From Nannochloropsis oceanica (lineage: Eukaryota > Sar > Eustigmatophyceae > Eustigmatales > Monodopsidaceae): a stretch of DNA of 64,000 nucleotides. Location of the stretch: contig CP038116.1 of assembly GCA_004519485.1 (NCBI GenBank), forward strand, positions 434,001 to 498,000, read 5' to 3'. Each line of letters opens with the position of its first letter. Positions within the stretch are counted from its first letter, which is position 1. This document shows positions 1-64,000 of the stretch, one piece after another. A program made the position numbers and the translations under genes. A model generated the notes under the pieces. That model worked only from the letters and a program-made list of their open reading frames with translations. It did no database searches and was not told the DNA's origin.

Positions 1-406
1 CTTCATGAGACGGTGTGGAGATGCTGTGTACTCTCTGATGTCGCTAGTTCATTGTCTGAAAGGTGGCAAGGCGGAGGGAGTAAGCATCACATTGGTGGGG
101 AAGGAAGGGATCATGACGGCGCGCATGGGCGACAAGGAAACCTCGTTCACAGGATGTATTGACGGCAATTTATTCAATCACACAATTGACAGCCGTATGC
201 AGTCCGGTCTACCATCACACACGTACATTAAGGAGGGCCAGGACCCAGGACTAGGATGATATGCGAGAAGCCGCGGTGCTTCAATCAGTCACTAACAGGT
301 CGTGTGATGTCGAAGCTGCAAAAGGAGACCGTGGAAAGCGAGCACAAGCGCACTAAGGTGACCTACATTGAGTTATTAGACGAGAATGTCAGTGTCAGCG
401 TCTGAA
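1..406 (+). CDS. 3' part of an unrecognised gene, cut by the window edge
   Basis: The first bases read as protein in one frame up to 259 (GGKAEGVSITLVGKEG, then ARMGDKETSFTGCIDGN). A second frame runs from about 250 to a TGA at 404-406 and reads like an ordinary C-terminus (MSKLQKETVESEHKR, then KVTYIELLDENVSVSV). The two frames differ and I see no convincing GT-AG intron between them, so either a short intron or a frame error lies around 220-260. I do not recognise the family. Coding here is suggested only by the balanced amino-acid composition compared with the low-complexity ORFs elsewhere in the window. Confidence 0.25.
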
Positions 407-586
407 GATTGACTTGAGGTTGGCTAGGTAGTCAAAGCCTTGTCCAAAAGCCCTCGAGTATCCTGACCGATTTTCTCACAAGCAGTTGCAGTCTCTTCGC
501 TTCCTCTGCCTCACGACCGAAAATCCCACTGAAACCTGCGGCAAACACTCAATCACAGGCTTTGACAACACAACACCAGCATAATA

Positions 587-1918
587 ATGACACCATCTAC
601 CGGATGTCTGGCTCTGGCGCTGATTCTCTGCTTGTCTCTGGTGCAAGCCTTCCTGTTACCCTCCCCGACGGCCCCCTGTCCATCTTCCGCTGCGACGAGC
701 AGGGCCACCAACGTGTTTGAGCAGCTGCAGCCATACCGGAGTAGCCGTATAAACAGGTACATATTATGGTTCAGGAGAATAGAAGAGGCAACGTTTCAAA
801 AGTGAGATTGGTAGATAAATGGAGCACTGAGAGTGCGAGTGAGGAGGATAGGGAGGGGGACTAGCCTGCGGGCGTCGATCAAGAAAGACCCTTGCCAGCC
901 GTGATAGAAAATCACAGCATACTTCAGCACTCTCAAGCCATAAATATTTCCAATTAAAATCCATCCATCCACTACAGGCTGTACATGGGTCGTCGCGCCG
1001 CCAAGAACGCCGCGCGCAAGGGCAAATCGGACGCCCTCAAAACCAAAATTTATGCCTCGTACGGGAAGAAGCTTGTCATGGCGGTCAAGGCTGGGGGCCC
1101 CGAACCTGACGTGAATCGTGCCCTGGCTGTCTTAATCCGCGAGGCAAAGGCCCAGGGTGTGCCGACTGACAATGTTCAACGGGCCATCCAACGAGGTAAG
1201 CATATATGGGACGGAGGGAGTAGAGACATGTGGGGTGAAAAGGAGACTGGAGCAAGCAATTTGGTCTACAAATTGAAGGGACGGCTGTGCAACATTTCCT
1301 GTATTATTCCTTTTTAGTTACGCGTCCCCTTATAGTCTCCCTATTTTCTCTCTTCGCTTTCCTCCCTCTCTTCGTCCGATCGGAACAGGTAGCAGCGCCA
1401 ACGAGGTTGACTACAAGGAGGCGGTGTACGAGGCCTATGGCTACGGTGGAGCCGGAATCATTATTAATTGTCTGACAGATAATACGAACCGAGCCAAGAC
1501 GGAGATCAATAATGTCATCAAGAAGTCGTCGGTGAAATTAGGAACAGTAGGGAGTGTGTCGTATAATTTTGAGAGGAAGGGAAGGCTGGATCTGGCGGGG
1601 ATGATGGACGAGGATAGTGTGTTGGAGGCTGCATTAGAGGCAGATGTGGAAGAGGTGGACACCAAAACGAACGAGGAGGAGAACACAACGAGCGTGTGGG
1701 TGGATGCGGCGAGTGTCTCGGGGTTGAGGGAGGTGTTGTTGGAGAGGGGTGTGGAGATCAAGGCGTCCACGCTGGTGAATGTGCCCAAGGCCCTCGTGGA
1801 CTGCTCGGATGAGGATTTCGAGGGGAACATGAATGTGATTGAGGCACTGGAGGAGCTGGACGATGTAGACTCAGTGGAGCATAACGTGGCCATGGAGGAT
1901 GAGGATGAGGGGGAGTAA
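587..1918 (+). CDS. YebC/PmpR/TACO1-family protein, plastid-targeted
   Basis: Three exons: 587-756, 978-1195 and 1389-1918, all GT-AG and in phase (305 residues). Exon 1 encodes only a presequence: a hydrophobic signal peptide (CLALALILCLSLVQAFLLP) with an AF cleavage site, the bipartite plastid signal of secondary-plastid algae. Exon 2 starts the YebC core (MGRRAAKNAARKGK, then AVLIREAKAQGVPTDNVQRAI), and exon 3 continues with YEAYGYGGAGIIINCLTDN. YebC/TACO1 proteins bind RNA or ribosomes and help organellar or bacterial translation through difficult stretches; older annotations call them transcriptional regulators. The acidic tail (EDEDEGE) is typical. Both introns hold sequence resembling the following exon (see findings). 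Plastid location is inferred from the presequence. Confidence 0.9.
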
Positions 1919-2737
1919 GGGAGGGGGTGGGGGGATGTGGATGGAAATAACAGCACCAAAGAGAGGAACAAGGGTCAGGCAGGGCAACAGCAGTGCATAT
2001 TGAAAGGAAAAGAACGAACATCGACACAGAGAGAAAGTGAAGGGGGGAGAATCGGCGGACCTTGCTCTTCGTGGATTGGTGTGTCCTTGTTGTGTGTAAT
2101 GGGCTGCTTGTGTTCCATTTCTCCGGCTCTTTCTCTCTCTTTGGTAAACACCTCTCACTCTCACCTCTGTCCTTCGCATCCTTCACTCTCCTTCACCACC
2201 TGCCATTTCCATCTCTTGCTCCCTCCATCCCTCCACCAATTCTTCCTGCATGGCATTCTGTACCTGGTGACAGCATTATTCGCCTCTCTCACAGCACTCC
2301 TCCTTATACGTGCTGCTGCTGCTGGTGCCGCTGCTTCCCTCCGTCGTCATCGTTGGATGTATTTTTTCCTGTTCAATCCTTCCTTGCGATGATTACGCAT
2401 GTCCTGCCCTCTTTCGCTTCCCTCCCACTTTTTAACTGCCATCCTTCTGTTATCCTTCTGTCGACTCACTCGTAGTAGCTTTATAAGTCCATTCTTCTTC
2501 GTTTTTCTTCTTCATCATGTCCTTCTTCTTCCTCTTTTTCTGCCGCTGCCATCCCTGACCCCGAAAAATGGAATACATTTTGATTTCTCCCTCTCTCTCT
2601 ATCGCGTCTTTCTTTCTCCTACCCATTTTCTTCTACCGTCCTAGTAATTTTCCCACGTTTCTCTTCATAAACTGAGTTCACATGCCTATCTCCTTCCCTC
2701 CCACAAATCTCGCTCCTTCCTTCCCTCCCTCCCTCTT
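1919..2737. other. Convergent intergenic region, YebC / DnaJ 3' ends
   Basis: About 0.8 kb between two convergent genes. It is pyrimidine-rich on the + strand (many CTCTC, CTTC and TCCCTCC runs), and its open frames are Ser/Leu/Pro/His low complexity. I see no gene, only presumed 3' UTRs and poly(A) regions. Confidence 0.6.
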
Positions 2738-4196
2738 TTACATGTTCTGGCACTGCACCCTTTGAGGCCGCCCGTCGTCATCCTCCTCCATCCCAGAACC
2801 ATCGTCCCTCCCGGCCCCAATCTGACTCGCCTCTACTGCAATCATCTCCACCTCCTCCTCCTCACCCGTCAGCTTCGGCATATCCCTCGGGGGCAACACC
2901 GCCTCCAACGCCTTGAGCTGCGCCGCGTTGAACGTCCCAGGGACCGGGAATTCCACCTTAAAGACGACGAACAGTCGACCTTTGGTGAAGGGGGAGCCGT
3001 GAAGAGGCATGCCTTCTTCAGGGATCATGCGGATGTCCCCGGGTTTGACCACATCTCCGGGTTTCGCACTCTCGCACTTGATGACACGGCCGTCCAGGTG
3101 CTTAATGAGGAAGCAGTACCCCACCAAGGCCTCGGCCAGAGACAGCGTCTTCTCCATGATTAAATCGTTGTTCTTCCGCGTGAAGACCTCATGGTCCTTC
3201 TCCTGGACCAGGAAGATTATGTCGCCAGGAATGGTGCCGGGAGCCTCGTCCGCCTCCCCGTGGAACACTATCTTCTGGTTATGCTTCATCCCCTTCTCGA
3301 TGTGCACCTCCAGCAACTTCCGCTCCTTCACAACCTTCCTCCCCCGGCACTCCCGACACTTATCCTTCTCACTCATCGTCTTCCCCGCCCCCCTGCACGC
3401 CGAGCAGGGCATCTGACTCTGCTGCACCATCCCCGGGCCGATTTGCCTCAATTGGATCGTCACCCCCCGGCCATTGCACCCGTCACACTGCCGTTCCGCC
3501 CCCCGCTTCCCCCCAACCCCTTCACAGGCCCCACACAGCTTATCGCGGTTAATGGCCAGATGGCATTTCTTCCCGTTGTACAGGTCATCCAACGTGACCT
3601 TCAAGGGGTGTCGGATATCCTCCCCCTTTTTAGGCCCGCTAGGCCCCCGTCGTCCGCCCCCCCCGAAAAACATCGAGAAAATGTCTTCAGGGTTGTGCGT
3701 GCTCCCTTCCTCCAGACCATCTTTCCCGTACTGGTCGTAACGCGAGCGCTTGTCCGGGTCGGATAAAACTTCGTATGCCTAGGTGGAGAGGAGGGAGGGT
3801 GAAGGGGTTAAGGTTAAGGGTAAAAAAATACCAATTAGCAGCATGTAAGATGAAAAAGTAAAATTAATAAGCACGACTTACCATGGTTATCTCCTTGAAC
3901 TTCTCCGGGTCCCCGCCCTTGTCTGGGTGGTTCTTCAAAGCCAGCTTTCGGTACGCCTTTTTGATTTCGCCCTCATTTGCGTCTTTGGCCACGCCCAGGA
4001 TCTTGTAAAATTCCTCGTTGTCCACCTCACCCCCCCCCCTCCCACGCATGCCCCCACCTCCACTCCCTGCCCCCGCAAAGTGCTCGAAAGGGTCACCGCC
4101 CTAAAAAATATGAAGGAGGATTGTGGGATGTGTGTGAGGAGGGGGGTGATGACGTATGGCCGAGAATGGTAGGGCATAAGGACTCACGAAAAACAT
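2738..4196 (-). CDS. Type I (DNAJA/Ydj1) J-domain co-chaperone with a CaaX box
   Basis: Three exons on the minus strand: 4188-4196 (only ATG TTT TTC), 3882-4100 and 2738-3778; 422 residues. Domain order: J domain at about 24-90 ([21 protein letters not shown] with the HPD motif), a Gly-rich stretch, and a zinc domain with four motifs from about residue 158 ([32 protein letters not shown]). The client-binding C-terminal domain follows. The last four residues are CQNM, a CaaX box; DNAJA1, DNAJA2 and Ydj1 also end in such boxes and are farnesylated, which places them on cytosolic membrane faces. Function by family: Hsp70 partner in cytosolic folding. The nine-base coding first exon is supported by good splice sites and a natural join ([11 protein letters not shown]). 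Confidence 0.93.
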
Positions 4197-5086
4197 GATG
4201 TGATGACAAAGCTGCTGCTGGTGTCACCTCTGGTGCTGTTGCTGCTATTATCCTGGGTCTTTGGCCGCCTGTCTAGTGAGGAAAAGGGTGGAAAGGTGAG
4301 ACTGGGGTCCTGTGTAGTTAAAAGAACAAACCTACTTTTGGCCCCAAATCCTTCACACACGTCCCACATGCACCTTCTACTTCTAACTTAGATGAGACAC
4401 CCCGGATGTAAACTTGCCTGCCTACTGCTCCAGTGCTACCGATCCTGTGTTTGGAGAGGAGGCCTGTTGTGATGGAGTGGTGGAGAGGAGTGGATGGAAA
4501 ATTGGGGTCATGAGCAGTGGCCGCAGAAAGAAGTGAACGTCTTTTCGAGAAGCATTGTGAGAGGGGTAGAAAGCAGCGGATGGTGCGTATGGAGGCGAGC
4601 AAACTGAGCTCGCCGCAGACACTCAGAAATCCTCTAGATTGGGCAAATCTCTATGGTTTACAGGCCTGGATAGGCGGAGTGAGTCATCGTGATAGGAGAA
4701 ATGCGGGACTCCACCCTATGCTTCGGTATTGCTTGGCTGCCTGCCCGCCTGCTGATGCGACCGACCGCGAGTGGGTGATGGATGATGAATGAAGGCGAGC
4801 GATCTGCCGGAGGTGAAATTGACCCGATGAACTGGATCATCCAGGGACTCATACATTCAGTCTAGACAGGATTGTTACGTACCTCGTACCTATCGACGCT
4901 GAGGCCGTTCCTGCTAGCCTACAGCTACGTCAGTCTTGGGTCTGTGTTCGCCATCATCCACGCTCTCTCATCATTCCTCCGAGTCCTCGCTGTCATCGCC
5001 CATTCGATTTGATGCAAGCTCCCTTCCCGCCATCATACGCTGTACGCAGATAGCTCAGGCCCGGATAGGGCGCTGCTGCTACCGAC
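4197..5086. promoter_or_regulatory. Divergent intergenic region, DnaJ / PIG-M
   Basis: About 0.9 kb between two divergently transcribed genes, so it should hold both promoters and 5' UTRs. The short open frames inside are neither conserved-looking nor supported by splice sites. I see no clear TATA element. Confidence 0.4.
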
Positions 5087-6484
5087 ATGGCACACACTCC
5101 TCCTCCCGCTTCTCCAAATGCTTCGCCCATCTTCGTTTTTGCTTTGGCCCTGGCAGTTCGTGTGGGGATGTTGGGCGTGGGAGCCTGGATGGACCGGGCG
5201 TCGAGCAGCGTCAAGTACACAGACATTGACTACCTGGTCTTCAGTGACGCGGCACGTTTTTTATACCAAGGCGGGTCGCCTTACGAGCGGGACACATATC
5301 GATACACGCCGTTTTTGGCTTGTCTTATGCTGCCCAACCTGTGGCTGCACCCGGCCTGGGGAAAGGTTCTCTTCATCGCGTCTGACTTGGTTGTGGGTTT
5401 GCTGGTCATGCGCATTTCTGCTTGGACAACGCATTACCCATCATTATTAATTGCATCAGCAGCAAAACGGGGGAGCGTCCCTCCAACCGCCGCCTCTTGG
5501 TACTCCCATCCCCTTCTCCACGCTGCCCTCTGGCTCCTCAACCCCCTCGTCATCAACTTTTCCACCCGGGGCAGCGCAGATACTCTGGTCAGTGCGTTAG
5601 TACTTGCCACCGTCCTCTTCGTCCAACAAAATCGACCTGTCCTGGCGGGAGTTTTCCATGGAGCAGCGGTGCATTTTAAATTGTACCCTATTGTCTTCTC
5701 CATTTCCTTTCTGGCGGCCTTGTCCTCGGCTCGGCCTGCAGAAGTAGATGAGGAAGATAGGAAAACCCGCCTGTTCTGGCGTCGCCTTAAAATGGTTATC
5801 GATAAGGAATGCATTCTCTTTACAGTTGTAAGTGCAATGACCTTCCTTTTTCTCACCCTCCTTGCCTTCCTCCTCTACGGCCAGTCCTTCCTCCAACACG
5901 GCCTTCTTTACCACCTCACCCGTACCGACAACCGCCACAATTTTTCCCCGTGGTTCTACGGAATCTACCTAGACTTTGAAAGCGAAACTAGTCGGCACCT
6001 CCTCGGTCTAGCAGCCTTTCTCCCTCAAGTCCTCCTCCTTGCCTACACCTCCTTCCTCCTCGGCCCCCGCGACCTCCCCTTCTGCATCGCAATCCAAACC
6101 ATGATTTTTGTCGCCTTCAACAAAGTCTGCACCGCTCAATACTTCGCCTGGTACTTCTCCATCCTTCCCGCTGCGGGTCCCACTTTAGCCTCTCTCCCTT
6201 CTTCCCATCCTCCTTACCTCCCTCTTATCTTGGCGGGGGCATGGCTTGCGGCGGTAGGGGGGTGGTTGTGGTGTGCATATCAGCTTGAGTTTCTGGGGGA
6301 GAATACATTCTTCTGGACGTGGATCATGTCGATTACTTTTTTGGGGGTGAATGTCGCGGTGCTTGCATGGTTGCTGGAAATGTGGGGGAAAGGGCAACGG
6401 GAAAGGTGGGGGGAATATGGGAGGAAGGGGAGGAGGGGGGAGGGGCTAAGAGAGAGGAAAGCACGAAGGTTAGGGTGGACTTAA
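5087..6484 (+). CDS. PIGM: GPI mannosyltransferase 1 (PIG-M/Gpi14 family)
   Basis: Single exon, 465 residues, close to the family's usual length (about 400-430). The first transmembrane segment is followed by the lumenal catalytic DxD-type motif (YTDIDYLVFSDA, Asp46 and Asp48), then the family block YRYTPFLACLMLPN. At least eight further hydrophobic segments follow, with HFKLYPIVFSISFL and FYGIYLDFESE as recognisable PIG-M blocks. Enzyme role: adds the first mannose from dolichol-phosphate-mannose to GlcN-PI in the ER lumen during GPI-anchor synthesis. The C-terminus is basic. The start ATG is the first in frame after the divergent region. Confidence 0.92.
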   Translation: MAHTPPPASPNASPIFVFALALAVRVGMLGVGAWMDRASSSVKYTDIDYLVFSDAARFLYQGGSPYERDTYRYTPFLACLMLPNLWLHPAWGKVLFIASDLVVGLLVMRISAWTTHYPSLLIASAAKRGSVPPTAASWYSHPLLHAALWLLNPLVINFSTRGSADTLVSALVLATVLFVQQNRPVLAGVFHGAAVHFKLYPIVFSISFLAALSSARPAEVDEEDRKTRLFWRRLKMVIDKECILFTVVSAMTFLFLTLLAFLLYGQSFLQHGLLYHLTRTDNRHNFSPWFYGIYLDFESETSRHLLGLAAFLPQVLLLAYTSFLLGPRDLPFCIAIQTMIFVAFNKVCTAQYFAWYFSILPAAGPTLASLPSSHPPYLPLILAGAWLAAVGGWLWCAYQLEFLGENTFFWTWIMSITFLGVNVAVLAWLLEMWGKGQRERWGEYGRKGRRGEGLRERKARRLGWT

Positions 6485-6664
6485 AGGAGATGGATGAATA
6501 ATAACTCGTATGTATAGCCACGGAGATAAAGAAATGATGTCAAATCAAAAATTACATGCTTGGTACTGTACTTTTGTATCTTTTACAGTCATCATCATCT
6601 TCCCCCCTCCCGCCCTGCTCCCACTCCACGCTCGCCAACCCCTGTTTCCCTAACGTCTCCATTT

Positions 6665-8417
6665 TTATGCATCCTCCTTCTCCTCCTTTTTCAGATGCTG
6701 CTGCGCAATCTCCGCCTGCTGTTGTTCTTGCTGCTGCTGCTGCTGCAGCAGCAGCTTTCTGCGCACCATCAATGCTGCCCTCCGTTCATTCACCCCCTGG
6801 TTGTACAAGTTCAACTCATCTCGTTTCAAGCTTTCTTTGACAGCAGACATGGGCGAAAAAGGGATGGAAGTCTCTGGAGGGCAGATCCAGGAAGGACCGT
6901 AGTTACCACGCACCCTTCCTGTGAGGAAAATGGAGGCAGCAGGGTAGTAGCGCGCTGCGGGGAGGGACGGAGTGGAAATGATTGAGGAGAATATGGATGA
7001 GAACGTGTGTATGTGTGTATGAGAAAGAAAGAGAGATAAAGAGGCGGGGAACATGAGAGATGCCGAAAATGAAAGTAAACATAGTAATGCACCTAAACTG
7101 CCATATAGCAAAACGACTACCATCAGCTCCCTCCATCACCCACCACCTTCCTTCTTCCCTCCCCTCCTCTCCCTCTTCTTTCCTCCCACTCGTCCCCTCT
7201 TTACCTCCCACAATCTGCGTGTACGCCGGACCCTGGTCCTTTCCATTCTTAAAAAACCTTACATGGTTCCCCAAGGCCTCCAACTCCTTCCTGAGTATCT
7301 CATCCTCAATACCACCCTCTATTTCGCCCGCAGCATTCCCACCATTGCTGCTGCTGGAATTGTTATTTCTATTGTCATTACTGTTGTTATTGTTGTCATT
7401 GTTGTTGTTGTAATTGTTGTTGGCGGTGTCCTTGGTTGTGGTGGTGTCCAGGGTGGTGGTGGTGCCATTACCATTGCTACCATTGCTGTAGCTGCTTCCA
7501 CCGCCACCCACAGCACCACCAACGCAACCAACACCACCGCTAGCTGAGGTAGCCACACTGCCTGAAGCACTGTTGTAGCTGTCTTCGCGGTTGAGAAAGG
7601 GGTGGGGGAAGACCCCCCCCTGCAGTAGAGGATTGCTGCTCCCATTTAAAGATGTCTCCTGCATGTGTTCTGGTAGGACGGGCAAGCAAATCATGCATCC
7701 TATTATGTCTCCAGGGCCATACGCCTCACCATAGTGGTCCACACGCTCGCTTTTGTGGATTTTGGAGCCCCTTACGTCGCGGTAGCCGAAGCTGTGTTTG
7801 TCGTATCCGACCGGAGCTTGGATGTTGCCTTGCTTCGTTGCCCATCCAACTCGAAAATGTGGTTGGTCTTCTACTGCTGCTCCTATGTAATCCTCATTGT
7901 GACTGTCCGCAGTAGGAGTTGTGGTGGGAAGTGTCTCGAGGATTTCGCATTCCCAGTACCAGTTGCCCGCGTAGACAGAATCACTCGCCTTGCTCATGCG
8001 GTACCCCGCCCGACAGCCTGTCACCTCTAACAAGTCCCGCGACAACGACAATTGAGGCGCAGTTTCTTTTACCGAGAAGGTCACTTGCTTTGGGATTTCA
8101 AGCAAAGGTAGGCTTCTGGTGGATGCAGCGGCAGCAGTGGCGGCGGCGGCGATGGCCCCTCGAGTGCGCTTGACTGCGACCGAGACAGCGCTCGTGCTGG
8201 CGTTTGTCGCGGTGATGGGAGAAGGGGAGGAGGCAGCGGCTGCTGAAGAGGCCGAGGTAGATGACGAAGTTGAAGAGATGGAGGCGGAGGAGGAACTCTG
8301 AATTGTTGTGCGGGGCCGGAGGGAAGGTAAGGGTCGTGTGGAGAGAAGTACGCTGAGAGAAGTGGGGAGGCCGCGCTTAATGGGTTTTACCTCGACAGGG
8401 GCGCTGCGTTTGGACAT
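6665..8417 (-). CDS. ASH2L-like SPRY-domain protein (COMPASS subunit)
   Basis: Two exons: 7205-8417 and 6665-6954; 500 residues. I start at the ATG at 8415-8417 (MSKRSAPVEVKPIKRG) because the open frame upstream looks non-coding. A Ser/Ala/Thr-rich N-terminus precedes the SPRY domain: GCRAGYRMSKASDSVYAGNWYWECEI, then HFRVGWATKQGNIQAPVGYD and FGYRDVRGSKIHKSERVDHYG. A Gly/Asn/Thr-rich insert about 100 residues long follows, then HVRFFKNGKDQGPAYTQI and, across the intron, ARYYPAASIFLTGRV. The C-terminus has a polyQ run. In ASH2L the SPRY domain supports MLL/SET1 histone H3K4 methylation. No PHD or winged-helix part is seen, unlike animal ASH2L. Nuclear location is inferred. Confidence 0.85.
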
Positions 8418-8805
8418 AGCGATGGCTACCAGAAGAACGGCAAGATCCTTGTGCCTTGCTTGGGTCAGTGCATGTGCGTGGTGCGTGGGCGTGGAGTGTG
8501 TTGGGGCTAGGATTTCTGGTGTGGTAAGGCATAGAATGAGGTGGCGGTCGTGCAACACGCTTGAATCATCGGCGAGGCAGCAACGTTTTTGGGGCTGGGC
8601 AGTCAGTCTGACGAAAGTGGAGGGCACGCCTGCAGTCTTTCACAACACTAAATAAGCTCTGCACCACCACACGTGGGCAAACAGGAGCTACGTCCAGGCC
8701 AAGGTCAGCAGAAGCAGAGCGAGCAGCACAAAGAAGAGAAGCAGGAGGTCGTCGTATCATCGAACAAGTCGAGCAAAATAGGAAAAAGGGAAGGCAGATC
8801 ACAAC
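8418..8805. promoter_or_regulatory. Divergent promoter region, ASH2L-like / aldo-keto reductase
   Basis: 388 bases separate two divergent start codons, so both promoters must overlap here. No recognisable element beyond short direct and inverted repeats. Confidence 0.4.
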
Positions 8806-10263
8806 ATGGCCCCCGCATCGGCAGCAGCAACAGCAGCGGCAGCTATAGGCATCCGCCGCATTGGCTTTGGCTGCGCCCGCATCACGCCCAGCCCGCCTCA
8901 CCTCCAAGCCCTTGCCGCTGCCCTCAAGCACGGCATTCGGCTCTTTGATACAGCACCTAACTATGGACATATCGGAGCTTCGGAGCGGGCGGTAGGACAA
9001 GCATTGGCCAAACACTTTCAAGAGACAGGCGCCGAATGCCGGGACGAAGTAACTGTCTGCACGAAATTTGGGTATTTCCAGCCGGCTGAAGGGCACGCGC
9101 GGGGGCCAGAGCGCGTGTCGGTGGGGAGCAAGGACGAGGGTGGGTTGCAGTTTTCATTGCACCCAGAGGTGATGGAGCACGAATTGAAGGGCTCCTTGGA
9201 GCGCCTCCAGCTCGAAGCCGTGGATTTGCTGTATGTTCATAACCCCGAGCACTTTCTGGCGGACATTCTGCTACGGCATGAGACGGGGGAAAGGAGCTTC
9301 GCGGACGACAAGGGTTTAGCAGCAGCCATGCAAGAAGAGCGTCACAAGCTTAAAGATCGCCTTGTTCGAGCGTTCGAAGCCCTTGAAGGTGCTGTGGCAA
9401 GAGGGAAAATCCGGAAAGGCTACGGGGTGAGCAGTAATGGTTTTGGGCTTAGCTCTAAGGAAGGGCTGCACCTCTCCTTGTCCATGGTTCTTGATGCAGC
9501 GGCCGAGGGAGCCAAACGTGCGGGGAAAAATGCCCCCTCCCTGCGTGCGATTCAATTGCCCTTGAATCTCCTTGAGCCGGGCGGGTTGGTGGTAGCGGCG
9601 CAGGCACGAGCGAAGGGGATTGAAGTGTACGCGAATCGGCCACTGACGGCTGTGTCACAGGGAGGGTTATATCGGCTAGTGAACAAGGCAGCAGCGGGTG
9701 GGGAGCCACCGGAGGGATACATGGAAGCGTGTCGCACGGCTTTGGAGCTATTTAATCCCTCTTTTTTATTTGAGGGGAAGGCCGAGGAGGCATTGACGGA
9801 GGAGGAGAAGGAGACGAGGGAAGGGTGTCGCATTATACAGGAGTTGATCCGAGACATGAATAGGCAATTGACTTCATTCACATCGACCGAGTCTTACACC
9901 CAAGAGTTGGAAAGGAGGATCATACCTTTGATTGCCTCGACGTTCGAGAGTTTGGATGAGAGCGCAGCTGATGCTTTGCAGGTTTTTTTTGTGAAGTATG
10001 GAGAGATGGTTAGGTACCACGCAGCGGTTCGGGCCGTGGAGGCTTGTAAAACGGCGGGACACGTATTAGAGGAAGGGAAAGAGAGAGGGAGGGAGGGAGG
10101 CGGGTTGTTGCACGAGTATGCGCTGAGGTGGTTGCTAGAGAAGATACCGAGGCAGTTGAGCGGTGTTTTGGTGGGCATGCCGCAGGAGGCGTATGTGCAT
10201 GATGTCGTACGGATTGCAGAGGGGTGTGGGAGGGAGGGAGGATCGGAGAAGGGGAGGAAATGA
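8806..10263 (+). CDS. Aldo/keto reductase family protein
   Basis: Single exon, 485 residues, longer than a typical AKR (about 320). The barrel start IRRIGFGCARIT and the tetrad are visible: Asp48 and Tyr53 in LFDTAPNYG, Lys87 in VCTKFGYF, His145 in LLYVHNPEHF. SNGFGLSS and AIQLPLNLLEPG are the later beta-strands. The last 200 residues form an extra helical region (EALEGAVARG earlier; ELIRDMNRQL, then SFESLDESAADALQVFF) before a final AKR-like helix (LSGVLVGMPQEAYV). Reaction by family: NADPH-dependent carbonyl reduction; substrate unknown. Two short GREGG runs come from GGGA repeats inside the coding sequence. Confidence 0.85.
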   Translation: MAPASAAATAAAAIGIRRIGFGCARITPSPPHLQALAAALKHGIRLFDTAPNYGHIGASERAVGQALAKHFQETGAECRDEVTVCTKFGYFQPAEGHARGPERVSVGSKDEGGLQFSLHPEVMEHELKGSLERLQLEAVDLLYVHNPEHFLADILLRHETGERSFADDKGLAAAMQEERHKLKDRLVRAFEALEGAVARGKIRKGYGVSSNGFGLSSKEGLHLSLSMVLDAAAEGAKRAGKNAPSLRAIQLPLNLLEPGGLVVAAQARAKGIEVYANRPLTAVSQGGLYRLVNKAAAGGEPPEGYMEACRTALELFNPSFLFEGKAEEALTEEEKETREGCRIIQELIRDMNRQLTSFTSTESYTQELERRIIPLIASTFESLDESAADALQVFFVKYGEMVRYHAAVRAVEACKTAGHVLEEGKERGREGGGLLHEYALRWLLEKIPRQLSGVLVGMPQEAYVHDVVRIAEGCGREGGSEKGRK

Positions 10264-11208
10264 GAGGGACACGGACAGGCGGAACAAAATAGTAGAAATT
10301 GATGAGAGAGTGAGTTATGATTTTTGGTCGTTTGTAGTCTAACTTTTTTTTGGGGGGGAATGTTTGTCGCTGTCGTTATGGAAGGATTGCCATTGCCTTC
10401 TTGCTATCGCTGCTGCTGCCGCTGCTGCTGCTGCTGCTGCTGCTGCCGCGGTTGCTACTATTACTGCCACGGCACACTTGTCAGTCGCCATTGTGATGAA
10501 GTTTCGCGCGTGTTGCTTCAAGTATTTGATAGGAGATGGGATAGATCTGCCCATTGCCCGTACTGGGGGTTAGCCATCACTTTCCTTTCCTTGTTTCTGT
10601 CATTTCTTTCGTTTCCCTGTCTCTGCATCTCATATGAAAGCCTTTCTTCCTTTCCTTGCATTTCTGTCTCCCTCTTCTTCCTCCTCTCCCATCTTCTGCT
10701 CCTGCCTCTGCTACTCCTGCTCTCGTCCTCTTCCTCCTGCTCCTGCTCCTGCTCCTGGTCATCGTTATGGAAGGCGTCCAGCCACACATCCCTACCTCGT
10801 CCCGCATCCCTCCCTCCTCGCACATCCGTTGAGCGGCCCGGCCCATTCAGGCGTTTCCCGTCCAAAGACCATCTGGTCTCTCTTCTTCTCATCGCTCCTC
10901 GATCGTTGTTGATTGCTTTGCTTTTCTTGCTGCAGTTGGGTTAGGCCGACACGCGTACCTACGTATTATTCACATGAAGAATGAACGGTGAAACACATCA
11001 CACTCTCTTTTTCGCCGTCTTCGTCGTCGTCTTCTCACTCTTCTTCTTCTTCTTCCTTTTCTTATTTTCTCCTTCTCGTTGTCACCTCACCCTCCTCCCC
11101 CTTGCCATTTCTGTAAAGAACAAACCCATCACCCGAGTATCACGGTCAAAAAGAGCCTCCTCCCTCCTCCGTCCTCCCTTTCCACTTCTTTTTCATCCCA
11201 CCACCACC
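10264..11208. other. Convergent intergenic region, AKR / RAD21
   Basis: About 0.95 kb. It holds a CTG/CAG microsatellite at 10410-10446 and long pyrimidine-rich stretches (10600-10760, 11030-11080). The open frames here are homopolymeric or Ser/Leu/Pro-rich. I see no gene. Confidence 0.6.
10410..10446. repeat. Non-coding (CTG)n microsatellite
   Basis: About twelve trinucleotides, with one CCG interruption, downstream of the aldo/keto reductase gene. The same motif encodes polyQ or polyS tracts in other genes of this window. Confidence 0.9.
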
Positions 11209-13966
11209 CTACGCCGCCACACTTTCCTCCTCCTCTGGGCCTCTCTCCTCCTGCTCCTCCTCCTCCTCCTCCCTCTCCACCTTAATCGCCTCTCGAAACC
11301 GCCTCCCCGGCAAGATAATGATATCCCCGTACGCCATTCGCTGCTCCAACTGCACAAAATCCCACGTCTTCAACTGCAGCAGCTCCCAAAAGAACTTGGC
11401 CACGTTCGCCCTCGATGCCTCCGCTGCCAACGTTTGCAGCGTCACTCCCCTCTTCCTCCCCTCCTTCCCCCTGAGCTGCCGGCGGAGGAAGGTCAGAATC
11501 TTGACCGTGTTGGGGTGCCACACAAAGTTTACCTCTTCCTCCACCTCGCCCTGCCCTCGAGGCTGACGCAAGCGCGCCTTAATCCCACCTTCTTCTTCCT
11601 CGTCCTCCTCCCCCCCCTCCCCCTTCGCCTCCATGCCCATCATCACATCCTCCTCAAACCCCATCCCACTAGATCGACGCTTGCTCACCGATGGCGGCTG
11701 GAAAGCTCCCTCCTCCTCCCCTCCTTCCGAGGAAGGAGGAAGCGGCAAGTACTCCTCATCGTCCATCCGAAAATCATCCCCGTCCTGCATCATCATCATC
11801 TCCTCATCTCCCCTCCATCCCGTCCTCATCCCTTCCCCTCCCCCCTCTTCCCTTTCCTCCATCCCCTTGCTCATCCTCCCGACCGCCTCCCCCGCCAACA
11901 GCAGCGAATCCCTTCCCTCTTCCTCTACCGTCTCCCTCCTCCCTCCCTCCCCGGCTCGCGTCTGCTCAATTTCCCCTCCTTCTCCCCTCCCTCCCTCCGC
12001 CCTCTTCGCCACCCCCATCTCTGTCATCTCCCCAACCACCATCGTCAATCGGAACACCTCCCGGAGGTCCTCAGACAGTCCCTCCAACGTCGGCACCTTC
12101 ATCCGAAGCTCCACTGCCTCCATCGCCGCCGCCCTCCCCGCCCGCCCTCCCTCCCGCCTTCCTGCCCGGCGGACCCGGTCGCGGGGTCGGACGCGAGGCA
12201 AGCAGATGTCGTGGTACTCCTGCAGCTGGGCTTTGATCTGAGCAGTCGACAAAATGGTAGTGGCGTCCAACCGCAACAGCCGCGGCTTCTTCTTCTTCCG
12301 CTGCTGCTGCTGCTGCTGTTGCTTCATTTGGCTGTCCGGTCCCAGCATCACCATCTCGTCCTCCGCCGCTGCTGCTGCTCGTGCTGCTTCTCGTCCTCCT
12401 CCCTCCATGGAATCTCCGAACGACAAGTCCGACAATCCAAACGACCCCCCTCCCCGCGCTCCCTCCCTCCATCCCTCCCCTTCCGTCCCCTCTTTCTCCA
12501 ACTCCTCCTCCTCCATGGGTGGCGGCATATCATCCTGCATGAACATCATGTCACCCGGCTCCTCATAATACGGCTCCTCCCCCCCCTCCCTTCCTCCCTC
12601 TTTCCCTCCCATCCCGTAATCCGACACTCTCTCCTTCCCTCCCTCTTTCCCTGCCTCCCCCACCTCCAAACTCGCCCTCCCCCTCTTCAAGGACGACCGC
12701 CTCCGACTCCCGTCCGCGTCTCGCCCCAACTCGACGTCGCTGTACCTCCCACTGTCATCCTCGAAACTTGTCTCCCCCCCTCCTTCAACCCCTCCCTCCC
12801 TCCCTCCCATCGTCTCATCCAAGGGATCGAAGGGACCCCAGTCCTCCAACTCCACCTCCGGGTCGAACATTGAACTCTGTTCCAACAAACCTCTCCCTCC
12901 CTCCCCCCCTCCCTCCCTCCCTCCCTCATCGTGCAAGGTAATCCTCTCCCTTCTCGCCAGCGTCTGCGTGGCCGCCGCCACCCACTGATCTGCTATCGGC
13001 AATGCATTCAACGTCGACAATCCTCCCTCCACCCCTCCCTCAAATCCCCCACCTCCAAACACTCCCTCCCTCCCTCCCTCCCTCCCTCCTTGGAAGGCCG
13101 CGAAGTCCAGCAGGTCCTGGTCGAACTGACCGAAGTTTTGGACGTTGATCGAGGCCAGCGGTGCCTCCGAGGCGCCTATGGGCAGGTCAACGATACCCGG
13201 ACGAAAGGCCTATAGCAAGAGGAGGGAGGGAGGGAGGAAGGCAGGCAGGCAGGGAGGCAGGGAGGGGTCAAATGAGTGGACTAGGTATTGGTCGTTGATG
13301 CAATCGAGACAGAAGCCCCTCTAGACATGGCCCCCATGCCCGGACAAAAGGCGTACTGGAGGAAATCAGGGGAGAGGGGAGGGAAGGAACGAAGGAAAGG
13401 AGGGACGGATCGAGACACAAGTCTCAAGAAATGGATCGCCAGGGGACGAGAGGGGGAGGGAGGTAAGGAAGGCGGGGTGGAGGGCACGTACCATCTTGAT
13501 CTTGGTCAAGGCCTGGGAGCAGTCCTCCATCAGGTACTTTACTTTGCGGGAGTAAATGCGGACCACGCCAAGGAGGAGGTGGCCGGAGACGCGGAGGGCG
13601 AGGGGGACGGTGGGATGGACAATGGAGTCTGGAGGGAGGGAGGGGGGGAGGGAGGAAAGGGAGCTGGTGACAGGAGGTAGGGAATGACAGGAGGAACAAG
13701 ACCACAAGGATGGAGAAAGAAGAACATAAGAGTCGTTGGTAGAAGGAGATGACTGCCGAAATTTAGTCTCTCAATGAGAGAGGGGGGACGGAGGAGAGAG
13801 GGAGGGCAGGAGGAACGGAAGGAGGTAGGGAGGGGTACGTACCAACGGACTTGGTGATGTCTGTCTGGAAAACCTGCATTTTGGTCAGCTTTTTGTCCCA
13901 ATGAGCCGCCAGCCAGACCTTGCCTAGAGGCCCCTTCTTTGTCAGGAGGCTCGAGGCGAAGAACAT
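11209..13966 (-). CDS. RAD21: Cohesin kleisin subunit RAD21/SCC1
   Basis: Exons 13843-13966, 13492-13628 and 11209-13209; 753 residues, phases 1 then 0. The N-terminal kleisin domain is unmistakable: [55 protein letters not shown], then [10 protein letters not shown]. The C-terminal winged helix that binds SMC1 closes the protein ([19 protein letters not shown], then [14 protein letters not shown]). The long middle is acidic and Gly-rich, with many GGREGG runs from GGGA repeats and a polyQ run near 12300. Role: closes the SMC1-SMC3 ring for sister-chromatid cohesion and is cut by separase at ExxR sites; ELGR in a Ser/Asp-rich context is one candidate. Intron 2 carries a copy of the exon 3 start. 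Confidence 0.95.
13314..13352 (-). other. Intronic echo of RAD21 exon 3
   Basis: Inside intron 2, on the coding strand and behind a good acceptor (CCTCCAG), sits a stretch reading [15 protein letters not shown]. It matches the true exon 3 start [14 protein letters not shown]. Counted base by base without gaps, 27 of 39 positions agree with 13171-13209, including 16 of the first 19. Using its acceptor would end the protein a few codons later. Confidence 0.8.
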
Positions 13967-15095
13967 GGTGCTGGGGTGGGAAGGGCGGTAAGTACCGGTG
14001 CAGGTCCTGCTTGAGAGAAGAAAGAAGCGGAGGGCAAGGGCCGGCGCTACTTCGAAAGCCGGCTAGTGCTGTTCGGTCTCGCAGTGCTGCTGCCTGTAGT
14101 GCAATGGGTGCGTATTTATGTGTGAGACATACTGAGTGTGAATACGTTGTACGGTTAGCCAGGCTCCGCTGAGGGGGCAGGAGGAGGGTAAGGAGGGATG
14201 CATTTGCGTGCGCAAAGGCGCCAGGTAGGAAGCTGCGAACCCTCCCTCTCCTCCTCCATGTGAGGTGTGCGATGAGCCGAGCCTATGTGGACGTGGGCTT
14301 GGCGCTTTATGTCGACTTCTGTGCTGGATGGAACGGGAGGGTAGAATGAAAAGGACAGCGTAAGCCGGGGCGGGAAAGTCGACGCAAGCCCAAAAGGACG
14401 CTTCACCCGCCGCGACGCGCCTTCTCCTACGGAAGCTACCGAAATATCTTCATGCATTGATAAGAGTGCCCCTGTGTTTGCTTGTGCTGCCGATGAGTGT
14501 CGTGTTGCAGTCGTGTGGGCGTTTCGTCCTGGCGGGCCCTGCACCTCCCTTTTTGCCTCCCCCCTCCATTTCTCATAATCAATTGGAATACACTGAGCAT
14601 TGGCACTGCCTGCCACCCCCCTGCTTGTCTTGCGCACGATGTAGACAATGCCTGTAACTAGAAATGCTTGTGTAGAATGTCATTACCCTGCCTAAGTCGA
14701 CCTAAATTGGGCTTCCCGCGCAAAAGCAGCTCCCCCCATCATTCCCGCCACATCGAGCACTACATATCATTTCTCGTTACAAAAAGGGACTCTGTGTTCC
14801 AACCTTTTTCTTCGCGTCACGCGCTTTTTCGCTTTCGATTGCATTGACTTCAAAGTACAGCTTCTTGCCTGACCGAACCAACACCTCCGACCATAAACTT
14901 CACCACTCAAACACCCCGCCAAACGGATAAGGCCCTCTATCGCCAACCCCGGTAAGCGAAGCCGCCACCATACGCCCCCGACCTGACAGACACGCTTCTA
15001 GTCACGCCTACTGTCCACAAAAATCTGCCATGCCCCTTGCTTCACGGGATCCCGCACATCTTCATCATTTCGCACCATTTACTCGGATCAGATGA
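13967..15095. other. Intergenic region upstream of RAD21
   Basis: About 1.1 kb between the RAD21 start and the next + strand reading frame. It should hold the RAD21 promoter. Open frames on both strands are unconvincing. I see nothing else definable. Confidence 0.5.
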
Positions 15096-15970
15096 TGCCC
15101 CCTGCACCCCCTTTTCCTCCTCCCCTCCCCACTCTTTTGCACGTCATACGGCCCAGCACCACAACAACGAAGGCGCTCTCATTCTCTCCTTCCACCTCGT
15201 CTCCTCGCCGTCGACGTCAACCCGTACAGCTTGAAGGCGCAATCGAAAAAGGCGGCATGCTCTTGGGTGTACCCTCCGTTCGCCTACAACATTCGCAAAA
15301 CGACACACCCTTTTCCATCCTCGATGACGCAGGCTTTCAGGTAAGCAACAGCGAGGCCGAGGAGGAATGGCTGACGGCCCGGGCCGCCCGGGCCGCCCGG
15401 AACAGCGATTCAAGTCAGAGCACACAGACACTGAGTTAACAATCGGTATTCCTATGCACGCCGAGCACAGACGCCTTCGAAGAGCAAGTCATCCATCGCC
15501 TCCAGCTTCATTTTTGCCTGCTTGCATTCTTGAGTGTAGGGGTGCAAGGCGTCTTGCTCTATCACCCTAGTCAGATGGATTCATCCTTGGTGTTTGATAG
15601 CCCAAGTGTGGAAGCAAGCTCTCACACAACCCTTTCAAAGTGGACGCCGTTGCCCGGGCCTTTCGAACGCATTTCGCCGTCCATATATCAAGCGCACGTG
15701 CCCCTGTTTGCCACCTCCGTGGTTTTGAGCATGCTCGGGGTTATGTCAGCGATTGGACGAGCACGCATGGGCTTTAAGGTGTATAGTTTGGTTGCGTTTC
15801 TCGCCTTACTACCGGCTGTGCTTTTTGCCCCCTATTTGCTGTACGTGCCCACGCTTGTGCCGACGGCCCTCATGATTTATCTGGCTGAAGAGCTGGGCAC
15901 ACGTCTGGTGCCTGCGTGGTTACTGGTGCCTGCGTGGTTACTGGTGCCAGGAATGCAACAACATTTGTGA
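15096..15970 (+). CDS. Orphan multi-pass membrane protein, 5' end unresolved
   Basis: The second exon, 15466-15970, is well supported. It reads STDAFEEQVIHRLQLHF, then a hydrophobic stretch (CLLAFLSVGVQGVLLY), a polar loop (KWTPLPGPFERISPSIYQ), and three further hydrophobic helices (VPLFATSVVLSMLGVM; VYSLVAFLALLPAVLFAPYL; VPTALMIYLAEEL). The best upstream exon ends at 15340 in the frame reading VDVNPYSLKAQSKKA and KTTHPFPSSMTQAF, which joins in phase 2, but it has no ATG before an in-frame stop at 15093-15095. A further upstream exon or a frame error is likely. The last residues repeat PAWLLV twice because of a perfect 18-base tandem duplication at about 15905-15940. No family recognised. Confidence 0.45.
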
Positions 15971-16419
15971 ATCTTTTGATTGAGTGAGTGTTTAAAGTTA
16001 ACGGAATGTGTGTAAAGTAAAAAGTTGTATTAATGTGACTGACTCTGCAGGCAAACCAACAAAGAGAGACGAAATGTGCGTTCGGTTTGCGTTGCAATGG
16101 GGTGCTTCGTTCTTCCTTTCTCTCTCTCGTTGTGATGGGTTTCCCCGCTTCCTTATCCTCGTCTTCTTCTTGCTTTTATTTTTTAATCACTTCATTCCTC
16201 GTCACCTCACATGTATGCTTTTACCGTTGGTATTGGCGTGTGCTTATGCTGCACCCATCATTCTTCCTCTCGCCTGGTGCTGGTTGTAATTCACTTCATA
16301 TTGCCGCTGCTGTCGTTGCTTAGTACCTTCCCTCATACAGATTGTACACCCACAAATGGACTTAGAAGACACGCACTTAGAGACAAAGGAAACATTACGA
16401 AAACCACACTGCTGACACT

Positions 16420-17250
16420 ACAGCTATATTTGTCCTCATTTCCCCGTAACACCTTTAAGCCCTACTATCCTCTGCTGGCAACCCACCGTGACGCAAACGA
16501 TGCTGCTTTGCGGTGCGTGTATATTTTTCGATTCCCTGTCATCCTTTCCATAATCCCTTTGTCTCTCCCCGCCTTGTCCCTCGGAGCTCCCTCCCTATTG
16601 CACAACCTCTCCCTTCTCTATTATCTCACAATCTCTCAAAAGCACACCCGGCCCCTCTTACACATTCCACAACAGATCTATGGCCGTGGTCCTGGTCGGA
16701 CGCATCGTCGACATCCGTCACGAATCCTGGCAGTCCATGCCGGCCGCCCTCAAGGCCGCCGTCAGGCAAGGCCTCTGGCACAACTTAATGCACGAAACCG
16801 ACCCGGAGCTCGTTCGCAAGCTTTCACATGCCGTAGCCCGCGCATCGGAGGGGTGGAAGGATTTGGTCGCGGCATCCATTGGTCTGTTGGGGAGCACCAA
16901 CGACCAGGCCCGGCAAGTGGGAGTATTTTTCCTCCTGGAGCAGATGTCCGAATACAGCGACGAGCTTAAGAGCGACCCTGGTCGGCTTCTGCCTGTCTTT
17001 CAAGCGGCACTTGTGGATGATATGACCCTGTCAGTGCGATGCGGGGCGCTCAAGGCATTGTTATCGTTGTTGAATCACATAGAGACCAGGGCGGCTGTCA
17101 TTAATGGGGGGGTGAGCAGCACCAAGGGTGGGAAAGGCTCGGCGGTTGAGGGCCTTTCACCTCATGGGCATGTGAGCCAGGCAATCAGCCACGGCCCTCG
17201 CCCCTGTGTCGCCAATGCCATTAAATCCTCCTTCCTTCCTTCCTTTCTTC
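16420..17250 (+). pseudogene. Truncated importin-beta/karyopherin (IPO5-like) gene fragment
   Basis: Two pieces join well across a GT-AG intron (16513-16675): LLATHRDANDAALR ending at 16512, then SMAVVLVGRIVDIRHESW from 16676. About 170 residues of HEAT-type helices follow (LKAAVRQGLWHNLMHETD, LVRKLSHAVARASEGWKDL, ARQVGVFFLLEQMSEYSDEL, SVRCGALKALLSLLNHIE). They match residues of roughly 50-230 of importin-5-like proteins, which are about 1,100 long. The N-terminus is not visible, and the reading frame dissolves into low-complexity Ser/Leu sequence after about 17220, just before the convergent myosin gene. It is therefore a remnant, or a gene whose remainder is elsewhere. I found no other piece in this window. 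Confidence 0.55.
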
Positions 17251-17293
17251 CTTTCCTTTCTCCTTTCCTTTCCTTTCCCTCTCCTTCCTCCTC

Positions 17294-17303
<10 letters not shown>

Positions 17304-17326
<23 letters not shown>
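17304..17326. repeat. (CT)n microsatellite between convergent genes
   Basis: A run of CT dinucleotides within a longer pyrimidine tract (17225-17340) that separates the importin fragment from the 3' end of the myosin gene. Confidence 0.8.
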
Positions 17327-17426
17327 AACCCTCTCTTCTCTTGTGGATATTTTTACCAAAGTCAACAAACAAACAGTTTGCAATCTTACTTACTTTATTA
17401 TTCAAGCTTTCACCCTCTTTCGTCCT

Positions 17427-20400
17427 TTAGTTATTCTTCCTCCGCGACATCATCACCATTCCGAACACTGCCAACGCCACCACCGTGCTTCCCATCGCCA
17501 CAAGCACCACACTTCCTGCTCCCCCTCTTCCTCCCTTCCCTCCACTTCCCACTCCACTGCTCCTCCTGGACTTTGGTCGCCTTCTCTTAATCAATGTCAC
17601 CTTCAACACCGTTAATCTAGCCTCCGCCGCAAAGGCTAACATCTCTTCCAATCCTTCGTCGGTATCCACGGTTATCACATCCTTCTGCTCATCCACATAT
17701 GTCCACGCCCGTTGCGCCGTTGGGACATCCATCGCCTTCCCCACCGCCTCAATCGCCACTTCGAACGACTCCGTCGGGACCGTCACAGTCTTGGTCGCCC
17801 CATCATCTCCCACGACTTTCAACCGGAAATGAGGCCCTTCCACACTACTACTCCCATTCCTCGACCGCGGAGTCGGGACAATTACCATCGATGACGCCGC
17901 TCCCCCCAACATCGACGGCGGTGCTCCTCCTGGTGATGTCAGCACGTGGAGGTGGTGCTGTGCTTCTCCTCCTGCAAGGACCGACGCGCTCTCTAGGTCT
18001 TCGTGGTCTGCAGGATGTGCCTGCATATGTCGCTGCTCGTCGGGGTCATACCCCCCACCCCTTACAGTTGACCTCGCCGTTAACACACTCCCAGGAAACC
18101 GCAACTGCCGTGACGGGGCATGAGAGCTTAAGTCAGACGCCGACGACTCATCCTCGTAATCGTCCCTTCCAGCTTGAGCCCAGAATTTGCGCCCCCCATC
18201 TTCCTTCCCACAGACCACATGCACAATCTCCATAACATCCACTAGGCCCACCAAGCTCCCATCCCGGCTATCCGTCACGGGCAAGTGCAGATATTGATTC
18301 TCGCGCATCATGTACAAAGCTTCCAATACTGAGGCCTCCGCTTCGATCGTATCAGGCTTCGGAGTCATCACGCTCGAAACGGCCGTAAAATCAGGAGAGA
18401 GCTCCTGCGAGACCACGCGTCCCAGCATGTCTTTGGGTGTAAAGATCCCGACCAGGCTCCCGTCGTCGTCGACGACTAAGGCAGCCTTCCGACAGCGGCT
18501 CATGGTCTCAGCGGCTGTCCGTACATTAACAGTAGCGCGAACGACATTAGCAGTGGGCCCCTGCTGAGCTAGCAAGGTGCGGAGGGAGGGGTTGCAGTCC
18601 TTACCAGGCTCCGACTCCTCCTGCAGCAGCTGCATCAGGCGCAAGAGCGCGCCTTGCCCACCTTGGGCGATGCCAGCAGAAGCAGCAGCAAGAGAGGAAG
18701 CGGCCCTCTCCTCCTTGCGCTCCAGACGGGTGATTGCGTCGCTCAAGCACTTGGCAATGTCCAACAGCCCCGCCACGTGCCCTTGCGGGCCAATAACGGG
18801 GAGGTGGCGGAAACGACCTTTCACCATGGTGGTCAATGCATCGAGGCTATCGCTATCATGTTGCACCGACTTGGGGTTCTCGGTCATGACGGCGCTGATG
18901 GGCGTTTCAGCTTCTCCCTTGTATTGAGCAATCACCCGACGGGTCACATCATTATCAGTCAAAATACCCAAAACTTTCCCAGCCCTCGACGTGATAAGCG
19001 CGGCATCCGTCCGCCTCACAACCATGGCTTTCACTACCTCCGTGACCGACATCGAGCTATCCACCACAAGCGGGTTACGGGGACGTAACTTGGAAACAGG
19101 TCGAAAGGAGGAGTTCTTCCTCCCTACACCTCGAGCCATCGGAGGAGGCATGCGCCCCATCCCCGAATTGCCACTGCGCGCCGATCCCGCATCCGACTGC
19201 GAGTCCCAGCCATCGTCACCCTCTCCCCCCATGGTCGAAGCCCAGAAAGAGCGCCCGCCATCGTCCTTGCCCGTCAGCTTGCTCAGACTTTGCACAATCT
19301 CCATAGCACTCAACAAGCCCAAAGCGCGGCCTGTCCCCTCCTCCACCACAGGAAGGTTCAGAAAGTGCCCGTCGCGCATCGTGTACAAGGCGTCGAGCAA
19401 TGACATATCAGGCGTGACCGAAGCAGGCTGCGGGGTCATAACAGACGCCAGGGTTGTTTCCTCGGGCGACAAACCCTTCGCAACCACCCTCCCCAGCACG
19501 TCCTTAAATGTCACCAGCCCCAGCAGTCGCCCTTCCTCGCCAACGACCAAGCAAGCCTTCCGCGCTGTTGCCATGTCCTTGGACGCGGCCAGGACACTTG
19601 TATCTCCCGTCAGCATTGCTGTTGCTTCTGCGCCTGCCAAAATCTCCTCCACAGTCGGCAGCACGCTTTCCCCCTCTTGCCCACCCCCATTTGCCGAAAG
19701 CAGAGTCAGCAACGTCGATACCAATGCGGCCTGGTTCTTGCTCTTTCCACTGCGTCCTGCTAAAGCCATGGCCATCGAGGCAGCTTCTAAGGTCTTATCC
19801 GCCTTGCCACTTGACTGTTTTTCCCGCCTGTCCTCCATCTTCTCCAACCGCGTAATGGCATCGTTCAAGCACTTGGCAATGTCTAAACACCCTACAACAG
19901 CATCTCCGCCATCCAACACCGGCAAATGCCTAAAACGCCCCTTGACCATCACCGTCAAGGCGTCCAAACAATCATCCTCTAACGACACCGTGGTAGGGTT
20001 AGCCGTCATCACGTCTGCGCCCAGCGTCTCCTCACTGGAAAGTTCGTTTGCCACCACTCTTCTCGTCACGTCGGTATCGGTCAGAATCCCGCTCAATGCT
20101 CCATCTTTCCCTGTAAGTAAGACCGCCGCAGCCCGCCTTTCAACCATCACCCGCGCAATGGCCGCCACACTCGTCGTTGCCGCCAGCACCAAAGGCTTAT
20201 CCGGCCGCAGCTTAGACACAGGACGAGTCTTAGGCTGCTGCTTTTGACGGTGCCCCTTGCGCGAAATTGCACCACGCAAGGAACCAGCTTCCGACTGCGA
20301 GTCCCAGCCATCGTCACCCTCTCCCCCCATGGTCGAAGCCCAGAAAGAGCGCCCGCCATCGTCCTTGCCCGTCAGCTTGCTCAGACTTTGCACAATCTCC

Positions 20401-23400
20401 ATAGCACTCAACAAGCCCAAAGCGCGGCCTGTCCCCTCCTCCACCACAGGAAGGTTCAGAAAGTGCCCGTCGCGCATCGTGTACAAGGCGTCGAGCAATG
20501 ACATATCAGGCGTGACCGAAGCAGGCTGCGGGGTCATTACAGACGCCAGGGTTGTTTCCTCGGGCGACAAACCCTTCGCAACCACCCTCCCCAGCACGTC
20601 CTTAAATGTCACCAGCCCCAGCAGTCGCCCTTCCTCGCCAACGACCAAGCAAGCCTTCCGCGCTGTTGCCATGTCCTTGGACGCGGCCAGGACACTTGTA
20701 TCTCCCGTCAGCATTGCTGTTGCTTCTGCGCCTGCCAAAATCTCCTCCACAGTCGGCAGCACGCTTTCCCCCTCTTGCCCACCCCCATTTGCCGAAAGCA
20801 GAGTCAGCAACGTCGATACCAATGCGGCCTGGTTCTTGCTCTTTCCACTGCGTCCTGCTAAAGCCATGGCCATCGAGGCAGCTTCTAAGGTCTTATCCGC
20901 CTTGCCACTTGACTGTTTTTCCCGCCTGTCCTCCATCTTCTCCAACCGCGTAATGGCATCGTTCAAGCACTTGGCAATGTCTAAACACCCTACAACAGCA
21001 TCTCCGCCATCCAACACCGGCAAATGCCTAAAACGCCCCTTGACCATCACCGTCAAGGCGTCCAAACAATCATCCTCTAACGACACCGTGGTAGGGTTAG
21101 CCGTCATCACGTCTGCGCCCAGCGTCTCCTCACTGGAAAGTTCGTTTGCCACCACTCTTCTCGTCACGTCGGTATCGGTCATAATCCCGCTCAATGCTCC
21201 ATCTTTCCCCGTCAGTAAGACCGCCGCAGCCCGCCTTTCAACCATCACCCGCGCAATGGCCGCCACACTCGTCGTTGCCGCCAGCACCAAAGGCTTATCC
21301 GGCCGCAGCTTAGACACAGGACGGCTCGGAGCTTGTGCCCCCGCCTGCTGCTGCTGCTGCTGCTGCCATGCCCCGCCCTTGCGAGCCGAGCCAATGCTGC
21401 GCATAGAGCCCGCATCCGACTGCGAGTCCCAGCCATCGTCACCCTCCACGCCCATGGTCGAAGCCCAGAAAGAGCGCCCGCCATCGTCCTTGCCCGTCAG
21501 CTTGCTCAGACTTTGCACAATCTCCATAGCACTCAACATGCCTAAGGCCTTCCCCGTATGGGAATCAACGACAGGCAAATTTAAAAAGTGCCCGTCGCGC
21601 ATCGTGTATAGCGCATCCAACAAGGACATATCCGGCGTAACACTGGCAGGCTGCGGAGTCATCACCGCCGCAAGTGTTGTCTCCTCGGGCGAGAGACCCT
21701 TGGCAACCACCCGCCCCAGCACGTCCTTGAATGTCACCAGCCCCATCAGCTCCCCCTTCCCATCCACAACCAAACAAGCCTTGCGCGACGCCGCCATCTC
21801 CTTACTCGCCGCCTGAACACTCGTCTCCCCCGATAGCAATGCCGCTGCATGCGAGTCGCCCATCATTTCCTCGACATTCGGCAAGGCGCTAGCATCCTGC
21901 CCCGCCGCCCCACCGCTGGCTGTTAGCAGTGCTAGCAACGTCGATACCAATGCGGCCTGGTTCTTGCCCTTTCCACTGCGCCCTGCCAAAGCCATGGCTA
22001 TGTTTGCTGCCTCCAACTGCTTGTCGGCCTTGCCACTCGACTGCTTCTCCCGCCTGTCCTCCATCTTCTCCAACCGCGTGATGGCATCGTTCAAGCACTT
22101 GGCAATGTCCAAACAACCCACCACCGCATCCCCCGAGTCAAGCACAGGAAGGTGGCGGAAGCTCCCCCGCACCATAAGGGTCAAGGCGTCCAAACAATCA
22201 TCATCCAATGACACCGTAGTAGGGTTAGCCGTCATCACATCCGCAGCAAGCGTCGCCTCGGGTGACAAATCTACGGCCACCACTCTTCTCGTCACGTCGG
22301 TATCGGTCAGAATCCCGCTAAGTGTCCCATCTTTCCCCGTAAGTAAGACCGCCGCAGCCCGCCTTTCAACCATCACCCGCGCAACGGCCGCCACACTCGT
22401 CGTCACCGCCAAGACCAAGGGCTTGTCGGGGCGCAGTTTGGAGACGGGACGTGTCTGTTGAGCTTTGCCACTACTTGACTTCGTGGGTGTGGAGAAATTC
22501 AAGGCCGAGGTTTTCTTGCGGTGATTTCGGGCAGGAGAAATTGAGGATTTGGAAGGAGAGAAGGTGCTACTGGCGATAGAGCGAGCAGGGGAGGAGATGG
22601 TGGGGGAAGAGAAAGGGGCGGTGATTCGTGTTGACGAGAAAACTTCCACAACTTCAAGTGGTGCTACGGGTAGGGCAGCACGCAGCACACTCAATTCAGC
22701 CTGCGTCCGATCTACCTCCTTTTGCACAGGCTCACAAGCGACAAAGTTTTTGGCGGCCAGAAGCTTGTCCATCTCTGTCTTGAGCTCCTTCAGTCGCGCC
22801 TCGAGCTGGGCCAAAGTTGGAATGGTAGAGAGCTCCCACTCCAACGCGTCAAGCTCCTTTTGCAGACCATCACATACCGCAAATTCTTTGGCAGCCAGTC
22901 GCTCGGCAAGATTCTTCTTAAGAGCAACGATCTCTGACTCAAGATCCGGGCGGCTCTTCTTACTCTTTTTCCCGCCAATGGGAGACTTCTGTTTATCATC
23001 CACCCCCGTCGACGCCGCTGCTTCCTGTGCCTCCTTTTTCTCCTGCATCTTGAGCCCTTCCAACGCCACTTTCGCCTCTTCCACCTGCTGCTGCAACCGA
23101 TCACACTCAGTGTACTTCCGATTCTGCGCCGCCTGCTTCACAGCTGCCTCCAACTCTTCGATCTCCACTTCCTTCTCCGCCGCCGTCGGGAAGACCTTCC
23201 TCAGCCCCACCAAACGCGTCACTTCCCCCTGCGCCTTCTGACAGGCTGCAAAGTTCTTTTCAGCCTCGAGGCGCACTAACTCCTGCTCTGCCACCTTGAT
23301 CGCACCGTCCAATTCTCCTCTTGAAGCGAATCCCGTAGCTTCGGCCGCAGAGGGCTCTTTGGCATTAAGCACATCCCGGAACTTGATTTCCATCACCTTC

Positions 23401-26400
23401 ACTTGCAGCTGGACCTCATCGCAAGCCTTGAAATTCTTTGCGCGAAAGTGCTCGTCAATCGTTGCTTGCAATGTCGAAATTTCATCCAAGACCTCTTGGC
23501 GGGTAGGGAGGATCTTGCGGAGGTCAACCAATGTCTGAAGCTCTGCCTGCAGCTTGGAGCATGCCGTATAGTTCTTTCTCCGAGACATTTCCTCAATCGC
23601 TACTTCCACCTCTCCTACCTTCGCTTCCAGGCTAGCACGGGTGTAAGGTAGGGGTTCACGGGCTTCACGTACCAGGACAAGGGCAGCCTCCACCATTTTG
23701 ATCTTGTCCGCCACCGCCAAACACTCATCGAAAGCCTTCCGCTCCTCCGCCTCCTTCGCCGCGGCCTCCAATTCGATCACAGTGCGAATTAAGGTATTTT
23801 CGTCCATCTTGTTATAAGGATTGGTCAACCGTCGATACTCCTGCACGCACAAAAACCGGCGAGCCTCCGCCTGGAACAAAATTATCCCTCTTCGCTGGAT
23901 CACGAAAGCCCTTCGGGAAGACCGCATCCTCCACATTGCCTGTGTCGCCGACATCCCCCTCACCAGCGCTCGGAAGCGTTTTTGTGCCATGTACCGTCGC
24001 AGCATCGCCTGCAACTGTACCGCCGCCCTCTCCCTTCTGACGCGCGTCCACCCCCTTTGTATGGTCCGCGCTCCCAACTTCACTCTCAGTTCGAGCAAGC
24101 GTGCAAGTTTTTCGGCCATACTTTTTCGCATGAACACCTTGCTCACCCCCATCTGCCACTCTCGCTCATCCACACTCAGCATCTTGCTCAATTTTTCTAT
24201 CAGATCCGGCAAGCTACGGCACCCAGGTACCAATCTTGCGAATTGCTTGTACATCATCGAGTGCGTCTCCCTCAATGCGTATCCCTGTTGCCTAATTCGA
24301 ATCGCCTCCATCATGCCTGCATACTTTAACTGCCGCAAGATCTCAAGCGTGTGAAAGTGCCCTGCCAGCTTCTCGTGATTCGGCTTGATACATCTCACGT
24401 ACCTCGGGGTCGTCATATCCAACGTCTCCACCAAGGTGGCGAGACTGGTCCGGAACTGCGACGACAAAGACGCCTCCCTCAACCTCGATCCTCCCCCTCC
24501 CCTCTTCTTCCTCCCTCCCCCTCCCCCACCACTACTACGCTCTTCCAAATGCTTAACATCCAAGAAGATGTCGTCACGAATCAAGGGATCAGTGCTACTC
24601 AATGCCAGTGCCCGGACATTCTGATGCAAATTCTCCACATTTCGCTCTACAAACCCATCCACGTGGTACAGAACCATCCCCGCGTAATGCTTTACCCCGA
24701 AACACACATCCGAATGCAACCGTGGCTTGACATACGCCTCCGTCTTGCCCGCAAACGTCGTGTTCAACGCCGACAAAAAGCGCCCGTCGGCATTACTCGG
24801 CCCGCCACCGACACTTTTGACATCATCAAGTATATTAAACAAACAAGGGGCTCCCGCTTTTCCTCCCCCAACCGTCGCAGGCGTCGCCGTTCCACCCTCT
24901 CCTCTTCCTCCCGTGGGCATCGTACTGGACTCGCGGTAGTAGCGGCTGTCAAGGAGGGCGAGACAGGGTTGGTTGTCATTGAAGGAGACGTAGCTCCAGT
25001 CGATCCCTTCTCGATCATAATCCTCTTGCTCCATCTCGAAGATGTGCCGGTTGAATTGGTTTTGCAAGGTCTCGTTGGCAAAGTTGATCAAGAGCTGCTC
25101 GAAGGAATTGTGCTCGAATGCCTCAAAACCATAAATGTCCAGCACGCCCCTGATTGTAAAAAGATATGATGGAGCGAGGGAGGGTGGGAGGGAGTGTAAG
25201 TGGTTGGATTTGTGTCGACTGGGCAAGCACCAACATCGAAACAGAATACAGATCATCACGCCCACTCCCTCCCTCCTCTCTGGCCCCCTCCCCCCTCCTC
25301 CTTCTCTCAACCCGTCCCATTTTTGATTACATGAATCCCCAGCACTTCTCCGCCGCGATGGTGACATTCAACTTCCGCACCAACCAATTAAAAACGCACG
25401 AATACACCGTCTTCGCCAGGGTATCGCGCTTATCCGCCGCCTCCTCCGCATCATTTGGCTTTACCAGCGTCTCGTCCTTCCTCGTCGTGATCTGCTTTGA
25501 GCAAAATGTTTTGGACATCTCCCCGGCATCCAATCTTAGGAATCGTGCCGCCAATTCCAAATGCTCCTGAGTCTTCGGGTCCAGCACCGACCCTCCCTCC
25601 CCTGCGTCCAAGAAATCCACGTTCCCCAAATGCAAGACCGCAGCCACTAGCTCAAGCATCGTGCGCTGCAGCTTGGCATCTAGCCCTATTGCCGCCATAC
25701 ACTCCATTGTGACTTTAAAATCGCCCTCATCGCTTTTTCCCGCAATATCAGTGCAATGGCCGTGTGTCAAGTACCTGAAAGCCCCCGTCCCCTCCTTCTG
25801 ATCCAGACACAAATCCGCCAATATCTGCTTGTCCCCCCCCCGAATCAACTGGTAAAACACGTGGAAATTCCTCTCCCCCTCCGACTGCCGCACAATTCTT
25901 GTCTTTTCCAACAAGTAGTTCGTGATCTCCGCTCCCACAATCCGCCCTGTGGTCCCAAACTGAATCTTGACGTACTTCCCGAACCTCGAGCTGTTATCAT
26001 TCATCAGCGTCTTGGCATTCCCGAAGCTCTCAAGGAACGGATTCGTCGACAACACTTTCTTTTCCAGCTCTCCTACTTCCAAATGAGGCCCCGCTGCGGC
26101 TATGGCTTTTCCTGAAATCGGTGATGTGGCCGCCGCTCCCTCCCTCCCTCCTCCCCCCCCGGACATCGTGACCTTGTAGTGGGTGATCCTGGCAAGGTAT
26201 TGCATGATGATCTTCATCGCCTCTGTTTTCCCTGCGCCACTTTCGCCCGAAATAATGATGGATTGATTTGCTGGGATCTTGCTGCCGTCGTTGATAAATG
26301 CCACGTAGGATGCATCCGCTACCTTGAAGAGGTGTGGGGGCAACTGCTCTCTCTCGCAGGTGTGGTAGTGGATCATGGCTTGCTCGGAGTAGAGCCCATG

Positions 26401-26949
26401 GTTCCATTTGTAAGGATTGATGCTTATGAGGATGGGCCCGACGAACGTATACACCTCGTCGCGGGTGTAGCGAGAACGGAGGGTCTCCAGGAGGGACATT
26501 TCTAGAGCAAGAAAGGAAGGACGGAGACGGGGGAGGGAAGATATAAGCCAGGCTGACTCTCCGATCCTACATGGAGAAAATGAAAGTGGATAGAACCTAT
26601 ATCGACTTACCCACCATTTCCTGCCTGCCTCCTCCCTACCTGAGAAATCGTTCAAATCCAGGATATCGGGCACCCCCTGCTTGGCTTCGGCCTTGACCGT
26701 CAACAACCCCCCGGCACTCAAGCGATGCACTTGGTCCATCTCATCCCGCACCACCACGACATCCTCATTGGGGAATTCCTGAACGACTTTGACAGGCTTG
26801 TAAAGCATCTCGGCTTGCTTTGCCTCGTCGACGGTGCTGCTGGACAGGGTGACGGGTTTGCCATCTTTTCCCACGAGCTTGCTGGGATCGAAGTAGACCT
26901 CGCGGACAACCCTACCCGTAAGCACGTCCATGTTGCCGGAAGCGGGCAT
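17427..26949 (-). CDS. Giant myosin with UVR-like, 16 CBS, PB1 and membrane-anchor tail
   Basis: Exons 26640-26949, 25331-26501 and 17427-25149; 3,067 residues, phases 1 and 2. Motor: SH3-like N-terminus; P-loop GESGAGKT (189-196); switch I NDNSSRFGKY (about 271); switch II DIYGFE (498-503); actin-binding and converter parts to about 850 (TPRYVRCIKPN). About four IQ motifs follow (850-935). Residues 948-1311 hold seven roughly 45-residue helical hairpins with a K-x-F/Y-x-x-C core (KNYTACSKLQ, KNFKACDEVQ, KNFAACQKAQ, KYTECDRLQQ and so on), like UVR motifs. Four CBS units start at 1394, 1770, 2136 and 2510, each with four CBS motifs (RPVSKLRPDKPLV start, GGRSFWAS end). PB1 spans about 2934-3018, and a tail anchor (VVLVAMGSTVVALAVFGMVM) ends the protein. 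Plant CBSCBSPB proteins have one such unit plus PB1 and anchor. CBS pairs commonly bind adenine nucleotides, so an energy-responsive membrane motor is an inference. The 17427-25149 exon is uninterrupted, which argues against an annotation artefact. Confidence 0.93.
19192..20225 (-). repeat. CBS repeat copy (C-terminal of the near-identical pair)
   Basis: This 1,034-base stretch inside the myosin exon matches 20290-21323 at a fixed offset of 1,098 bases (366 codons). I see about four differing bases (one near 19439, one in the CAGAATCCCG stretch, two in the CCCTGTAAG stretch). It covers most of one four-CBS unit. The first unit (21412-22451) and the last (18190-19103) are clearly more diverged. 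Confidence 0.9.
20290..21323 (-). repeat. CBS repeat copy (N-terminal of the near-identical pair)
   Basis: Partner of 19192-20225. The near-identity begins abruptly at TCCGACTGC and ends at AGGACG. The linkers outside differ: a polyQ/Ala linker on one side of this copy, and a Lys/Gln-rich linker (RKGHRQKQQPKT) between the copies. Confidence 0.9.
25242..25263 (-). other. Intronic echo of the myosin exon 3 start
   Basis: In intron 2 the coding strand reads GGGCGTGATGATCTGTATTC, against GGGCGTGCTGGACATTTATG at the true exon start (25149). The first seven bases are identical and nine of the first ten agree. Similarity fades after that. Confidence 0.45.
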
Positions 26950-28104
26950 GCTATGTGAAATGGGGGAGAGGAGTCAGATGAGGGAGGGCGTTCATTTGCT
27001 TTTTCACCACATACAATCAAGTCAAGCGGCGGCGGCATTCCCCGGAGCCCATCAGCCTCAGTAGTAGGCCTGGGCGATCGACCAGCCGCCGCAAAATTCA
27101 CCTCTGCCTCTGACGCTCTGTTGCAATTGTCGGCCTTCGGTGTGCTGACCAAGTTTAAAACCAAGCCAGCGAATTCCCGCGAAGTTTGTAGGCCAATGAT
27201 GGCCCCCAATGCCCTGTCTAACCCGTCAAGGTGGTCGCTAGGAGTGGCCAGGCCGACATATTCGCCTTGCCTGCATTATCCCTCGACCCCCCCCTGTGTG
27301 GCTCTCATGCTAAGACATACCTTGACTATGCAGCAGATCCCAGGCCAAGGCAAAGACAGTAGGCCGCTAGCCTCCTTGTGTTGTGGCTTGGGTTTTCCCC
27401 CCCCAACGCCTATCAAATCTAGTGCTACTGCTGCTGCTTGATCCTGTTGATATGGAACTAGAGTAAATGTGAAACAGTGATGGCGATCCGAAAAGGCACA
27501 TGTCATATCCGACACACTTTTTGTCGTGCTTGAAGTAATTCGGGTTTTACGATTTTCGTGAGTGGTGTCCAAGGCACGCTGATTTTTCCCCTGGTCGTTG
27601 CAATGTGGCAAGGCAGAGAAGGCAGCAGCCGAAACTCGCCGTCGCCACAACGGTGGCGAAGTTCGCTCTGGTCCCTGGTCTCCGTGCCGCTAAAAAAAAA
27701 GGATCAGTAGAGCGTATCCCTGTATAAAAGGTTGTGTCTTGCATGTGTCCTCGGTCAGAGAGGGACATGAAGTGGAGGCAAGAGCAACTTGACGTCGTTG
27801 CAACTAGGATGATGCCGAGAATGATGGCTGAGGAACTCACACACTGCCTTCCCTACGCCCCTATTTTTTCATTTTACACATCCATTAGCGCAGGTTTTCC
27901 AGAGGCTCTCGTGCAGAGAGACCGCTATTTGCCGCATCCGGAGTCTATTCTCTCAAGCAGCATCACCATTCCTTTCTCCCCGCTACGCCCTAGACTAGAC
28001 GCCACTCCATATAACGTGAAAGGAAGCGTACCAAGGCCTGTCGCCGCTATCGTCCAAGCGTCACCCCCATAAACGTTACCCGCTTTTTCTTCTCACAAAC
28101 CAAC
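26950..28104. promoter_or_regulatory. Divergent region, myosin fusion / DIX-ELMO gene
   Basis: About 1.15 kb between head-to-head genes. On the minus strand an acceptor (TTTCACATAG) lies one base upstream of the myosin ATG, so at least one 5' UTR intron is likely; a fitting donor (GATT|GTATGTG) lies at 27013-27015. The frame upstream of that donor does not join in phase with the motor, so it is taken as untranslated. Promoters of both genes must lie in the remainder. Confidence 0.5.
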
Positions 28105-29490
28105 ATGCCCCCCCCCATCCTCGTCACCTACGAAATCATTGGGCCCGCCGATGCGGCCGAAACCGGGTTGACATCCTCCTTTGAACTCCTGGGCTATAAC
28201 ACAAGCAGCAACTTCTCAAGAGAAGTCCCGACCGTCCAAGCCCTGCGCGAAGCCTTCCCCTACCTGGGCAAATTCCATTTTCGAGCGAAAATTCCCCTTC
28301 CCTTATCCACACCGTCACAATATGCGTGGTTAGACCTAGCCGACGACGACGCTCCCTTGCCTGTATGGGTGGAGAGGAATGCACAGCAATGCGTGGAAAT
28401 ACGGGCACTGCCATTGGTCTTGCCAGAGGCGCCAGGAGAGGACGAGGAGGAAGATGGGGGGGAGCTAGACTTTAGTGAACCTGATCTGGATCAAGATATT
28501 GTAGAGGCGTCAACGTGTGGAGGTGGAGAAGGGGGATGGGAGAAAGGATATGGGTATGAAGCACGAGCCCGCTCTCGTCAGATGGAAGAACAAGGACGGC
28601 AATCCTCCTCCTTATCGTCATCCTCCCACCCCTCCAGCAGCTGGTCTAGACAGCTCAAAGACGCGGGTGAGTCTGTCCTGACCTCAGACGTCGCCCGGGA
28701 CCTGACCAAAAAGGGCCTGAAAGTAGGGAAGCAAGTCGGGAAACAAGTGAATAAACTGTGGAGGCTCGTAGGGGAAGGACTCGCTGGAGGAGGAGGGGGA
28801 GGGGGAGGAGAAGGACGAGAAGAAGGAGAATACCCCTCCTCCCCCCATGGGCCAAGTGCGGGTGCGGTTCGGTACTTGAGGAAATGGGAGGAGGCACTGG
28901 TGACCCCGCCAGACGCAGAATTGCTTTCGACGCTTGGGGCGGCCTTGTTTCCTCCCGGGGAAGGGGGGAGGGAGGGAGGACCGGGAGGTAAGATAAATTG
29001 GAGAAGGGCGGGTTGTGAGGGAGAGGAGCCCATCAGGGATTTACGTGGGACGGGGAGTATGTGCGCGAAGTGTTTGATTTATACCGCGAGGACCTACCCG
29101 AGAAAAATCCAGCAAATTTTGAGTAGGGGGGAGGAAGACGAGGAAGAAGGGAGGGAGGGAGGGCACGCGTACCCTCTGGTGGGGGTTGCGAATAGTCTGA
29201 CGTTGATGTTGGCAGATATTTTTAAGTTGAGGGATGGGAGATATGTGCATGTGCAAAACGTGTTCTGGCCTTTGTTTGAAGGGGGGGGATACGGAACGAT
29301 AGAGGAGGTGTTCAGTGCGGCCCTTGGGTACCTGGACCGGAGGTGGGTGGAGACGGAAGCGGGGATAGAGGGGTTTCCACGGCTGGTGCAGCATGTGAGG
29401 AGGGGGTTGGAGGGAGTTCTAGGGCAGGCTCCAGTGAGCTTACCTCACTTTCAAGCCATGGCGGAGGAAGCAGGACTGTACATGGAGTGA
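28105..29490 (+). CDS. ELMO-domain protein with an N-terminal DIX-like domain
   Basis: Single exon, 461 residues. The C-terminal half is an ELMO/CED-12 domain: INWRRAGCEGEEPIRDLRGT with GSMCAKCLIYTARTYP (the W-x-G-x-x-x-x-P-x-x-D-x-RG core), then YPLVGVANSLTLMLADIF. ELMO and ELMOD proteins act with small GTPases, as Rac exchange partners or Arf-family GAPs. The N-terminal 110 residues (TVQALREAFPYLGKFHFRAK, QYAWLDLADDDAPLPVWVER) look like a DIX domain, which polymerises head to tail in Dishevelled and Axin; this call is tentative. The middle is acidic, then Ser-rich and Gly-rich, with GREGG runs. It sits head to head with the myosin gene, which fits an actin or membrane role by context only. 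Confidence 0.75.
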   Translation: MPPPILVTYEIIGPADAAETGLTSSFELLGYNTSSNFSREVPTVQALREAFPYLGKFHFRAKIPLPLSTPSQYAWLDLADDDAPLPVWVERNAQQCVEIRALPLVLPEAPGEDEEEDGGELDFSEPDLDQDIVEASTCGGGEGGWEKGYGYEARARSRQMEEQGRQSSSLSSSSHPSSSWSRQLKDAGESVLTSDVARDLTKKGLKVGKQVGKQVNKLWRLVGEGLAGGGGGGGGEGREEGEYPSSPHGPSAGAVRYLRKWEEALVTPPDAELLSTLGAALFPPGEGGREGGPGGKINWRRAGCEGEEPIRDLRGTGSMCAKCLIYTARTYPRKIQQILSRGEEDEEEGREGGHAYPLVGVANSLTLMLADIFKLRDGRYVHVQNVFWPLFEGGGYGTIEEVFSAALGYLDRRWVETEAGIEGFPRLVQHVRRGLEGVLGQAPVSLPHFQAMAEEAGLYME

Positions 29491-30619
29491 TGGAGAAGGA
29501 TATCAGGGGGGGCCGGAAGGAGGAAGAGAGAAGGGAGCACACCGAGAAGTATCGGAAAACAATGTATATGCTGAGATCGTCGAGCAGATAACGACGGGAT
29601 GTGTCTCGTCCTTTTTCTGTTCAGGTACTTCATCTTTCGGTTTTTGCCACTGTATTCCCTTCTCATGGCAACTACCCTCTGAACGAGACTCCGGCAGCTC
29701 GTCTGTGCCTCTGCCTGCACTCCTTCCATCCGTTCCTCCCTCCTCTTCTAGGCGGTGCCCCAGGACAAGAGCAGCACGTTGGCCCACAAAATAAGAAAGA
29801 ATTTGGTGGTCTCTGTGCTCGTGCTTGTCGTCGTCTTTTTTGCGCCGCCGCTACCGCTGCCGCTGCTGCTGCTGATACGTGGTAACGATTGAATTGAACA
29901 TTGAACATGACGTGCGCAGGTATGTGTGAATGTATATCCTATCTCTCACTCTCACAAAATTCCAATCAACAACAAGGATCCAGGAAGGAACCTCCTCTTA
30001 ATCTAGACACTAAATCACTCTTTGTCCCCCAACCGTCGTTTTCGTGTTTGAGTTTCTCCGTCTCTTTTCTCCTTTCTTTCTCTTTCTGGGCATTATCCCT
30101 CTCCCTCTATTTCTACAAGCTACAATTCCATTCCATCTTCGCAATTCTTCCCTCTCTAACCCTAACCCTAACCCTAACACTCTCTCCTCTTTCGATGTTT
30201 TTCGTGACATCTGGCAGTGACATAACAATTCTATTTCTACTGCTAAAACTGCTACCGCCGCTGCTGCTGCAACCAGCTAGTGCAGCCAATACATCACGAA
30301 GAAGCACAAAGAACCAAATTAATGCCGTGGCTTCCTCTTTTCTCTTGCTCTTATTTCTATCTCTCCTTCCCCCTCCCTACATGCATTCTCTTATTCCTCC
30401 TGCGCGTCTGTCTACATCACACTAGAACGCGCAAGTTCTGTTTGTTTCCTCCCTCTCTTCTATCTATATCTATGACATGGATGATATTTGTATACAGGTT
30501 TATGGAGGGGTGTGTGGGTACACTTGACTGCTTGATTGCATATGCGTTGGAGAAAGGAGATCTTTTCCTCTCCTTTTGTTGCATGCGCGCACCGGCGACT
30601 ATCTTCCTTTTCCTCCATT
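29491..30619. other. Convergent intergenic region, ELMO / NYN genes
   Basis: About 1.1 kb of pyrimidine-rich, partly A/T-rich sequence with no credible gene. It contains the telomere-like repeat described separately. Confidence 0.6.
30156..30178. repeat. Short interstitial telomere-like repeat (CCCTAA)n
   Basis: Nearly four tandem CCCTAA units (CTAACCCTAACCCTAACCC and on), i.e. TTAGGG on the minus strand, within pyrimidine-rich intergenic DNA. TTAGGG-type telomeres are widespread in eukaryotes; I cannot tell from here which repeat this organism uses. Confidence 0.85.
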
Positions 30620-31175
30620 TTACAAAGACATGGGAAAAAGGGTGTCTTCCTCCCGACGGCGGCGCACCTCCTCCTCCTTATCCACCTCCTGCTCCCACCG
30701 CACCTGCCGCTCTTCTTCCGCCGACTTCCCTTCCTCCTCCTCCTCCTCCTCTTCCTGACTCCTCCTCAACTTTTGCCACCAAAAAGGCTTCCTCAATCGC
30801 TCCTCCCGCTGCTGCTTTTCCGAGACGCACACGGAAGCATCGAACTCTGCCCCCTCATTCTGACCATCCTCTTCTCCCTCTCCATAAAAATCTCTGCGCA
30901 CGGCTCGCTCTAACCATCCCTCCTCTTCCCCTGCCTCGTCCTCCCACCCTCCCTCCTGCACGCCCAACCTCAATGCCCCGGCCATGGGCTCTTCGATCGT
31001 CTTGCTGCTGCTATCAACAGGGGGGTGGGTTGCATCAACGCGAGGGTTCTTGCTATAGCTATCGCTGCTGCTGCTGCTACTGCTGCTGCTGCTGCTGCTA
31101 CTGCTGCTGTGCAGAAGCTCGTACGAGCTGGTGGTCGTGGCCAAACGCTGTGCAGGGCTGTTGTTATTGTTGCTA

Positions 31176-31219
<44 letters not shown>

Positions 31220-31500
31220 TGTGGTGTGGGGGAATGTGGCTTGGTGGTAGGGCCCCCCGTTATGACACCCCCACCCTGCCCCACACGGGTGATGGAAGAG
31301 AGTCAAGTGATCTAATTTGTGAGTCGTAAAAGGACGAGGGCTCGTCTGACCACTCCCTCCTCCGGCGCCGGTAGGGGACATGCGAGCAGGTTGCTTGTTG
31401 GTCTTGCTGCTACTGCCACAACTGACGCGTCTATAGGCAGAAGTGCCACGGAGGAAGTCACAAGCGGCCCCTCGAGGACACTCTTCCCCCCGTATTCCTA

Positions 31501-31555
<55 letters not shown>

Positions 31556-32912
31556 GCGGAGGCGACGACGGTGCCACAAGAGGGCTTCAGCGGCAGAGAT
31601 GAGGAGCTTGTCGAGGGTGGTGGTTCTTTCTCGTTGTCCCCTCCCTCCCTCCTCCCCTCTCTCCCCAGGAAAAGTGTACTGAGCCAGGGGGGTGCCAGCG
31701 ACTTCCTTCTCGAGACCGACCACGAAGACATTCCTCCCTCCTGCCCGCCCTCCCCCACCTCCTTTACGTGCTTGCGATTCTCCCTTGGCGGCAACGACTT
31801 CCAAAGTCTCGCTAAGCTCGGATCGGGCGCTTAGGACGACCAGGATGGGAGGAGGAGACGGAGGGATGGATGAGGAGGAAGCGTGTCGCAAGAGGTCGAG
31901 CGACAGGGCCACGTCGAGCCCCGTTTCGACGAGAAGAGTTGTCTTCCCTCCATCCCCCCCTCCTTGGAAATTCTCCCCACCATTCCCAGTCAGCAACGCA
32001 ATGCTGCTGTTGCTGCTGTTGCTGCAGCTATACAAGCTGCTGCTGCTGCTGCTGCTGCTGCTGTGCTGTCGCAGGACAGGTAGCCATGTGTGGGGGTCCA
32101 CCGCGGCGCCTGCTACAGCCTTGAGTGTATGCATGCGCACGCGGGCAGCGATAGGATTGGCGGTTAGCAGCTTGGCGAGGGAGGTGGACTGGCCGGGATG
32201 GGCGCTGCAGTCGTGAATGATGCTGTGAGGGACGAAGGGTGGGGGTGAGGAGGCTGAGGGGGGCTACGTTACAAAGGAGAAGCTTTTAATGGGCTTGCTC
32301 TGCTTGGATTCGTGGCGAATTGCATATATGTAGTTCTTTAAAAGGGGGAAGCATTGTGTGTGGAAGCGTGAAGGGGGTGGTAGGCGATGCTTGAAGATGA
32401 AAGTTTTGATCGGGTGGAGGACACGAGGCGGGGAAAGAGAAGTGGAATAAGGGAAGGTCACCATGAAGACTCATGAAGAGTGTAGTGATGTGATTGGTGT
32501 GTATGTAGTGATTACTGATGGGAATGGTGGCTCTGAAAGGAGAACATAGTGCTCCCCACGTGGACGTGTGAGAGATCCGAATGTGCTTTGATTCGTCGTA
32601 CGTGCCCGTCCTTGCCACGCACCTTTTAGTGAATATCACGCCGATCTCGCTCTCCAGGGAGGTCTTCAAGCCTTGCAAGACGACAGGAAGCTCGTTCTGG
32701 GCCAGACCAGGGAAGTAGGCGTCCAGCGCTTTTTGCAGATGCGGCCCGTCGATCATCCAGATGGCCGAGGGGGCATCGGTTGCAGGCAAGGACGAGGTGG
32801 AGATGGAGGTGGAGGGTGCATGACAGCGAGGTTTAAAGGCCTCTGAGCTCTTAATGACTGGTCGAGCGTGTAGACTCACGGAGATATTAGTTGGGATGAT
32901 GGTGTCCAGCAT
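30620..32912 (-). CDS. NYN/LabA-like (PIN-fold) protein with Ser/Gln/Glu tracts
   Basis: Two exons: 32623-32912 and 30620-32222; 630 residues, phase 2. Visible NYN/PIN-like blocks: AIWMIDGPHLQKAL (first Asp), then VETGLDVALSLDLLRHAS (the K-G-V-D-x-x-L-x-x-D block) and PILVVLSARSELSETLEVVA with NVFVVGLE. In active LabA-like NYN nucleases the third block is usually S-x-D-S-D-F; here it reads SARSEL, so two acidic ligands look lost and nuclease activity is doubtful. The rest is low complexity: 17 CAG codons for polyQ at 31502-31552, several polySer tracts, and an acidic, Arg-rich C-terminus. The natural split in the PIN-like part (FTK|SIIHDCSAHPGQS) supports the intron. The start ATG is the first in frame, but an upstream exon cannot be excluded. 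Confidence 0.65.
31502..31552. repeat. (CTG)17 microsatellite encoding polyQ
   Basis: Seventeen uninterrupted CTG triplets on the + strand, read as CAG (Gln) by the minus-strand NYN-like gene. A second long run (31177-31216) is read as polySer in the same protein. Confidence 0.95.
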
Positions 32913-34197
32913 GGCTGTCTGATGTGGGTGGCAAGGAGGACGGGGGATGAATGTGGGAGAGGGAGCTATGAACGGCTTCTTCCTGCTGAATCTCTGTGGC
33001 GCGTGTGTGAGTAGCGCGATTGGGGAGCTTGGGCACCCGGCAACGCGACCAGCAGCACGATATTACGGCCAAATGACTCACAAGGTTCATAGACTGCCGT
33101 GATTTGGAACAGGAAAAATTAGGTGTGGCATGAAAAAAACAAATGTTACTGTGACTCGGAGGAGTGTCCCTGCCCATGTTGCAAGTGCGAGTGCGTCTTT
33201 GGCAAGCCTAGCGCATGGTGTGCCATTTTGCTGGTGGCTTGTGTTGCGTAAATTTTCAAGTCCCTTTCCGTCCTTCCAAGTCACACACTGATGTGTGACT
33301 TAGTATCTTGGTGGACATATGTGTGAGTGTTTGGGATACTCTTGCGCGTGCCTCAGGTTTCTCCGACCGCGCCGGCCTGGGGCCCTGGGCTGTTCATCCG
33401 AAGGCGAGGCCCATAATGATGGGACAAGGAGGAGTGGTAGTTGGGGCCGGAAGATATGGTGCAAATTTGATGTTTGCTCTCAAAACTTTGCAGCCAATCA
33501 TACCGAATCTCTCCGCTGCTCTCCATCTTGCAAATCCATTCTGTCCTGCATTTGCTTCCAAGAAGCATAAGGCACGTGAGAAAAATATCGTTGATTCCAA
33601 GGGGGAACTTACGAAGATATGCATGGGAAATGACGAGCTCGCATCGAATGCAATATTTCCCACATACCGAATAATAGAAGACTTAATGCCTATGGTATCT
33701 ATCGTTTGATTTCAACCAATGCCTTGCTGTCGGCTTCTCCCGTACGTACAAGAGATCCCACTACGTCAGGACCAAATGGAATGCCGGGACATAATCGACA
33801 CCCAAACCTGGTATCAAGCTACCTTTTCCAAGCAAAGAAATTAAAAACACTACATCTACTTGCGATTTTCTTCCAAAATCAATTGCATTCACTATACACC
33901 GGAAACGCTACAATGCCCGCCTTTTCCCACGTCAATCAATTTCTCCGGTGCTCCTTTCTTTTCTTCTTTTTTATTCGTGCTTCTTGGCTCACCGTGATCG
34001 ATGAATACTTTGAGTTTTTATCTCTCCTCCTCTTCCCCTCACTCCACGTATCCCCTACTCCACTCCTTTCTCCCTCTCACCGTACCTAGGTCGCCCCAAA
34101 CCTCCTCCTCGAATCCCCTCCAACGCATTCTATTCCGCTACTCTCCACCACCACAGACACACATATATATGTATATATAAAACGAGTGAAATGCCAA
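32913..34197. other. Intergenic region, NYN-like / GPDH
   Basis: About 1.3 kb. A 97-codon open frame starts at 33416 on the + strand, but I recognise nothing in it and see no flanking splice signals. The 3' side holds a short TATATA-rich stretch (34163-34180) just downstream of the GPDH stop. No gene is called. Confidence 0.5.
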
Positions 34198-35757
34198 CTA
34201 CAAATTCCACATCTCCACCCTCACAGGCATGGCCATTAAGTCTCTCAAACCCTCTGCGGGCGTCCTCTTTCCCTCCAAAATCTCCTTTACCCCATATATA
34301 ATCGGAAACTCAAGCTCCCTCCTGTAAGCCCGATTGGTCTTCTCAATCAATTGTACCAGAGAAAAGGCCGTGGCGTGTCCCTCCGCCACCTCTGTTGACG
34401 ACCCTAATATATCCTCCAACTTCTCTCCTTTCCCCAGCCTTACTCCTAAATTCCGATTTCTGCTCAAGGGGCCAAAGCACGTCCCGAACGTATCCCCTAC
34501 CCCGGAGAGTCCCGTCAAGGTGGTGGGCCGTGCGCCTAGGCTCAAGGCCAGGCGCTGCATCTCGTTGCATCCTCTGGTCACCAAAGCAGCCATTGCATTG
34601 GTGCCCAGCCCCAGGCCCTCACACATCCCAGCGGCAATGGCAATCACGTTCTTGACAGCTCCCCCTACCTCGACACCCACCACGTCGGTGGAGGTGAAAA
34701 CACGGAAGTAGTTGCAGCCCATGATGTCGCATATCTCGTTGGCGAGCGCCTCGCTCTCACTGGCGGCCACGACAGCAGTGACCAGCCCCAAGGCGATTTC
34801 ACGCGCAAAGGAGGGCCCAGACAGGTAGGCAGTCTCGCGGTTTGGGCCAAGAGTCTCTAGAAGGATGTCTTGCATCATGCAGAGGGTGCCGGTTTCTATG
34901 CCCTGTAAAGGAGGAGGACAAGAGGGGAGGGAGGGAGGGAGGATGAGGTTTAGACGGCCCACAAAAAGGAACGAATAACAGAGAGAGGAAAACCAACAAA
35001 GATAGCTCACCTTGCTCGTCGAGATAATCGGCGTGTTCTTTGGGACATGCGGCGCAATGTCCTCCAAAAACTTTCTAGAATACTGCACCGGTACCGCATG
35101 AATAATGAAGGACGCATCATTTAAGGCCTCCTCTGGAATGGTAGTCGCGCGAATCGTGGGAGCCAATGAGATATCCGAAAGATAGGTAGGGTGACGATGA
35201 TGCAAATTGATGTGCTCGGCCACGTCTTCTTTCCGCACCAGGATAGTGACTGGAATGCTTTTCTTCCCCAAGACAGAGGCAAGGGCCAGGCCGAAAGACC
35301 CACCGCCGAGCACGGCAAAGCGGACGGGGTAGGGCAAGGGACGGGTAGAACGACTTCTTCGCGCAGAAGCTAGCATGGTAGTCTGAGCAGGTGTTGAAGT
35401 GAAAGAAGGGGGAATGGGAGAGTGGGAAGGGGGGAGGTTAGAGGGCTGGGTAGATAGCCCCCCCGAGGGTGCATTCAAAAGAGACAAGACAAGACGATGT
35501 TAATTTTTTCTTACCCCTCTCCCTTTGTGTTCCTCTTTCCATACCTGTCCCTGTGTACGTCGGGTGCCCCTCGAAATCCTGCTCCCAAAGCTCCCACTTC
35601 CAGCCCCCCCAACAAACGCCGTCGCGGCATGAGCCTGGGAGATGAATTGCGGACACATCCAGCTCAACAAGGCAACCAGTGAGAGGAAACCCAACGTGAA
35701 TGTGGCATATTGCGGCAAGGTTATTGCATTGACTCTTCTGGTGGTTGAGGGTGTCAT
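34198..35757 (-). CDS. NAD(P)-dependent glycerol-3-phosphate dehydrogenase, plastid-targeted
   Basis: Exons 35545-35757, 35011-35382 and 34198-34902, all phase 0; 429 residues. Exon 1 is a presequence of 71 residues: a hydrophobic segment (YATFTLGFLSLVALLSWM) ending in AHAATAFVGG, an ASAFAP-like site with Phe, followed by a basic Ser/Gly/Arg stretch. That predicts the plastid stroma. The catalytic part has the Rossmann loop VLGGGSFGLALASVLG (Gly97-Gly102), the substrate loop GPSFAREIALG, the catalytic Lys in VGGAVKNVIAIAAGMCEG, and TLTGLSGVGDTFGTC. Reaction: DHAP + NAD(P)H to sn-glycerol-3-phosphate, which feeds glycerolipid and oil synthesis. An in-frame ATG early in exon 2 (TTMLASARR) could give a cytosolic form. 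Confidence 0.93.
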
Positions 35758-36273
35758 GGTCGTAGAGCAAGGGCGGGCGGAGTTGCAGCAGACCTGCCAG
35801 CCACCAGGGAGAGAGAAGGAGTACGCAAGCGTTTGTCGCTGCCCAGGCCGCAGTCCCTGTGTCATGAAATCGAAGAGATGGAGGGATGATGCGACCCCGC
35901 TTTAACAGGCAAAGGAAGCTGACTAGGCAAAGCACGCATGCAATTGCGCTACGTCCCTCGCACGTCCCCACGGGCTTGACACTAGGGAAAGGTCAACAAC
36001 TTGCCTTGCTGGCTCGCCGGAGTGATGATGATTGGGGGTGCGAGCGAGCGATGCCGGCATGGTTTTGCTGCCTTTTGCTGTCCTAGTCCACTATAATATC
36101 AGAAGAAGACGTCCCACATGCCCGCACGGTTATCCATAAACAGGCCCTGGTTCCTGACCTCGATCCACCACACACACAAAAACACAGGGTGCTGCAGCCA
36201 CCAGGCAAACGTCTTATCATCAGCATCAGCACGCGTCGCCCTCCTACACAGCAAGTCAGCCAACCCCCCAACC
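35758..36273. promoter_or_regulatory. Divergent promoter region, GPDH / BUD13
   Basis: 516 bases between two divergent start codons. Both promoters and 5' UTRs should lie here. No element identified. Confidence 0.4.
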
Positions 36274-38050
36274 ATGGCCTCCGCCAAGTCTAAAGCAGAC
36301 ATCCTCAAGCGGTACCTCTCATCTTCGATGAGCGAATCTAATGGTAGGTGAGGCGTGAAGGTTGCAGCAAAGAAATGGAAACTGCGGCGATTGTGGGGGA
36401 TGGGAAGTCGACGGCCTGAGGAAAAGGAAAGGAAGTATGTATTCCCTCCCTACCCGCCCATATACCACATGCATCATATACACTACAGAGGTCATAAAGA
36501 CAAAGAAGAAACGCAAAAAGAGGCCCGCAGTCGTAACGGGCGGCATGCACCTGGTGGACCAGGACGAATGGGGCGGGTTTGGTCGGGGCGGCAGCGATAA
36601 CGAAGGTATGTACTTGTATGCGACGTGACATGAGTGTAGAGGAGGAACTATCAGCACTGTTATACTCGCTCATAACAATGGGCAGCAACACGGAGAAGTC
36701 CATACCATATTCAAAATGTCGATCGCTCATCCCTCTTCTCTGTATCCTGCTCCTATCCCCTCAGTTGATGACGGCCCCCTGGTCGTAGACGACAAGGGCG
36801 ACCAAGTCGCCTCCGTGGAAGCCGCTTCGAAGAAGGCAGCAGCCGACCCCGCACCGGGAGCAGCAGCCACTAGTGACATTTCCCCTCCCCGGCGGCGCCC
36901 ACGGCAGGACAGTTCCAGCCCTGACAATTCTCCTCCCCGGCGGACACGCCGTCAGAGCCTTTCCCCCTCTCCTCCTCGTGCTGCGCATGCCCGCGCCAGT
37001 GGGTTCGCTGGTGCTGTCGTTGAGGACGCTTCGCCTCCCCGGCGTCGCAAGCGCCACGATAGTCCACCTCTTCCTTCTTTTCGTGTTGCTGTTGATGCTG
37101 GTGCTGACGAGGACGCAGCTCCTCCACGTCGACGAAGACGACACGATAGCCCTTCCTCCTCTCCTTCTCATTCTACCCTTTCCAAGAGCCGTAAAGACGA
37201 AAAGGAGGAGAAAGATGCCTCCCCACCTCGGCAGCGGAGGCGACAACGGCATGACAGCCCTACTTCCGCTCGTGATGGTGGGGCTGACGGTGGGATGGAT
37301 GGAGGAAGGGAGACGGTGAAGGGTGATGATGCCTCCTCGCCCCATCGTCGTCATCATGACAGCCCCCGTCCTCAAAGGAGGAGCAAGGAGAAGGAGAAGG
37401 AAGGGAGGGAAGAGAAGGAAAAGAAGAAGGAGTCGGGCCTCAAAACCGGGACAGAATTTCGTGTGGAGCTCGAAGCACAGAAGGCGGCCCAAGCACGAGC
37501 ATGGGCGGAGGGGGCTAAAGATCAGTCAATGACGGGGCAGAACGCGGAGACCGTTGTCCGGGATCGTCGCGGGCGGAAGCTGGAGATGCTGAGTGAGTTT
37601 TTGAACCAAGAGGCCTTCAAGGAGGGGAAGGCTGCCAAGGAAGCGAAGGAGGAATATGAGTGGGGGAGGGGAAAGGTGCAGAAGGAGAAGGATGAGGAGC
37701 ACCGAAAGGAGTTGGAGGACATTAAGAACGCTCCATTTGCAAGGTACGAGAGCGATCCGACTTTGGAACGGGCCCGTAAAGCGGAGATCAGAGCGGATGA
37801 CCCCATGGCCGCGTATATGATGAAAAAGCTACGGGAGGCCACGGTGGAGGCAGCGGCGAGAAGCGGCAGGGTGCTCAAGCCTGAATATAAGGGGCCGGCA
37901 CCAAGCACTAATCGTTTTAATATTCGCCCGGGGTACCGTTGGGATGGAATCGATCGTGGGAATGGCTTTGAAGGGAAGTGGTTCAAGCGGCAGAGTGAGC
38001 TGGTCCACAAGCAGCAGAAGGATCGGGCATGGGGGATGTCGGATTTGTAA
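36274..38050 (+). CDS. BUD13: BUD13 homologue, RES-complex splicing factor
   Basis: Exons 36274-36343, 36489-36605 and 36765-38050 (phase 1 throughout); 490 residues. The N-terminus SKADILKRYLSSSMSESNG and the Lys-rich KTKKKRKKRPAVV followed by GGMHLVDQDEW match BUD13. The middle has about eight PPRRR/RHDSP-type repeats, and the conserved C-terminal block contains NRFNIRPGYRWDGIDRGNGF and ends RQSELVHKQQKDRAWGMSDL. BUD13 with Pml1 and Snu17 forms the RES complex, which binds the activated spliceosome and aids splicing and nuclear retention of pre-mRNA. The repeat section is likely phosphorylated at its SP sites (inference). Confidence 0.95.
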
Positions 38051-38265
38051 GATAGCATAGTTCTTAGTCTTTTTTCATGCTACACTCCTATAAAACTATT
38101 GCATGCAACCTGACGTCTTCTAGGACTTGCATACGAAGGCAAGCTTTCCAACAATAAAATGTCGCATATACTTCCCCCTATTTTTTTCCAAGTTTTTCTA
38201 TCGACTTTGACAGGTTTTTCACCACGCAAAGTTCCCGGACGGCCCAAACAGGGGCAGGAGGAGAA

Positions 38266-38284
38266 GGGGGGGGGGGGGGGGGGG
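38266..38284. repeat. Poly(G) run, 19 bases
   Basis: Nineteen consecutive G residues preceded by GGAGGAGAA. Such a run is prone to slippage and to sequencing error, so its true length is uncertain. Confidence 0.85.
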
Positions 38285-38484
38285 AAGAGGAGGTCAGCGA
38301 GGAGGCAACAGATAGAGTGTCCGCATATCCTGCCGCGGTTGACATAACCGGAGATCATGGGGACGAGCTTCCCCACGGACCATACTCCTGTACACCCGTA
38401 GAATGTTACGTGCCCCATTGCCGTCCCGGGACACAAAGTGTTCACAGGTGTCACATCAATAAAGCCCTCGGATGGCCGGCCCCT

Positions 38485-38985
38485 GACCTATTCCTCCTCC
38501 TCCTCCTCCTTCCCCCCCCCCCCTCTGCCTCCTCCTCCGCCTCTTCCTTCTCCTCTCCCTCCTCCCCCCCCTCTGCCTCCTCCTGCTATTGCTCCTCCAC
38601 TTGCTCCCCTTTCCCCTCCTCCTCGTACCCTTCCCCGTCTTCTCCCTCTCCCTCCTCCTACTTTCCCTCCTTCTCTCCCACCTCCTCTCTATCGTCTCCC
38701 TTCTCGTCCACCTCCTCCTCGTCTCCTTCCGTCTCCTCCTCCTCCTCCTTCCCTCCCTCCCCCTCCTTCTTCTTTCTCTAGTTCTCCCTCTTCATCTTTC
38801 TTATCTTCTTCTTCCTCTTCTTCATTTTCATCTTCTTCCCTTTCTTCATTTTCATCTTCTTCTTCCTCTTCTCCTCCTCTTGCTACCTATCCTCCTCCTC
38901 CTCCTCCTCCTCCTTCCCCTCCCCCTCTCCCTCCTTCTCCTCCTCCTCGTCCTCCTCATCGGAGCGCCCTCACTATCTTTCTCTC
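38485..38985. repeat. Pyrimidine tract, (TCC)n/(TTC)n-rich, about 500 bases
   Basis: Almost every base on the + strand is C or T over this stretch, in imperfect TCC, CTCC and TTC repeats. It is capable in principle of triplex (H-DNA) formation. No coding content. Confidence 0.9.
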
Positions 38986-39674
38986 TCCCTCCCCCTTCCT
39001 CCTGTTAATGCTGCGCTGATTCTAGCTATGGTTGCGAGTGCTCGTGCTGCTGCTCCTCCGGGTGAAGGTAGCAGTGAGGGGATTTCTCTATTTCCCCTGT
39101 CAAAGCCGAGGCCCCCGAGGCAAATTTCGACGTCCACAAAATAAAACTCTCAAACAAGCACTCCATAGCATAAGTCAGTGGAAAAAAAACATAGAGAGGA
39201 CACAGAAGAAAGTGGAAGGAGTATTTTGCTTGTCCTTCTTTCCAGGATGTGGCACAGAAAAAGTTGTGTCTAGTATCCTAATTGCATTTTTTCATCACCA
39301 TCTTGGTAGCATGACGGCGTTGCCAGATGGAGTGCCCATGTTGAATGAAGGCATAAGGGGATGGGATCTGTTCGAAAATACCGCATACCCGGAGATGAAA
39401 TAAGTAGAAACAAAAAGAAAGCAAGACGTGAATGATGACAAAATATTGTGTCGACACAGAGGAAAGAAAGAGCTATCGATGGTGGTGTCGCTTGAAGGAA
39501 GAGAGGGTGTCTCGTGCGGACACCCCACTGCCAAGCCCCAAAGAGCTCTTTACGTCCCCGAGGGAACCCCCTCCATCGCAGGCGCGTTCGCCAAAACTCA
39601 TCACCTATCGACCATGCAACCTACCCTCCTCTTCCCACCCGCACCACAGGCCACCCTCGCCACTGCATCAAGCT

Positions 39675-40505
39675 ATGGGCGGGACTAGTGCGATCATGAA
39701 ACGGGACAAGGAGTGGCAAGAAGTCTTGGGCGGTAAGGATGACACAGCCACTCCCTCCCTCCCCTCCTTTTCCGTGCTTGTCCTCATTGCATGCCCCCCT
39801 CGATGCGGGCTGATGCGACGTCGCTGTTCCTCGTCCAGGCATGACCATGAATGAGAAGGTGATGCTTTCGTTCTCACTCTTCCTCATCCCTCGCCTTTGC
39901 CCATACCCTCCCTCTCCTTCCCTCCCTTCATGTGGCCCTTGTTTTTTGCCTCCGCTTCTCCTATCTAAACCCCCCAGCGCTCCTATCCCAATCATCTAGA
40001 CTGTATTCACTTTCACTTTTTTTTTTAATTACTGCTTATTTTCATCCTGGCCTCTATCTTCTTCCCTCCCCTCCCTCCATTTCTTCCCATCACGTTGAAA
40101 CAGCCGTGCACGAGATCTCCAACCTTCTTAACACGGGCTTGGACCGACAGACACTCGCCATCCTCGTCAATTTGTGTGAAGCCGGTGTCAACCCTGAAGC
40201 GTTAGCCCTCGGTACGTGGTGAAGTGCAGTGCAGGGGTTTTCTGAAGTAAATGATGTGTGTAGGTATGGCAGCATCTTTGACGCGTATTTTCTCCTCGTT
40301 CCTACTCCACCAAGCACTTTTCACGCGAAAATCCCCTGTCCGTAACCATTCACTCACGCGTCCGCTCTCTATCTCCCATACACGCACACCGTCAGTGGTG
40401 CAAGAGCTGCGAAAGGAGGCCGCCAGCAAGCAGCAGCAGCAGCAGCAGCAGCAGCATCAACAGGAGCAGGCCACTGGCAGGGATCGGTCGACAGATCGTA
40501 ACTGA
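39675..40505 (+). CDS. MZT1: MOZART1, gamma-tubulin complex subunit
   Basis: Three exons: 39675-39732, 40104-40211 and 40396-40505, phase 1 joins; 91 residues, the family's usual size. The core reads [18 protein letters not shown], then [20 protein letters not shown] and [10 protein letters not shown], aligning with human MZT1 (EISRILNTGLDMETL, INPEALSSVIKELRKA). A polyQ run and a polar tail follow. MZT1 binds the N-terminal part of gamma-tubulin complex proteins and is needed to activate or recruit the gamma-tubulin ring complex at spindle poles. The first exon ([19 protein letters not shown]) is chosen because its phase fits exon 2 directly. Confidence 0.9.
39839..39858 (+). other. Possible 20-base cassette microexon in MZT1 intron 1
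   Basis: It is flanked by a clear acceptor (TCGTCCAG) and donor (AAG|GTGATG). Included between exons 1 and 2 it would add GMTMNEK but shift the MZT1 frame, giving a truncated product; skipped, the normal protein results. It may be a decoy or simply a chance pair of splice-like sites. Confidence 0.3.
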
Positions 40506-41026
40506 ACAAATGCAAATGGCCAGTGGGAATGACGGTGGTAGGAGTGTGCGTTGATTTTATTGGATGTGCATGTCTTTTTTTGGTGTATGTATATGCAGGA
40601 GAAAATAAAGGGCGTCGTAAAAGGCAAGGATATGGCTTAATCCTGAAGAAAAAAGAGACTGACAACGAATTTTTCAGCATGCTCCTCGCGATCACTATAT
40701 CCATTTCCCTCATGCATGTTTCTTTCCAGTTCACCAAGCTTCTAAACACGTTCCCTCCCTCCCTTCCTCTGCTCCTCCCTCCCTCCCTCCCTCCCTCCAT
40801 AGAAGAGGAGCGTCAGTATCTCATTCCTCTATTCCTGGTACGCATGGCTCTCTCTGAGCTTCGTCTCCTCCTTCTCCCCTCACTCCTACTCCATCACCAC
40901 CCTTCCTCCCTCCTGTGCGTCTACGAAACCCACATATTCCTCTTCCTCCACTTGCCCCTAACCCTCCCTCCCTTTCATCTTCTCTTCCAAAGATATATCT
41001 CATTAATTTCCCCCTGCTTTACTCCG
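40506..41026. other. Convergent intergenic region, MZT1 / DTW
   Basis: About 0.5 kb, with a CCCTCCCTCC tract (40750-40800). No gene seen. Confidence 0.5.
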
Positions 41027-42214
41027 TCATTCTCCTGCCTCTATCCCTCCCTGCTCCACTCTTTCCTCCTCCGCTTCCTCCTTCTCTTCCTCCTCCTCCT
41101 CCTCCTCCTCCTTGTTTCTCTGTGCCCAATTCTCCTTCTCCTGCCGCTTCCCGAACCCCCTGTCCACAACCTTATGCAATTTTCCCGACGACTTTAGTAC
41201 CCTCTCGTTGTGAGTGCCCAACATCCTCAAGACCTCCTTCACTCCTTCCTTTCCCCCTCCATCAGTCCCACCCCCACCCCAATCCTCGATGAACCACAGG
41301 GCCGCTTCGATCGTACTAATCCCATCGGCCCTCGTCCGTTGTCGGAGTCGAAAAACCGTCGGTCGATCAGCCACCTCTACCTTTACCCTTACCACTTTCT
41401 CACTTACCCTCCTGTTCAACGCCCGAGCCTGCCGCCAAGTCCCATCCAGCAAGATCACTTGCAACCTCCCCGTCGTTCCATGTTCTCTCCTTTTTTGTTT
41501 TAGTTCTGCCACTGACAAGGCCCCAGCGCACGGCATGAGCGCAACAACGGAGAAAGGGTCTCTGATAGCGGCGGCCTCTAGCTGGGCCAGGCGGGCGTCG
41601 TCTGCTTCTCTTCCTTCCACTAGTAGGCGAGAGCCGGGGTGAGCGAGGGTAAGAAGGTGCCCTGTGTTGCTTATACGTAGGTATTCTTTATAATGCAGCC
41701 AGACGTTAAAATCGATCGGCAGCTTGACGGGCACAACCCCCTCACACAAACACTCCCTTTTCAGCAACCAGCAAGCTTTGCACCTCTGTTTGCTAAACGT
41801 TTCTTCCTTCGTATGAATGACAATCTTCGTGATATGCTGCAGTCGTTCTTCCTTAGGAAACGACTCAACGTGGGGTCCGAGCAGCTTCTTTGCAGGCTGA
41901 TGGGGGTGGCGCATCCCAGGCGCCCCTCCTCGTCGTTGACGACGTCGACCTTGCCTACTGTTGCGTCCGTATAACGGGAGCAGGAATGGCTTTGAATCCA
42001 ATGCAGTGACCTCCTCCTCGTCTTCAATGTCAGAGAGACATATCACCTCTTCGGCATCGTCCTCGTCGTAGTCCATGTCCGCCCCTCGACGCCAGCGGTG
42101 CCTGTCGGTCAGGAGATACACCATGGCCAGTGCTCCGCCCGCTGCGAAGAACACCCCTGTCCCCAAGAGCAGCCAAGAAAATCGCGCCCCTGCAGCAACC
42201 ACACGTGATGACAT
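41027..42214 (-). CDS. DTW-domain protein (tRNA aminocarboxypropyltransferase family), N-terminally membrane-anchored
   Basis: Single exon, 395 residues. It opens with a transmembrane segment (FSWLLLGTGVFFAAGGALAM, about 12-35), then an acidic linker. The DTW domain shows a cysteine cluster CKACWLLKRECLC (Cys145, 148, 155, 157), the motif LLDGTWRQARAL (257-266; D-G-T-W in place of D-T-W), and RQRTRADGISTIEAA near the end. The family includes E. coli TapT/YfiP and human DTWD1/2, which make acp3U on tRNA from S-adenosylmethionine. The C-terminus is a long Glu/Lys run. A membrane anchor is unexpected for a tRNA modifier; the segment could instead be part of an organelle-targeting sequence. Confidence 0.85.
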   Translation of the reverse strand: MSSRVVAAGARFSWLLLGTGVFFAAGGALAMVYLLTDRHRWRRGADMDYDEDDAEEVICLSDIEDEEEVTALDSKPFLLPLYGRNSRQGRRRQRRGGAPGMRHPHQPAKKLLGPHVESFPKEERLQHITKIVIHTKEETFSKQRCKACWLLKRECLCEGVVPVKLPIDFNVWLHYKEYLRISNTGHLLTLAHPGSRLLVEGREADDARLAQLEAAAIRDPFSVVALMPCAGALSVAELKQKRREHGTTGRLQVILLDGTWRQARALNRRVSEKVVRVKVEVADRPTVFRLRQRTRADGISTIEAALWFIEDWGGGGTDGGGKEGVKEVLRMLGTHNERVLKSSGKLHKVVDRGFGKRQEKENWAQRNKEEEEEEEEEKEEAEEERVEQGGIEAGE

Positions 42215-43310
42215 GCCTGTAGATGATGTTGTCGGGGTAGTGTGTGGGCAGAGGGGATTCGAGGCCTATGAATGTGGTGGTGACCCAGAGTGAGCGGCGC
42301 CATGTTGGTTGGCCAAAGAGGGAGGAGGTTGCACAATACCCCCCAACCCTACTGGCGCTCACCGCCCTCTTCACGAGGGGAGGTTGAGCGCGTATCAATA
42401 TAGTTGGGAAATAGCTAGATTCGGTCGTGTATCAGTGAAGTGCGGGGTCCTCGCATTGACGTGGAGGGGAGCAAACGTACTTGCCAATCGGGCACTCGGG
42501 AGCATATTCATCGCGAGCAGCAAATAAAAAAACAAATAGGGTATTTTTGACCCCGAATAATTCCTAGCCATACCCAACCCGTCCTTTCATGTGACACACT
42601 ATCATCGACGGTGAGCAATACTTCCACCAGCAGTATTAGGAGAGCATCACTTCCAACGGCAGCTAAAGCAGCGGCTTCCCTCCCTCTGGGACGTGATTGT
42701 AGTTGTGTTATTTTTCTTCATGCCTTAAGTATCTAGCATTAATCGATCGCTCGGCTCCTTCTCTTCTCGCTTCAGCGTATGTATGGTGTAGCCAGTCTGT
42801 CTTGTTCTGTTTTTCTGTCTTGTTTTGGTCCGAGCCCCTTCCCTACCCCATAGACAAGCAATGAATGTTTCGCATCGCGTCATGTTTCTCTTTCTCTCTG
42901 TCTCACTTTCTTTATTATTCTTGTTCGTAGTGCCGCTAGCCGTGGCAATACCACTGCGTCGCGTCGTTGTCCACCGTTGGCAGAGACGAAGGAAATCGAA
43001 AAACCGAAATACGTACACACTCTTTAATGCGCACAACACACACATATGATGGGGCTAAGAGAGCTGCTTCTGTCCCTTCACGCTTCCCTGCTATCCGTCC
43101 TCACGTATGCCTATCCTTCCCTCCTTCCCTTTCTCCTCTCGGTTCGGATACAGTAAAAATGATGAGTATGGACGGAGGCATGGAAATGGCACTCACAGTC
43201 TCGTCGTGGCAAAATGAACTAATTAATTACACCGTACTCAGGGGCCGTACTCCCTGTTTTCCCCTCCTTTGTATCTGTCACTCTTCTCTTTGACGAGTAA
43301 GGCTTATTAT
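42215..43310. other. Intergenic region, DTW promoter side / NDC80 3' side
   Basis: About 1.1 kb. The left part must hold the DTW promoter. Short open frames are unremarkable; no gene seen. Confidence 0.5.
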
Positions 43311-45916
43311 TCACTGGGGGGAGAAGGGCTCGGGGAGGCTCAAGAGGTGGTCGCGCCTTTGCAGACACTGCTCGTGGAACTCCTCTGTGCAAATACAAAG
43401 GTCGTCATGTGTGGATAGAGTGGAGGAAGCATAAGTACGGAATCATGGTAGCTCGTGATTCCCATTGACTGGACCAACCCTTTTTTCACGTCCGCTTGTA
43501 CGTGCTCCTCCCTCCCTCCCTCTCTCCCTCTCCTCTTCCCCTCCCACCCCCGCACGTACCCAAGCGTCGCTTCACCTCCTCTTTGTGATCCGCCAAAGCG
43601 TGCAATGCGCCCATAATGCATTCTAGGATCACCTTGCTGACCCCCTCGTGTTCCTCTCTCTCCAGCGCCAGCTCGGCCTGCAGCTGGGTCAGTCGTTGCT
43701 GGTTCCGCGCGGCCCGGCTCTCGAGCTCCACCACCACCTGGCTGCGGAGGTGAAGGACTTGCTCCTCCACCCTTTCAACGTCTGCTGACTGCAAAAGGGG
43801 GCGAAAGAGAAAAGTGGAAAAGGGAGAGTGGATGGTGAGAGAGTGGTAAAGCATGCGCTTGAAAAGCAACAACTCAAATATGAAGGCTGACACGACTTGA
43901 CATGGTACCGACTCTACACCCCTGCCTCGCTCCTTCCCTCGCTCCCCTTACCTTCTCTGCCATGTTCGCCTCCATACGCGCCTTCTCCGACCTGTACCCC
44001 TCCTCCTGTTTCTTCACTTTCCCCTCCATCACCTCGAACGCAGCCACGGCCTCCGCCACCTCCTCCTCGCTCTTGGCCTCCTCATCAAGCATTTTCAACA
44101 CCGAAGTACGCGCCTCGTGCACTTTGTCCAGAATGACATTTTTAATCTGACCGAGGCTCGGGCGAATCACCCCCTTAATGTCCAAGCCAATCAAATCCTG
44201 GGGCTCCGCGGAGGCCGAGACCGCTCCTTTGCTCACACTCATCTCATACTGGATCCCATTGCTATTCCTTGCCGTGATGGGGATCAATTGTAAACTTGCC
44301 GCTTTGCCATTGAAGGTCTGCGCGGCCGTTTCCAAATCCACCACCGCGCGACTCAACTCCATCTCGGCCTCCCACAGGGCCTTTTGCATTTTCCCCTTGT
44401 GCTCCCTCGCCTTTCCCAATGCCTCGTCCAGCCGTACCCGTTCCTGCTGCATCCGTGCCACGTCCTCCGGGCTTAATTCCTGCCCTGCCACCACCTGCTT
44501 GAGCTCGGCCGTCTCGGTACGCACCATTTCCAGCGAACGGTACAGCTCCGCCAGCTCCCCCTCCCTCTTCTCCACCTTAGCGGCCAACCCCTCCCGGTGC
44601 GCAGTCAGCTGTTCAATCAACGTGCGAAACTTGCCCAAATCACTCTCGTAGTCCGCCCTTCGCTGTCGCAACCCCGGCAACGCTGCATGCCGCGTTCGGC
44701 ACACCTGCGCCTCTGCCTGCATCTGGGCAATGTTGGCTTCCAAGACGGCACACTGAGCCTCCACCTCTCCACACCGCCCCTCAAACGACCCTACCAAGCC
44801 ATCCTCTAGCTTCTCGTACAACTCGTCGTCTCCGTCCAAGAACGCCTTGTATGCCTTCCCCAGATACTCGAAGAGCGCCTTCTCGTCCGCCCGTTCAAAG
44901 TCATCCACGCTGCTGCTGCTGCCACTGCTGCCGGCCAAGGCCGCCTGGTTCGCCGCGTCATTCTGGACCTCCTCGTCATAGGTCAACAGCTCCACCATCC
45001 AAGTAATACTCGCCAAGAGCGTCGGCCACGTATGCATTGTCCCCACTGCCTGCATGCTTGCCTTCGAAATCGGGAAAGGATAGTGCATCGCCTTGAAAAA
45101 CTGGAGCACCTCCTCCTCCAGTTTCCCCGTGATTCGAAAATTCGCATCCACCTGCCTAAACAAAAAGGAGACGATATATGTGAAGTCTTTCGCAGTCGGC
45201 CTCTGCAATATCTTAGCACTGAACGGCTGGTCATAGTTGTGATCCGTCAGGTAGTTGATCAGCCCCCGAATGCTTGTTTGGATGTAGCTCTTGTCCGTGT
45301 TGGGTCTGGGGTCTTGCCGGGCATGAGAGCCGTAGGCAGTGCTTTTGCGACTGAGCCCCGTTGACGACTTCCGGGGGGGGGCATTGCTGTTGCGGAGCAT
45401 GGAGGAGGCGGTGGTGGAGGAGAAGGAAGTGCCGCTGGAGGCGGTGGACGAGGAGGAGGGGTGCAGAGAGAGACGGCCGCCCTGTAAGCGAGTCGATGTA
45501 GCGGGGAAGAGGGAGGGAAAGAGTGGTGTTTAGAAAATGGAAGTGGCATCTCCGCTCAGCTTGATTTAGATTGAGGGATGTGCACCCTTGCTGTGTAAGG
45601 GGATAACATATGCTCACATACAGGTGAGGAAAGTGGCTGGTCGTTCTGTGGCGCGGCCGCGGAAGACAAGGAAGATCTAGCCATGCGCCCCGCTCCCCAG
45701 AAACGATCTCCCTCCCGCTGCTGAGTCACATGCGCACACAACTCTCAACGTCTATATCCTCGTTTTCAGATGTACCTGTGGCTTGGCTTGCTTGTCAAAG
45801 TTGGGTCCCAAGGAGGTGCGCGAGACGCCACGGCTGGGCATGCCCATGCTCTGTCGCTGGTTGAAACCGCTGGAGGAGAGCGGCTCCAGGGTGCCCCGGC
45901 GCCGGCTCAACGCCAT
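43311..45916 (-). CDS. NDC80: Kinetochore protein NDC80/HEC1
   Basis: Exons 45776-45916, 43952-45481, 43560-43788 and 43311-43384; 657 residues, phases 0, 0 and 1, close to human HEC1 (642). The basic, Ser/Thr-rich N-terminal tail (MALSRRRGTLEPLSSSGF) is followed by the calponin-homology domain: DPRPNTDKSYIQTSIRGLI, DFTYIVSFLFRQVDANF, FPISKASMQAVGTMHTWP, SITWMVELL. Long coiled coil follows to the end (KVEKREGELAELYRSLE, ERVEEQVLHLRSQVV). NDC80 with NUF2, SPC24 and SPC25 links kinetochores to microtubules; the basic tail is an Aurora B target in other organisms. Its start lies 868 bases from the divergent kinesin start. Confidence 0.96.
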
Positions 45917-46784
45917 GAAAGTGGTGACTTACTTGTGATCGCTTGAGAAGCAGAGGGCTGTGGTGTGTGCGAACGAAGAGACAGGTTTGGGCGTGGTGAG
46001 TGAAAGCATGTTTGTCGATGAGGAGATCGATCGCTTTGCGGAAGGGGAGCGGGCCAGGCCACGGACGCACGCAAGAGGCCAGCGCGTTGACGTCGCCTTG
46101 TCGGCAGACAAAAATAAAGAGGGATGGCGTTGACTTGTGTGCAGAGACATGGAGGATGTGTTTGTGTGAGCGCATATGGTCGCTTGGAGAGCATGAGGGG
46201 GGCATGGGCATAAGATCAGGGAGCGAACGACCAGGGGCCATGGTGCTGCTCTTGCCTCGTCTGTCCGTCTTCTTCTACCCGACCGAACCACTGTTCCCAC
46301 CACAACTTCCATGCAACAGACAGGAAATATTCTCTATGCCACTGGTAGAGTCGCAGACACGAGGATAGTGGTGCGACGCACACAGAGGGAAGCCGAGGAG
46401 GAGGAGCCTCGTTAACTTTTTTTCATACGAGAGCAAGCGCGCGAAAACGGCTGGCCATGCCCTACTTTCCTTACCCCAGTCTTGTCTTCGCCTTGTTCTT
46501 GTCAGTGGAGCATGTCTTCTCTGTCCCACGCCCTGAGGTAGATAGAAAGGAAACACCTAACAAGCTCTCGCTTGGACGGCGGCAGGTGGCACTGGGGAGG
46601 CATTTCCGCTCGCGAAATCCAGTTCAACGTCTCGTTGGCGAGCCTCCCTGATAATGTGGCAGGAGGCTTCCACGCTTTGGCCTCTACTTGAAACTGACAA
46701 GAGCTGCCCCCCATACAGCACAGCACAACTACCAGCTTGCAGAGCCTTTCCGGCTCAAAAGCCAACGACCGAAACTCATAACTT
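45917..46784. promoter_or_regulatory. Bidirectional promoter region, NDC80 / kinesin-12
   Basis: 868 bases between two divergent mitotic genes. I see no certain cell-cycle element by eye; co-regulation is an inference from layout. Confidence 0.4.
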
Positions 46785-49700
46785 ATGGACGACCGCCGGG
46801 CCAGCACGTCCAGCGACCTGGGTGCCGCCGACGAGGAAGAGGACCACATCCGCGTCATATGCAGGTAGGGAAACAGTGCATGTGGGCAAAGACTTGGTGT
46901 CTGTTTGTACTGTGGCGAAGTGGATGTACGATTTGTCGGGGCTCATGTATGTGGGGTAAAAGATGGTGGATGAAAAGCTCGCTCCGCAGTTCCCATCCTC
47001 GATCGACGCCTGCACGCAGGCGGAGCGAAGTCGTCTCCCTTGTGTACCACTGTCGGCACCATTTTAGGATTTCCTCTCCTTCTGGCTAGGCATGCGTGCA
47101 AACATACGTAAAGACACTAAATTGTCAACTTGCCAATCCTCACGATCATCTCATCCTCTCTTCCTCTCCACCTCCGTACGGACCATCGCCACAAACCGCC
47201 CAGAGTCCGTCCCCCTCAAGTCCGCGAAGGCCGCAGCAGCGCCCTGGGTCTCCGCACTTGTCTCACGGTCAATGAAACCAGCAAAACTGTGACCTTGAAG
47301 CAAGCCTCGGGCCCGAAAGTCTTTACCTTTGACCACTCCATCTCTGAAAATGCATCGCAAGAATCTGTCTTTCACCTTGCCGGGAAGCCTGCCACCCGCG
47401 CTTGTATCCAAGGGTATAATGGAACAGTCTTTTGTTACGGCCAGACGGGGAGGTAAGTAGATTAAAGCTGCAGTGGACGAGAGGGGGGGAGGAAGGGTGT
47501 TTGTAGTGTTTCGCGGTTTTTGGTATCTCTTCACCATTTCACTTTGTCCTTCCCTCCAATTCCTCTTACCCCCCTTGTCACATCCTTGCACAGTGGGAAG
47601 ACGTACACGATGTTTGGGCCGAATGTAGACGCATGCGATAGCGGGGATGATCAGAGGGGCCTAGTCCCGAGAGTGCTTGAGTACTTGTTCGCGCATGTGG
47701 CAAGGGAGGAGAGGAGGAATGGCGGGGCGGTCACCCACTTGTGCCGGTGTTCGTTTTATGAGATTTTTAATGAGCGTGTTTTTGATTTGCTCGACTCGGA
47801 CTCCGGCTGCTCACTTGGAGGATTGCAGACGAGGGAAGACATGAAGAAGGGGGTGTATGTGGAGGGATTGACGGAGGAGGCGGTGGACTCCCCCCATCAG
47901 GCTTATGAAGTCCTGACGCGAGGGTACCGCAATCGGCATGTGGGCGAGACGGCGATGAATCGGTAGGGATGGAGGGACGGAGAACAGGATGTCAACATCT
48001 ATGTGTTCAATCGGACATTCTCTTCTCTGCCATGGACTGATCCCACTCTCCCTCCGCCCCTTCCTCCCCTCCTCTTCTTGCCTCACGCACAGAGAATCTT
48101 CTCGTTCTCACGCCGTGTTTACAGTCATCCTCGAGTCTCGGGAAGTAGACGCCGTGGACGGGATCACCCGCTCTCGGTGCGCCTCATTTAACCTCGTCGA
48201 TCTGGCAGGCTCCGAGCGGCAGGGACAGACAGGTAGCCGGGGAGGGTTTGGGTGAAGGAGTGGTGAGGGTTGGAGAGGGGGGGGTTGGAAAGAAGCATTC
48301 CCGCGGGTCTATGCGCTTCTTTTGTTTTGGTCGATGTGGCACGCTCCGGGCGGCAAGAGGTGATCGGTATGCATGTGACGAATGTGCCATGGGCGTCACT
48401 TTGAGGCCGTCTGTCCTATTTGAATATAGACTAGTTGTACGGCGGGTGTTCGTCGCACCCTTTCACTTACCCACCTTCCCTTCCTCCCTCCATCTCTGCC
48501 CACTTTCCTCCCTTCCTAGGCGCCACCGGGGATCGGCTGAAGGAGGCCAGCAGCATCAACAAGTCCTTATCTGCATTGGGGAATGTCATTAACGCCCTGG
48601 TCTCGGGTCGCACCCGTTATGTGCCCTATCGGGACTCGCGCCTGACATTCTTGCTGCGGTACGTGCTTTAATCCCCCTATCCTCCATTCTTCCCTCCATC
48701 CCTTCTCCCCTTGCTTGGGCATCTGAGCCGGTATGTCTTAAGGACAAGAATTTCACCTCGCTTCCTTCACCCATCCCTCCCTCCCTCCTACCCTTCAGAG
48801 ACTCCCTCGGAGGAAACGCCAAGACCTTCCTGGTGGCTTGCACGTCTCCCAACGACGAAAATTTCGCCGAGACGCTTTCAACACTTAAGTTTGCGCAGCG
48901 GGCTAAGATGGTGCGTCGCTTTTTCATGTATCGTCGTATAAGGGGGTGGGAAGGTGTGCGGGGGTAACAAAGATAAGAAGGAAAAGAGGGACGAACACAA
49001 GCACCGTCGCATCGACCGAGACTCCCGCCTTTCCTCCCTTCCTCCCTCCCTTTCTCGCGGGCGCCCAGGCCAACGACAAAGTCGTCATCATCGAGAGCAC
49101 CAGCCCTGTCACTGCTTACCCTCCTTCCCACCCTCCCTCCCTCCCCATTTCCAACCCTGTTTCCCCAGATTAAAAACAAGGCCATCGTCAACGAAAACAC
49201 CAGCGGTACTGTTGAGGCCCTCCAAAAGCAGCTCCGAACCCTCCGCCAAGAGCTCCTTACCGCCCGGGCCGTCATGTCCTCCACCGGCACCTCCCTCCCT
49301 CCTTCCCTCCAGTCTTTCTCCTCCGAGGACTCCTCCCCCTCTGTCGCCTATGCAGCCGCTGTGCGTCGCACGGAAAAGCTGTTGCAGGAGGCGTTGGAGA
49401 GGAGTCTGTACATGGAGCAAGCGAGGGATCTAGCCGAGAAAATGGCAGGCAAAGTGCAAGCCACTGTGGACCGACTCGAACAAAACCTCCTCCACGAGAA
49501 AATGGTGAGGAAAATGAAGGAATCCCAGATCCAACGACTCATGAAAAAAACTGCTGCCTCTGCTGCTGCGGGCACTACTGAAGAGGAACTAAGGAGTGAG
49601 ATTGAGGCCTTGAGGAAGGAGATGGAGCAGGTACCGGCAGAGGCGATCAAATGGCGGGCAGCAGCGGAAAATGCCCAGGCGCAGCTTGACGCCCTACTGG

Positions 49701-51991
49701 ACGAGAAGCAGGGTTTAGGGATGTGGGTGGAAGATAGGGAGAAGACATTTGCGACGGCCCTAGAGGAACAATTAAAGGCTATTCTCGTGGAAAAGGCGGA
49801 GCTTGAAGCCAAGTTGTATGGAGGGGGAGGGGGGGGGGAGGGAGGGAGGGAGGGAGGGAGCGGCGGGAGGAGGTTGAGTGATGGGGGAATGAGTCGGTTG
49901 AGAGAGGCGGAGGTGAGAACTGTGCATTTGGAGGACGAGCTGCTGCAGGCAACGAGGCAAGCGGAGGAGAGAGATGCGGCCCTGGCGGAGGTAAGGGCTC
50001 AAGCTGCGCAGGCTGTGAGTGCCCAAAGTCAGTTGCAGGTGAAATTAACACTTGTGGAACGGAAGATGGAGGGGTTGGAGGGAGAAAATAAAGTGTTAAA
50101 GGCCGATCGGGATTTTAACATGGCACTTTTGCAAGAGAGGATAGATACCACCCAGAGCAGTGAGAGTCAGGCGCAGGCAGCGAAGCAGGACGTGGAGGTA
50201 CAGCTTGCATCGGCGTGTAAAGATAATGCAATCCTTCTGCAGCGACTCAGGGAGACTACCACAGAGGCTGATACCGTCGCTGCGCGTCAGCAAGCCACGG
50301 AGGCGTCGCTTCAGGTGTTGACGAAAGAGGTGGAGCAAGAGCTTCGGCCTCGTTTGCTGACGTTGGAGAAGGAGCTGAATGAAAGCACGGCGGCGCTTGC
50401 GGCGTGCCAGCAGACTCTGCAAGAGAAGGGAGAGGAGATGGGGCGCGCAGTGGACGACCACGACAAAGCATTTGCAGCAATAACAGAGAAGCAAGCACTG
50501 GAGATCCAACAGCTCCGCACGACAATCGATGAGGAAGCACGGCGGGTACAAACCCTTCGCGCCGAGAAAGAAGAAGTGGCTTCCCTTTTTTCCAACCTTC
50601 AAGAAGAACACGACACCCTCACACAGCTTCTCGAATTCACCCAAGGCAAAAACACTGAGATGGAGGCAGCAATGGCGACCCTGCAAGCCAAAACCCAAGC
50701 ATTGGGCAAGGAAAAGACACAGTTGGAAAGCGCCTGGGAGGTTGCCAACGCGCAAATCTGCGAATTGGAATCTCAATTGGACAAGGCAGGCGGTGATGCC
50801 GCGGCCGCAGCAGAAGAGAGGCAGGCCCTCCGTGAGTTAGAAGGAGTCAATCAAACTTTGCTCCTGGAAAAATTACAGCTCCAGGAGACGGCTGAAGGCC
50901 TTCGCAGCGACCTTGGTCTTGCCAAGACTGCCCAGGAGCAGGCAGGGAAAGAGGCCGGGAGGGCTGCGCAGGTATTGACGGATTTAGGAGAGCAGGTGGG
51001 GAGGCTGAGGGGAGAGCTGGCGGAGGCTCAAGCGAAGGAGCAAGCAGCGAAGGCAGAGGCCGAGGGCTTGACTCAGGAGAGGGAGGATTTGTTGGCCCGG
51101 GCAAATGAGGCGGAAGAGAGCCAGGCGGAAATGGGGGAGGAGATGATGGCTTATTTGGACGAAATCACGATGTTGAAGACGCGGCTGCACGAGGGGGAGA
51201 GAGCGCAGGGAGAGAAGGTCCGAGAGATGGAGCTGGCGTTGAAAGCGATGGAGAAGGAGGTGGGGGAGAAGGGGGCGCAGTTGGTGGTCTTGGAGGCGGA
51301 GGTAGTTGCGTTGCGAAAGCAACTGGAGGAGCAGCAGGCTGCTGACTATGACGCCAAGGCTGCCATGGAGGCGGAGCTTGCGAGGAAGCTGCAAATGGCC
51401 GAGTGGGAACATACTCAAGCTATGGCGAGGGTGCAACAGGAGCTGGCGGATGCAGCGGTGAGGGGAGCGGAAGCGGCAAGGTTTAAGGCGGTCTTGGGGA
51501 GCAGTCAAGCAGAATTGGAGATGCTGAAAGTGTCGGTGAAGGAGAAGGAGGGTATGCTGGTGGTGATGAGGATGGAAAAGGAAGCGGCGGAGGAACAAGG
51601 GAGAAACCTAGGAAAGCAGCTGGGAGAGGCGTTGGCGAGGGAGAGGGATGCGGAAGATTGGAAGGAGGAGAAAATCCGGTGGGAGGCGGAGGTGGCTCGG
51701 GCAAGAGAGATGGAGAAGGAGGCGTTCGAGAGGTGTGAGATGGTGGAACAGGAGAATGTAAAGATGGGGAGGGAGGTGGAGGGGTTGCAGGTGGAGTTGG
51801 AAGAGTTGAAAAGTGTGAACGTAAAACTTGTAGGGCATGCGAATAGTCGACAGAAGATCCAGTTGCACAGTAAACTGAAGGAGGAACTGATGGAGTTGTC
51901 GAGGAGATTCAAGGTCTTGGAGGAGGAGAATTACTCTTTGAAGGTCAAGGTGTCTGGGGAAGGAGAGAGGGAGGGAGAGACCAAGGCGCCA

Positions 51992-52033
<42 letters not shown>

Positions 52034-52231
52034 AAGAGCACCAATAATAGCAACAGTAGCTCTGGTGAGCCAGTAGCCTTGTCCAATGTGACCAATACTG
52101 GTGCTCGGCGTGCGGCCCGTAAGAAAGTAGCTGGAGCATCAGCAGCTGGAGGAGCAGCGGCGGTGGCGAAGAAGAAAGCAGTGGGCCTGGAAGCACTGGC
52201 AGCGGAGGATTCCGAGGAAGTGGATGCGTAA
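46785..52231 (+). CDS. Kinesin-12-like (KIF15/POK-type) motor with long coiled coil
   Basis: Seven exons: 46785-46864, 47204-47452, 47594-47962, 48093-48232, 48520-48658, 48799-48910 and 49169-52231; 1,383 residues, all phases consistent. N-terminal motor: HIRVICRVRPPQ, P-loop [13 protein letters not shown] (about 107-119), [12 protein letters not shown] (switch I, about 231), [10 protein letters not shown] (switch II, about 266), [20 protein letters not shown], and [23 protein letters not shown]. The last block is typical of the kinesin-12 neck. About 1,000 residues of coiled coil follow, then a Ser run and a basic tail ([12 protein letters not shown]). Kinesin-12 motors act on spindle or division-plane microtubules. 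Introns 4 and 6 hold copies of adjacent coding sequence. Confidence 0.94.
48327..48358 (+). other. Intronic echo of kinesin exon 4 (switch II)
   Basis: In intron 4 the stretch TTGGTCGATGTGGCACGCTC and on (48327-48358) matches exon 4 at 48193-48224 in 25 of 32 positions without a gap. It reads [10 protein letters not shown] against [17 protein letters not shown] follows shortly after, as GGGGATCGG does at the start of exon 5, so the echo may span the spliced junction. Confidence 0.8.
49069..49107 (+). other. Intronic echo / decoy copy of kinesin exon 7 start
   Basis: Exactly 100 bases before the true exon 7 start lies CCCAG followed by codons reading [12 protein letters not shown], aligned codon by codon with [12 protein letters not shown]. 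25 of 39 bases agree, including the identical ACCAGC. The frame is the one exon 6 would enter, but it ends at a stop inside the true exon, so its use would truncate the kinesin after the motor. Confidence 0.65.
49830..49866 (+). repeat. GGGA/GGGGGA repeat inside the kinesin coding sequence
   Basis: G-rich repeat encoding [11 protein letters not shown]-type residues within the coiled-coil region. It is the same unit seen in RAD21, ELMO, AKR and coronin exons. Confidence 0.85.
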
Positions 52232-52804
52232 AGTGAAGAGTCAAAAAGTAAGAAGCATTAGGAAAGATGCATCATGTCCATGGATGGGAAGACGTGCGGA
52301 TGATGAGCTAGCCTTGACCCGCCGCAGATGAATAAAGAGAAAAGAGCGATGTGGTGAGGGTGAGGGATGGTAATGACAAAGAGGAAAGAGAAGAGGAAAA
52401 GGATAAGAGTGAAAAAAGAAGAAGTAAATTTATATCTCTCTCTGTCTTGTGCGCCTGTCTCCTTTGTTTCCAACCTCCGTCTACCTAGAATGCCAATTTA
52501 TTACTTTTTTTTAACGAGGGTGTTTGACCTTGAAAATTCCACCCCTCCCTCCCTTTCTATTTGAATTCGAAATGCCTAAAATATATTTTTTCTTATTCTT
52601 CCTTGTCACGCCCTTCGTGCTCTCAAAACACTCCATCATCTCAAGTTGAAACGCGGCTATCCTACCTTTTTGCCGCCGTTCATGCAGCGATTCTCAATGA
52701 TACGCGCTCATCCAGACGCTGATACATTATACAAACGAATGACATATGCACATGCTGACACACACAGATCTCAATGTTTGTGTTCCTTTTAACATATACA
52801 GCAG
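52232..52804. other. Convergent intergenic region, kinesin / carrier
   Basis: About 0.57 kb, A/T-richer than its surroundings. 3' UTRs only; no gene seen. Confidence 0.5.
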
Positions 52805-54024
52805 TCAGCTTTTTATTAAATTACCTTTCTTCTTGTTTTTCTCTATATTGCTCTCCACCCAATTGTCGAGCCAGCTCATCACCTGGTTGTAGACCGTGAA
52901 GGACATCACCAGCTTAGGGCACACCTACGACGAGTGTGTGTGTGGAAGAAAAAAGGGGGGGAGGGGGGTAGCAAAATCATGAGCGGCTTGAAGTGATTGT
53001 TGTGCGCGAGAACAAGTTGTAGATGTGCCGGGGAAGCGTCAAGGGGTGCAAGGCAACTCCCTCCACGATTGTGGCCGGCAGCCTACCATGAGTACCTGCC
53101 CACTCGCCAGCCTCCCTCCCTTCCACCCTTCCTCCTTCGCCCACATACCACCATGAACTTTGTATTCAAGCCCTTAAACAACGCCCAGGGCCCTTCCTTC
53201 CTCAACAGGTCCCTCAGAATCTGCCGTCCTTTCATCACCTCCCCCGATGGCGACAGACTCGCCCTCTGCACCCTGGCCTTGATCACGTCCGCCGGACTGG
53301 AAACCGTCAAGGACCACACTGCTCCCGTCGTGCTCGCTATTAGCTCTTGCAATAGCGTTGCATCCTTATAATTCTCTAGATGAAATGCCTTTTCTTTTAT
53401 CAACGCAGATCCACCGAACAAGGCAAAGGAACCCGGGAAATTTCTTAGAACGGTCCAAGAGGCCCCTCTGTAAAGTCGAAAGCCCTCTTGTTCGACTATT
53501 TGAAGGAAAGATCGTCCACGTAGGGAGGAAGCGTTGGTTTGCGCAATTATTTTGAGGGTATCTAGGGGGATGAAGACAACTTCGACCGTGCCCATTATGG
53601 CGGCAGCGGTGGCAAATTCAACGGAGCGGGCTCGTTTTGGGCCCGCAAGAGATATGAAGCTGTCGTGGTAAGTGGCATGGATATGATCAAACAGGAAGGG
53701 TTGCAGGCCGTATGCAGCAGTGCGTTGACATATCTTGTAGCTAGCACCGAACTTGAGGCCAACATAAAGGGAACGGAGCTTGTCAAAAGGACCCGAGTTG
53801 AGTTTATCGCGGAAGACGACGCTCCGTATCTTTCCGTACTTATCAGAAAGAGACAAGCCCTCCGCAGTCAACAAACGGCCTTGATAAGTGATGATGCGCT
53901 TGCAGCAGGTGTCGAGGGGTTGGAAGATCAGGAGTTCGAAGAGGGCACTGCTGCTGGAGCCGACCAGGCGAGCGATGGAGTGGTGGCTGCTCTTGCCGCC
54001 ACGTGGCCCTCCCCGCGGGACCAT
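52805..54024 (-). CDS. Mitochondrial carrier (SLC25) family protein, possibly Yhm2-like
   Basis: Two exons: 53149-54024 and 52805-52924, phase 0; 331 residues, slightly above family size. The three repeats carry carrier signatures: QPLDTCCKRII, IPLDTLKIIAQ and SPADVIKARVQ, with ends such as GFRLYRGASWTVLRNFPGS and GPWALFKGLNTKFMVVCPKL. LKFGASYKICQRTAAYGLQP resembles yeast Yhm2, a citrate/oxoglutarate carrier, but the substrate call is only a suggestion. It would lie in the inner mitochondrial membrane. The first ATG is at 54022-54024; the frame upstream has only non-ATG codons. The intron contains TCTACAAC in a context like that of exon 2. Confidence 0.85.
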
Positions 54025-56053
54025 AACCTTATTTTCAGTCTGGTTAAGGGGCCCACACGATATGACGTGTTGTTTAGTGGTTGTGGGCCACTCTAGGCTG
54101 TTGCATAGGAGGGTGGAAAATAAGCGCAAGGGTTGGTCTGAGATAGGTAAGGCGGCTGTACGACAAGCAAAGCGTAGCGCAGGCGAGGGTGCTTCGTGAG
54201 CATGCTTTAAGCATGTCGCCTGTATATGACTGCTGGCATGCGCTGGCCTGAAGGTGCATGTGCATGATCATCCCAAAGGTGCATCGAGGGCGGCAAATTT
54301 GGCTGTAACGACGACGTGGCGTGCGGGGGAGAGAGACACAATTGAAAGACCGATTTGGGTCCGCATAGGCAGCTTCACACGTCCTCACACTGATCACGGT
54401 TGTCCTAGTACATGTAGAAAGTGGGTGGGGATGCAGTGGGGCATGTACTAAAGCTACGTAAAGGCAAAAAGGGATCAGTCAAAATGCCAGAAGACGATCT
54501 CGATCTGGCCTTCACTACAAAGCTACAAAGAATGTCTTTTCGTAGCCTCGACGTCGTTTAAGGCTCAATTTTCATGTCATGAGACCCCAAGCTATCACCT
54601 TAATAACATACTACGACAGGAAGAGAGGGAGGAAATGTCGTGTGACTACCAGTTGGCAGTGGAGCCCGCGCCCGTGCGGGTGTACGTTGCGTGGCCAGGA
54701 GATGGATGAGAAGCCGTCGGCACATGCGTGCCATCGAACACGCCGCACCCCAAGCCACACACGCTATCTGCCAGCCGGTACGCAGCATTGCACGCATTTT
54801 TCTTTTGCAATACGATGAGCCTCACTACATGCTGTCTCATGAGAACTTCCCAGCGCCGCTCCGTTTCCGGAATTGAGCTCAATCCGCACATACTCTATCG
54901 GAATGAGGATAACAGGACGTGCAATAAAGCACCTCTTGAGCCGCCGATGAAATGCAATCCGTGGCAATCATGCTCACCATTTACAGAGTCTCACGGCAAG
55001 AGGTGACATATGCGCCCTTCTAGACGACTCGATAACAGCCATACCGAGAGAGCTAGAACGGTACGTATGCCCTTCTCCACGCTCCCTATCGCCCATCTCT
55101 CACCCTCATCTACCAACCAAGAACCAGACCCTTCTCCCGTCCGTCGTCAATGATGACAACATACGTCGCTATATTGATGAAATCCGTGAAACAAAAAATT
55201 GAACAAACAAAAAAGCAACATTGACTGAGAACGACGACGACGAGGAGGGAGTCTTCCGTACCGGCAACTTAAGCTTCAGGACTTGCAAGTAATTTTTTCA
55301 CAATCTCACCACGTCTTCCTCCTCTGTATCTCTCTTCTTTGTCCACTCAGATAGTAACCGAGAGCGGACCACTTTTGTTGTGCTAGCTCCATCTTTCTGT
55401 GTAAGAACTGAAGGTGGGTACGACGAACCCAAAATCAATATACGTAATTCAACGGGCTCCCAGCAAAATGTAAATCACGCATTGGGCGCGTTCCAAACAG
55501 AAAAAATAAACGAGAGGCAAGCACGAGAGACTGCGCCAGAATACTTACTGTGCTTGTTTGGAATACCTTGGTATTGGGCTCACTCTTTCTCTCTCCTCTC
55601 TCTCTCTAAGTCGGCGCACACTGTCCTCTCCCGTCCCATCCTCTCTCCTATGTAAACACGATCCTATATATTTCCCGCGTTACTTTGTTCTTTTCTTTTC
55701 CCATTTCTTTTTCTGCATCGTCATCTCTGAATCTTGACATCAATCCAAACCAATCGACAGTCACGATCCAAGTATATATCTAAGAATACAAGCTTACCTT
55801 TGCTGAAAAATTGCTCCACGAATAACCTCAGGTCACTCTCTCCGCTTCTCATCACATGATCACCTTTTAAACAACAACCATATAATTTCGGAAGTCATCA
55901 AGCTCGTGCAGGATTACCACGTTAGAAGAAGATCCGTACTTCCCTTCCTTTTTTTCTCTTACTCAATCTCATTCTTTCTTTAGCAATCTCTATATTTGTT
56001 TTCCTTGGCTATATTCTTCCCCCTTCGTTCAGACGCTCTCATCAATTTCTCGT
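54025..56053. other. Intergenic region, carrier promoter side / NEK 3' side
   Basis: About 2 kb. The first part must contain the carrier promoter. From about 55,200 on the sequence is A/T-richer with TATATA-like stretches (55660-55800). No coding region is convincing on either strand. Confidence 0.55.
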
Positions 56054-56832
56054 CTAGTCGTTTCTCCCCGGATTTTTTTTTTCTCCTGCCGCCTTCGCCC
56101 TTCGCTGCTCCTCCCCTCCCTCTCCCTTGGCACCCGTTGGCGACGTCGCATTCTTTCCCTTACTCGGGAGCAGGGGTAATTTGCCCCCCGAGAAGAAATT
56201 TTTCATCTCCGCCGTTGGGAATGCCGGTATGCTCTCGCCGTCAAACACTTTGCGGATGCTGCTCCGCTTGGACTTCCCCTCGGCAGGACCACCGCTACCG
56301 GTAGCAGAAGCAGCACCAGCAGAGGAGTCGGGGAGGGCTTCGTGACTGTCGTCGCCGGTGTCGACAAAGATCGCCCCTCCTCCGAAATTCGCAGCAGCTA
56401 GACGTGCCTTTTCCTTCTCTTGCTGCTGCCGCAAAAGCTCTTTAGGAGAGAGGGAGGCGCGGGAAGGGAGGTGCCTTGCCAGGTCTCGACCAAGGTCTTG
56501 GAGAGCGGGGAGGAGGGAGGTGAGGGGAGAGGAGGTTCGGGCGGGGGAGCCTGCAGCAGAAGGAGGAAAAGGGGTGGTCTGTTTTTGTTGCTTTGATGAA
56601 GGGCTGCTGGTTTCCTTGGTGTTGCAGGAGGAATAGGTGGAGGACGGGGAGGCGGGTATGCTGACGGATGGGGGGGATCGCGGTCGGGGCATGGGGTGCA
56701 AGAGGGAAGGTGGGAGAAAAGGAGGGGAGGAGGAGGGGGGGGAGGAGGTAGGTCCAGGGTTTGTGCGTGGTTGAGCGGATCGCTTCAAAGGGTGAGCACC
56801 GACATTCATCCCATCACCTGCACTGCCTCCAT

Positions 56833-56869
<37 letters not shown>

Positions 56870-58784
56870 TGAAATGCTGCTGCTGCTGTTGCCGCCACCC
56901 TCCTTCGCCCGCGGGCTGTACACAACAAAGACACTTGTCGGAGATTTGGGACTTTTGGGGCTCCCTACCCCTCCCTCATTCCCTCCCTCCTCCTCATACG
57001 CGGGCCCTGGGAGCGTAATGGTCTTCACGCCTCCCTTATCAGAGGCGACACGAATGGTGGGAAGCATTTCGCCCTCCGCCTCCTCAGACCCGACGGGGAG
57101 GGGGTGGAGGAGGAGGTACTTGTGGCGTTCAACCAAAGGGTCTTTCAAGATGTCTTTGGCTTCAGGACGATCGCTGGGATTGATTTGAAGCAGGCGGCCG
57201 ATTAGAGCGGCGAGGCTCGTGCCATAGACGTTGGGTAGGGGGTCGTAGGCCCCACGGACGACAACCTTGCGGAGGTTTTGGATGCTGAGGGGGGGGGGGA
57301 GGAAGGAAAAGAGGGAGGTGAGAAATGGAGGAGGGGAGAGAGTATGAATGTTGAGGGTAAGAGATCCCGCTGTGCTTGACAGCCAGTCCTCCCTCCCTCC
57401 CTCCTTCCCTCCTTCCGCCCAACCACACCCCCACTTACTTGTCCGCCAAAAAAGGAGGGTGCAATGCCGCTAGATTGTACAGCACGCCTCCCAAGGACCA
57501 CATGTCTGACATGGATGAGTAAGGCTTCTTGAGGTAAATCTCGGGACAGATGAAGTATGGCGTGCCAACCTGGGTCTGCATCATCCCTCCATTCCCCCCC
57601 TTGGACACCTTGGAGATGTTCATGTCTGCGATCTTGATGCAGCCGTGTTTGTCTATTAGGCAATTAGCTGGCTTGAGGTCACGGTGACACACGCCCTTGG
57701 CATGCAGGGCGGCGAGGCCTTCGAGAAGGTTGACTGAGTAGACCCATATTTCCCTATGGAGGGGAGGCAGGAGGGAGGGAGGGAGGGAGGGAAGGAGGAA
57801 GGGTTGGAGTGACTGGCGGCTGCGGTGGTGGGATGGAAAGTTCTCAAGGCAGTACGGAGATAGGACAGGAGACGATGGATAGACGAAGATGCAAACATCA
57901 TACGCACTAACAAACAAACATACATACCTTTCGTCAATGTACTCCTTCCGGTGCTGATGCCGCTTGATCTTCTGCTCCAAGTCCCCATATGGGCATAGCT
58001 CCATGACGATGCACAATTCTTGTAACTCGGACTCAACGAACGTCTCGTACCACCGAATAAGCCGGGGATGCTTGAACGAGGCGAGAATGCGGATCTCATT
58101 CAACGAGTCTTCGAGGTCCTGTTTCAAAGGGAGGAAGGGAAGGGGGGAGGAAGGGTAGAGAGATTGACTTGATTGTCAGCACACACACTGTGACCTGAGC
58201 AATACTATCCCTCTCCTTCTCTGTCATTCTTCTGAAGCCCCGTCAGATATCCATTACTATCAAGTATCCCGTGCCGTACCTTGGGTGGGATATTCGAGAT
58301 GTCGACGCGCTTCAAGGCATATATTTTTGCGTCTACCTTCCGCTTCACCTAGAGAAGGGTAGGAGAGTAGAAGGGGGAAACGGCATTTGTGTTTGGGTTG
58401 AAGAATTAGGAGGTATTTTTACAAGCTTGTTGTGATACATGTACGTGAGTGTATGATTTTGGTATGTCCCACTGCTGAAAACTAAAGACGACGATAACGA
58501 CGACTAGAGGCCACAGTGTGCTAGTCTCCCCTCCCATTCCCTTCTCTCCATCCCTTTGCCAACTTGGACAGGAAAGGTGCCGAATGCTGCTGCCCTGAAG
58601 AGAAATTGGCTGACCAGTATCTCAGACTCGAAGCCGGCTGTCAGCAGGCACGCCATCGCGCTCCCCTCCCTCTAGAGATGTTTTCAATCCTCGCTGGGGG
58701 CACACACACGACACATACCTTGTCCACACGGGCGAACGCCCCCTTGCCCAGGGTTTGAATTACGTCAAAGTCGTCCAGACCCAT
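56054..58784 (-). CDS. NEK-like serine/threonine protein kinase
   Basis: Exons 58719-58784, 58280-58348, 57928-58118, 57439-57753 and 56054-57284; 623 residues, phases 0, 0, 2, 2. Kinase domain: Gly loop LGKGAFARV, Lys35 in IYALKRVDI, CIVMELCPYGDLEQKI, catalytic HRDLKPANCL (His132-Asp134), metal motif DMN (152-154) in place of DFG, activation segment QVGTPYFICPEIYLKKPYS, then SDMWSLGGVLYNLAALHPPF. The pattern D-M/L-N-x-S-K-V is known from a group of NEK kinases, so activity is likely. The C-terminal 300 residues are Ser/Pro-rich and disordered, with a polySer run. NEK kinases act at spindle poles, cilia and in mitotic entry. The exact subfamily is not assigned. Confidence 0.9.
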
Positions 58785-60833
58785 TCTTGTGAAACCTCAG
58801 GCGAGGCGATTCACCCCCCGCTACCCCACGTGTTCGACCGTCGTTATCTTCCTTCTGTGTACCATGTGGGGAACAGGAAGGAAATGAATGCGGACAGCTA
58901 TGAATTTAAAAATATAGGACAGGGCATCGCATGAACATAAAATCGATTGACATCCGTATAGTCATAAAAGTCCTGTTCCTTGCATATTTCTGGTTGGGTG
59001 CGCTGAAGAACATGCGGGTCCCACTCATTCTTGCACACGAAGACTCTCCATTATTCTTTCCTGATTGGGCACACGCAGAGAGAAATGATTTCCTCTTCTT
59101 ATCACACTGAGTCCACATGGGAAGTCCGCAAACAAAGTCTTCGTCTTTCTAGCGACCATGGCAATGAGAGGTATGACGTGCCGCGCCTTCTGGTGGTAGC
59201 GCAGCGGTTGAGAAGGGAGAGAAAGTGACGGTTTATTTTGATTTTTCAAAACATGACGATTTAATTTACTTGCGTCTCGCCGTAGCTCCTTCTCTTTGCC
59301 TTGCCCACTTTGCCCGCCACACTTACTTCCCCTTTTTTCTATATTACTTTTGGTACTTTGGTAGCCTCGAAAGCAGGCTGTTTAATAAAGGGCTCTCCTG
59401 CGAGAGAGAAGCCTCTTCTGGCAACTCTTTTTTCTCTCCCTCTTCACCTCGGATAGGTAAAAGAGCAAGCATTAAATTGACATTTACGCGTTAAAAATAA
59501 CCATTGCTTATCATACAACAATTATATTCACCTATATGTGCCGCAAGGATGAGTGAGAGTGATACCACTGACGACGAGGACACATCCTGCACGTCCACAA
59601 GCCTTACCCCTCGGCCGCCCGAAAACGTCCCTGTCGCTGTCTTAAATCTGTCCCGGCGCATCGATGCATTACTGCTGAAATGCTGTCAAGAGCATCAAGA
59701 ACAATGATGCTCCGGCACCGACGGATGGGGTTTTCGTCCTAAAACTCCTGCCGGTAGGCTACGTTACCAACAAGAGGAAGTTTACTGTGGTGATAAGTGG
59801 CTGTGCTTGTTTTTCGGCCTGCCCCTTACTCGCCTTTTTCTCTCTGTTAAGTCTATATACTCTTCTCCTCATTTGGAATATTGACCTTTGGTGTTGGCCT
59901 CGACTTTCCGTGCAGCATCTATCTCGTTTCTCATTTCCAACCACCGTTCCTCTTCTTTCTTGTACATCATCACCCCCAGGACAGCCCTGGCCTTAAGCCA
60001 AGGCTCCGCACGCCACATTCGCTTCGGTGTGACCAGTGGTCTCTTCTTGGGTGCAAGGCTATACCAAGGCCATGGCTATCCAAAGGACGCTGGGTGACGC
60101 CTTGACGCTCCATCTTTTGGGATATGATGGTAGCAGTGATGCGTTTTTCTGTCATGGACATCTACAAACACATGCTCCTGAAGAAGCCTCTGCTGCGGAC
60201 CAGCCCGCATGTCAAGACTGTATTCGCAGAGGGACGAACGCGGGTTGGTATGGGGTTGGGCTACGTATATAAATGATAAATGAACACCCCTTGCACCGAT
60301 AACATGCCAAACCTTGCGTGCACAGGTTCCACCACGTCGGCCTTTCTTCCCCCTCAAATCGTGTGAAAAGATGTTTTTCCCTCCATACACTGACCATCTT
60401 AATGCATAAAACACAAATAATGGGAATGGAGGGTACTATAGCCCCGTCTATATTTTCATTCTCGCATGGGCCGCAGTCGCCGATTATTTACTGGCTAGGA
60501 AAGCAAGATATTGAGGAAATGAGCAAACCATACATCCACCTCCAAAAATCCCTCCTCACAGAGCACAAGTAGCCGCATGCGTGCCTGCATAGTTTGTAGT
60601 TCGCCTTCATCTCTAGACCCGTCAGTCTCTCGCAGCGCACAGTGTCATAATCCTCATCCTCGGGTGATCCCTTGCTCCTCCCACAATCCACCTCCCCAGG
60701 CTCCCTGTCGCCTCCTGTGCCCTAAATCCTGGCCACCACTCGACCCTTTCGGCGTCTCCAGTTAGTCGCCAGGCATTTTTCTACATCTTTCCGCGCTGCG
60801 CCTTCCCGCATTCCTTGTATCCCTCCGTCCAAA
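58785..60833. other. Divergent intergenic region, NEK / homoserine dehydrogenase
   Basis: About 2 kb. Apart from one small open frame at 59549-59707, no coding sequence is seen. Both promoters must lie here. Confidence 0.5.
59549..59707 (+). CDS. Small hypothetical ORF (52 residues), uncertain
   Basis: The frame reads MSESDTTDDEDTSCTSTS, then PVAVLNLSRRIDALLLKCCQ: an acidic start followed by an amphipathic helix. Composition is protein-like, but I recognise no family and see no splice context. It could be an exon of a small gene or chance. Confidence 0.2.
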   Translation: MSESDTTDDEDTSCTSTSLTPRPPENVPVAVLNLSRRIDALLLKCCQEHQEQ

Positions 60834-62114
60834 ATGAGCACTCCCCTCGTCGTCGGCTTGGTGGGTGGGGGCACCGTCGGCGGCGGCGTCTACGACATTG
60901 TGGAGTACACACACCAAGAGTTCTTTCGCTCCTTGGGTGCAAACATCCATATCAAGAAGATCGCAGTCAAGAATCTGAAGAAGCCCCGTGATTTTGCTGT
61001 GGCTGCCCACACGAACCTCGTGGGGGACTGGCGCCAAGTCTTGGACGATCCCGATATTAATACCGTCGTGGAAGTCATGGGCGGTATAACCGAAGCAAAG
61101 GAAGTCGTCTTTGGGGCCATTGCTAAGGGGAAGCACGTCGTGACGGCAAATAAGGCTTTGCTCGCCGCTTACCTGCCCGAGATCGTCGCGCTGCTCAAGG
61201 AGCACCCGGAGGTGAAATTTGGGTATGAGGCTGCAGTCTGTGGAGGCATCCCCATCATCCACACCCTCCAAAACGACTACCTTGGCGACCAAATCTCCCA
61301 AATTCTGGGCATCATGAACGGGACCACAAACTTCATGTTGACCAAAATGGAGGGGGGGGCGGAGTACGGCGAGGTGCTGGCGGAGGCGCAGGCGCTCGGG
61401 TTCGCCGAAGCGGATCCGACGGCAGACGTGGAAGGGCATGACGTCCAAGCGAAGATCGCCTTGCTGGCCAAACTGGCCTTTGGGGTGCATGTCCCCTTCG
61501 ATGAAATTCCGACTACGGGGATCTCATCGATTGAGTCGGTGGACTTTGAATACGCCAAGCTCCTGAACGCCACGATTAAACTGCTGGGGATGGCGCAACT
61601 ATCCCCCGATGGGGCCAAGCTTTCTGTGGCTGTCTCCCCTTTTATTGTACCCAGGGACCATGCCATAGCCGCGGCGAATGGCTCGACGAACATCGTGAAC
61701 ATATCCTCGAGGAACCTGGTGTCATCTGCGTACATTGGACCGGGGGCAGGGAGGTATCCTACTGCCAACAGTATCGTGAGCGACATCGTCCGTCTTGCCC
61801 GTGGTTTGGTCGGACCTCCTTTTCCCGTGGATCGTGCCATGCCGCTAGAGCCTGATTACACCTCGAGGTTCTATATCCGTCTGCGGATCCAGGATCAATT
61901 GGGGGTAATTCGCGTAGTGGGAGAGATTGCGGAGCGGCATGGTGTGTCGATCTATGCTATCCTTCAAAACCCCATTACGGACCCCAATGATATTAATTTT
62001 GTGGTTACCACCGAGCCGGCGAGGCATTCACAGGTCAGGGCGTTTTCGGAGGATATCGAAAAGCAGGATTTCACCAAGGGTCCGCCGTTGTTCTTCGCGT
62101 TTTTGCTTTCGTAA
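60834..62114 (+). CDS. Homoserine dehydrogenase
   Basis: Single exon, 426 residues, the size of bacterial-type monofunctional enzymes. N-terminal Rossmann motif GLVGGGTVGGGVYD; VVEVMGGITEAKEVVFGAI and GKHVVTANKALLA (cofactor region with the conserved Lys); KFGYEAAVCGGIPIIHTL; GIMNGTTNFML; GFAEADPTADVEGHD (catalytic Glu/Asp/Lys area); and a C-terminal ACT domain (TSRFYIRLRIQDQLGVIRVV, GVSIYAILQNP). Reaction: aspartate semialdehyde to homoserine with NAD(P)H, for Thr, Met and Ile synthesis. The ACT domain suggests threonine feedback. It is not fused to aspartokinase, unlike the plant plastid enzyme, and I see no obvious plastid presequence. Confidence 0.96.
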   Translation: MSTPLVVGLVGGGTVGGGVYDIVEYTHQEFFRSLGANIHIKKIAVKNLKKPRDFAVAAHTNLVGDWRQVLDDPDINTVVEVMGGITEAKEVVFGAIAKGKHVVTANKALLAAYLPEIVALLKEHPEVKFGYEAAVCGGIPIIHTLQNDYLGDQISQILGIMNGTTNFMLTKMEGGAEYGEVLAEAQALGFAEADPTADVEGHDVQAKIALLAKLAFGVHVPFDEIPTTGISSIESVDFEYAKLLNATIKLLGMAQLSPDGAKLSVAVSPFIVPRDHAIAAANGSTNIVNISSRNLVSSAYIGPGAGRYPTANSIVSDIVRLARGLVGPPFPVDRAMPLEPDYTSRFYIRLRIQDQLGVIRVVGEIAERHGVSIYAILQNPITDPNDINFVVTTEPARHSQVRAFSEDIEKQDFTKGPPLFFAFLLS

Positions 62115-62768
62115 AATGGGTTTGGTTGGGTTGAAGGGAGTAGTAAGGGAGATCTAGAGAGAGGGTGAGAGGACGATGAAATATGGTAAGAAAGGATTGG
62201 TATAATGAAAGAAAGAAATTGAGCAGTTTTGCGTTCACCTGTTTCGTAAATATTTTGCTTTCTTGCGGCCGCAAGGCTCAAGATGTGAGAAAGGGGAGGG
62301 CGCAACACACTGATGTCTGGCATCACCATCGCCAACAAGATGGGGCGAAAGGGACGCGCTCAAACCCTTATCCTTTTCGTCGTTCACACCGCTCGACCTC
62401 GTTGCAACAGCGACGCAAGACCGTGCAAAAGTTGTTAGAAACGCGGAGAAGCGTCTACGGCCGTGCTTCAAAGTTTAATCGAAGCATGAAACGGTCGGTC
62501 CCCTCGCGTCCTCCCTCATCATCACAGTCACCAAGCGGCCCACATTTATAAACCAGCTCTCACTCTCCTCCCACCCCTCCCCTTCCCTCGCAAGAAAACA
62601 CGCGACGGCGCCTTCCTGGCTAGCCTAGACAGGCAAGCAGGCAGGGCGCGTCCTTTGTCGGTCATTGTCCTCCTTATTCATCGCAGCCACCATCTCGTCC
62701 CTTTCTCCGCCTCCTCCGGCCCTCCCTAGCAGCCCTCCTCCTGCCTCTCCTCGTTTCTCATCATTATC
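62115..62768. promoter_or_regulatory. Intergenic region upstream of coronin
   Basis: 654 bases between two genes in the same direction. The coronin promoter and 5' UTR should lie in the right part. No gene seen. Confidence 0.4.
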
Positions 62769-64000
62769 ATGTCTCACTTCGTCCGCGCCTCCAAATATCG
62801 GCACGTGTACGTGCAGTCCCCACGGACGGGGGAGGCGTACTCCAATATCCGCCTCTCTACCGCGGTGGGCGAGCAAAATTATATCAAAGCCAACCCAAAG
62901 TACTTCGCCGTAGCGCTCTCGGTACGTTTGTTCAGTGTGTATGTTGATGGGTGGGTGGGGCTACAGCATGTTTGTGGGACAGGAGAAGACGAAGGGAAGG
63001 GCTTTATTGTTTTCCAATCCGATTGTAGCTCTTTGTGTGGCTGGCCAATCACCAATCCTCCCTCTCCCTTCCTCCTTCCCCCCTCTCCTTCCCCTCCCCC
63101 CCTCCCACCTTCGATCTCTCCCCATCAGGGCGGTGGTGGACCTTTCACGTGCATTTCCTACGAAAACAAAGGCCCCCTTCCGATCGCTCCCCCCGTCTTC
63201 AGCGGGCACACCAGCAACGTGCTCGACTTTGACTTCTCGCCCTTCCACGACCATTTAATTGCTTCGGCAAGCGAAGACACCAGTGTAAAGCTGTGGGGGA
63301 TTCCGGAAGGGGGGATGGTGGGTAATCAAGGTGAGGCAATGGTGGGAATGAAGAGGAAAAAGGGACATGGCGGGAAAGTGTGTGTACGTGCATCTTTAAA
63401 GATATGTCATGCTTATTGCCTTCTCCCTTTCCCACGCCCCCCCATCCACACACAGCACAAAAAACGAACATCTCTACACCCTTGATTGACCTGCGCGCAC
63501 ACGAAAGGAAGGTAACCCTGGTAAAGTTTCATCCGACGGCAGCCAATGTCCTGGCGAGTGTGAGTGCGGACGGCATGGTGAAGCTGTGGGACGTGGAGGG
63601 AGGGAGGGAGGGAGGGTCCTGCGACGTCCACCAGCAGCTGGTGCAGGACGTGCAATGGGATTGGAGGGGGGAGACTTTCGCGACGACGAGCAAGGATAAG
63701 ATCCTCCGGGTCATCGACGGGAGGACGGGGGCCGTGGCGGCTGAGCGGAAAGAGGCGCACGAGGGGACGAAGAGCAGCAAGTGCGTGTGGTTAGGGGAGA
63801 AGGGATTGCTGTTGACGGTGGGCTTCACTAAGCAGAGTCGACGGCAGGTAGGGAGGGAGCGGGGGGAAAGATGGAGGGAGGGCGTGAGGAAGTGTCACTT
63901 TATCGCATCCTTGCCTGCCTGATTCGCTTGTATCGTGTTTGACATCCCACCCTCCCTCCCTTCCTGCCTCCCTCCCTCCCTCAGATGAAAATCTGGGACC
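62769..64000 (+). CDS. Coronin (5' part; continues past the window)
   Basis: Exons 62769-62921, 63129-63330, 63456-63847 and 63985 onward, phases 0, 1 and 0. N-terminal coronin signature SHFVRASKYRHVYVQSPR with YIKANPKYFAVALS, then WD repeats: GPFTCISYENKGPLP, VFSGHTSNVLDFDFSPF, LIASASEDTSVKLWGIPE, KVTLVKFHPTAANVLASVSA, DGMVKLWDVEGG, TTSKDKILRVIDGRTG, and AERKEAHEGTKSSK followed by LLLTVGFTKQS. Coronin binds F-actin and regulates Arp2/3 and cofilin. A GGGA repeat encodes GGREGG inside the fourth blade. The last visible exon begins MKIWD. Confidence 0.95.

Follow-up and report, generated by a model that had tools for sequence, protein, structure and literature searches.

Does a single gene of the alga Nannochloropsis oceanica join a myosin motor to an array of CBS domains, a PB1 domain and a membrane anchor, and would such a protein be of a new kind? 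The question was raised by a sequence-only reading of the window, i.e., the stretch of 64,000 nucleotides analyzed here (contig CP038116.1, positions 434,001 to 498,000), which described one gene of 3,067 codons and knew of no protein that combines myosin and CBSCBSPB parts. Our analyses showed that the fusion is real but represents a known class of myosins, catalogued since 2007, and not a new kind of protein.

Gene structure and domain composition

The gene occupies positions 17427..26949 of CP038116.1 in window numbering on the minus strand and has three exons, the last of which runs from 25149 to 17427 (Table 1). In a splice test, GT-AG joining of the three exons gave a single frame that encodes 3,067 aa and has one stop, at its end, which bears out both the coordinates and the length of the sequence-only reading. 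We infer splicing from the sequence; the exon junctions are further supported by a relative, P0004, that aligns near full-length to the N. oceanica protein with 77% identity. The third exon lies inside an open frame of 2,646 aa that spans the motor end and the CBS array without interruption. Pfam matches in this single frame place motor, CBS array and PB1 domain, together with the C-terminal anchor, in one gene, as had been claimed.

Table 1. Positions of the gene, its parts and neighboring genes in the window
Feature	Position	Strand	Basis
Whole gene, class-XXIX myosin	17427..26949	minus	Splice test; near full-length relative P0004; motor clade
Exon 1, N-terminal region as far as motor start	26640..26949	minus	Splice test; inferred intron 26639-26502
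Exon 2, motor N-terminal half including P-loop and switch I	25331..26501	minus	Pfam Myosin_head 2.9e-113; motifs
Inferred intron after exon 2	25330-25150	minus	
Motor C-terminal half with switch II and RCIKPN	24117..25149	minus	Pfam Myosin_head; motifs; profile match ends 24126
Neck, degenerate IQ motifs, residues ~839-917	23880..24116	minus	Limits by eye; relaxed pattern
Seven helical hairpins, residues 940-1319	22674..23813	minus	Cys at same place in 7/7
4-CBS unit 1, residues 1394-1723	21462..22451	minus	CBS matches
4-CBS unit 2, residues 1770-2098	20337..21323	minus	CBS matches; near-identical to unit 3
4-CBS unit 3, residues 2136-2464	19239..20225	minus	CBS matches; near-identical to unit 2
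4-CBS unit 4, residues 2510-2818, most divergent of the four	18177..19103	minus	CBS matches
PB1 domain	17592..17825	minus	Pfam PF00564
C-terminal tail anchor, hydrophobic residues 3041-3059 and short basic end	17430..17510	minus	Hydropathy peak
PIG-M mannosyltransferase	5069-6484		Pfam match; ordinary eukaryotic gene
Glycerol-3-phosphate dehydrogenase	34198-35499		Pfam match; ordinary eukaryotic gene
Ndc80	43874-45529		Pfam match; ordinary eukaryotic gene
Homoserine dehydrogenase	60726-62114		Pfam match; ordinary eukaryotic gene

Judged by its sequence, the myosin motor is complete and its ATP-site motifs are intact. Pfam Myosin_head matched both gene pieces (E 2.9e-113 over profile positions 12-359, and 4e-73 over 366-435 and 440-679), and the motifs GESGAGKT (P-loop), NDNSSRFGK (switch I) and DIYGFE (switch II) can all be read in the sequence. 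The IQ motifs of the neck are degenerate: a relaxed pattern matched at residues 873, 882 and 896, two of these matches overlapping, while the strict pattern gave none and Pfam IQ none at E up to 0.01.

The neck is followed by seven helical hairpins, which we found to be real repeats with a Cys in 7/7 and a Cys-to-Cys spacing of 46 to 77 residues. Their number agrees with the sequence-only reading, but its label "UVR-like" has to be dropped. The UVR profile PF02151 had no match in the hairpins at E up to 10 and, in a genome search, none in the gene, and we rejected a UVR identity on this basis. The region gave a weak match to the coiled-coil family DUF7310, under the cut-off of that family. When 13 proteins were compared, the hairpin Cys was kept in the three oomycetes shown and often replaced by Ala in diatoms. 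As the Cys is hence not universal, we set aside a redox or metal role.

In the tail, 16 stretches matched Pfam CBS (E 1.8e-118) and form four 4-CBS units, in line with the sixteen motifs counted before. PB1 (PF00564) scored 21.4 bits in the long frame, under the cut-off of 23.6 bits; on the C-terminal piece alone it exceeded this cut-off with 24.7 bits, and it reached 27.3 bits in the genome search, so that the earlier assignment of this domain holds. The 19-residue window of highest hydropathy in the whole protein (value 2.46) covers residues 3041-3059 and so stops 8 residues short of the C-terminus. A C-terminal transmembrane anchor is predicted from this maximum, as it had been in the sequence-only reading.

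Of the surroundings, 10 neighboring frames were scanned with Pfam; matches to ordinary eukaryotic genes are listed in Table 1. An open frame of 1,084 aa at 48977-52231 (plus strand) matched no Pfam family at E up to 0.001.

Class-XXIX myosins and their relatives

Class-XXIX myosins were defined in stramenopiles by Odronitz and Kollmar in 2007; according to that paper (PMC2375034), their motor is joined to three IQ motifs and a short coiled coil, and the tail holds as many as 18 CBS domains together with PB1 and a transmembrane domain at the C-terminus. This printed definition matches our protein domain by domain, with the IQ motifs and the coiled coil being putative here, and the motor of our protein sits in one clade with other CBS-tailed myosins, two of which are named myosin 29. 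We therefore assign the N. oceanica gene product with very high confidence to the class-XXIX myosins (Myo29) of this stramenopile alga. The motor, an array of many CBS domains, PB1, the predicted C-terminal transmembrane domain and an origin in stramenopiles are shared with the class; the relaxed IQ matches of the neck and the hairpins may correspond to its IQ motifs and short coiled-coil regions. Nothing essential differs from the class description, and the particulars here are an array of 16 CBS domains, IQ motifs in degenerate form and a stalk whose seven hairpins each have a Cys. A 2024 motor tree (PMC11420354, accessible portion) includes class 29 among five diatom myosin classes and states that no diatom myosin had been functionally characterized as of that paper. 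Our literature search, which mostly covered papers outside subscription and hence is not proof of absence, found no functional study of a class-XXIX myosin. By term search, the accessible main texts of PMC5583752 and PMC3942036 do not mention CBS. CBS proteins with a C-terminal PB1 are named as a family in Chromista in PMC7051960, with no link to myosin in the portion available.

How widespread is this architecture? A relatives search with the long frame, in which scoring was confined to the 8,000 candidates with most words in common, returned 106 proteins. We built a 4-CBS profile from the four units of the window and ran it on 107 sequences including the window's own. A 4-CBS unit was found in 87 of the 107, and a motor was detected by phmmer in 53 of these 87 CBS-array proteins, with the window protein included in both counts. 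Besides the window protein, 52 proteins have both motor and CBS array. Together with the 2007 class description (PMC2375034), they overturn the statement of the sequence-only reading that no known protein joins these parts. Species-named records with both parts came from diatoms, oomycetes, brown algae and Tribonema, and those named myosin 29 belong to Tribonema minus and Plasmopara halstedii. One MMETSP record, P0041, carries motor, hairpins, three 4-CBS units and a tail anchor in a single protein; its precomputed Pfam domains do not include PB1. Its place in the tree beside Thalassiosira points to a diatom. We take the MMETSP records, P0041 among them, to be transcriptome assemblies, and from this it would follow that the fusion is expressed in a relative.

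In the remaining 34 of the 87 CBS-array proteins, no motor was detected. Many of them are metagenome predictions, 24 of the 34 start with Met, and they may include separate tail genes as well as split or truncated predictions. These motor-less proteins are what one would cite for an assembly join or annotation error that merged a myosin gene with a separate CBS-PB1 gene, and the Ser/Pro-rich linker before the CBS array could conceal the boundary. However, the uninterrupted 2,646-aa frame bridges motor end and array, the 52 other proteins that have both parts come from many genera, so that the fusion recurs in independent assemblies, and include the transcriptome record, and the class is already in print (PMC2375034). 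We hence consider a join of this kind extremely improbable and reject it; the same 52 proteins dispose of wrong splicing, which the sequence-only reading had dismissed because of the uninterrupted exon.

The motor tree comprised 71 aligned motors, 47 of them CBS-tailed, after a coverage and span filter had excluded 6 of the 53. The 24 others were 15 vertebrate myosins X, four further proteins and five paralogues of the same genome, all of them fragmentary. All 47 CBS-tailed motors fell into one clade (FastTree 0.957; UFBoot 89, under the usual 95). The Aureococcus record P0105, which has no CBS, adjoins this clade, and the resulting group of 48 has UFBoot 99; the record may have lost its tail, come from a gene model that is too short or represent a motor of older origin. 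Because the relatives were found with a CBS-tailed myosin as query, non-CBS stramenopile myosins are under-sampled in this tree. Branches inside the CBS clade had low support (UFBoot 53 and 67); the exception was the group of the window protein, P0004 and P0070 (UFBoot 100).

Five further myosin loci lie in the same genome, on contigs C2, C4, C8, C10 and C24, that on C4 inside an open frame of 3,695 aa. For the C2, C4, C8 and C24 myosins, a genome-wide CBS search, limited to the 30 matches of its best candidates, gave no match closer than 100 kb; on C10, a CBS match lies ~7 kb upstream of the myosin. A tail search in the open reading frames around these loci, which partly covered the C4 and C8 tails and had the C10 tail side outside its stretch, gave nothing. 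Within these bounds, neither search supports a second CBS-tailed myosin in the genome.

Evolution and conserved sites of the CBS array

Units 2 and 3 differ at only 4 of 1,034 bases (20290-21323 versus 19192-20225, minus strand). The linkers beside them differ from each other and have only their first residues in common. Near-identical units flanked by dissimilar linkers suggest gene conversion that would be confined to the CBS body. Alternatively, one of the two could be a false duplication in the assembly, in which case the true gene would have three units like record P0003. Over 2,206 residues, this record differs from the window protein at 10, and the part missing from it is exactly one unit plus the linker between units 2 and 3 (366 aa), which would fit a false copy, as would the few bases that separate the two units. 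Yet the dissimilar linkers and the four distinguishing bases make a copied stretch unlikely, and the relative P0004 has four units. The three units of P0003 may equally well reflect copy-number variation or an assembly collapse of the near-identical kilobase. We thus regard a false duplication as quite improbable.

When units from 13 of the 87 array proteins were placed in a tree, many grouped within species (P0005, P0006, P0007 and P0018). Others grouped across species by position, i.e., the last unit of the window protein with that of P0004, and units of P0010 with units of P0022. From this mixed pattern it follows that some units have been inherited by position and that duplication or gene conversion has acted later. 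Array size also differs between species, from one to ~5 units, with some of the records truncated.

For residue counts, we scored the last position of the G-x-x-T-x-x-D motif in each CBS of 272 full-span units, which derive from 85 of the 87 array proteins and represent 258 distinct sequences, many of them close kin; partial and split unit matches, frequent in oomycetes, were excluded. The first, ribose-type Asp is invariant (CBS1, Asp in 272). CBS2 has Lys in 261 units and Arg in 10, CBS3 Asp in 233 and Glu in 37, and CBS4 is variable, with Asp in 179, Glu in 38 and Ser, Cys, Ala or others in the remainder. Hence 224 units read D-K-D and 195 D-K-D-(D/E), whereas the relaxed signature D-(K/R)-(D/E) holds for 269; all four units of the window protein read D-K-D-E. 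AMPK gamma binds ribose through the corresponding Asp residues and has Arg at its second site. This subunit likewise has four CBS per unit, and its D-R-D-D ribose signature resembles the D-K-D-(D/E) seen here; in contrast, it is not a motor tail and was not among the named matches, and a functional likeness is putative. The best structure matches by sequence were 3fhm and 4fry, CBS pairs that align to the two halves of unit 4. Both are presumably bacterial proteins, short (165 and 157 residues) and without motor or PB1.

The last unit, PB1 and anchor are homologous to plant CBSCBSPB proteins, a relationship already noted in the sequence-only reading, with 36-40% identity and 50-66% query coverage in plant-named rows. 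The tail search scored only the best 8,000 candidates, and we used the best 120 of 249 matching proteins, of which 53 were aligned with the window piece (54 rows). Among these rows from the best 120 of 249 matches, CBS1 Asp, CBS2 Lys and CBS3 Asp are kept in 52, 52 and 53 of 54, and D-K-D is present in 19/19 CBSCBSPB-like rows, 18 of them plant-named, with His at CBS4 in 16/19. Plant CBSCBSPB has been described as two CBS domains plus PB1 (PMC2694836, accessible text). The plant proteins resemble our tail in the order of CBS part and PB1, in a C-terminal hydrophobic stretch (18/19 rows) and in D-K-D, but in the rows examined they are ~485-550 aa long and have one 4-CBS unit and no motor. The N. 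oceanica protein, fused to a motor, is thus not itself a motor-less CBSCBSPB protein of the plant type. Phosphosites of Arabidopsis CBSCBSPB1 and CBSCBSPB4, plant relatives of the tail, appear in a table of a force-stimulation phosphoproteomics study (PMC13054138, accessible portion).

A tail anchor, scored as a hydrophobic 19-mer in the last 60 residues, was found in 80 of the 87 CBS-array proteins, and in 80/80 of these Lys and Arg outnumber Asp and Glu past the anchor. The seven anchor-negative proteins are P0018, P0036, P0038, P0065, P0066, P0068 and P0074; P0036 lies barely under the anchor threshold with a hydropathy of 1.58 and has the basic end. For a class already described, the invariance of the CBS1 Asp with its D-K-D-(D/E) signature, the basic-ended anchor and the near-identity of units 2 and 3 are modest new details.

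Conservation of D-(K/R)-(D/E) suggests a constrained ligand site, although the same residues may serve folding. The signature also suggests that the 4-CBS units may bind adenylates, and the energy-sensing role proposed in the sequence-only reading is compatible with the conserved residues. It is possible, if somewhat doubtful, that the array instead is mainly a structural spacer or oligomerization scaffold, or that it binds other ligands, e.g., S-adenosylmethionine or metals, and would be no energy sensor. Unit number varies by species, and the units of one species often resemble each other, as expected if length outweighs any particular site, and at CBS4 an acidic residue occurs in only 217/272 units. 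A mere spacer would be harder to reconcile with a CBS1 Asp kept in 272/272 and D-(K/R)-(D/E) in 269/272 units, or with D-K-D in every CBSCBSPB-like row.

A probable tail-anchored motor with a putative adenylate sensor

In our best reading, the protein would be an organelle myosin that is fixed to its membrane by the tail anchor and senses adenylates with its tail, a function proposed from sequence features. The tail anchor probably inserts in an organelle or endomembrane, and the motor would then draw that membrane along actin. PB1 may oligomerize or dock partners. Each 4-CBS unit could quite conceivably, though we put this forward tentatively, bind adenine nucleotides at CBS1 and CBS3, perhaps also at CBS4, and thereby tune the state of the motor, the stalk or PB1 to the energy of the cell.

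For the class as a whole, we may speculate that class-XXIX myosins are tail-anchored organelle motors under one to ~5 AMPK-gamma-like adenylate sensors, the units being held alike via gene conversion and the array length tuning how membrane transport is coupled to energy state; in this full form the proposal is rather unlikely. If nucleotide binding by the CBS units and localization of the tail proved positive, however, a motor wired directly to an energy sensor would be present in a major algal group.

Follow-up and report, generated by a model that had tools for sequence, protein, structure and literature searches.

A gene on the minus strand of the window analysed here, a stretch of 64,000 nucleotides with a GC content of 54.6%, encodes a myosin motor that is continued by a long array of CBS motifs, a PB1 domain and a predicted C-terminal membrane anchor, and this fusion is real in the present assembly. 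Very likely, the gene adds another member to the class XXIX myosins, an assignment based on domain architecture and the likely host and not on motor phylogeny. We consider it rather probable that the product is a myosin of class XXIX layout, predicted to be seated in a membrane by its C-terminal helix and to pull it along actin, and likely to sense adenine nucleotides through its CBS tail. As the class was described in 2007, the gene by itself is no discovery. What makes it useful is that it lies in an alga with a small genome and is the only CBS-myosin found there, so that a single-gene knockout could test what class XXIX does. Should the modules bind adenylates, organelle transport would be tied to the energy state within one molecule.

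The gene runs from 26949 to 17427 and consists of three exons with 3,067 codons and a stop, the splice sites being read from the sequence and not from transcripts. This model, with the borders of its last exon, had been proposed by the initial annotation and is borne out by our analysis (Table 1). The initial annotation had also argued that the fusion could not come from wrong splicing, and on this point we agree, because one uninterrupted exon holds the C-terminal half of the motor together with the whole tail. Its open frame extends over 2,573 codons, whereas the longest frame that 200 mononucleotide shuffles of this stretch gave was 277 codons. Since a single open exon holds both, we reject wrong splicing and an assembly join as the source of the junction of motor and tail. 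As for the first intron, its length is a multiple of three and it contains no in-frame stop, and a 548-residue open frame spans it, so that its retention would add 46 residues just ahead of the motor core. On the opposite strand of the CBS modules there is an open frame of 522 codons (20248-21816, plus strand), which probably reflects nothing more than codon usage on the gene's own strand. The neighbouring genes were named from a Pfam scan of 10 frames of the window, and the five listed are ordinary ones; no family reached its gathering score in an Rfam scan of the window.

Table 1. Features of the myosin gene and its neighbours (positions in the window; aa, residues of the encoded protein)
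Feature	Position	Strand	Basis or remark
Exon 1: start codon ATG at 26949, pre-motor N-terminal region, first motor residues	26640..26949	-	donor GT after 26640
Intron 1, 138 bp	26502..26639	-	GT..AG ends
Exon 2: motor N-terminal half, P-loop aa 189-196, switch I aa 271-279	25331..26501	-	Myosin_head, 379.9 bits
Intron 2, 181 bp	25150..25330	-	GT..AG ends
Exon 3: remaining motor and entire tail	17427..25149	-	open-frame and Pfam scans
Motor C-terminal half, aa 495-838, switch II aa 498-503	24117..25148	-	Myosin_head, 245.9 bits
IQ-like neck, aa 853-935	23826..24074	-	IQ, two stretches; borders by eye
Seven helical hairpins, aa 941-1325	22656..23810	-	structure model
CBS module 1, four CBS motifs	21471..22451	-	Pfam
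CBS module 2, four CBS motifs	20346..21323	-	Pfam
CBS module 3, four CBS motifs	19248..20225	-	Pfam
CBS module 4, four CBS motifs, AMPK-gamma-like in model	18186..19103	-	structure model
PB1, beta-1 Lys, OPCA-like acidic stretch	17565..17834	-	Pfam and residues
Predicted C-terminal transmembrane helix, aa 3040-3061, then SRRKNN	17448..17513	-	hydropathy
PIG-M mannosyltransferase	5069-6484	+	Pfam, neighbour frame
Rad21/Rec8	11209-13209	-	Pfam, neighbour frame
ELMO/CED-12	28015-29490	+	Pfam, neighbour frame
Ndc80	43874-45529	-	Pfam, neighbour frame
Mitochondrial carrier	53083-54267	-	Pfam, neighbour frame

The claim of a myosin motor holds as well: Pfam matches Myosin_head on either side of the second intron, and the motifs GESGAGKT, NDNSSRFGK and DIYGFE of P-loop, switch I and switch II are all intact. 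The position addressed by the TEDS rule is occupied by a Glu (aa 447). Among solved structures, myosin Va comes closest to the part of the motor encoded by exon 3 (E 2.2e-56). The match to IQ motifs in the neck is weak, with 18.1 bits over two stretches against a Pfam cut-off of 20.3, where class XXIX has three IQ motifs.

Between the neck and the CBS array, seven helical hairpins appear in a structure model computed from a single sequence with a mean pLDDT of 71.5. Each hairpin carries one Cys near the start of its second helix (aa 970, 1024, 1070, 1130, 1176, 1253 and 1299), and the stretch has no Cys besides those seven. The hairpins had initially been called UVR-like; their number stands in the model, while homology to UVR finds no support, this family being absent from the seven Pfam families listed at E up to 5 (a list from which filtering may drop weak matches), so that the term describes a resemblance only. 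In a Foldseek search with the hairpin model, 193 matches had E <= 10 and none had E <= 0.001, and a second match to the stretch was not found in the genome. By their position, the modelled hairpins correspond to what the class XXIX description calls "short coiled-coil regions".

The sixteen CBS motifs that had been counted before are recovered by Pfam as 16 CBS stretches (E 1e-118), which fall into four modules with four motifs each. In the region 19104-21323, modules 2 and 3 have no more than 4 differing codons among their first 335, and three of the differences are synonymous; this points to recent duplication or gene conversion and possibly to variation from strain to strain; module 4 is 47-48% identical to the other three. 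The Asp that likely binds nucleotide is kept in 8 of the 16 motifs and is replaced by K in four and by E in four, and the pattern T-x-x-D is found in motifs 1 and 3 of all four modules, module 4 included. The model of module 4 matches the fold of AMPK gamma, and single CBS pairs match with similar Z; the CBS model is of middling confidence, for among its 558 residues 141 have a pLDDT of 70-90, none reaches 90 and 312 fall below 50. In an NCBIfam scan of exon 3, 19 of the 20 families listed remained under their cut-offs and kpsF passed (207.5 against 203.7), a pass which we think is only the sum of six CBS stretches.

For the PB1 domain, also annotated initially, the score depends on the sequence submitted: the region alone gives 27.4 bits, above the Pfam cut-off of 23.6, and the whole of exon 3 gives 21.5 bits, below it. 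Of the two marks of a type I/II PB1, the beta-1 Lys lies within FRLKVVG, while the OPCA core, with the pattern D-x-D/E-x-D/E, is here DEQKD and so has Gln in place of a usual acidic residue. Among solved structures even the best match is a weak one (E 0.052), and the PB1 part of the structure model is poor. Regarding the membrane anchor, hydropathy agrees with the earlier proposal, since aa 3036-3062 form the sole segment of the entire protein whose mean hydropathy exceeds 1.6 over a span of 19 residues, and this segment is at the C-terminus. The six C-terminal residues, behind the predicted helix, make a short basic end, which is fitting for tail-anchored proteins.

Where the initial annotation went astray is in suggesting that no known protein joins a myosin with CBS and PB1 domains. 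Odronitz and Kollmar published the same layout in 2007 as class XXIX, describing three IQ motifs and a tail with short coiled-coil regions, as many as 18 CBS domains, PB1 and, at its C-terminal end, a transmembrane domain, and reporting the class from every stramenopile species sampled then (PMC2375034). Searching by the class name led to this paper and to one on myosin 15. A 2024 diatom study still names class 29 as one of five diatom classes (PMC11420354), and the list of six classes common to most stramenopiles in a 2017 revision is without class 29, so that the class borders may have moved (PMC5583752). Neither the 2014 nor the 2017 myosin survey has the word "CBS" in its main text, and class XXIX goes unmentioned in the myosin passages of the Hyphochytrium genome paper (PMC5795050). 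In the literature searched, which covers subscription journals thinly, we found no functional study of class XXIX.

With respect to the origin of the joined architecture, it might be supposed that the fusion is an artefact of assembly or annotation, and the near-identity of modules 2 and 3 (4 differences in 1,005 aligned coding bases) does mean that the copy number of modules has possibly been miscounted. However, the same open frame runs through motor and tail, and the architecture matches that of a published myosin class, so we regard an artefact as extremely improbable. It might also be supposed, much as the initial annotation did, that the gene is without precedent, a myosin having been joined to a CBSCBSPB-type protein in this lineage alone; the CBS and PB1 parts do stand in the order known from plant CBSCBSPB proteins and from further CBS-PB1 proteins, and the genome has no stand-alone close copy of module 4. 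This supposition is refuted, as far as the published description of the class goes, by the report of the combination across stramenopiles (PMC2375034), and we give it hardly any weight.

Within the genome searched (29.26 Mb in 32 contigs), Myosin_head has 21 matches at six places, and the present gene accounts for 16 of the 30 CBS matches and one of the two PB1 matches. None of the other 14 CBS matches falls inside the stretches examined around another myosin; the nearest one is upstream of the C10 myosin at a distance of about 7 kb, and a peroxidase frame separates the two. Pfam, run on 12 of the 20 frames of at least 250 codons around the other five myosins, found no CBS in this set, which barely covers the many-exon C8 myosin. 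When module 4 with about half of PB1 was used as query, the matches were the query itself, modules 1-3 and C8:592208-592612 (28% identity over partial length). The gene is the sole CBS-myosin found in the genome. Two queries against viral_contigs gave no confirmed relative.

At C4:698968-708111 (plus strand) of the same genome there is an open frame of 3,048 codons that begins close to the second half of a myosin head and ends in an arginine/creatine kinase-like (phosphagen-kinase) domain; the first half of the head lies in an upstream frame. ATP-gua_Ptrans has no match in the genome apart from this domain, whose best solved match is the arginine kinase 4rf6 (E 1e-68). In the alignment with 4rf6, the Cys of SCPSNLGTG, which we take to be the usual catalytic one, is replaced by Ser, and NEEDH reads NLEDH, so that catalysis by this domain is doubtful. 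The terms guanido, phosphagen, creatine and arginine kinase are absent from the main text of three myosin surveys, and the gene may be a myosin-phosphagen kinase fusion that deserves its own study. At C2:982263-984686 (minus strand) a one-frame myosin carries IQ motifs, ankyrin repeats flanking a PH domain and a C2 domain of Aida type; it resembles the published layout of class XXXI, as far as this is described in PMC2375034, the C2 domain being an addition of the present protein.

Returning to the class XXIX gene, the way in which its parts would work together can be sketched as follows. Through its C-terminal helix the protein would be held in the membrane of an organelle, and the motor would move this membrane on actin. 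Each module is supposed to fold as AMPK gamma does, as modelled for module 4 only, and to bind adenylates through the Asp of CBS motifs 1 and 3. PB1 might let anchored copies associate head to tail, and nucleotide binding could alter the packing of the long tail and thereby motor activity or clustering. From model and residues we infer that the CBS tail may sense adenine nucleotides, and this becomes more plausible because the fold of module 4 matches AMPK gamma and the motif residues fit, although a common fold is no demonstration of binding. A stronger version, that the tail consists of four AMPK-gamma-like adenylate sensors with up to eight AMP/ATP sites, by which the myosin is gated according to energy charge and clustered through PB1, is put forward tentatively. 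The main alternative keeps the class XXIX myosin and takes the CBS array as mainly structural, namely an extended scaffold or spacer that links the motor to the membrane, varies in length through module duplication and senses no nucleotide. Such a role would agree with a copy number that reaches "up to 18" CBS in the class as published (PMC2375034), with the nearly identical modules 2 and 3 as a sign of recent duplication or conversion, and with the missing Asp in half of the motifs. Against it, T-x-x-D is retained in motifs 1 and 3 even in module 4, which has diverged so far from the rest, and we consider a mainly structural array somewhat unlikely.

In comparison with known systems, the present protein is like class XXIX as described in 2007 in its motor, modelled coiled-coil regions, long CBS array (16 motifs here), PB1 and predicted anchor, its IQ neck scoring weakly; possibly new are the order in four near-repeat modules, the modelled AMPK-gamma-like module of four CBS motifs with the likely nucleotide-binding Asp kept in half of all motifs, the near-identity of modules 2 and 3, and the single Cys per hairpin. 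The initial likening of the tail to plant CBSCBSPB proteins is fair as regards CBS and PB1, for both these and the fungal CBS-PB1 proteins (Mug70) combine CBS motifs with PB1 as here (PMC2694836, PMC7051960). In the passages concerned, no motor is named for either, and the plant naming implies two CBS domains in contrast to four modules of four here; the word "transmembrane" has no occurrence in the main text searched on the plant proteins. AMPK gamma and the archaeal four-CBS proteins MJ1225 and SSO3205 likewise have four CBS motifs per module and have their fold in common with the model of module 4, but sequence identity is about 13-22% and there is no sign of AMPK partners here. The predicted ligand sites of the myosin tail are CBS motifs 1 and 3 of each module, whereas AMPK gamma is described as using motifs 1, 3 and 4 (PMC5535039).
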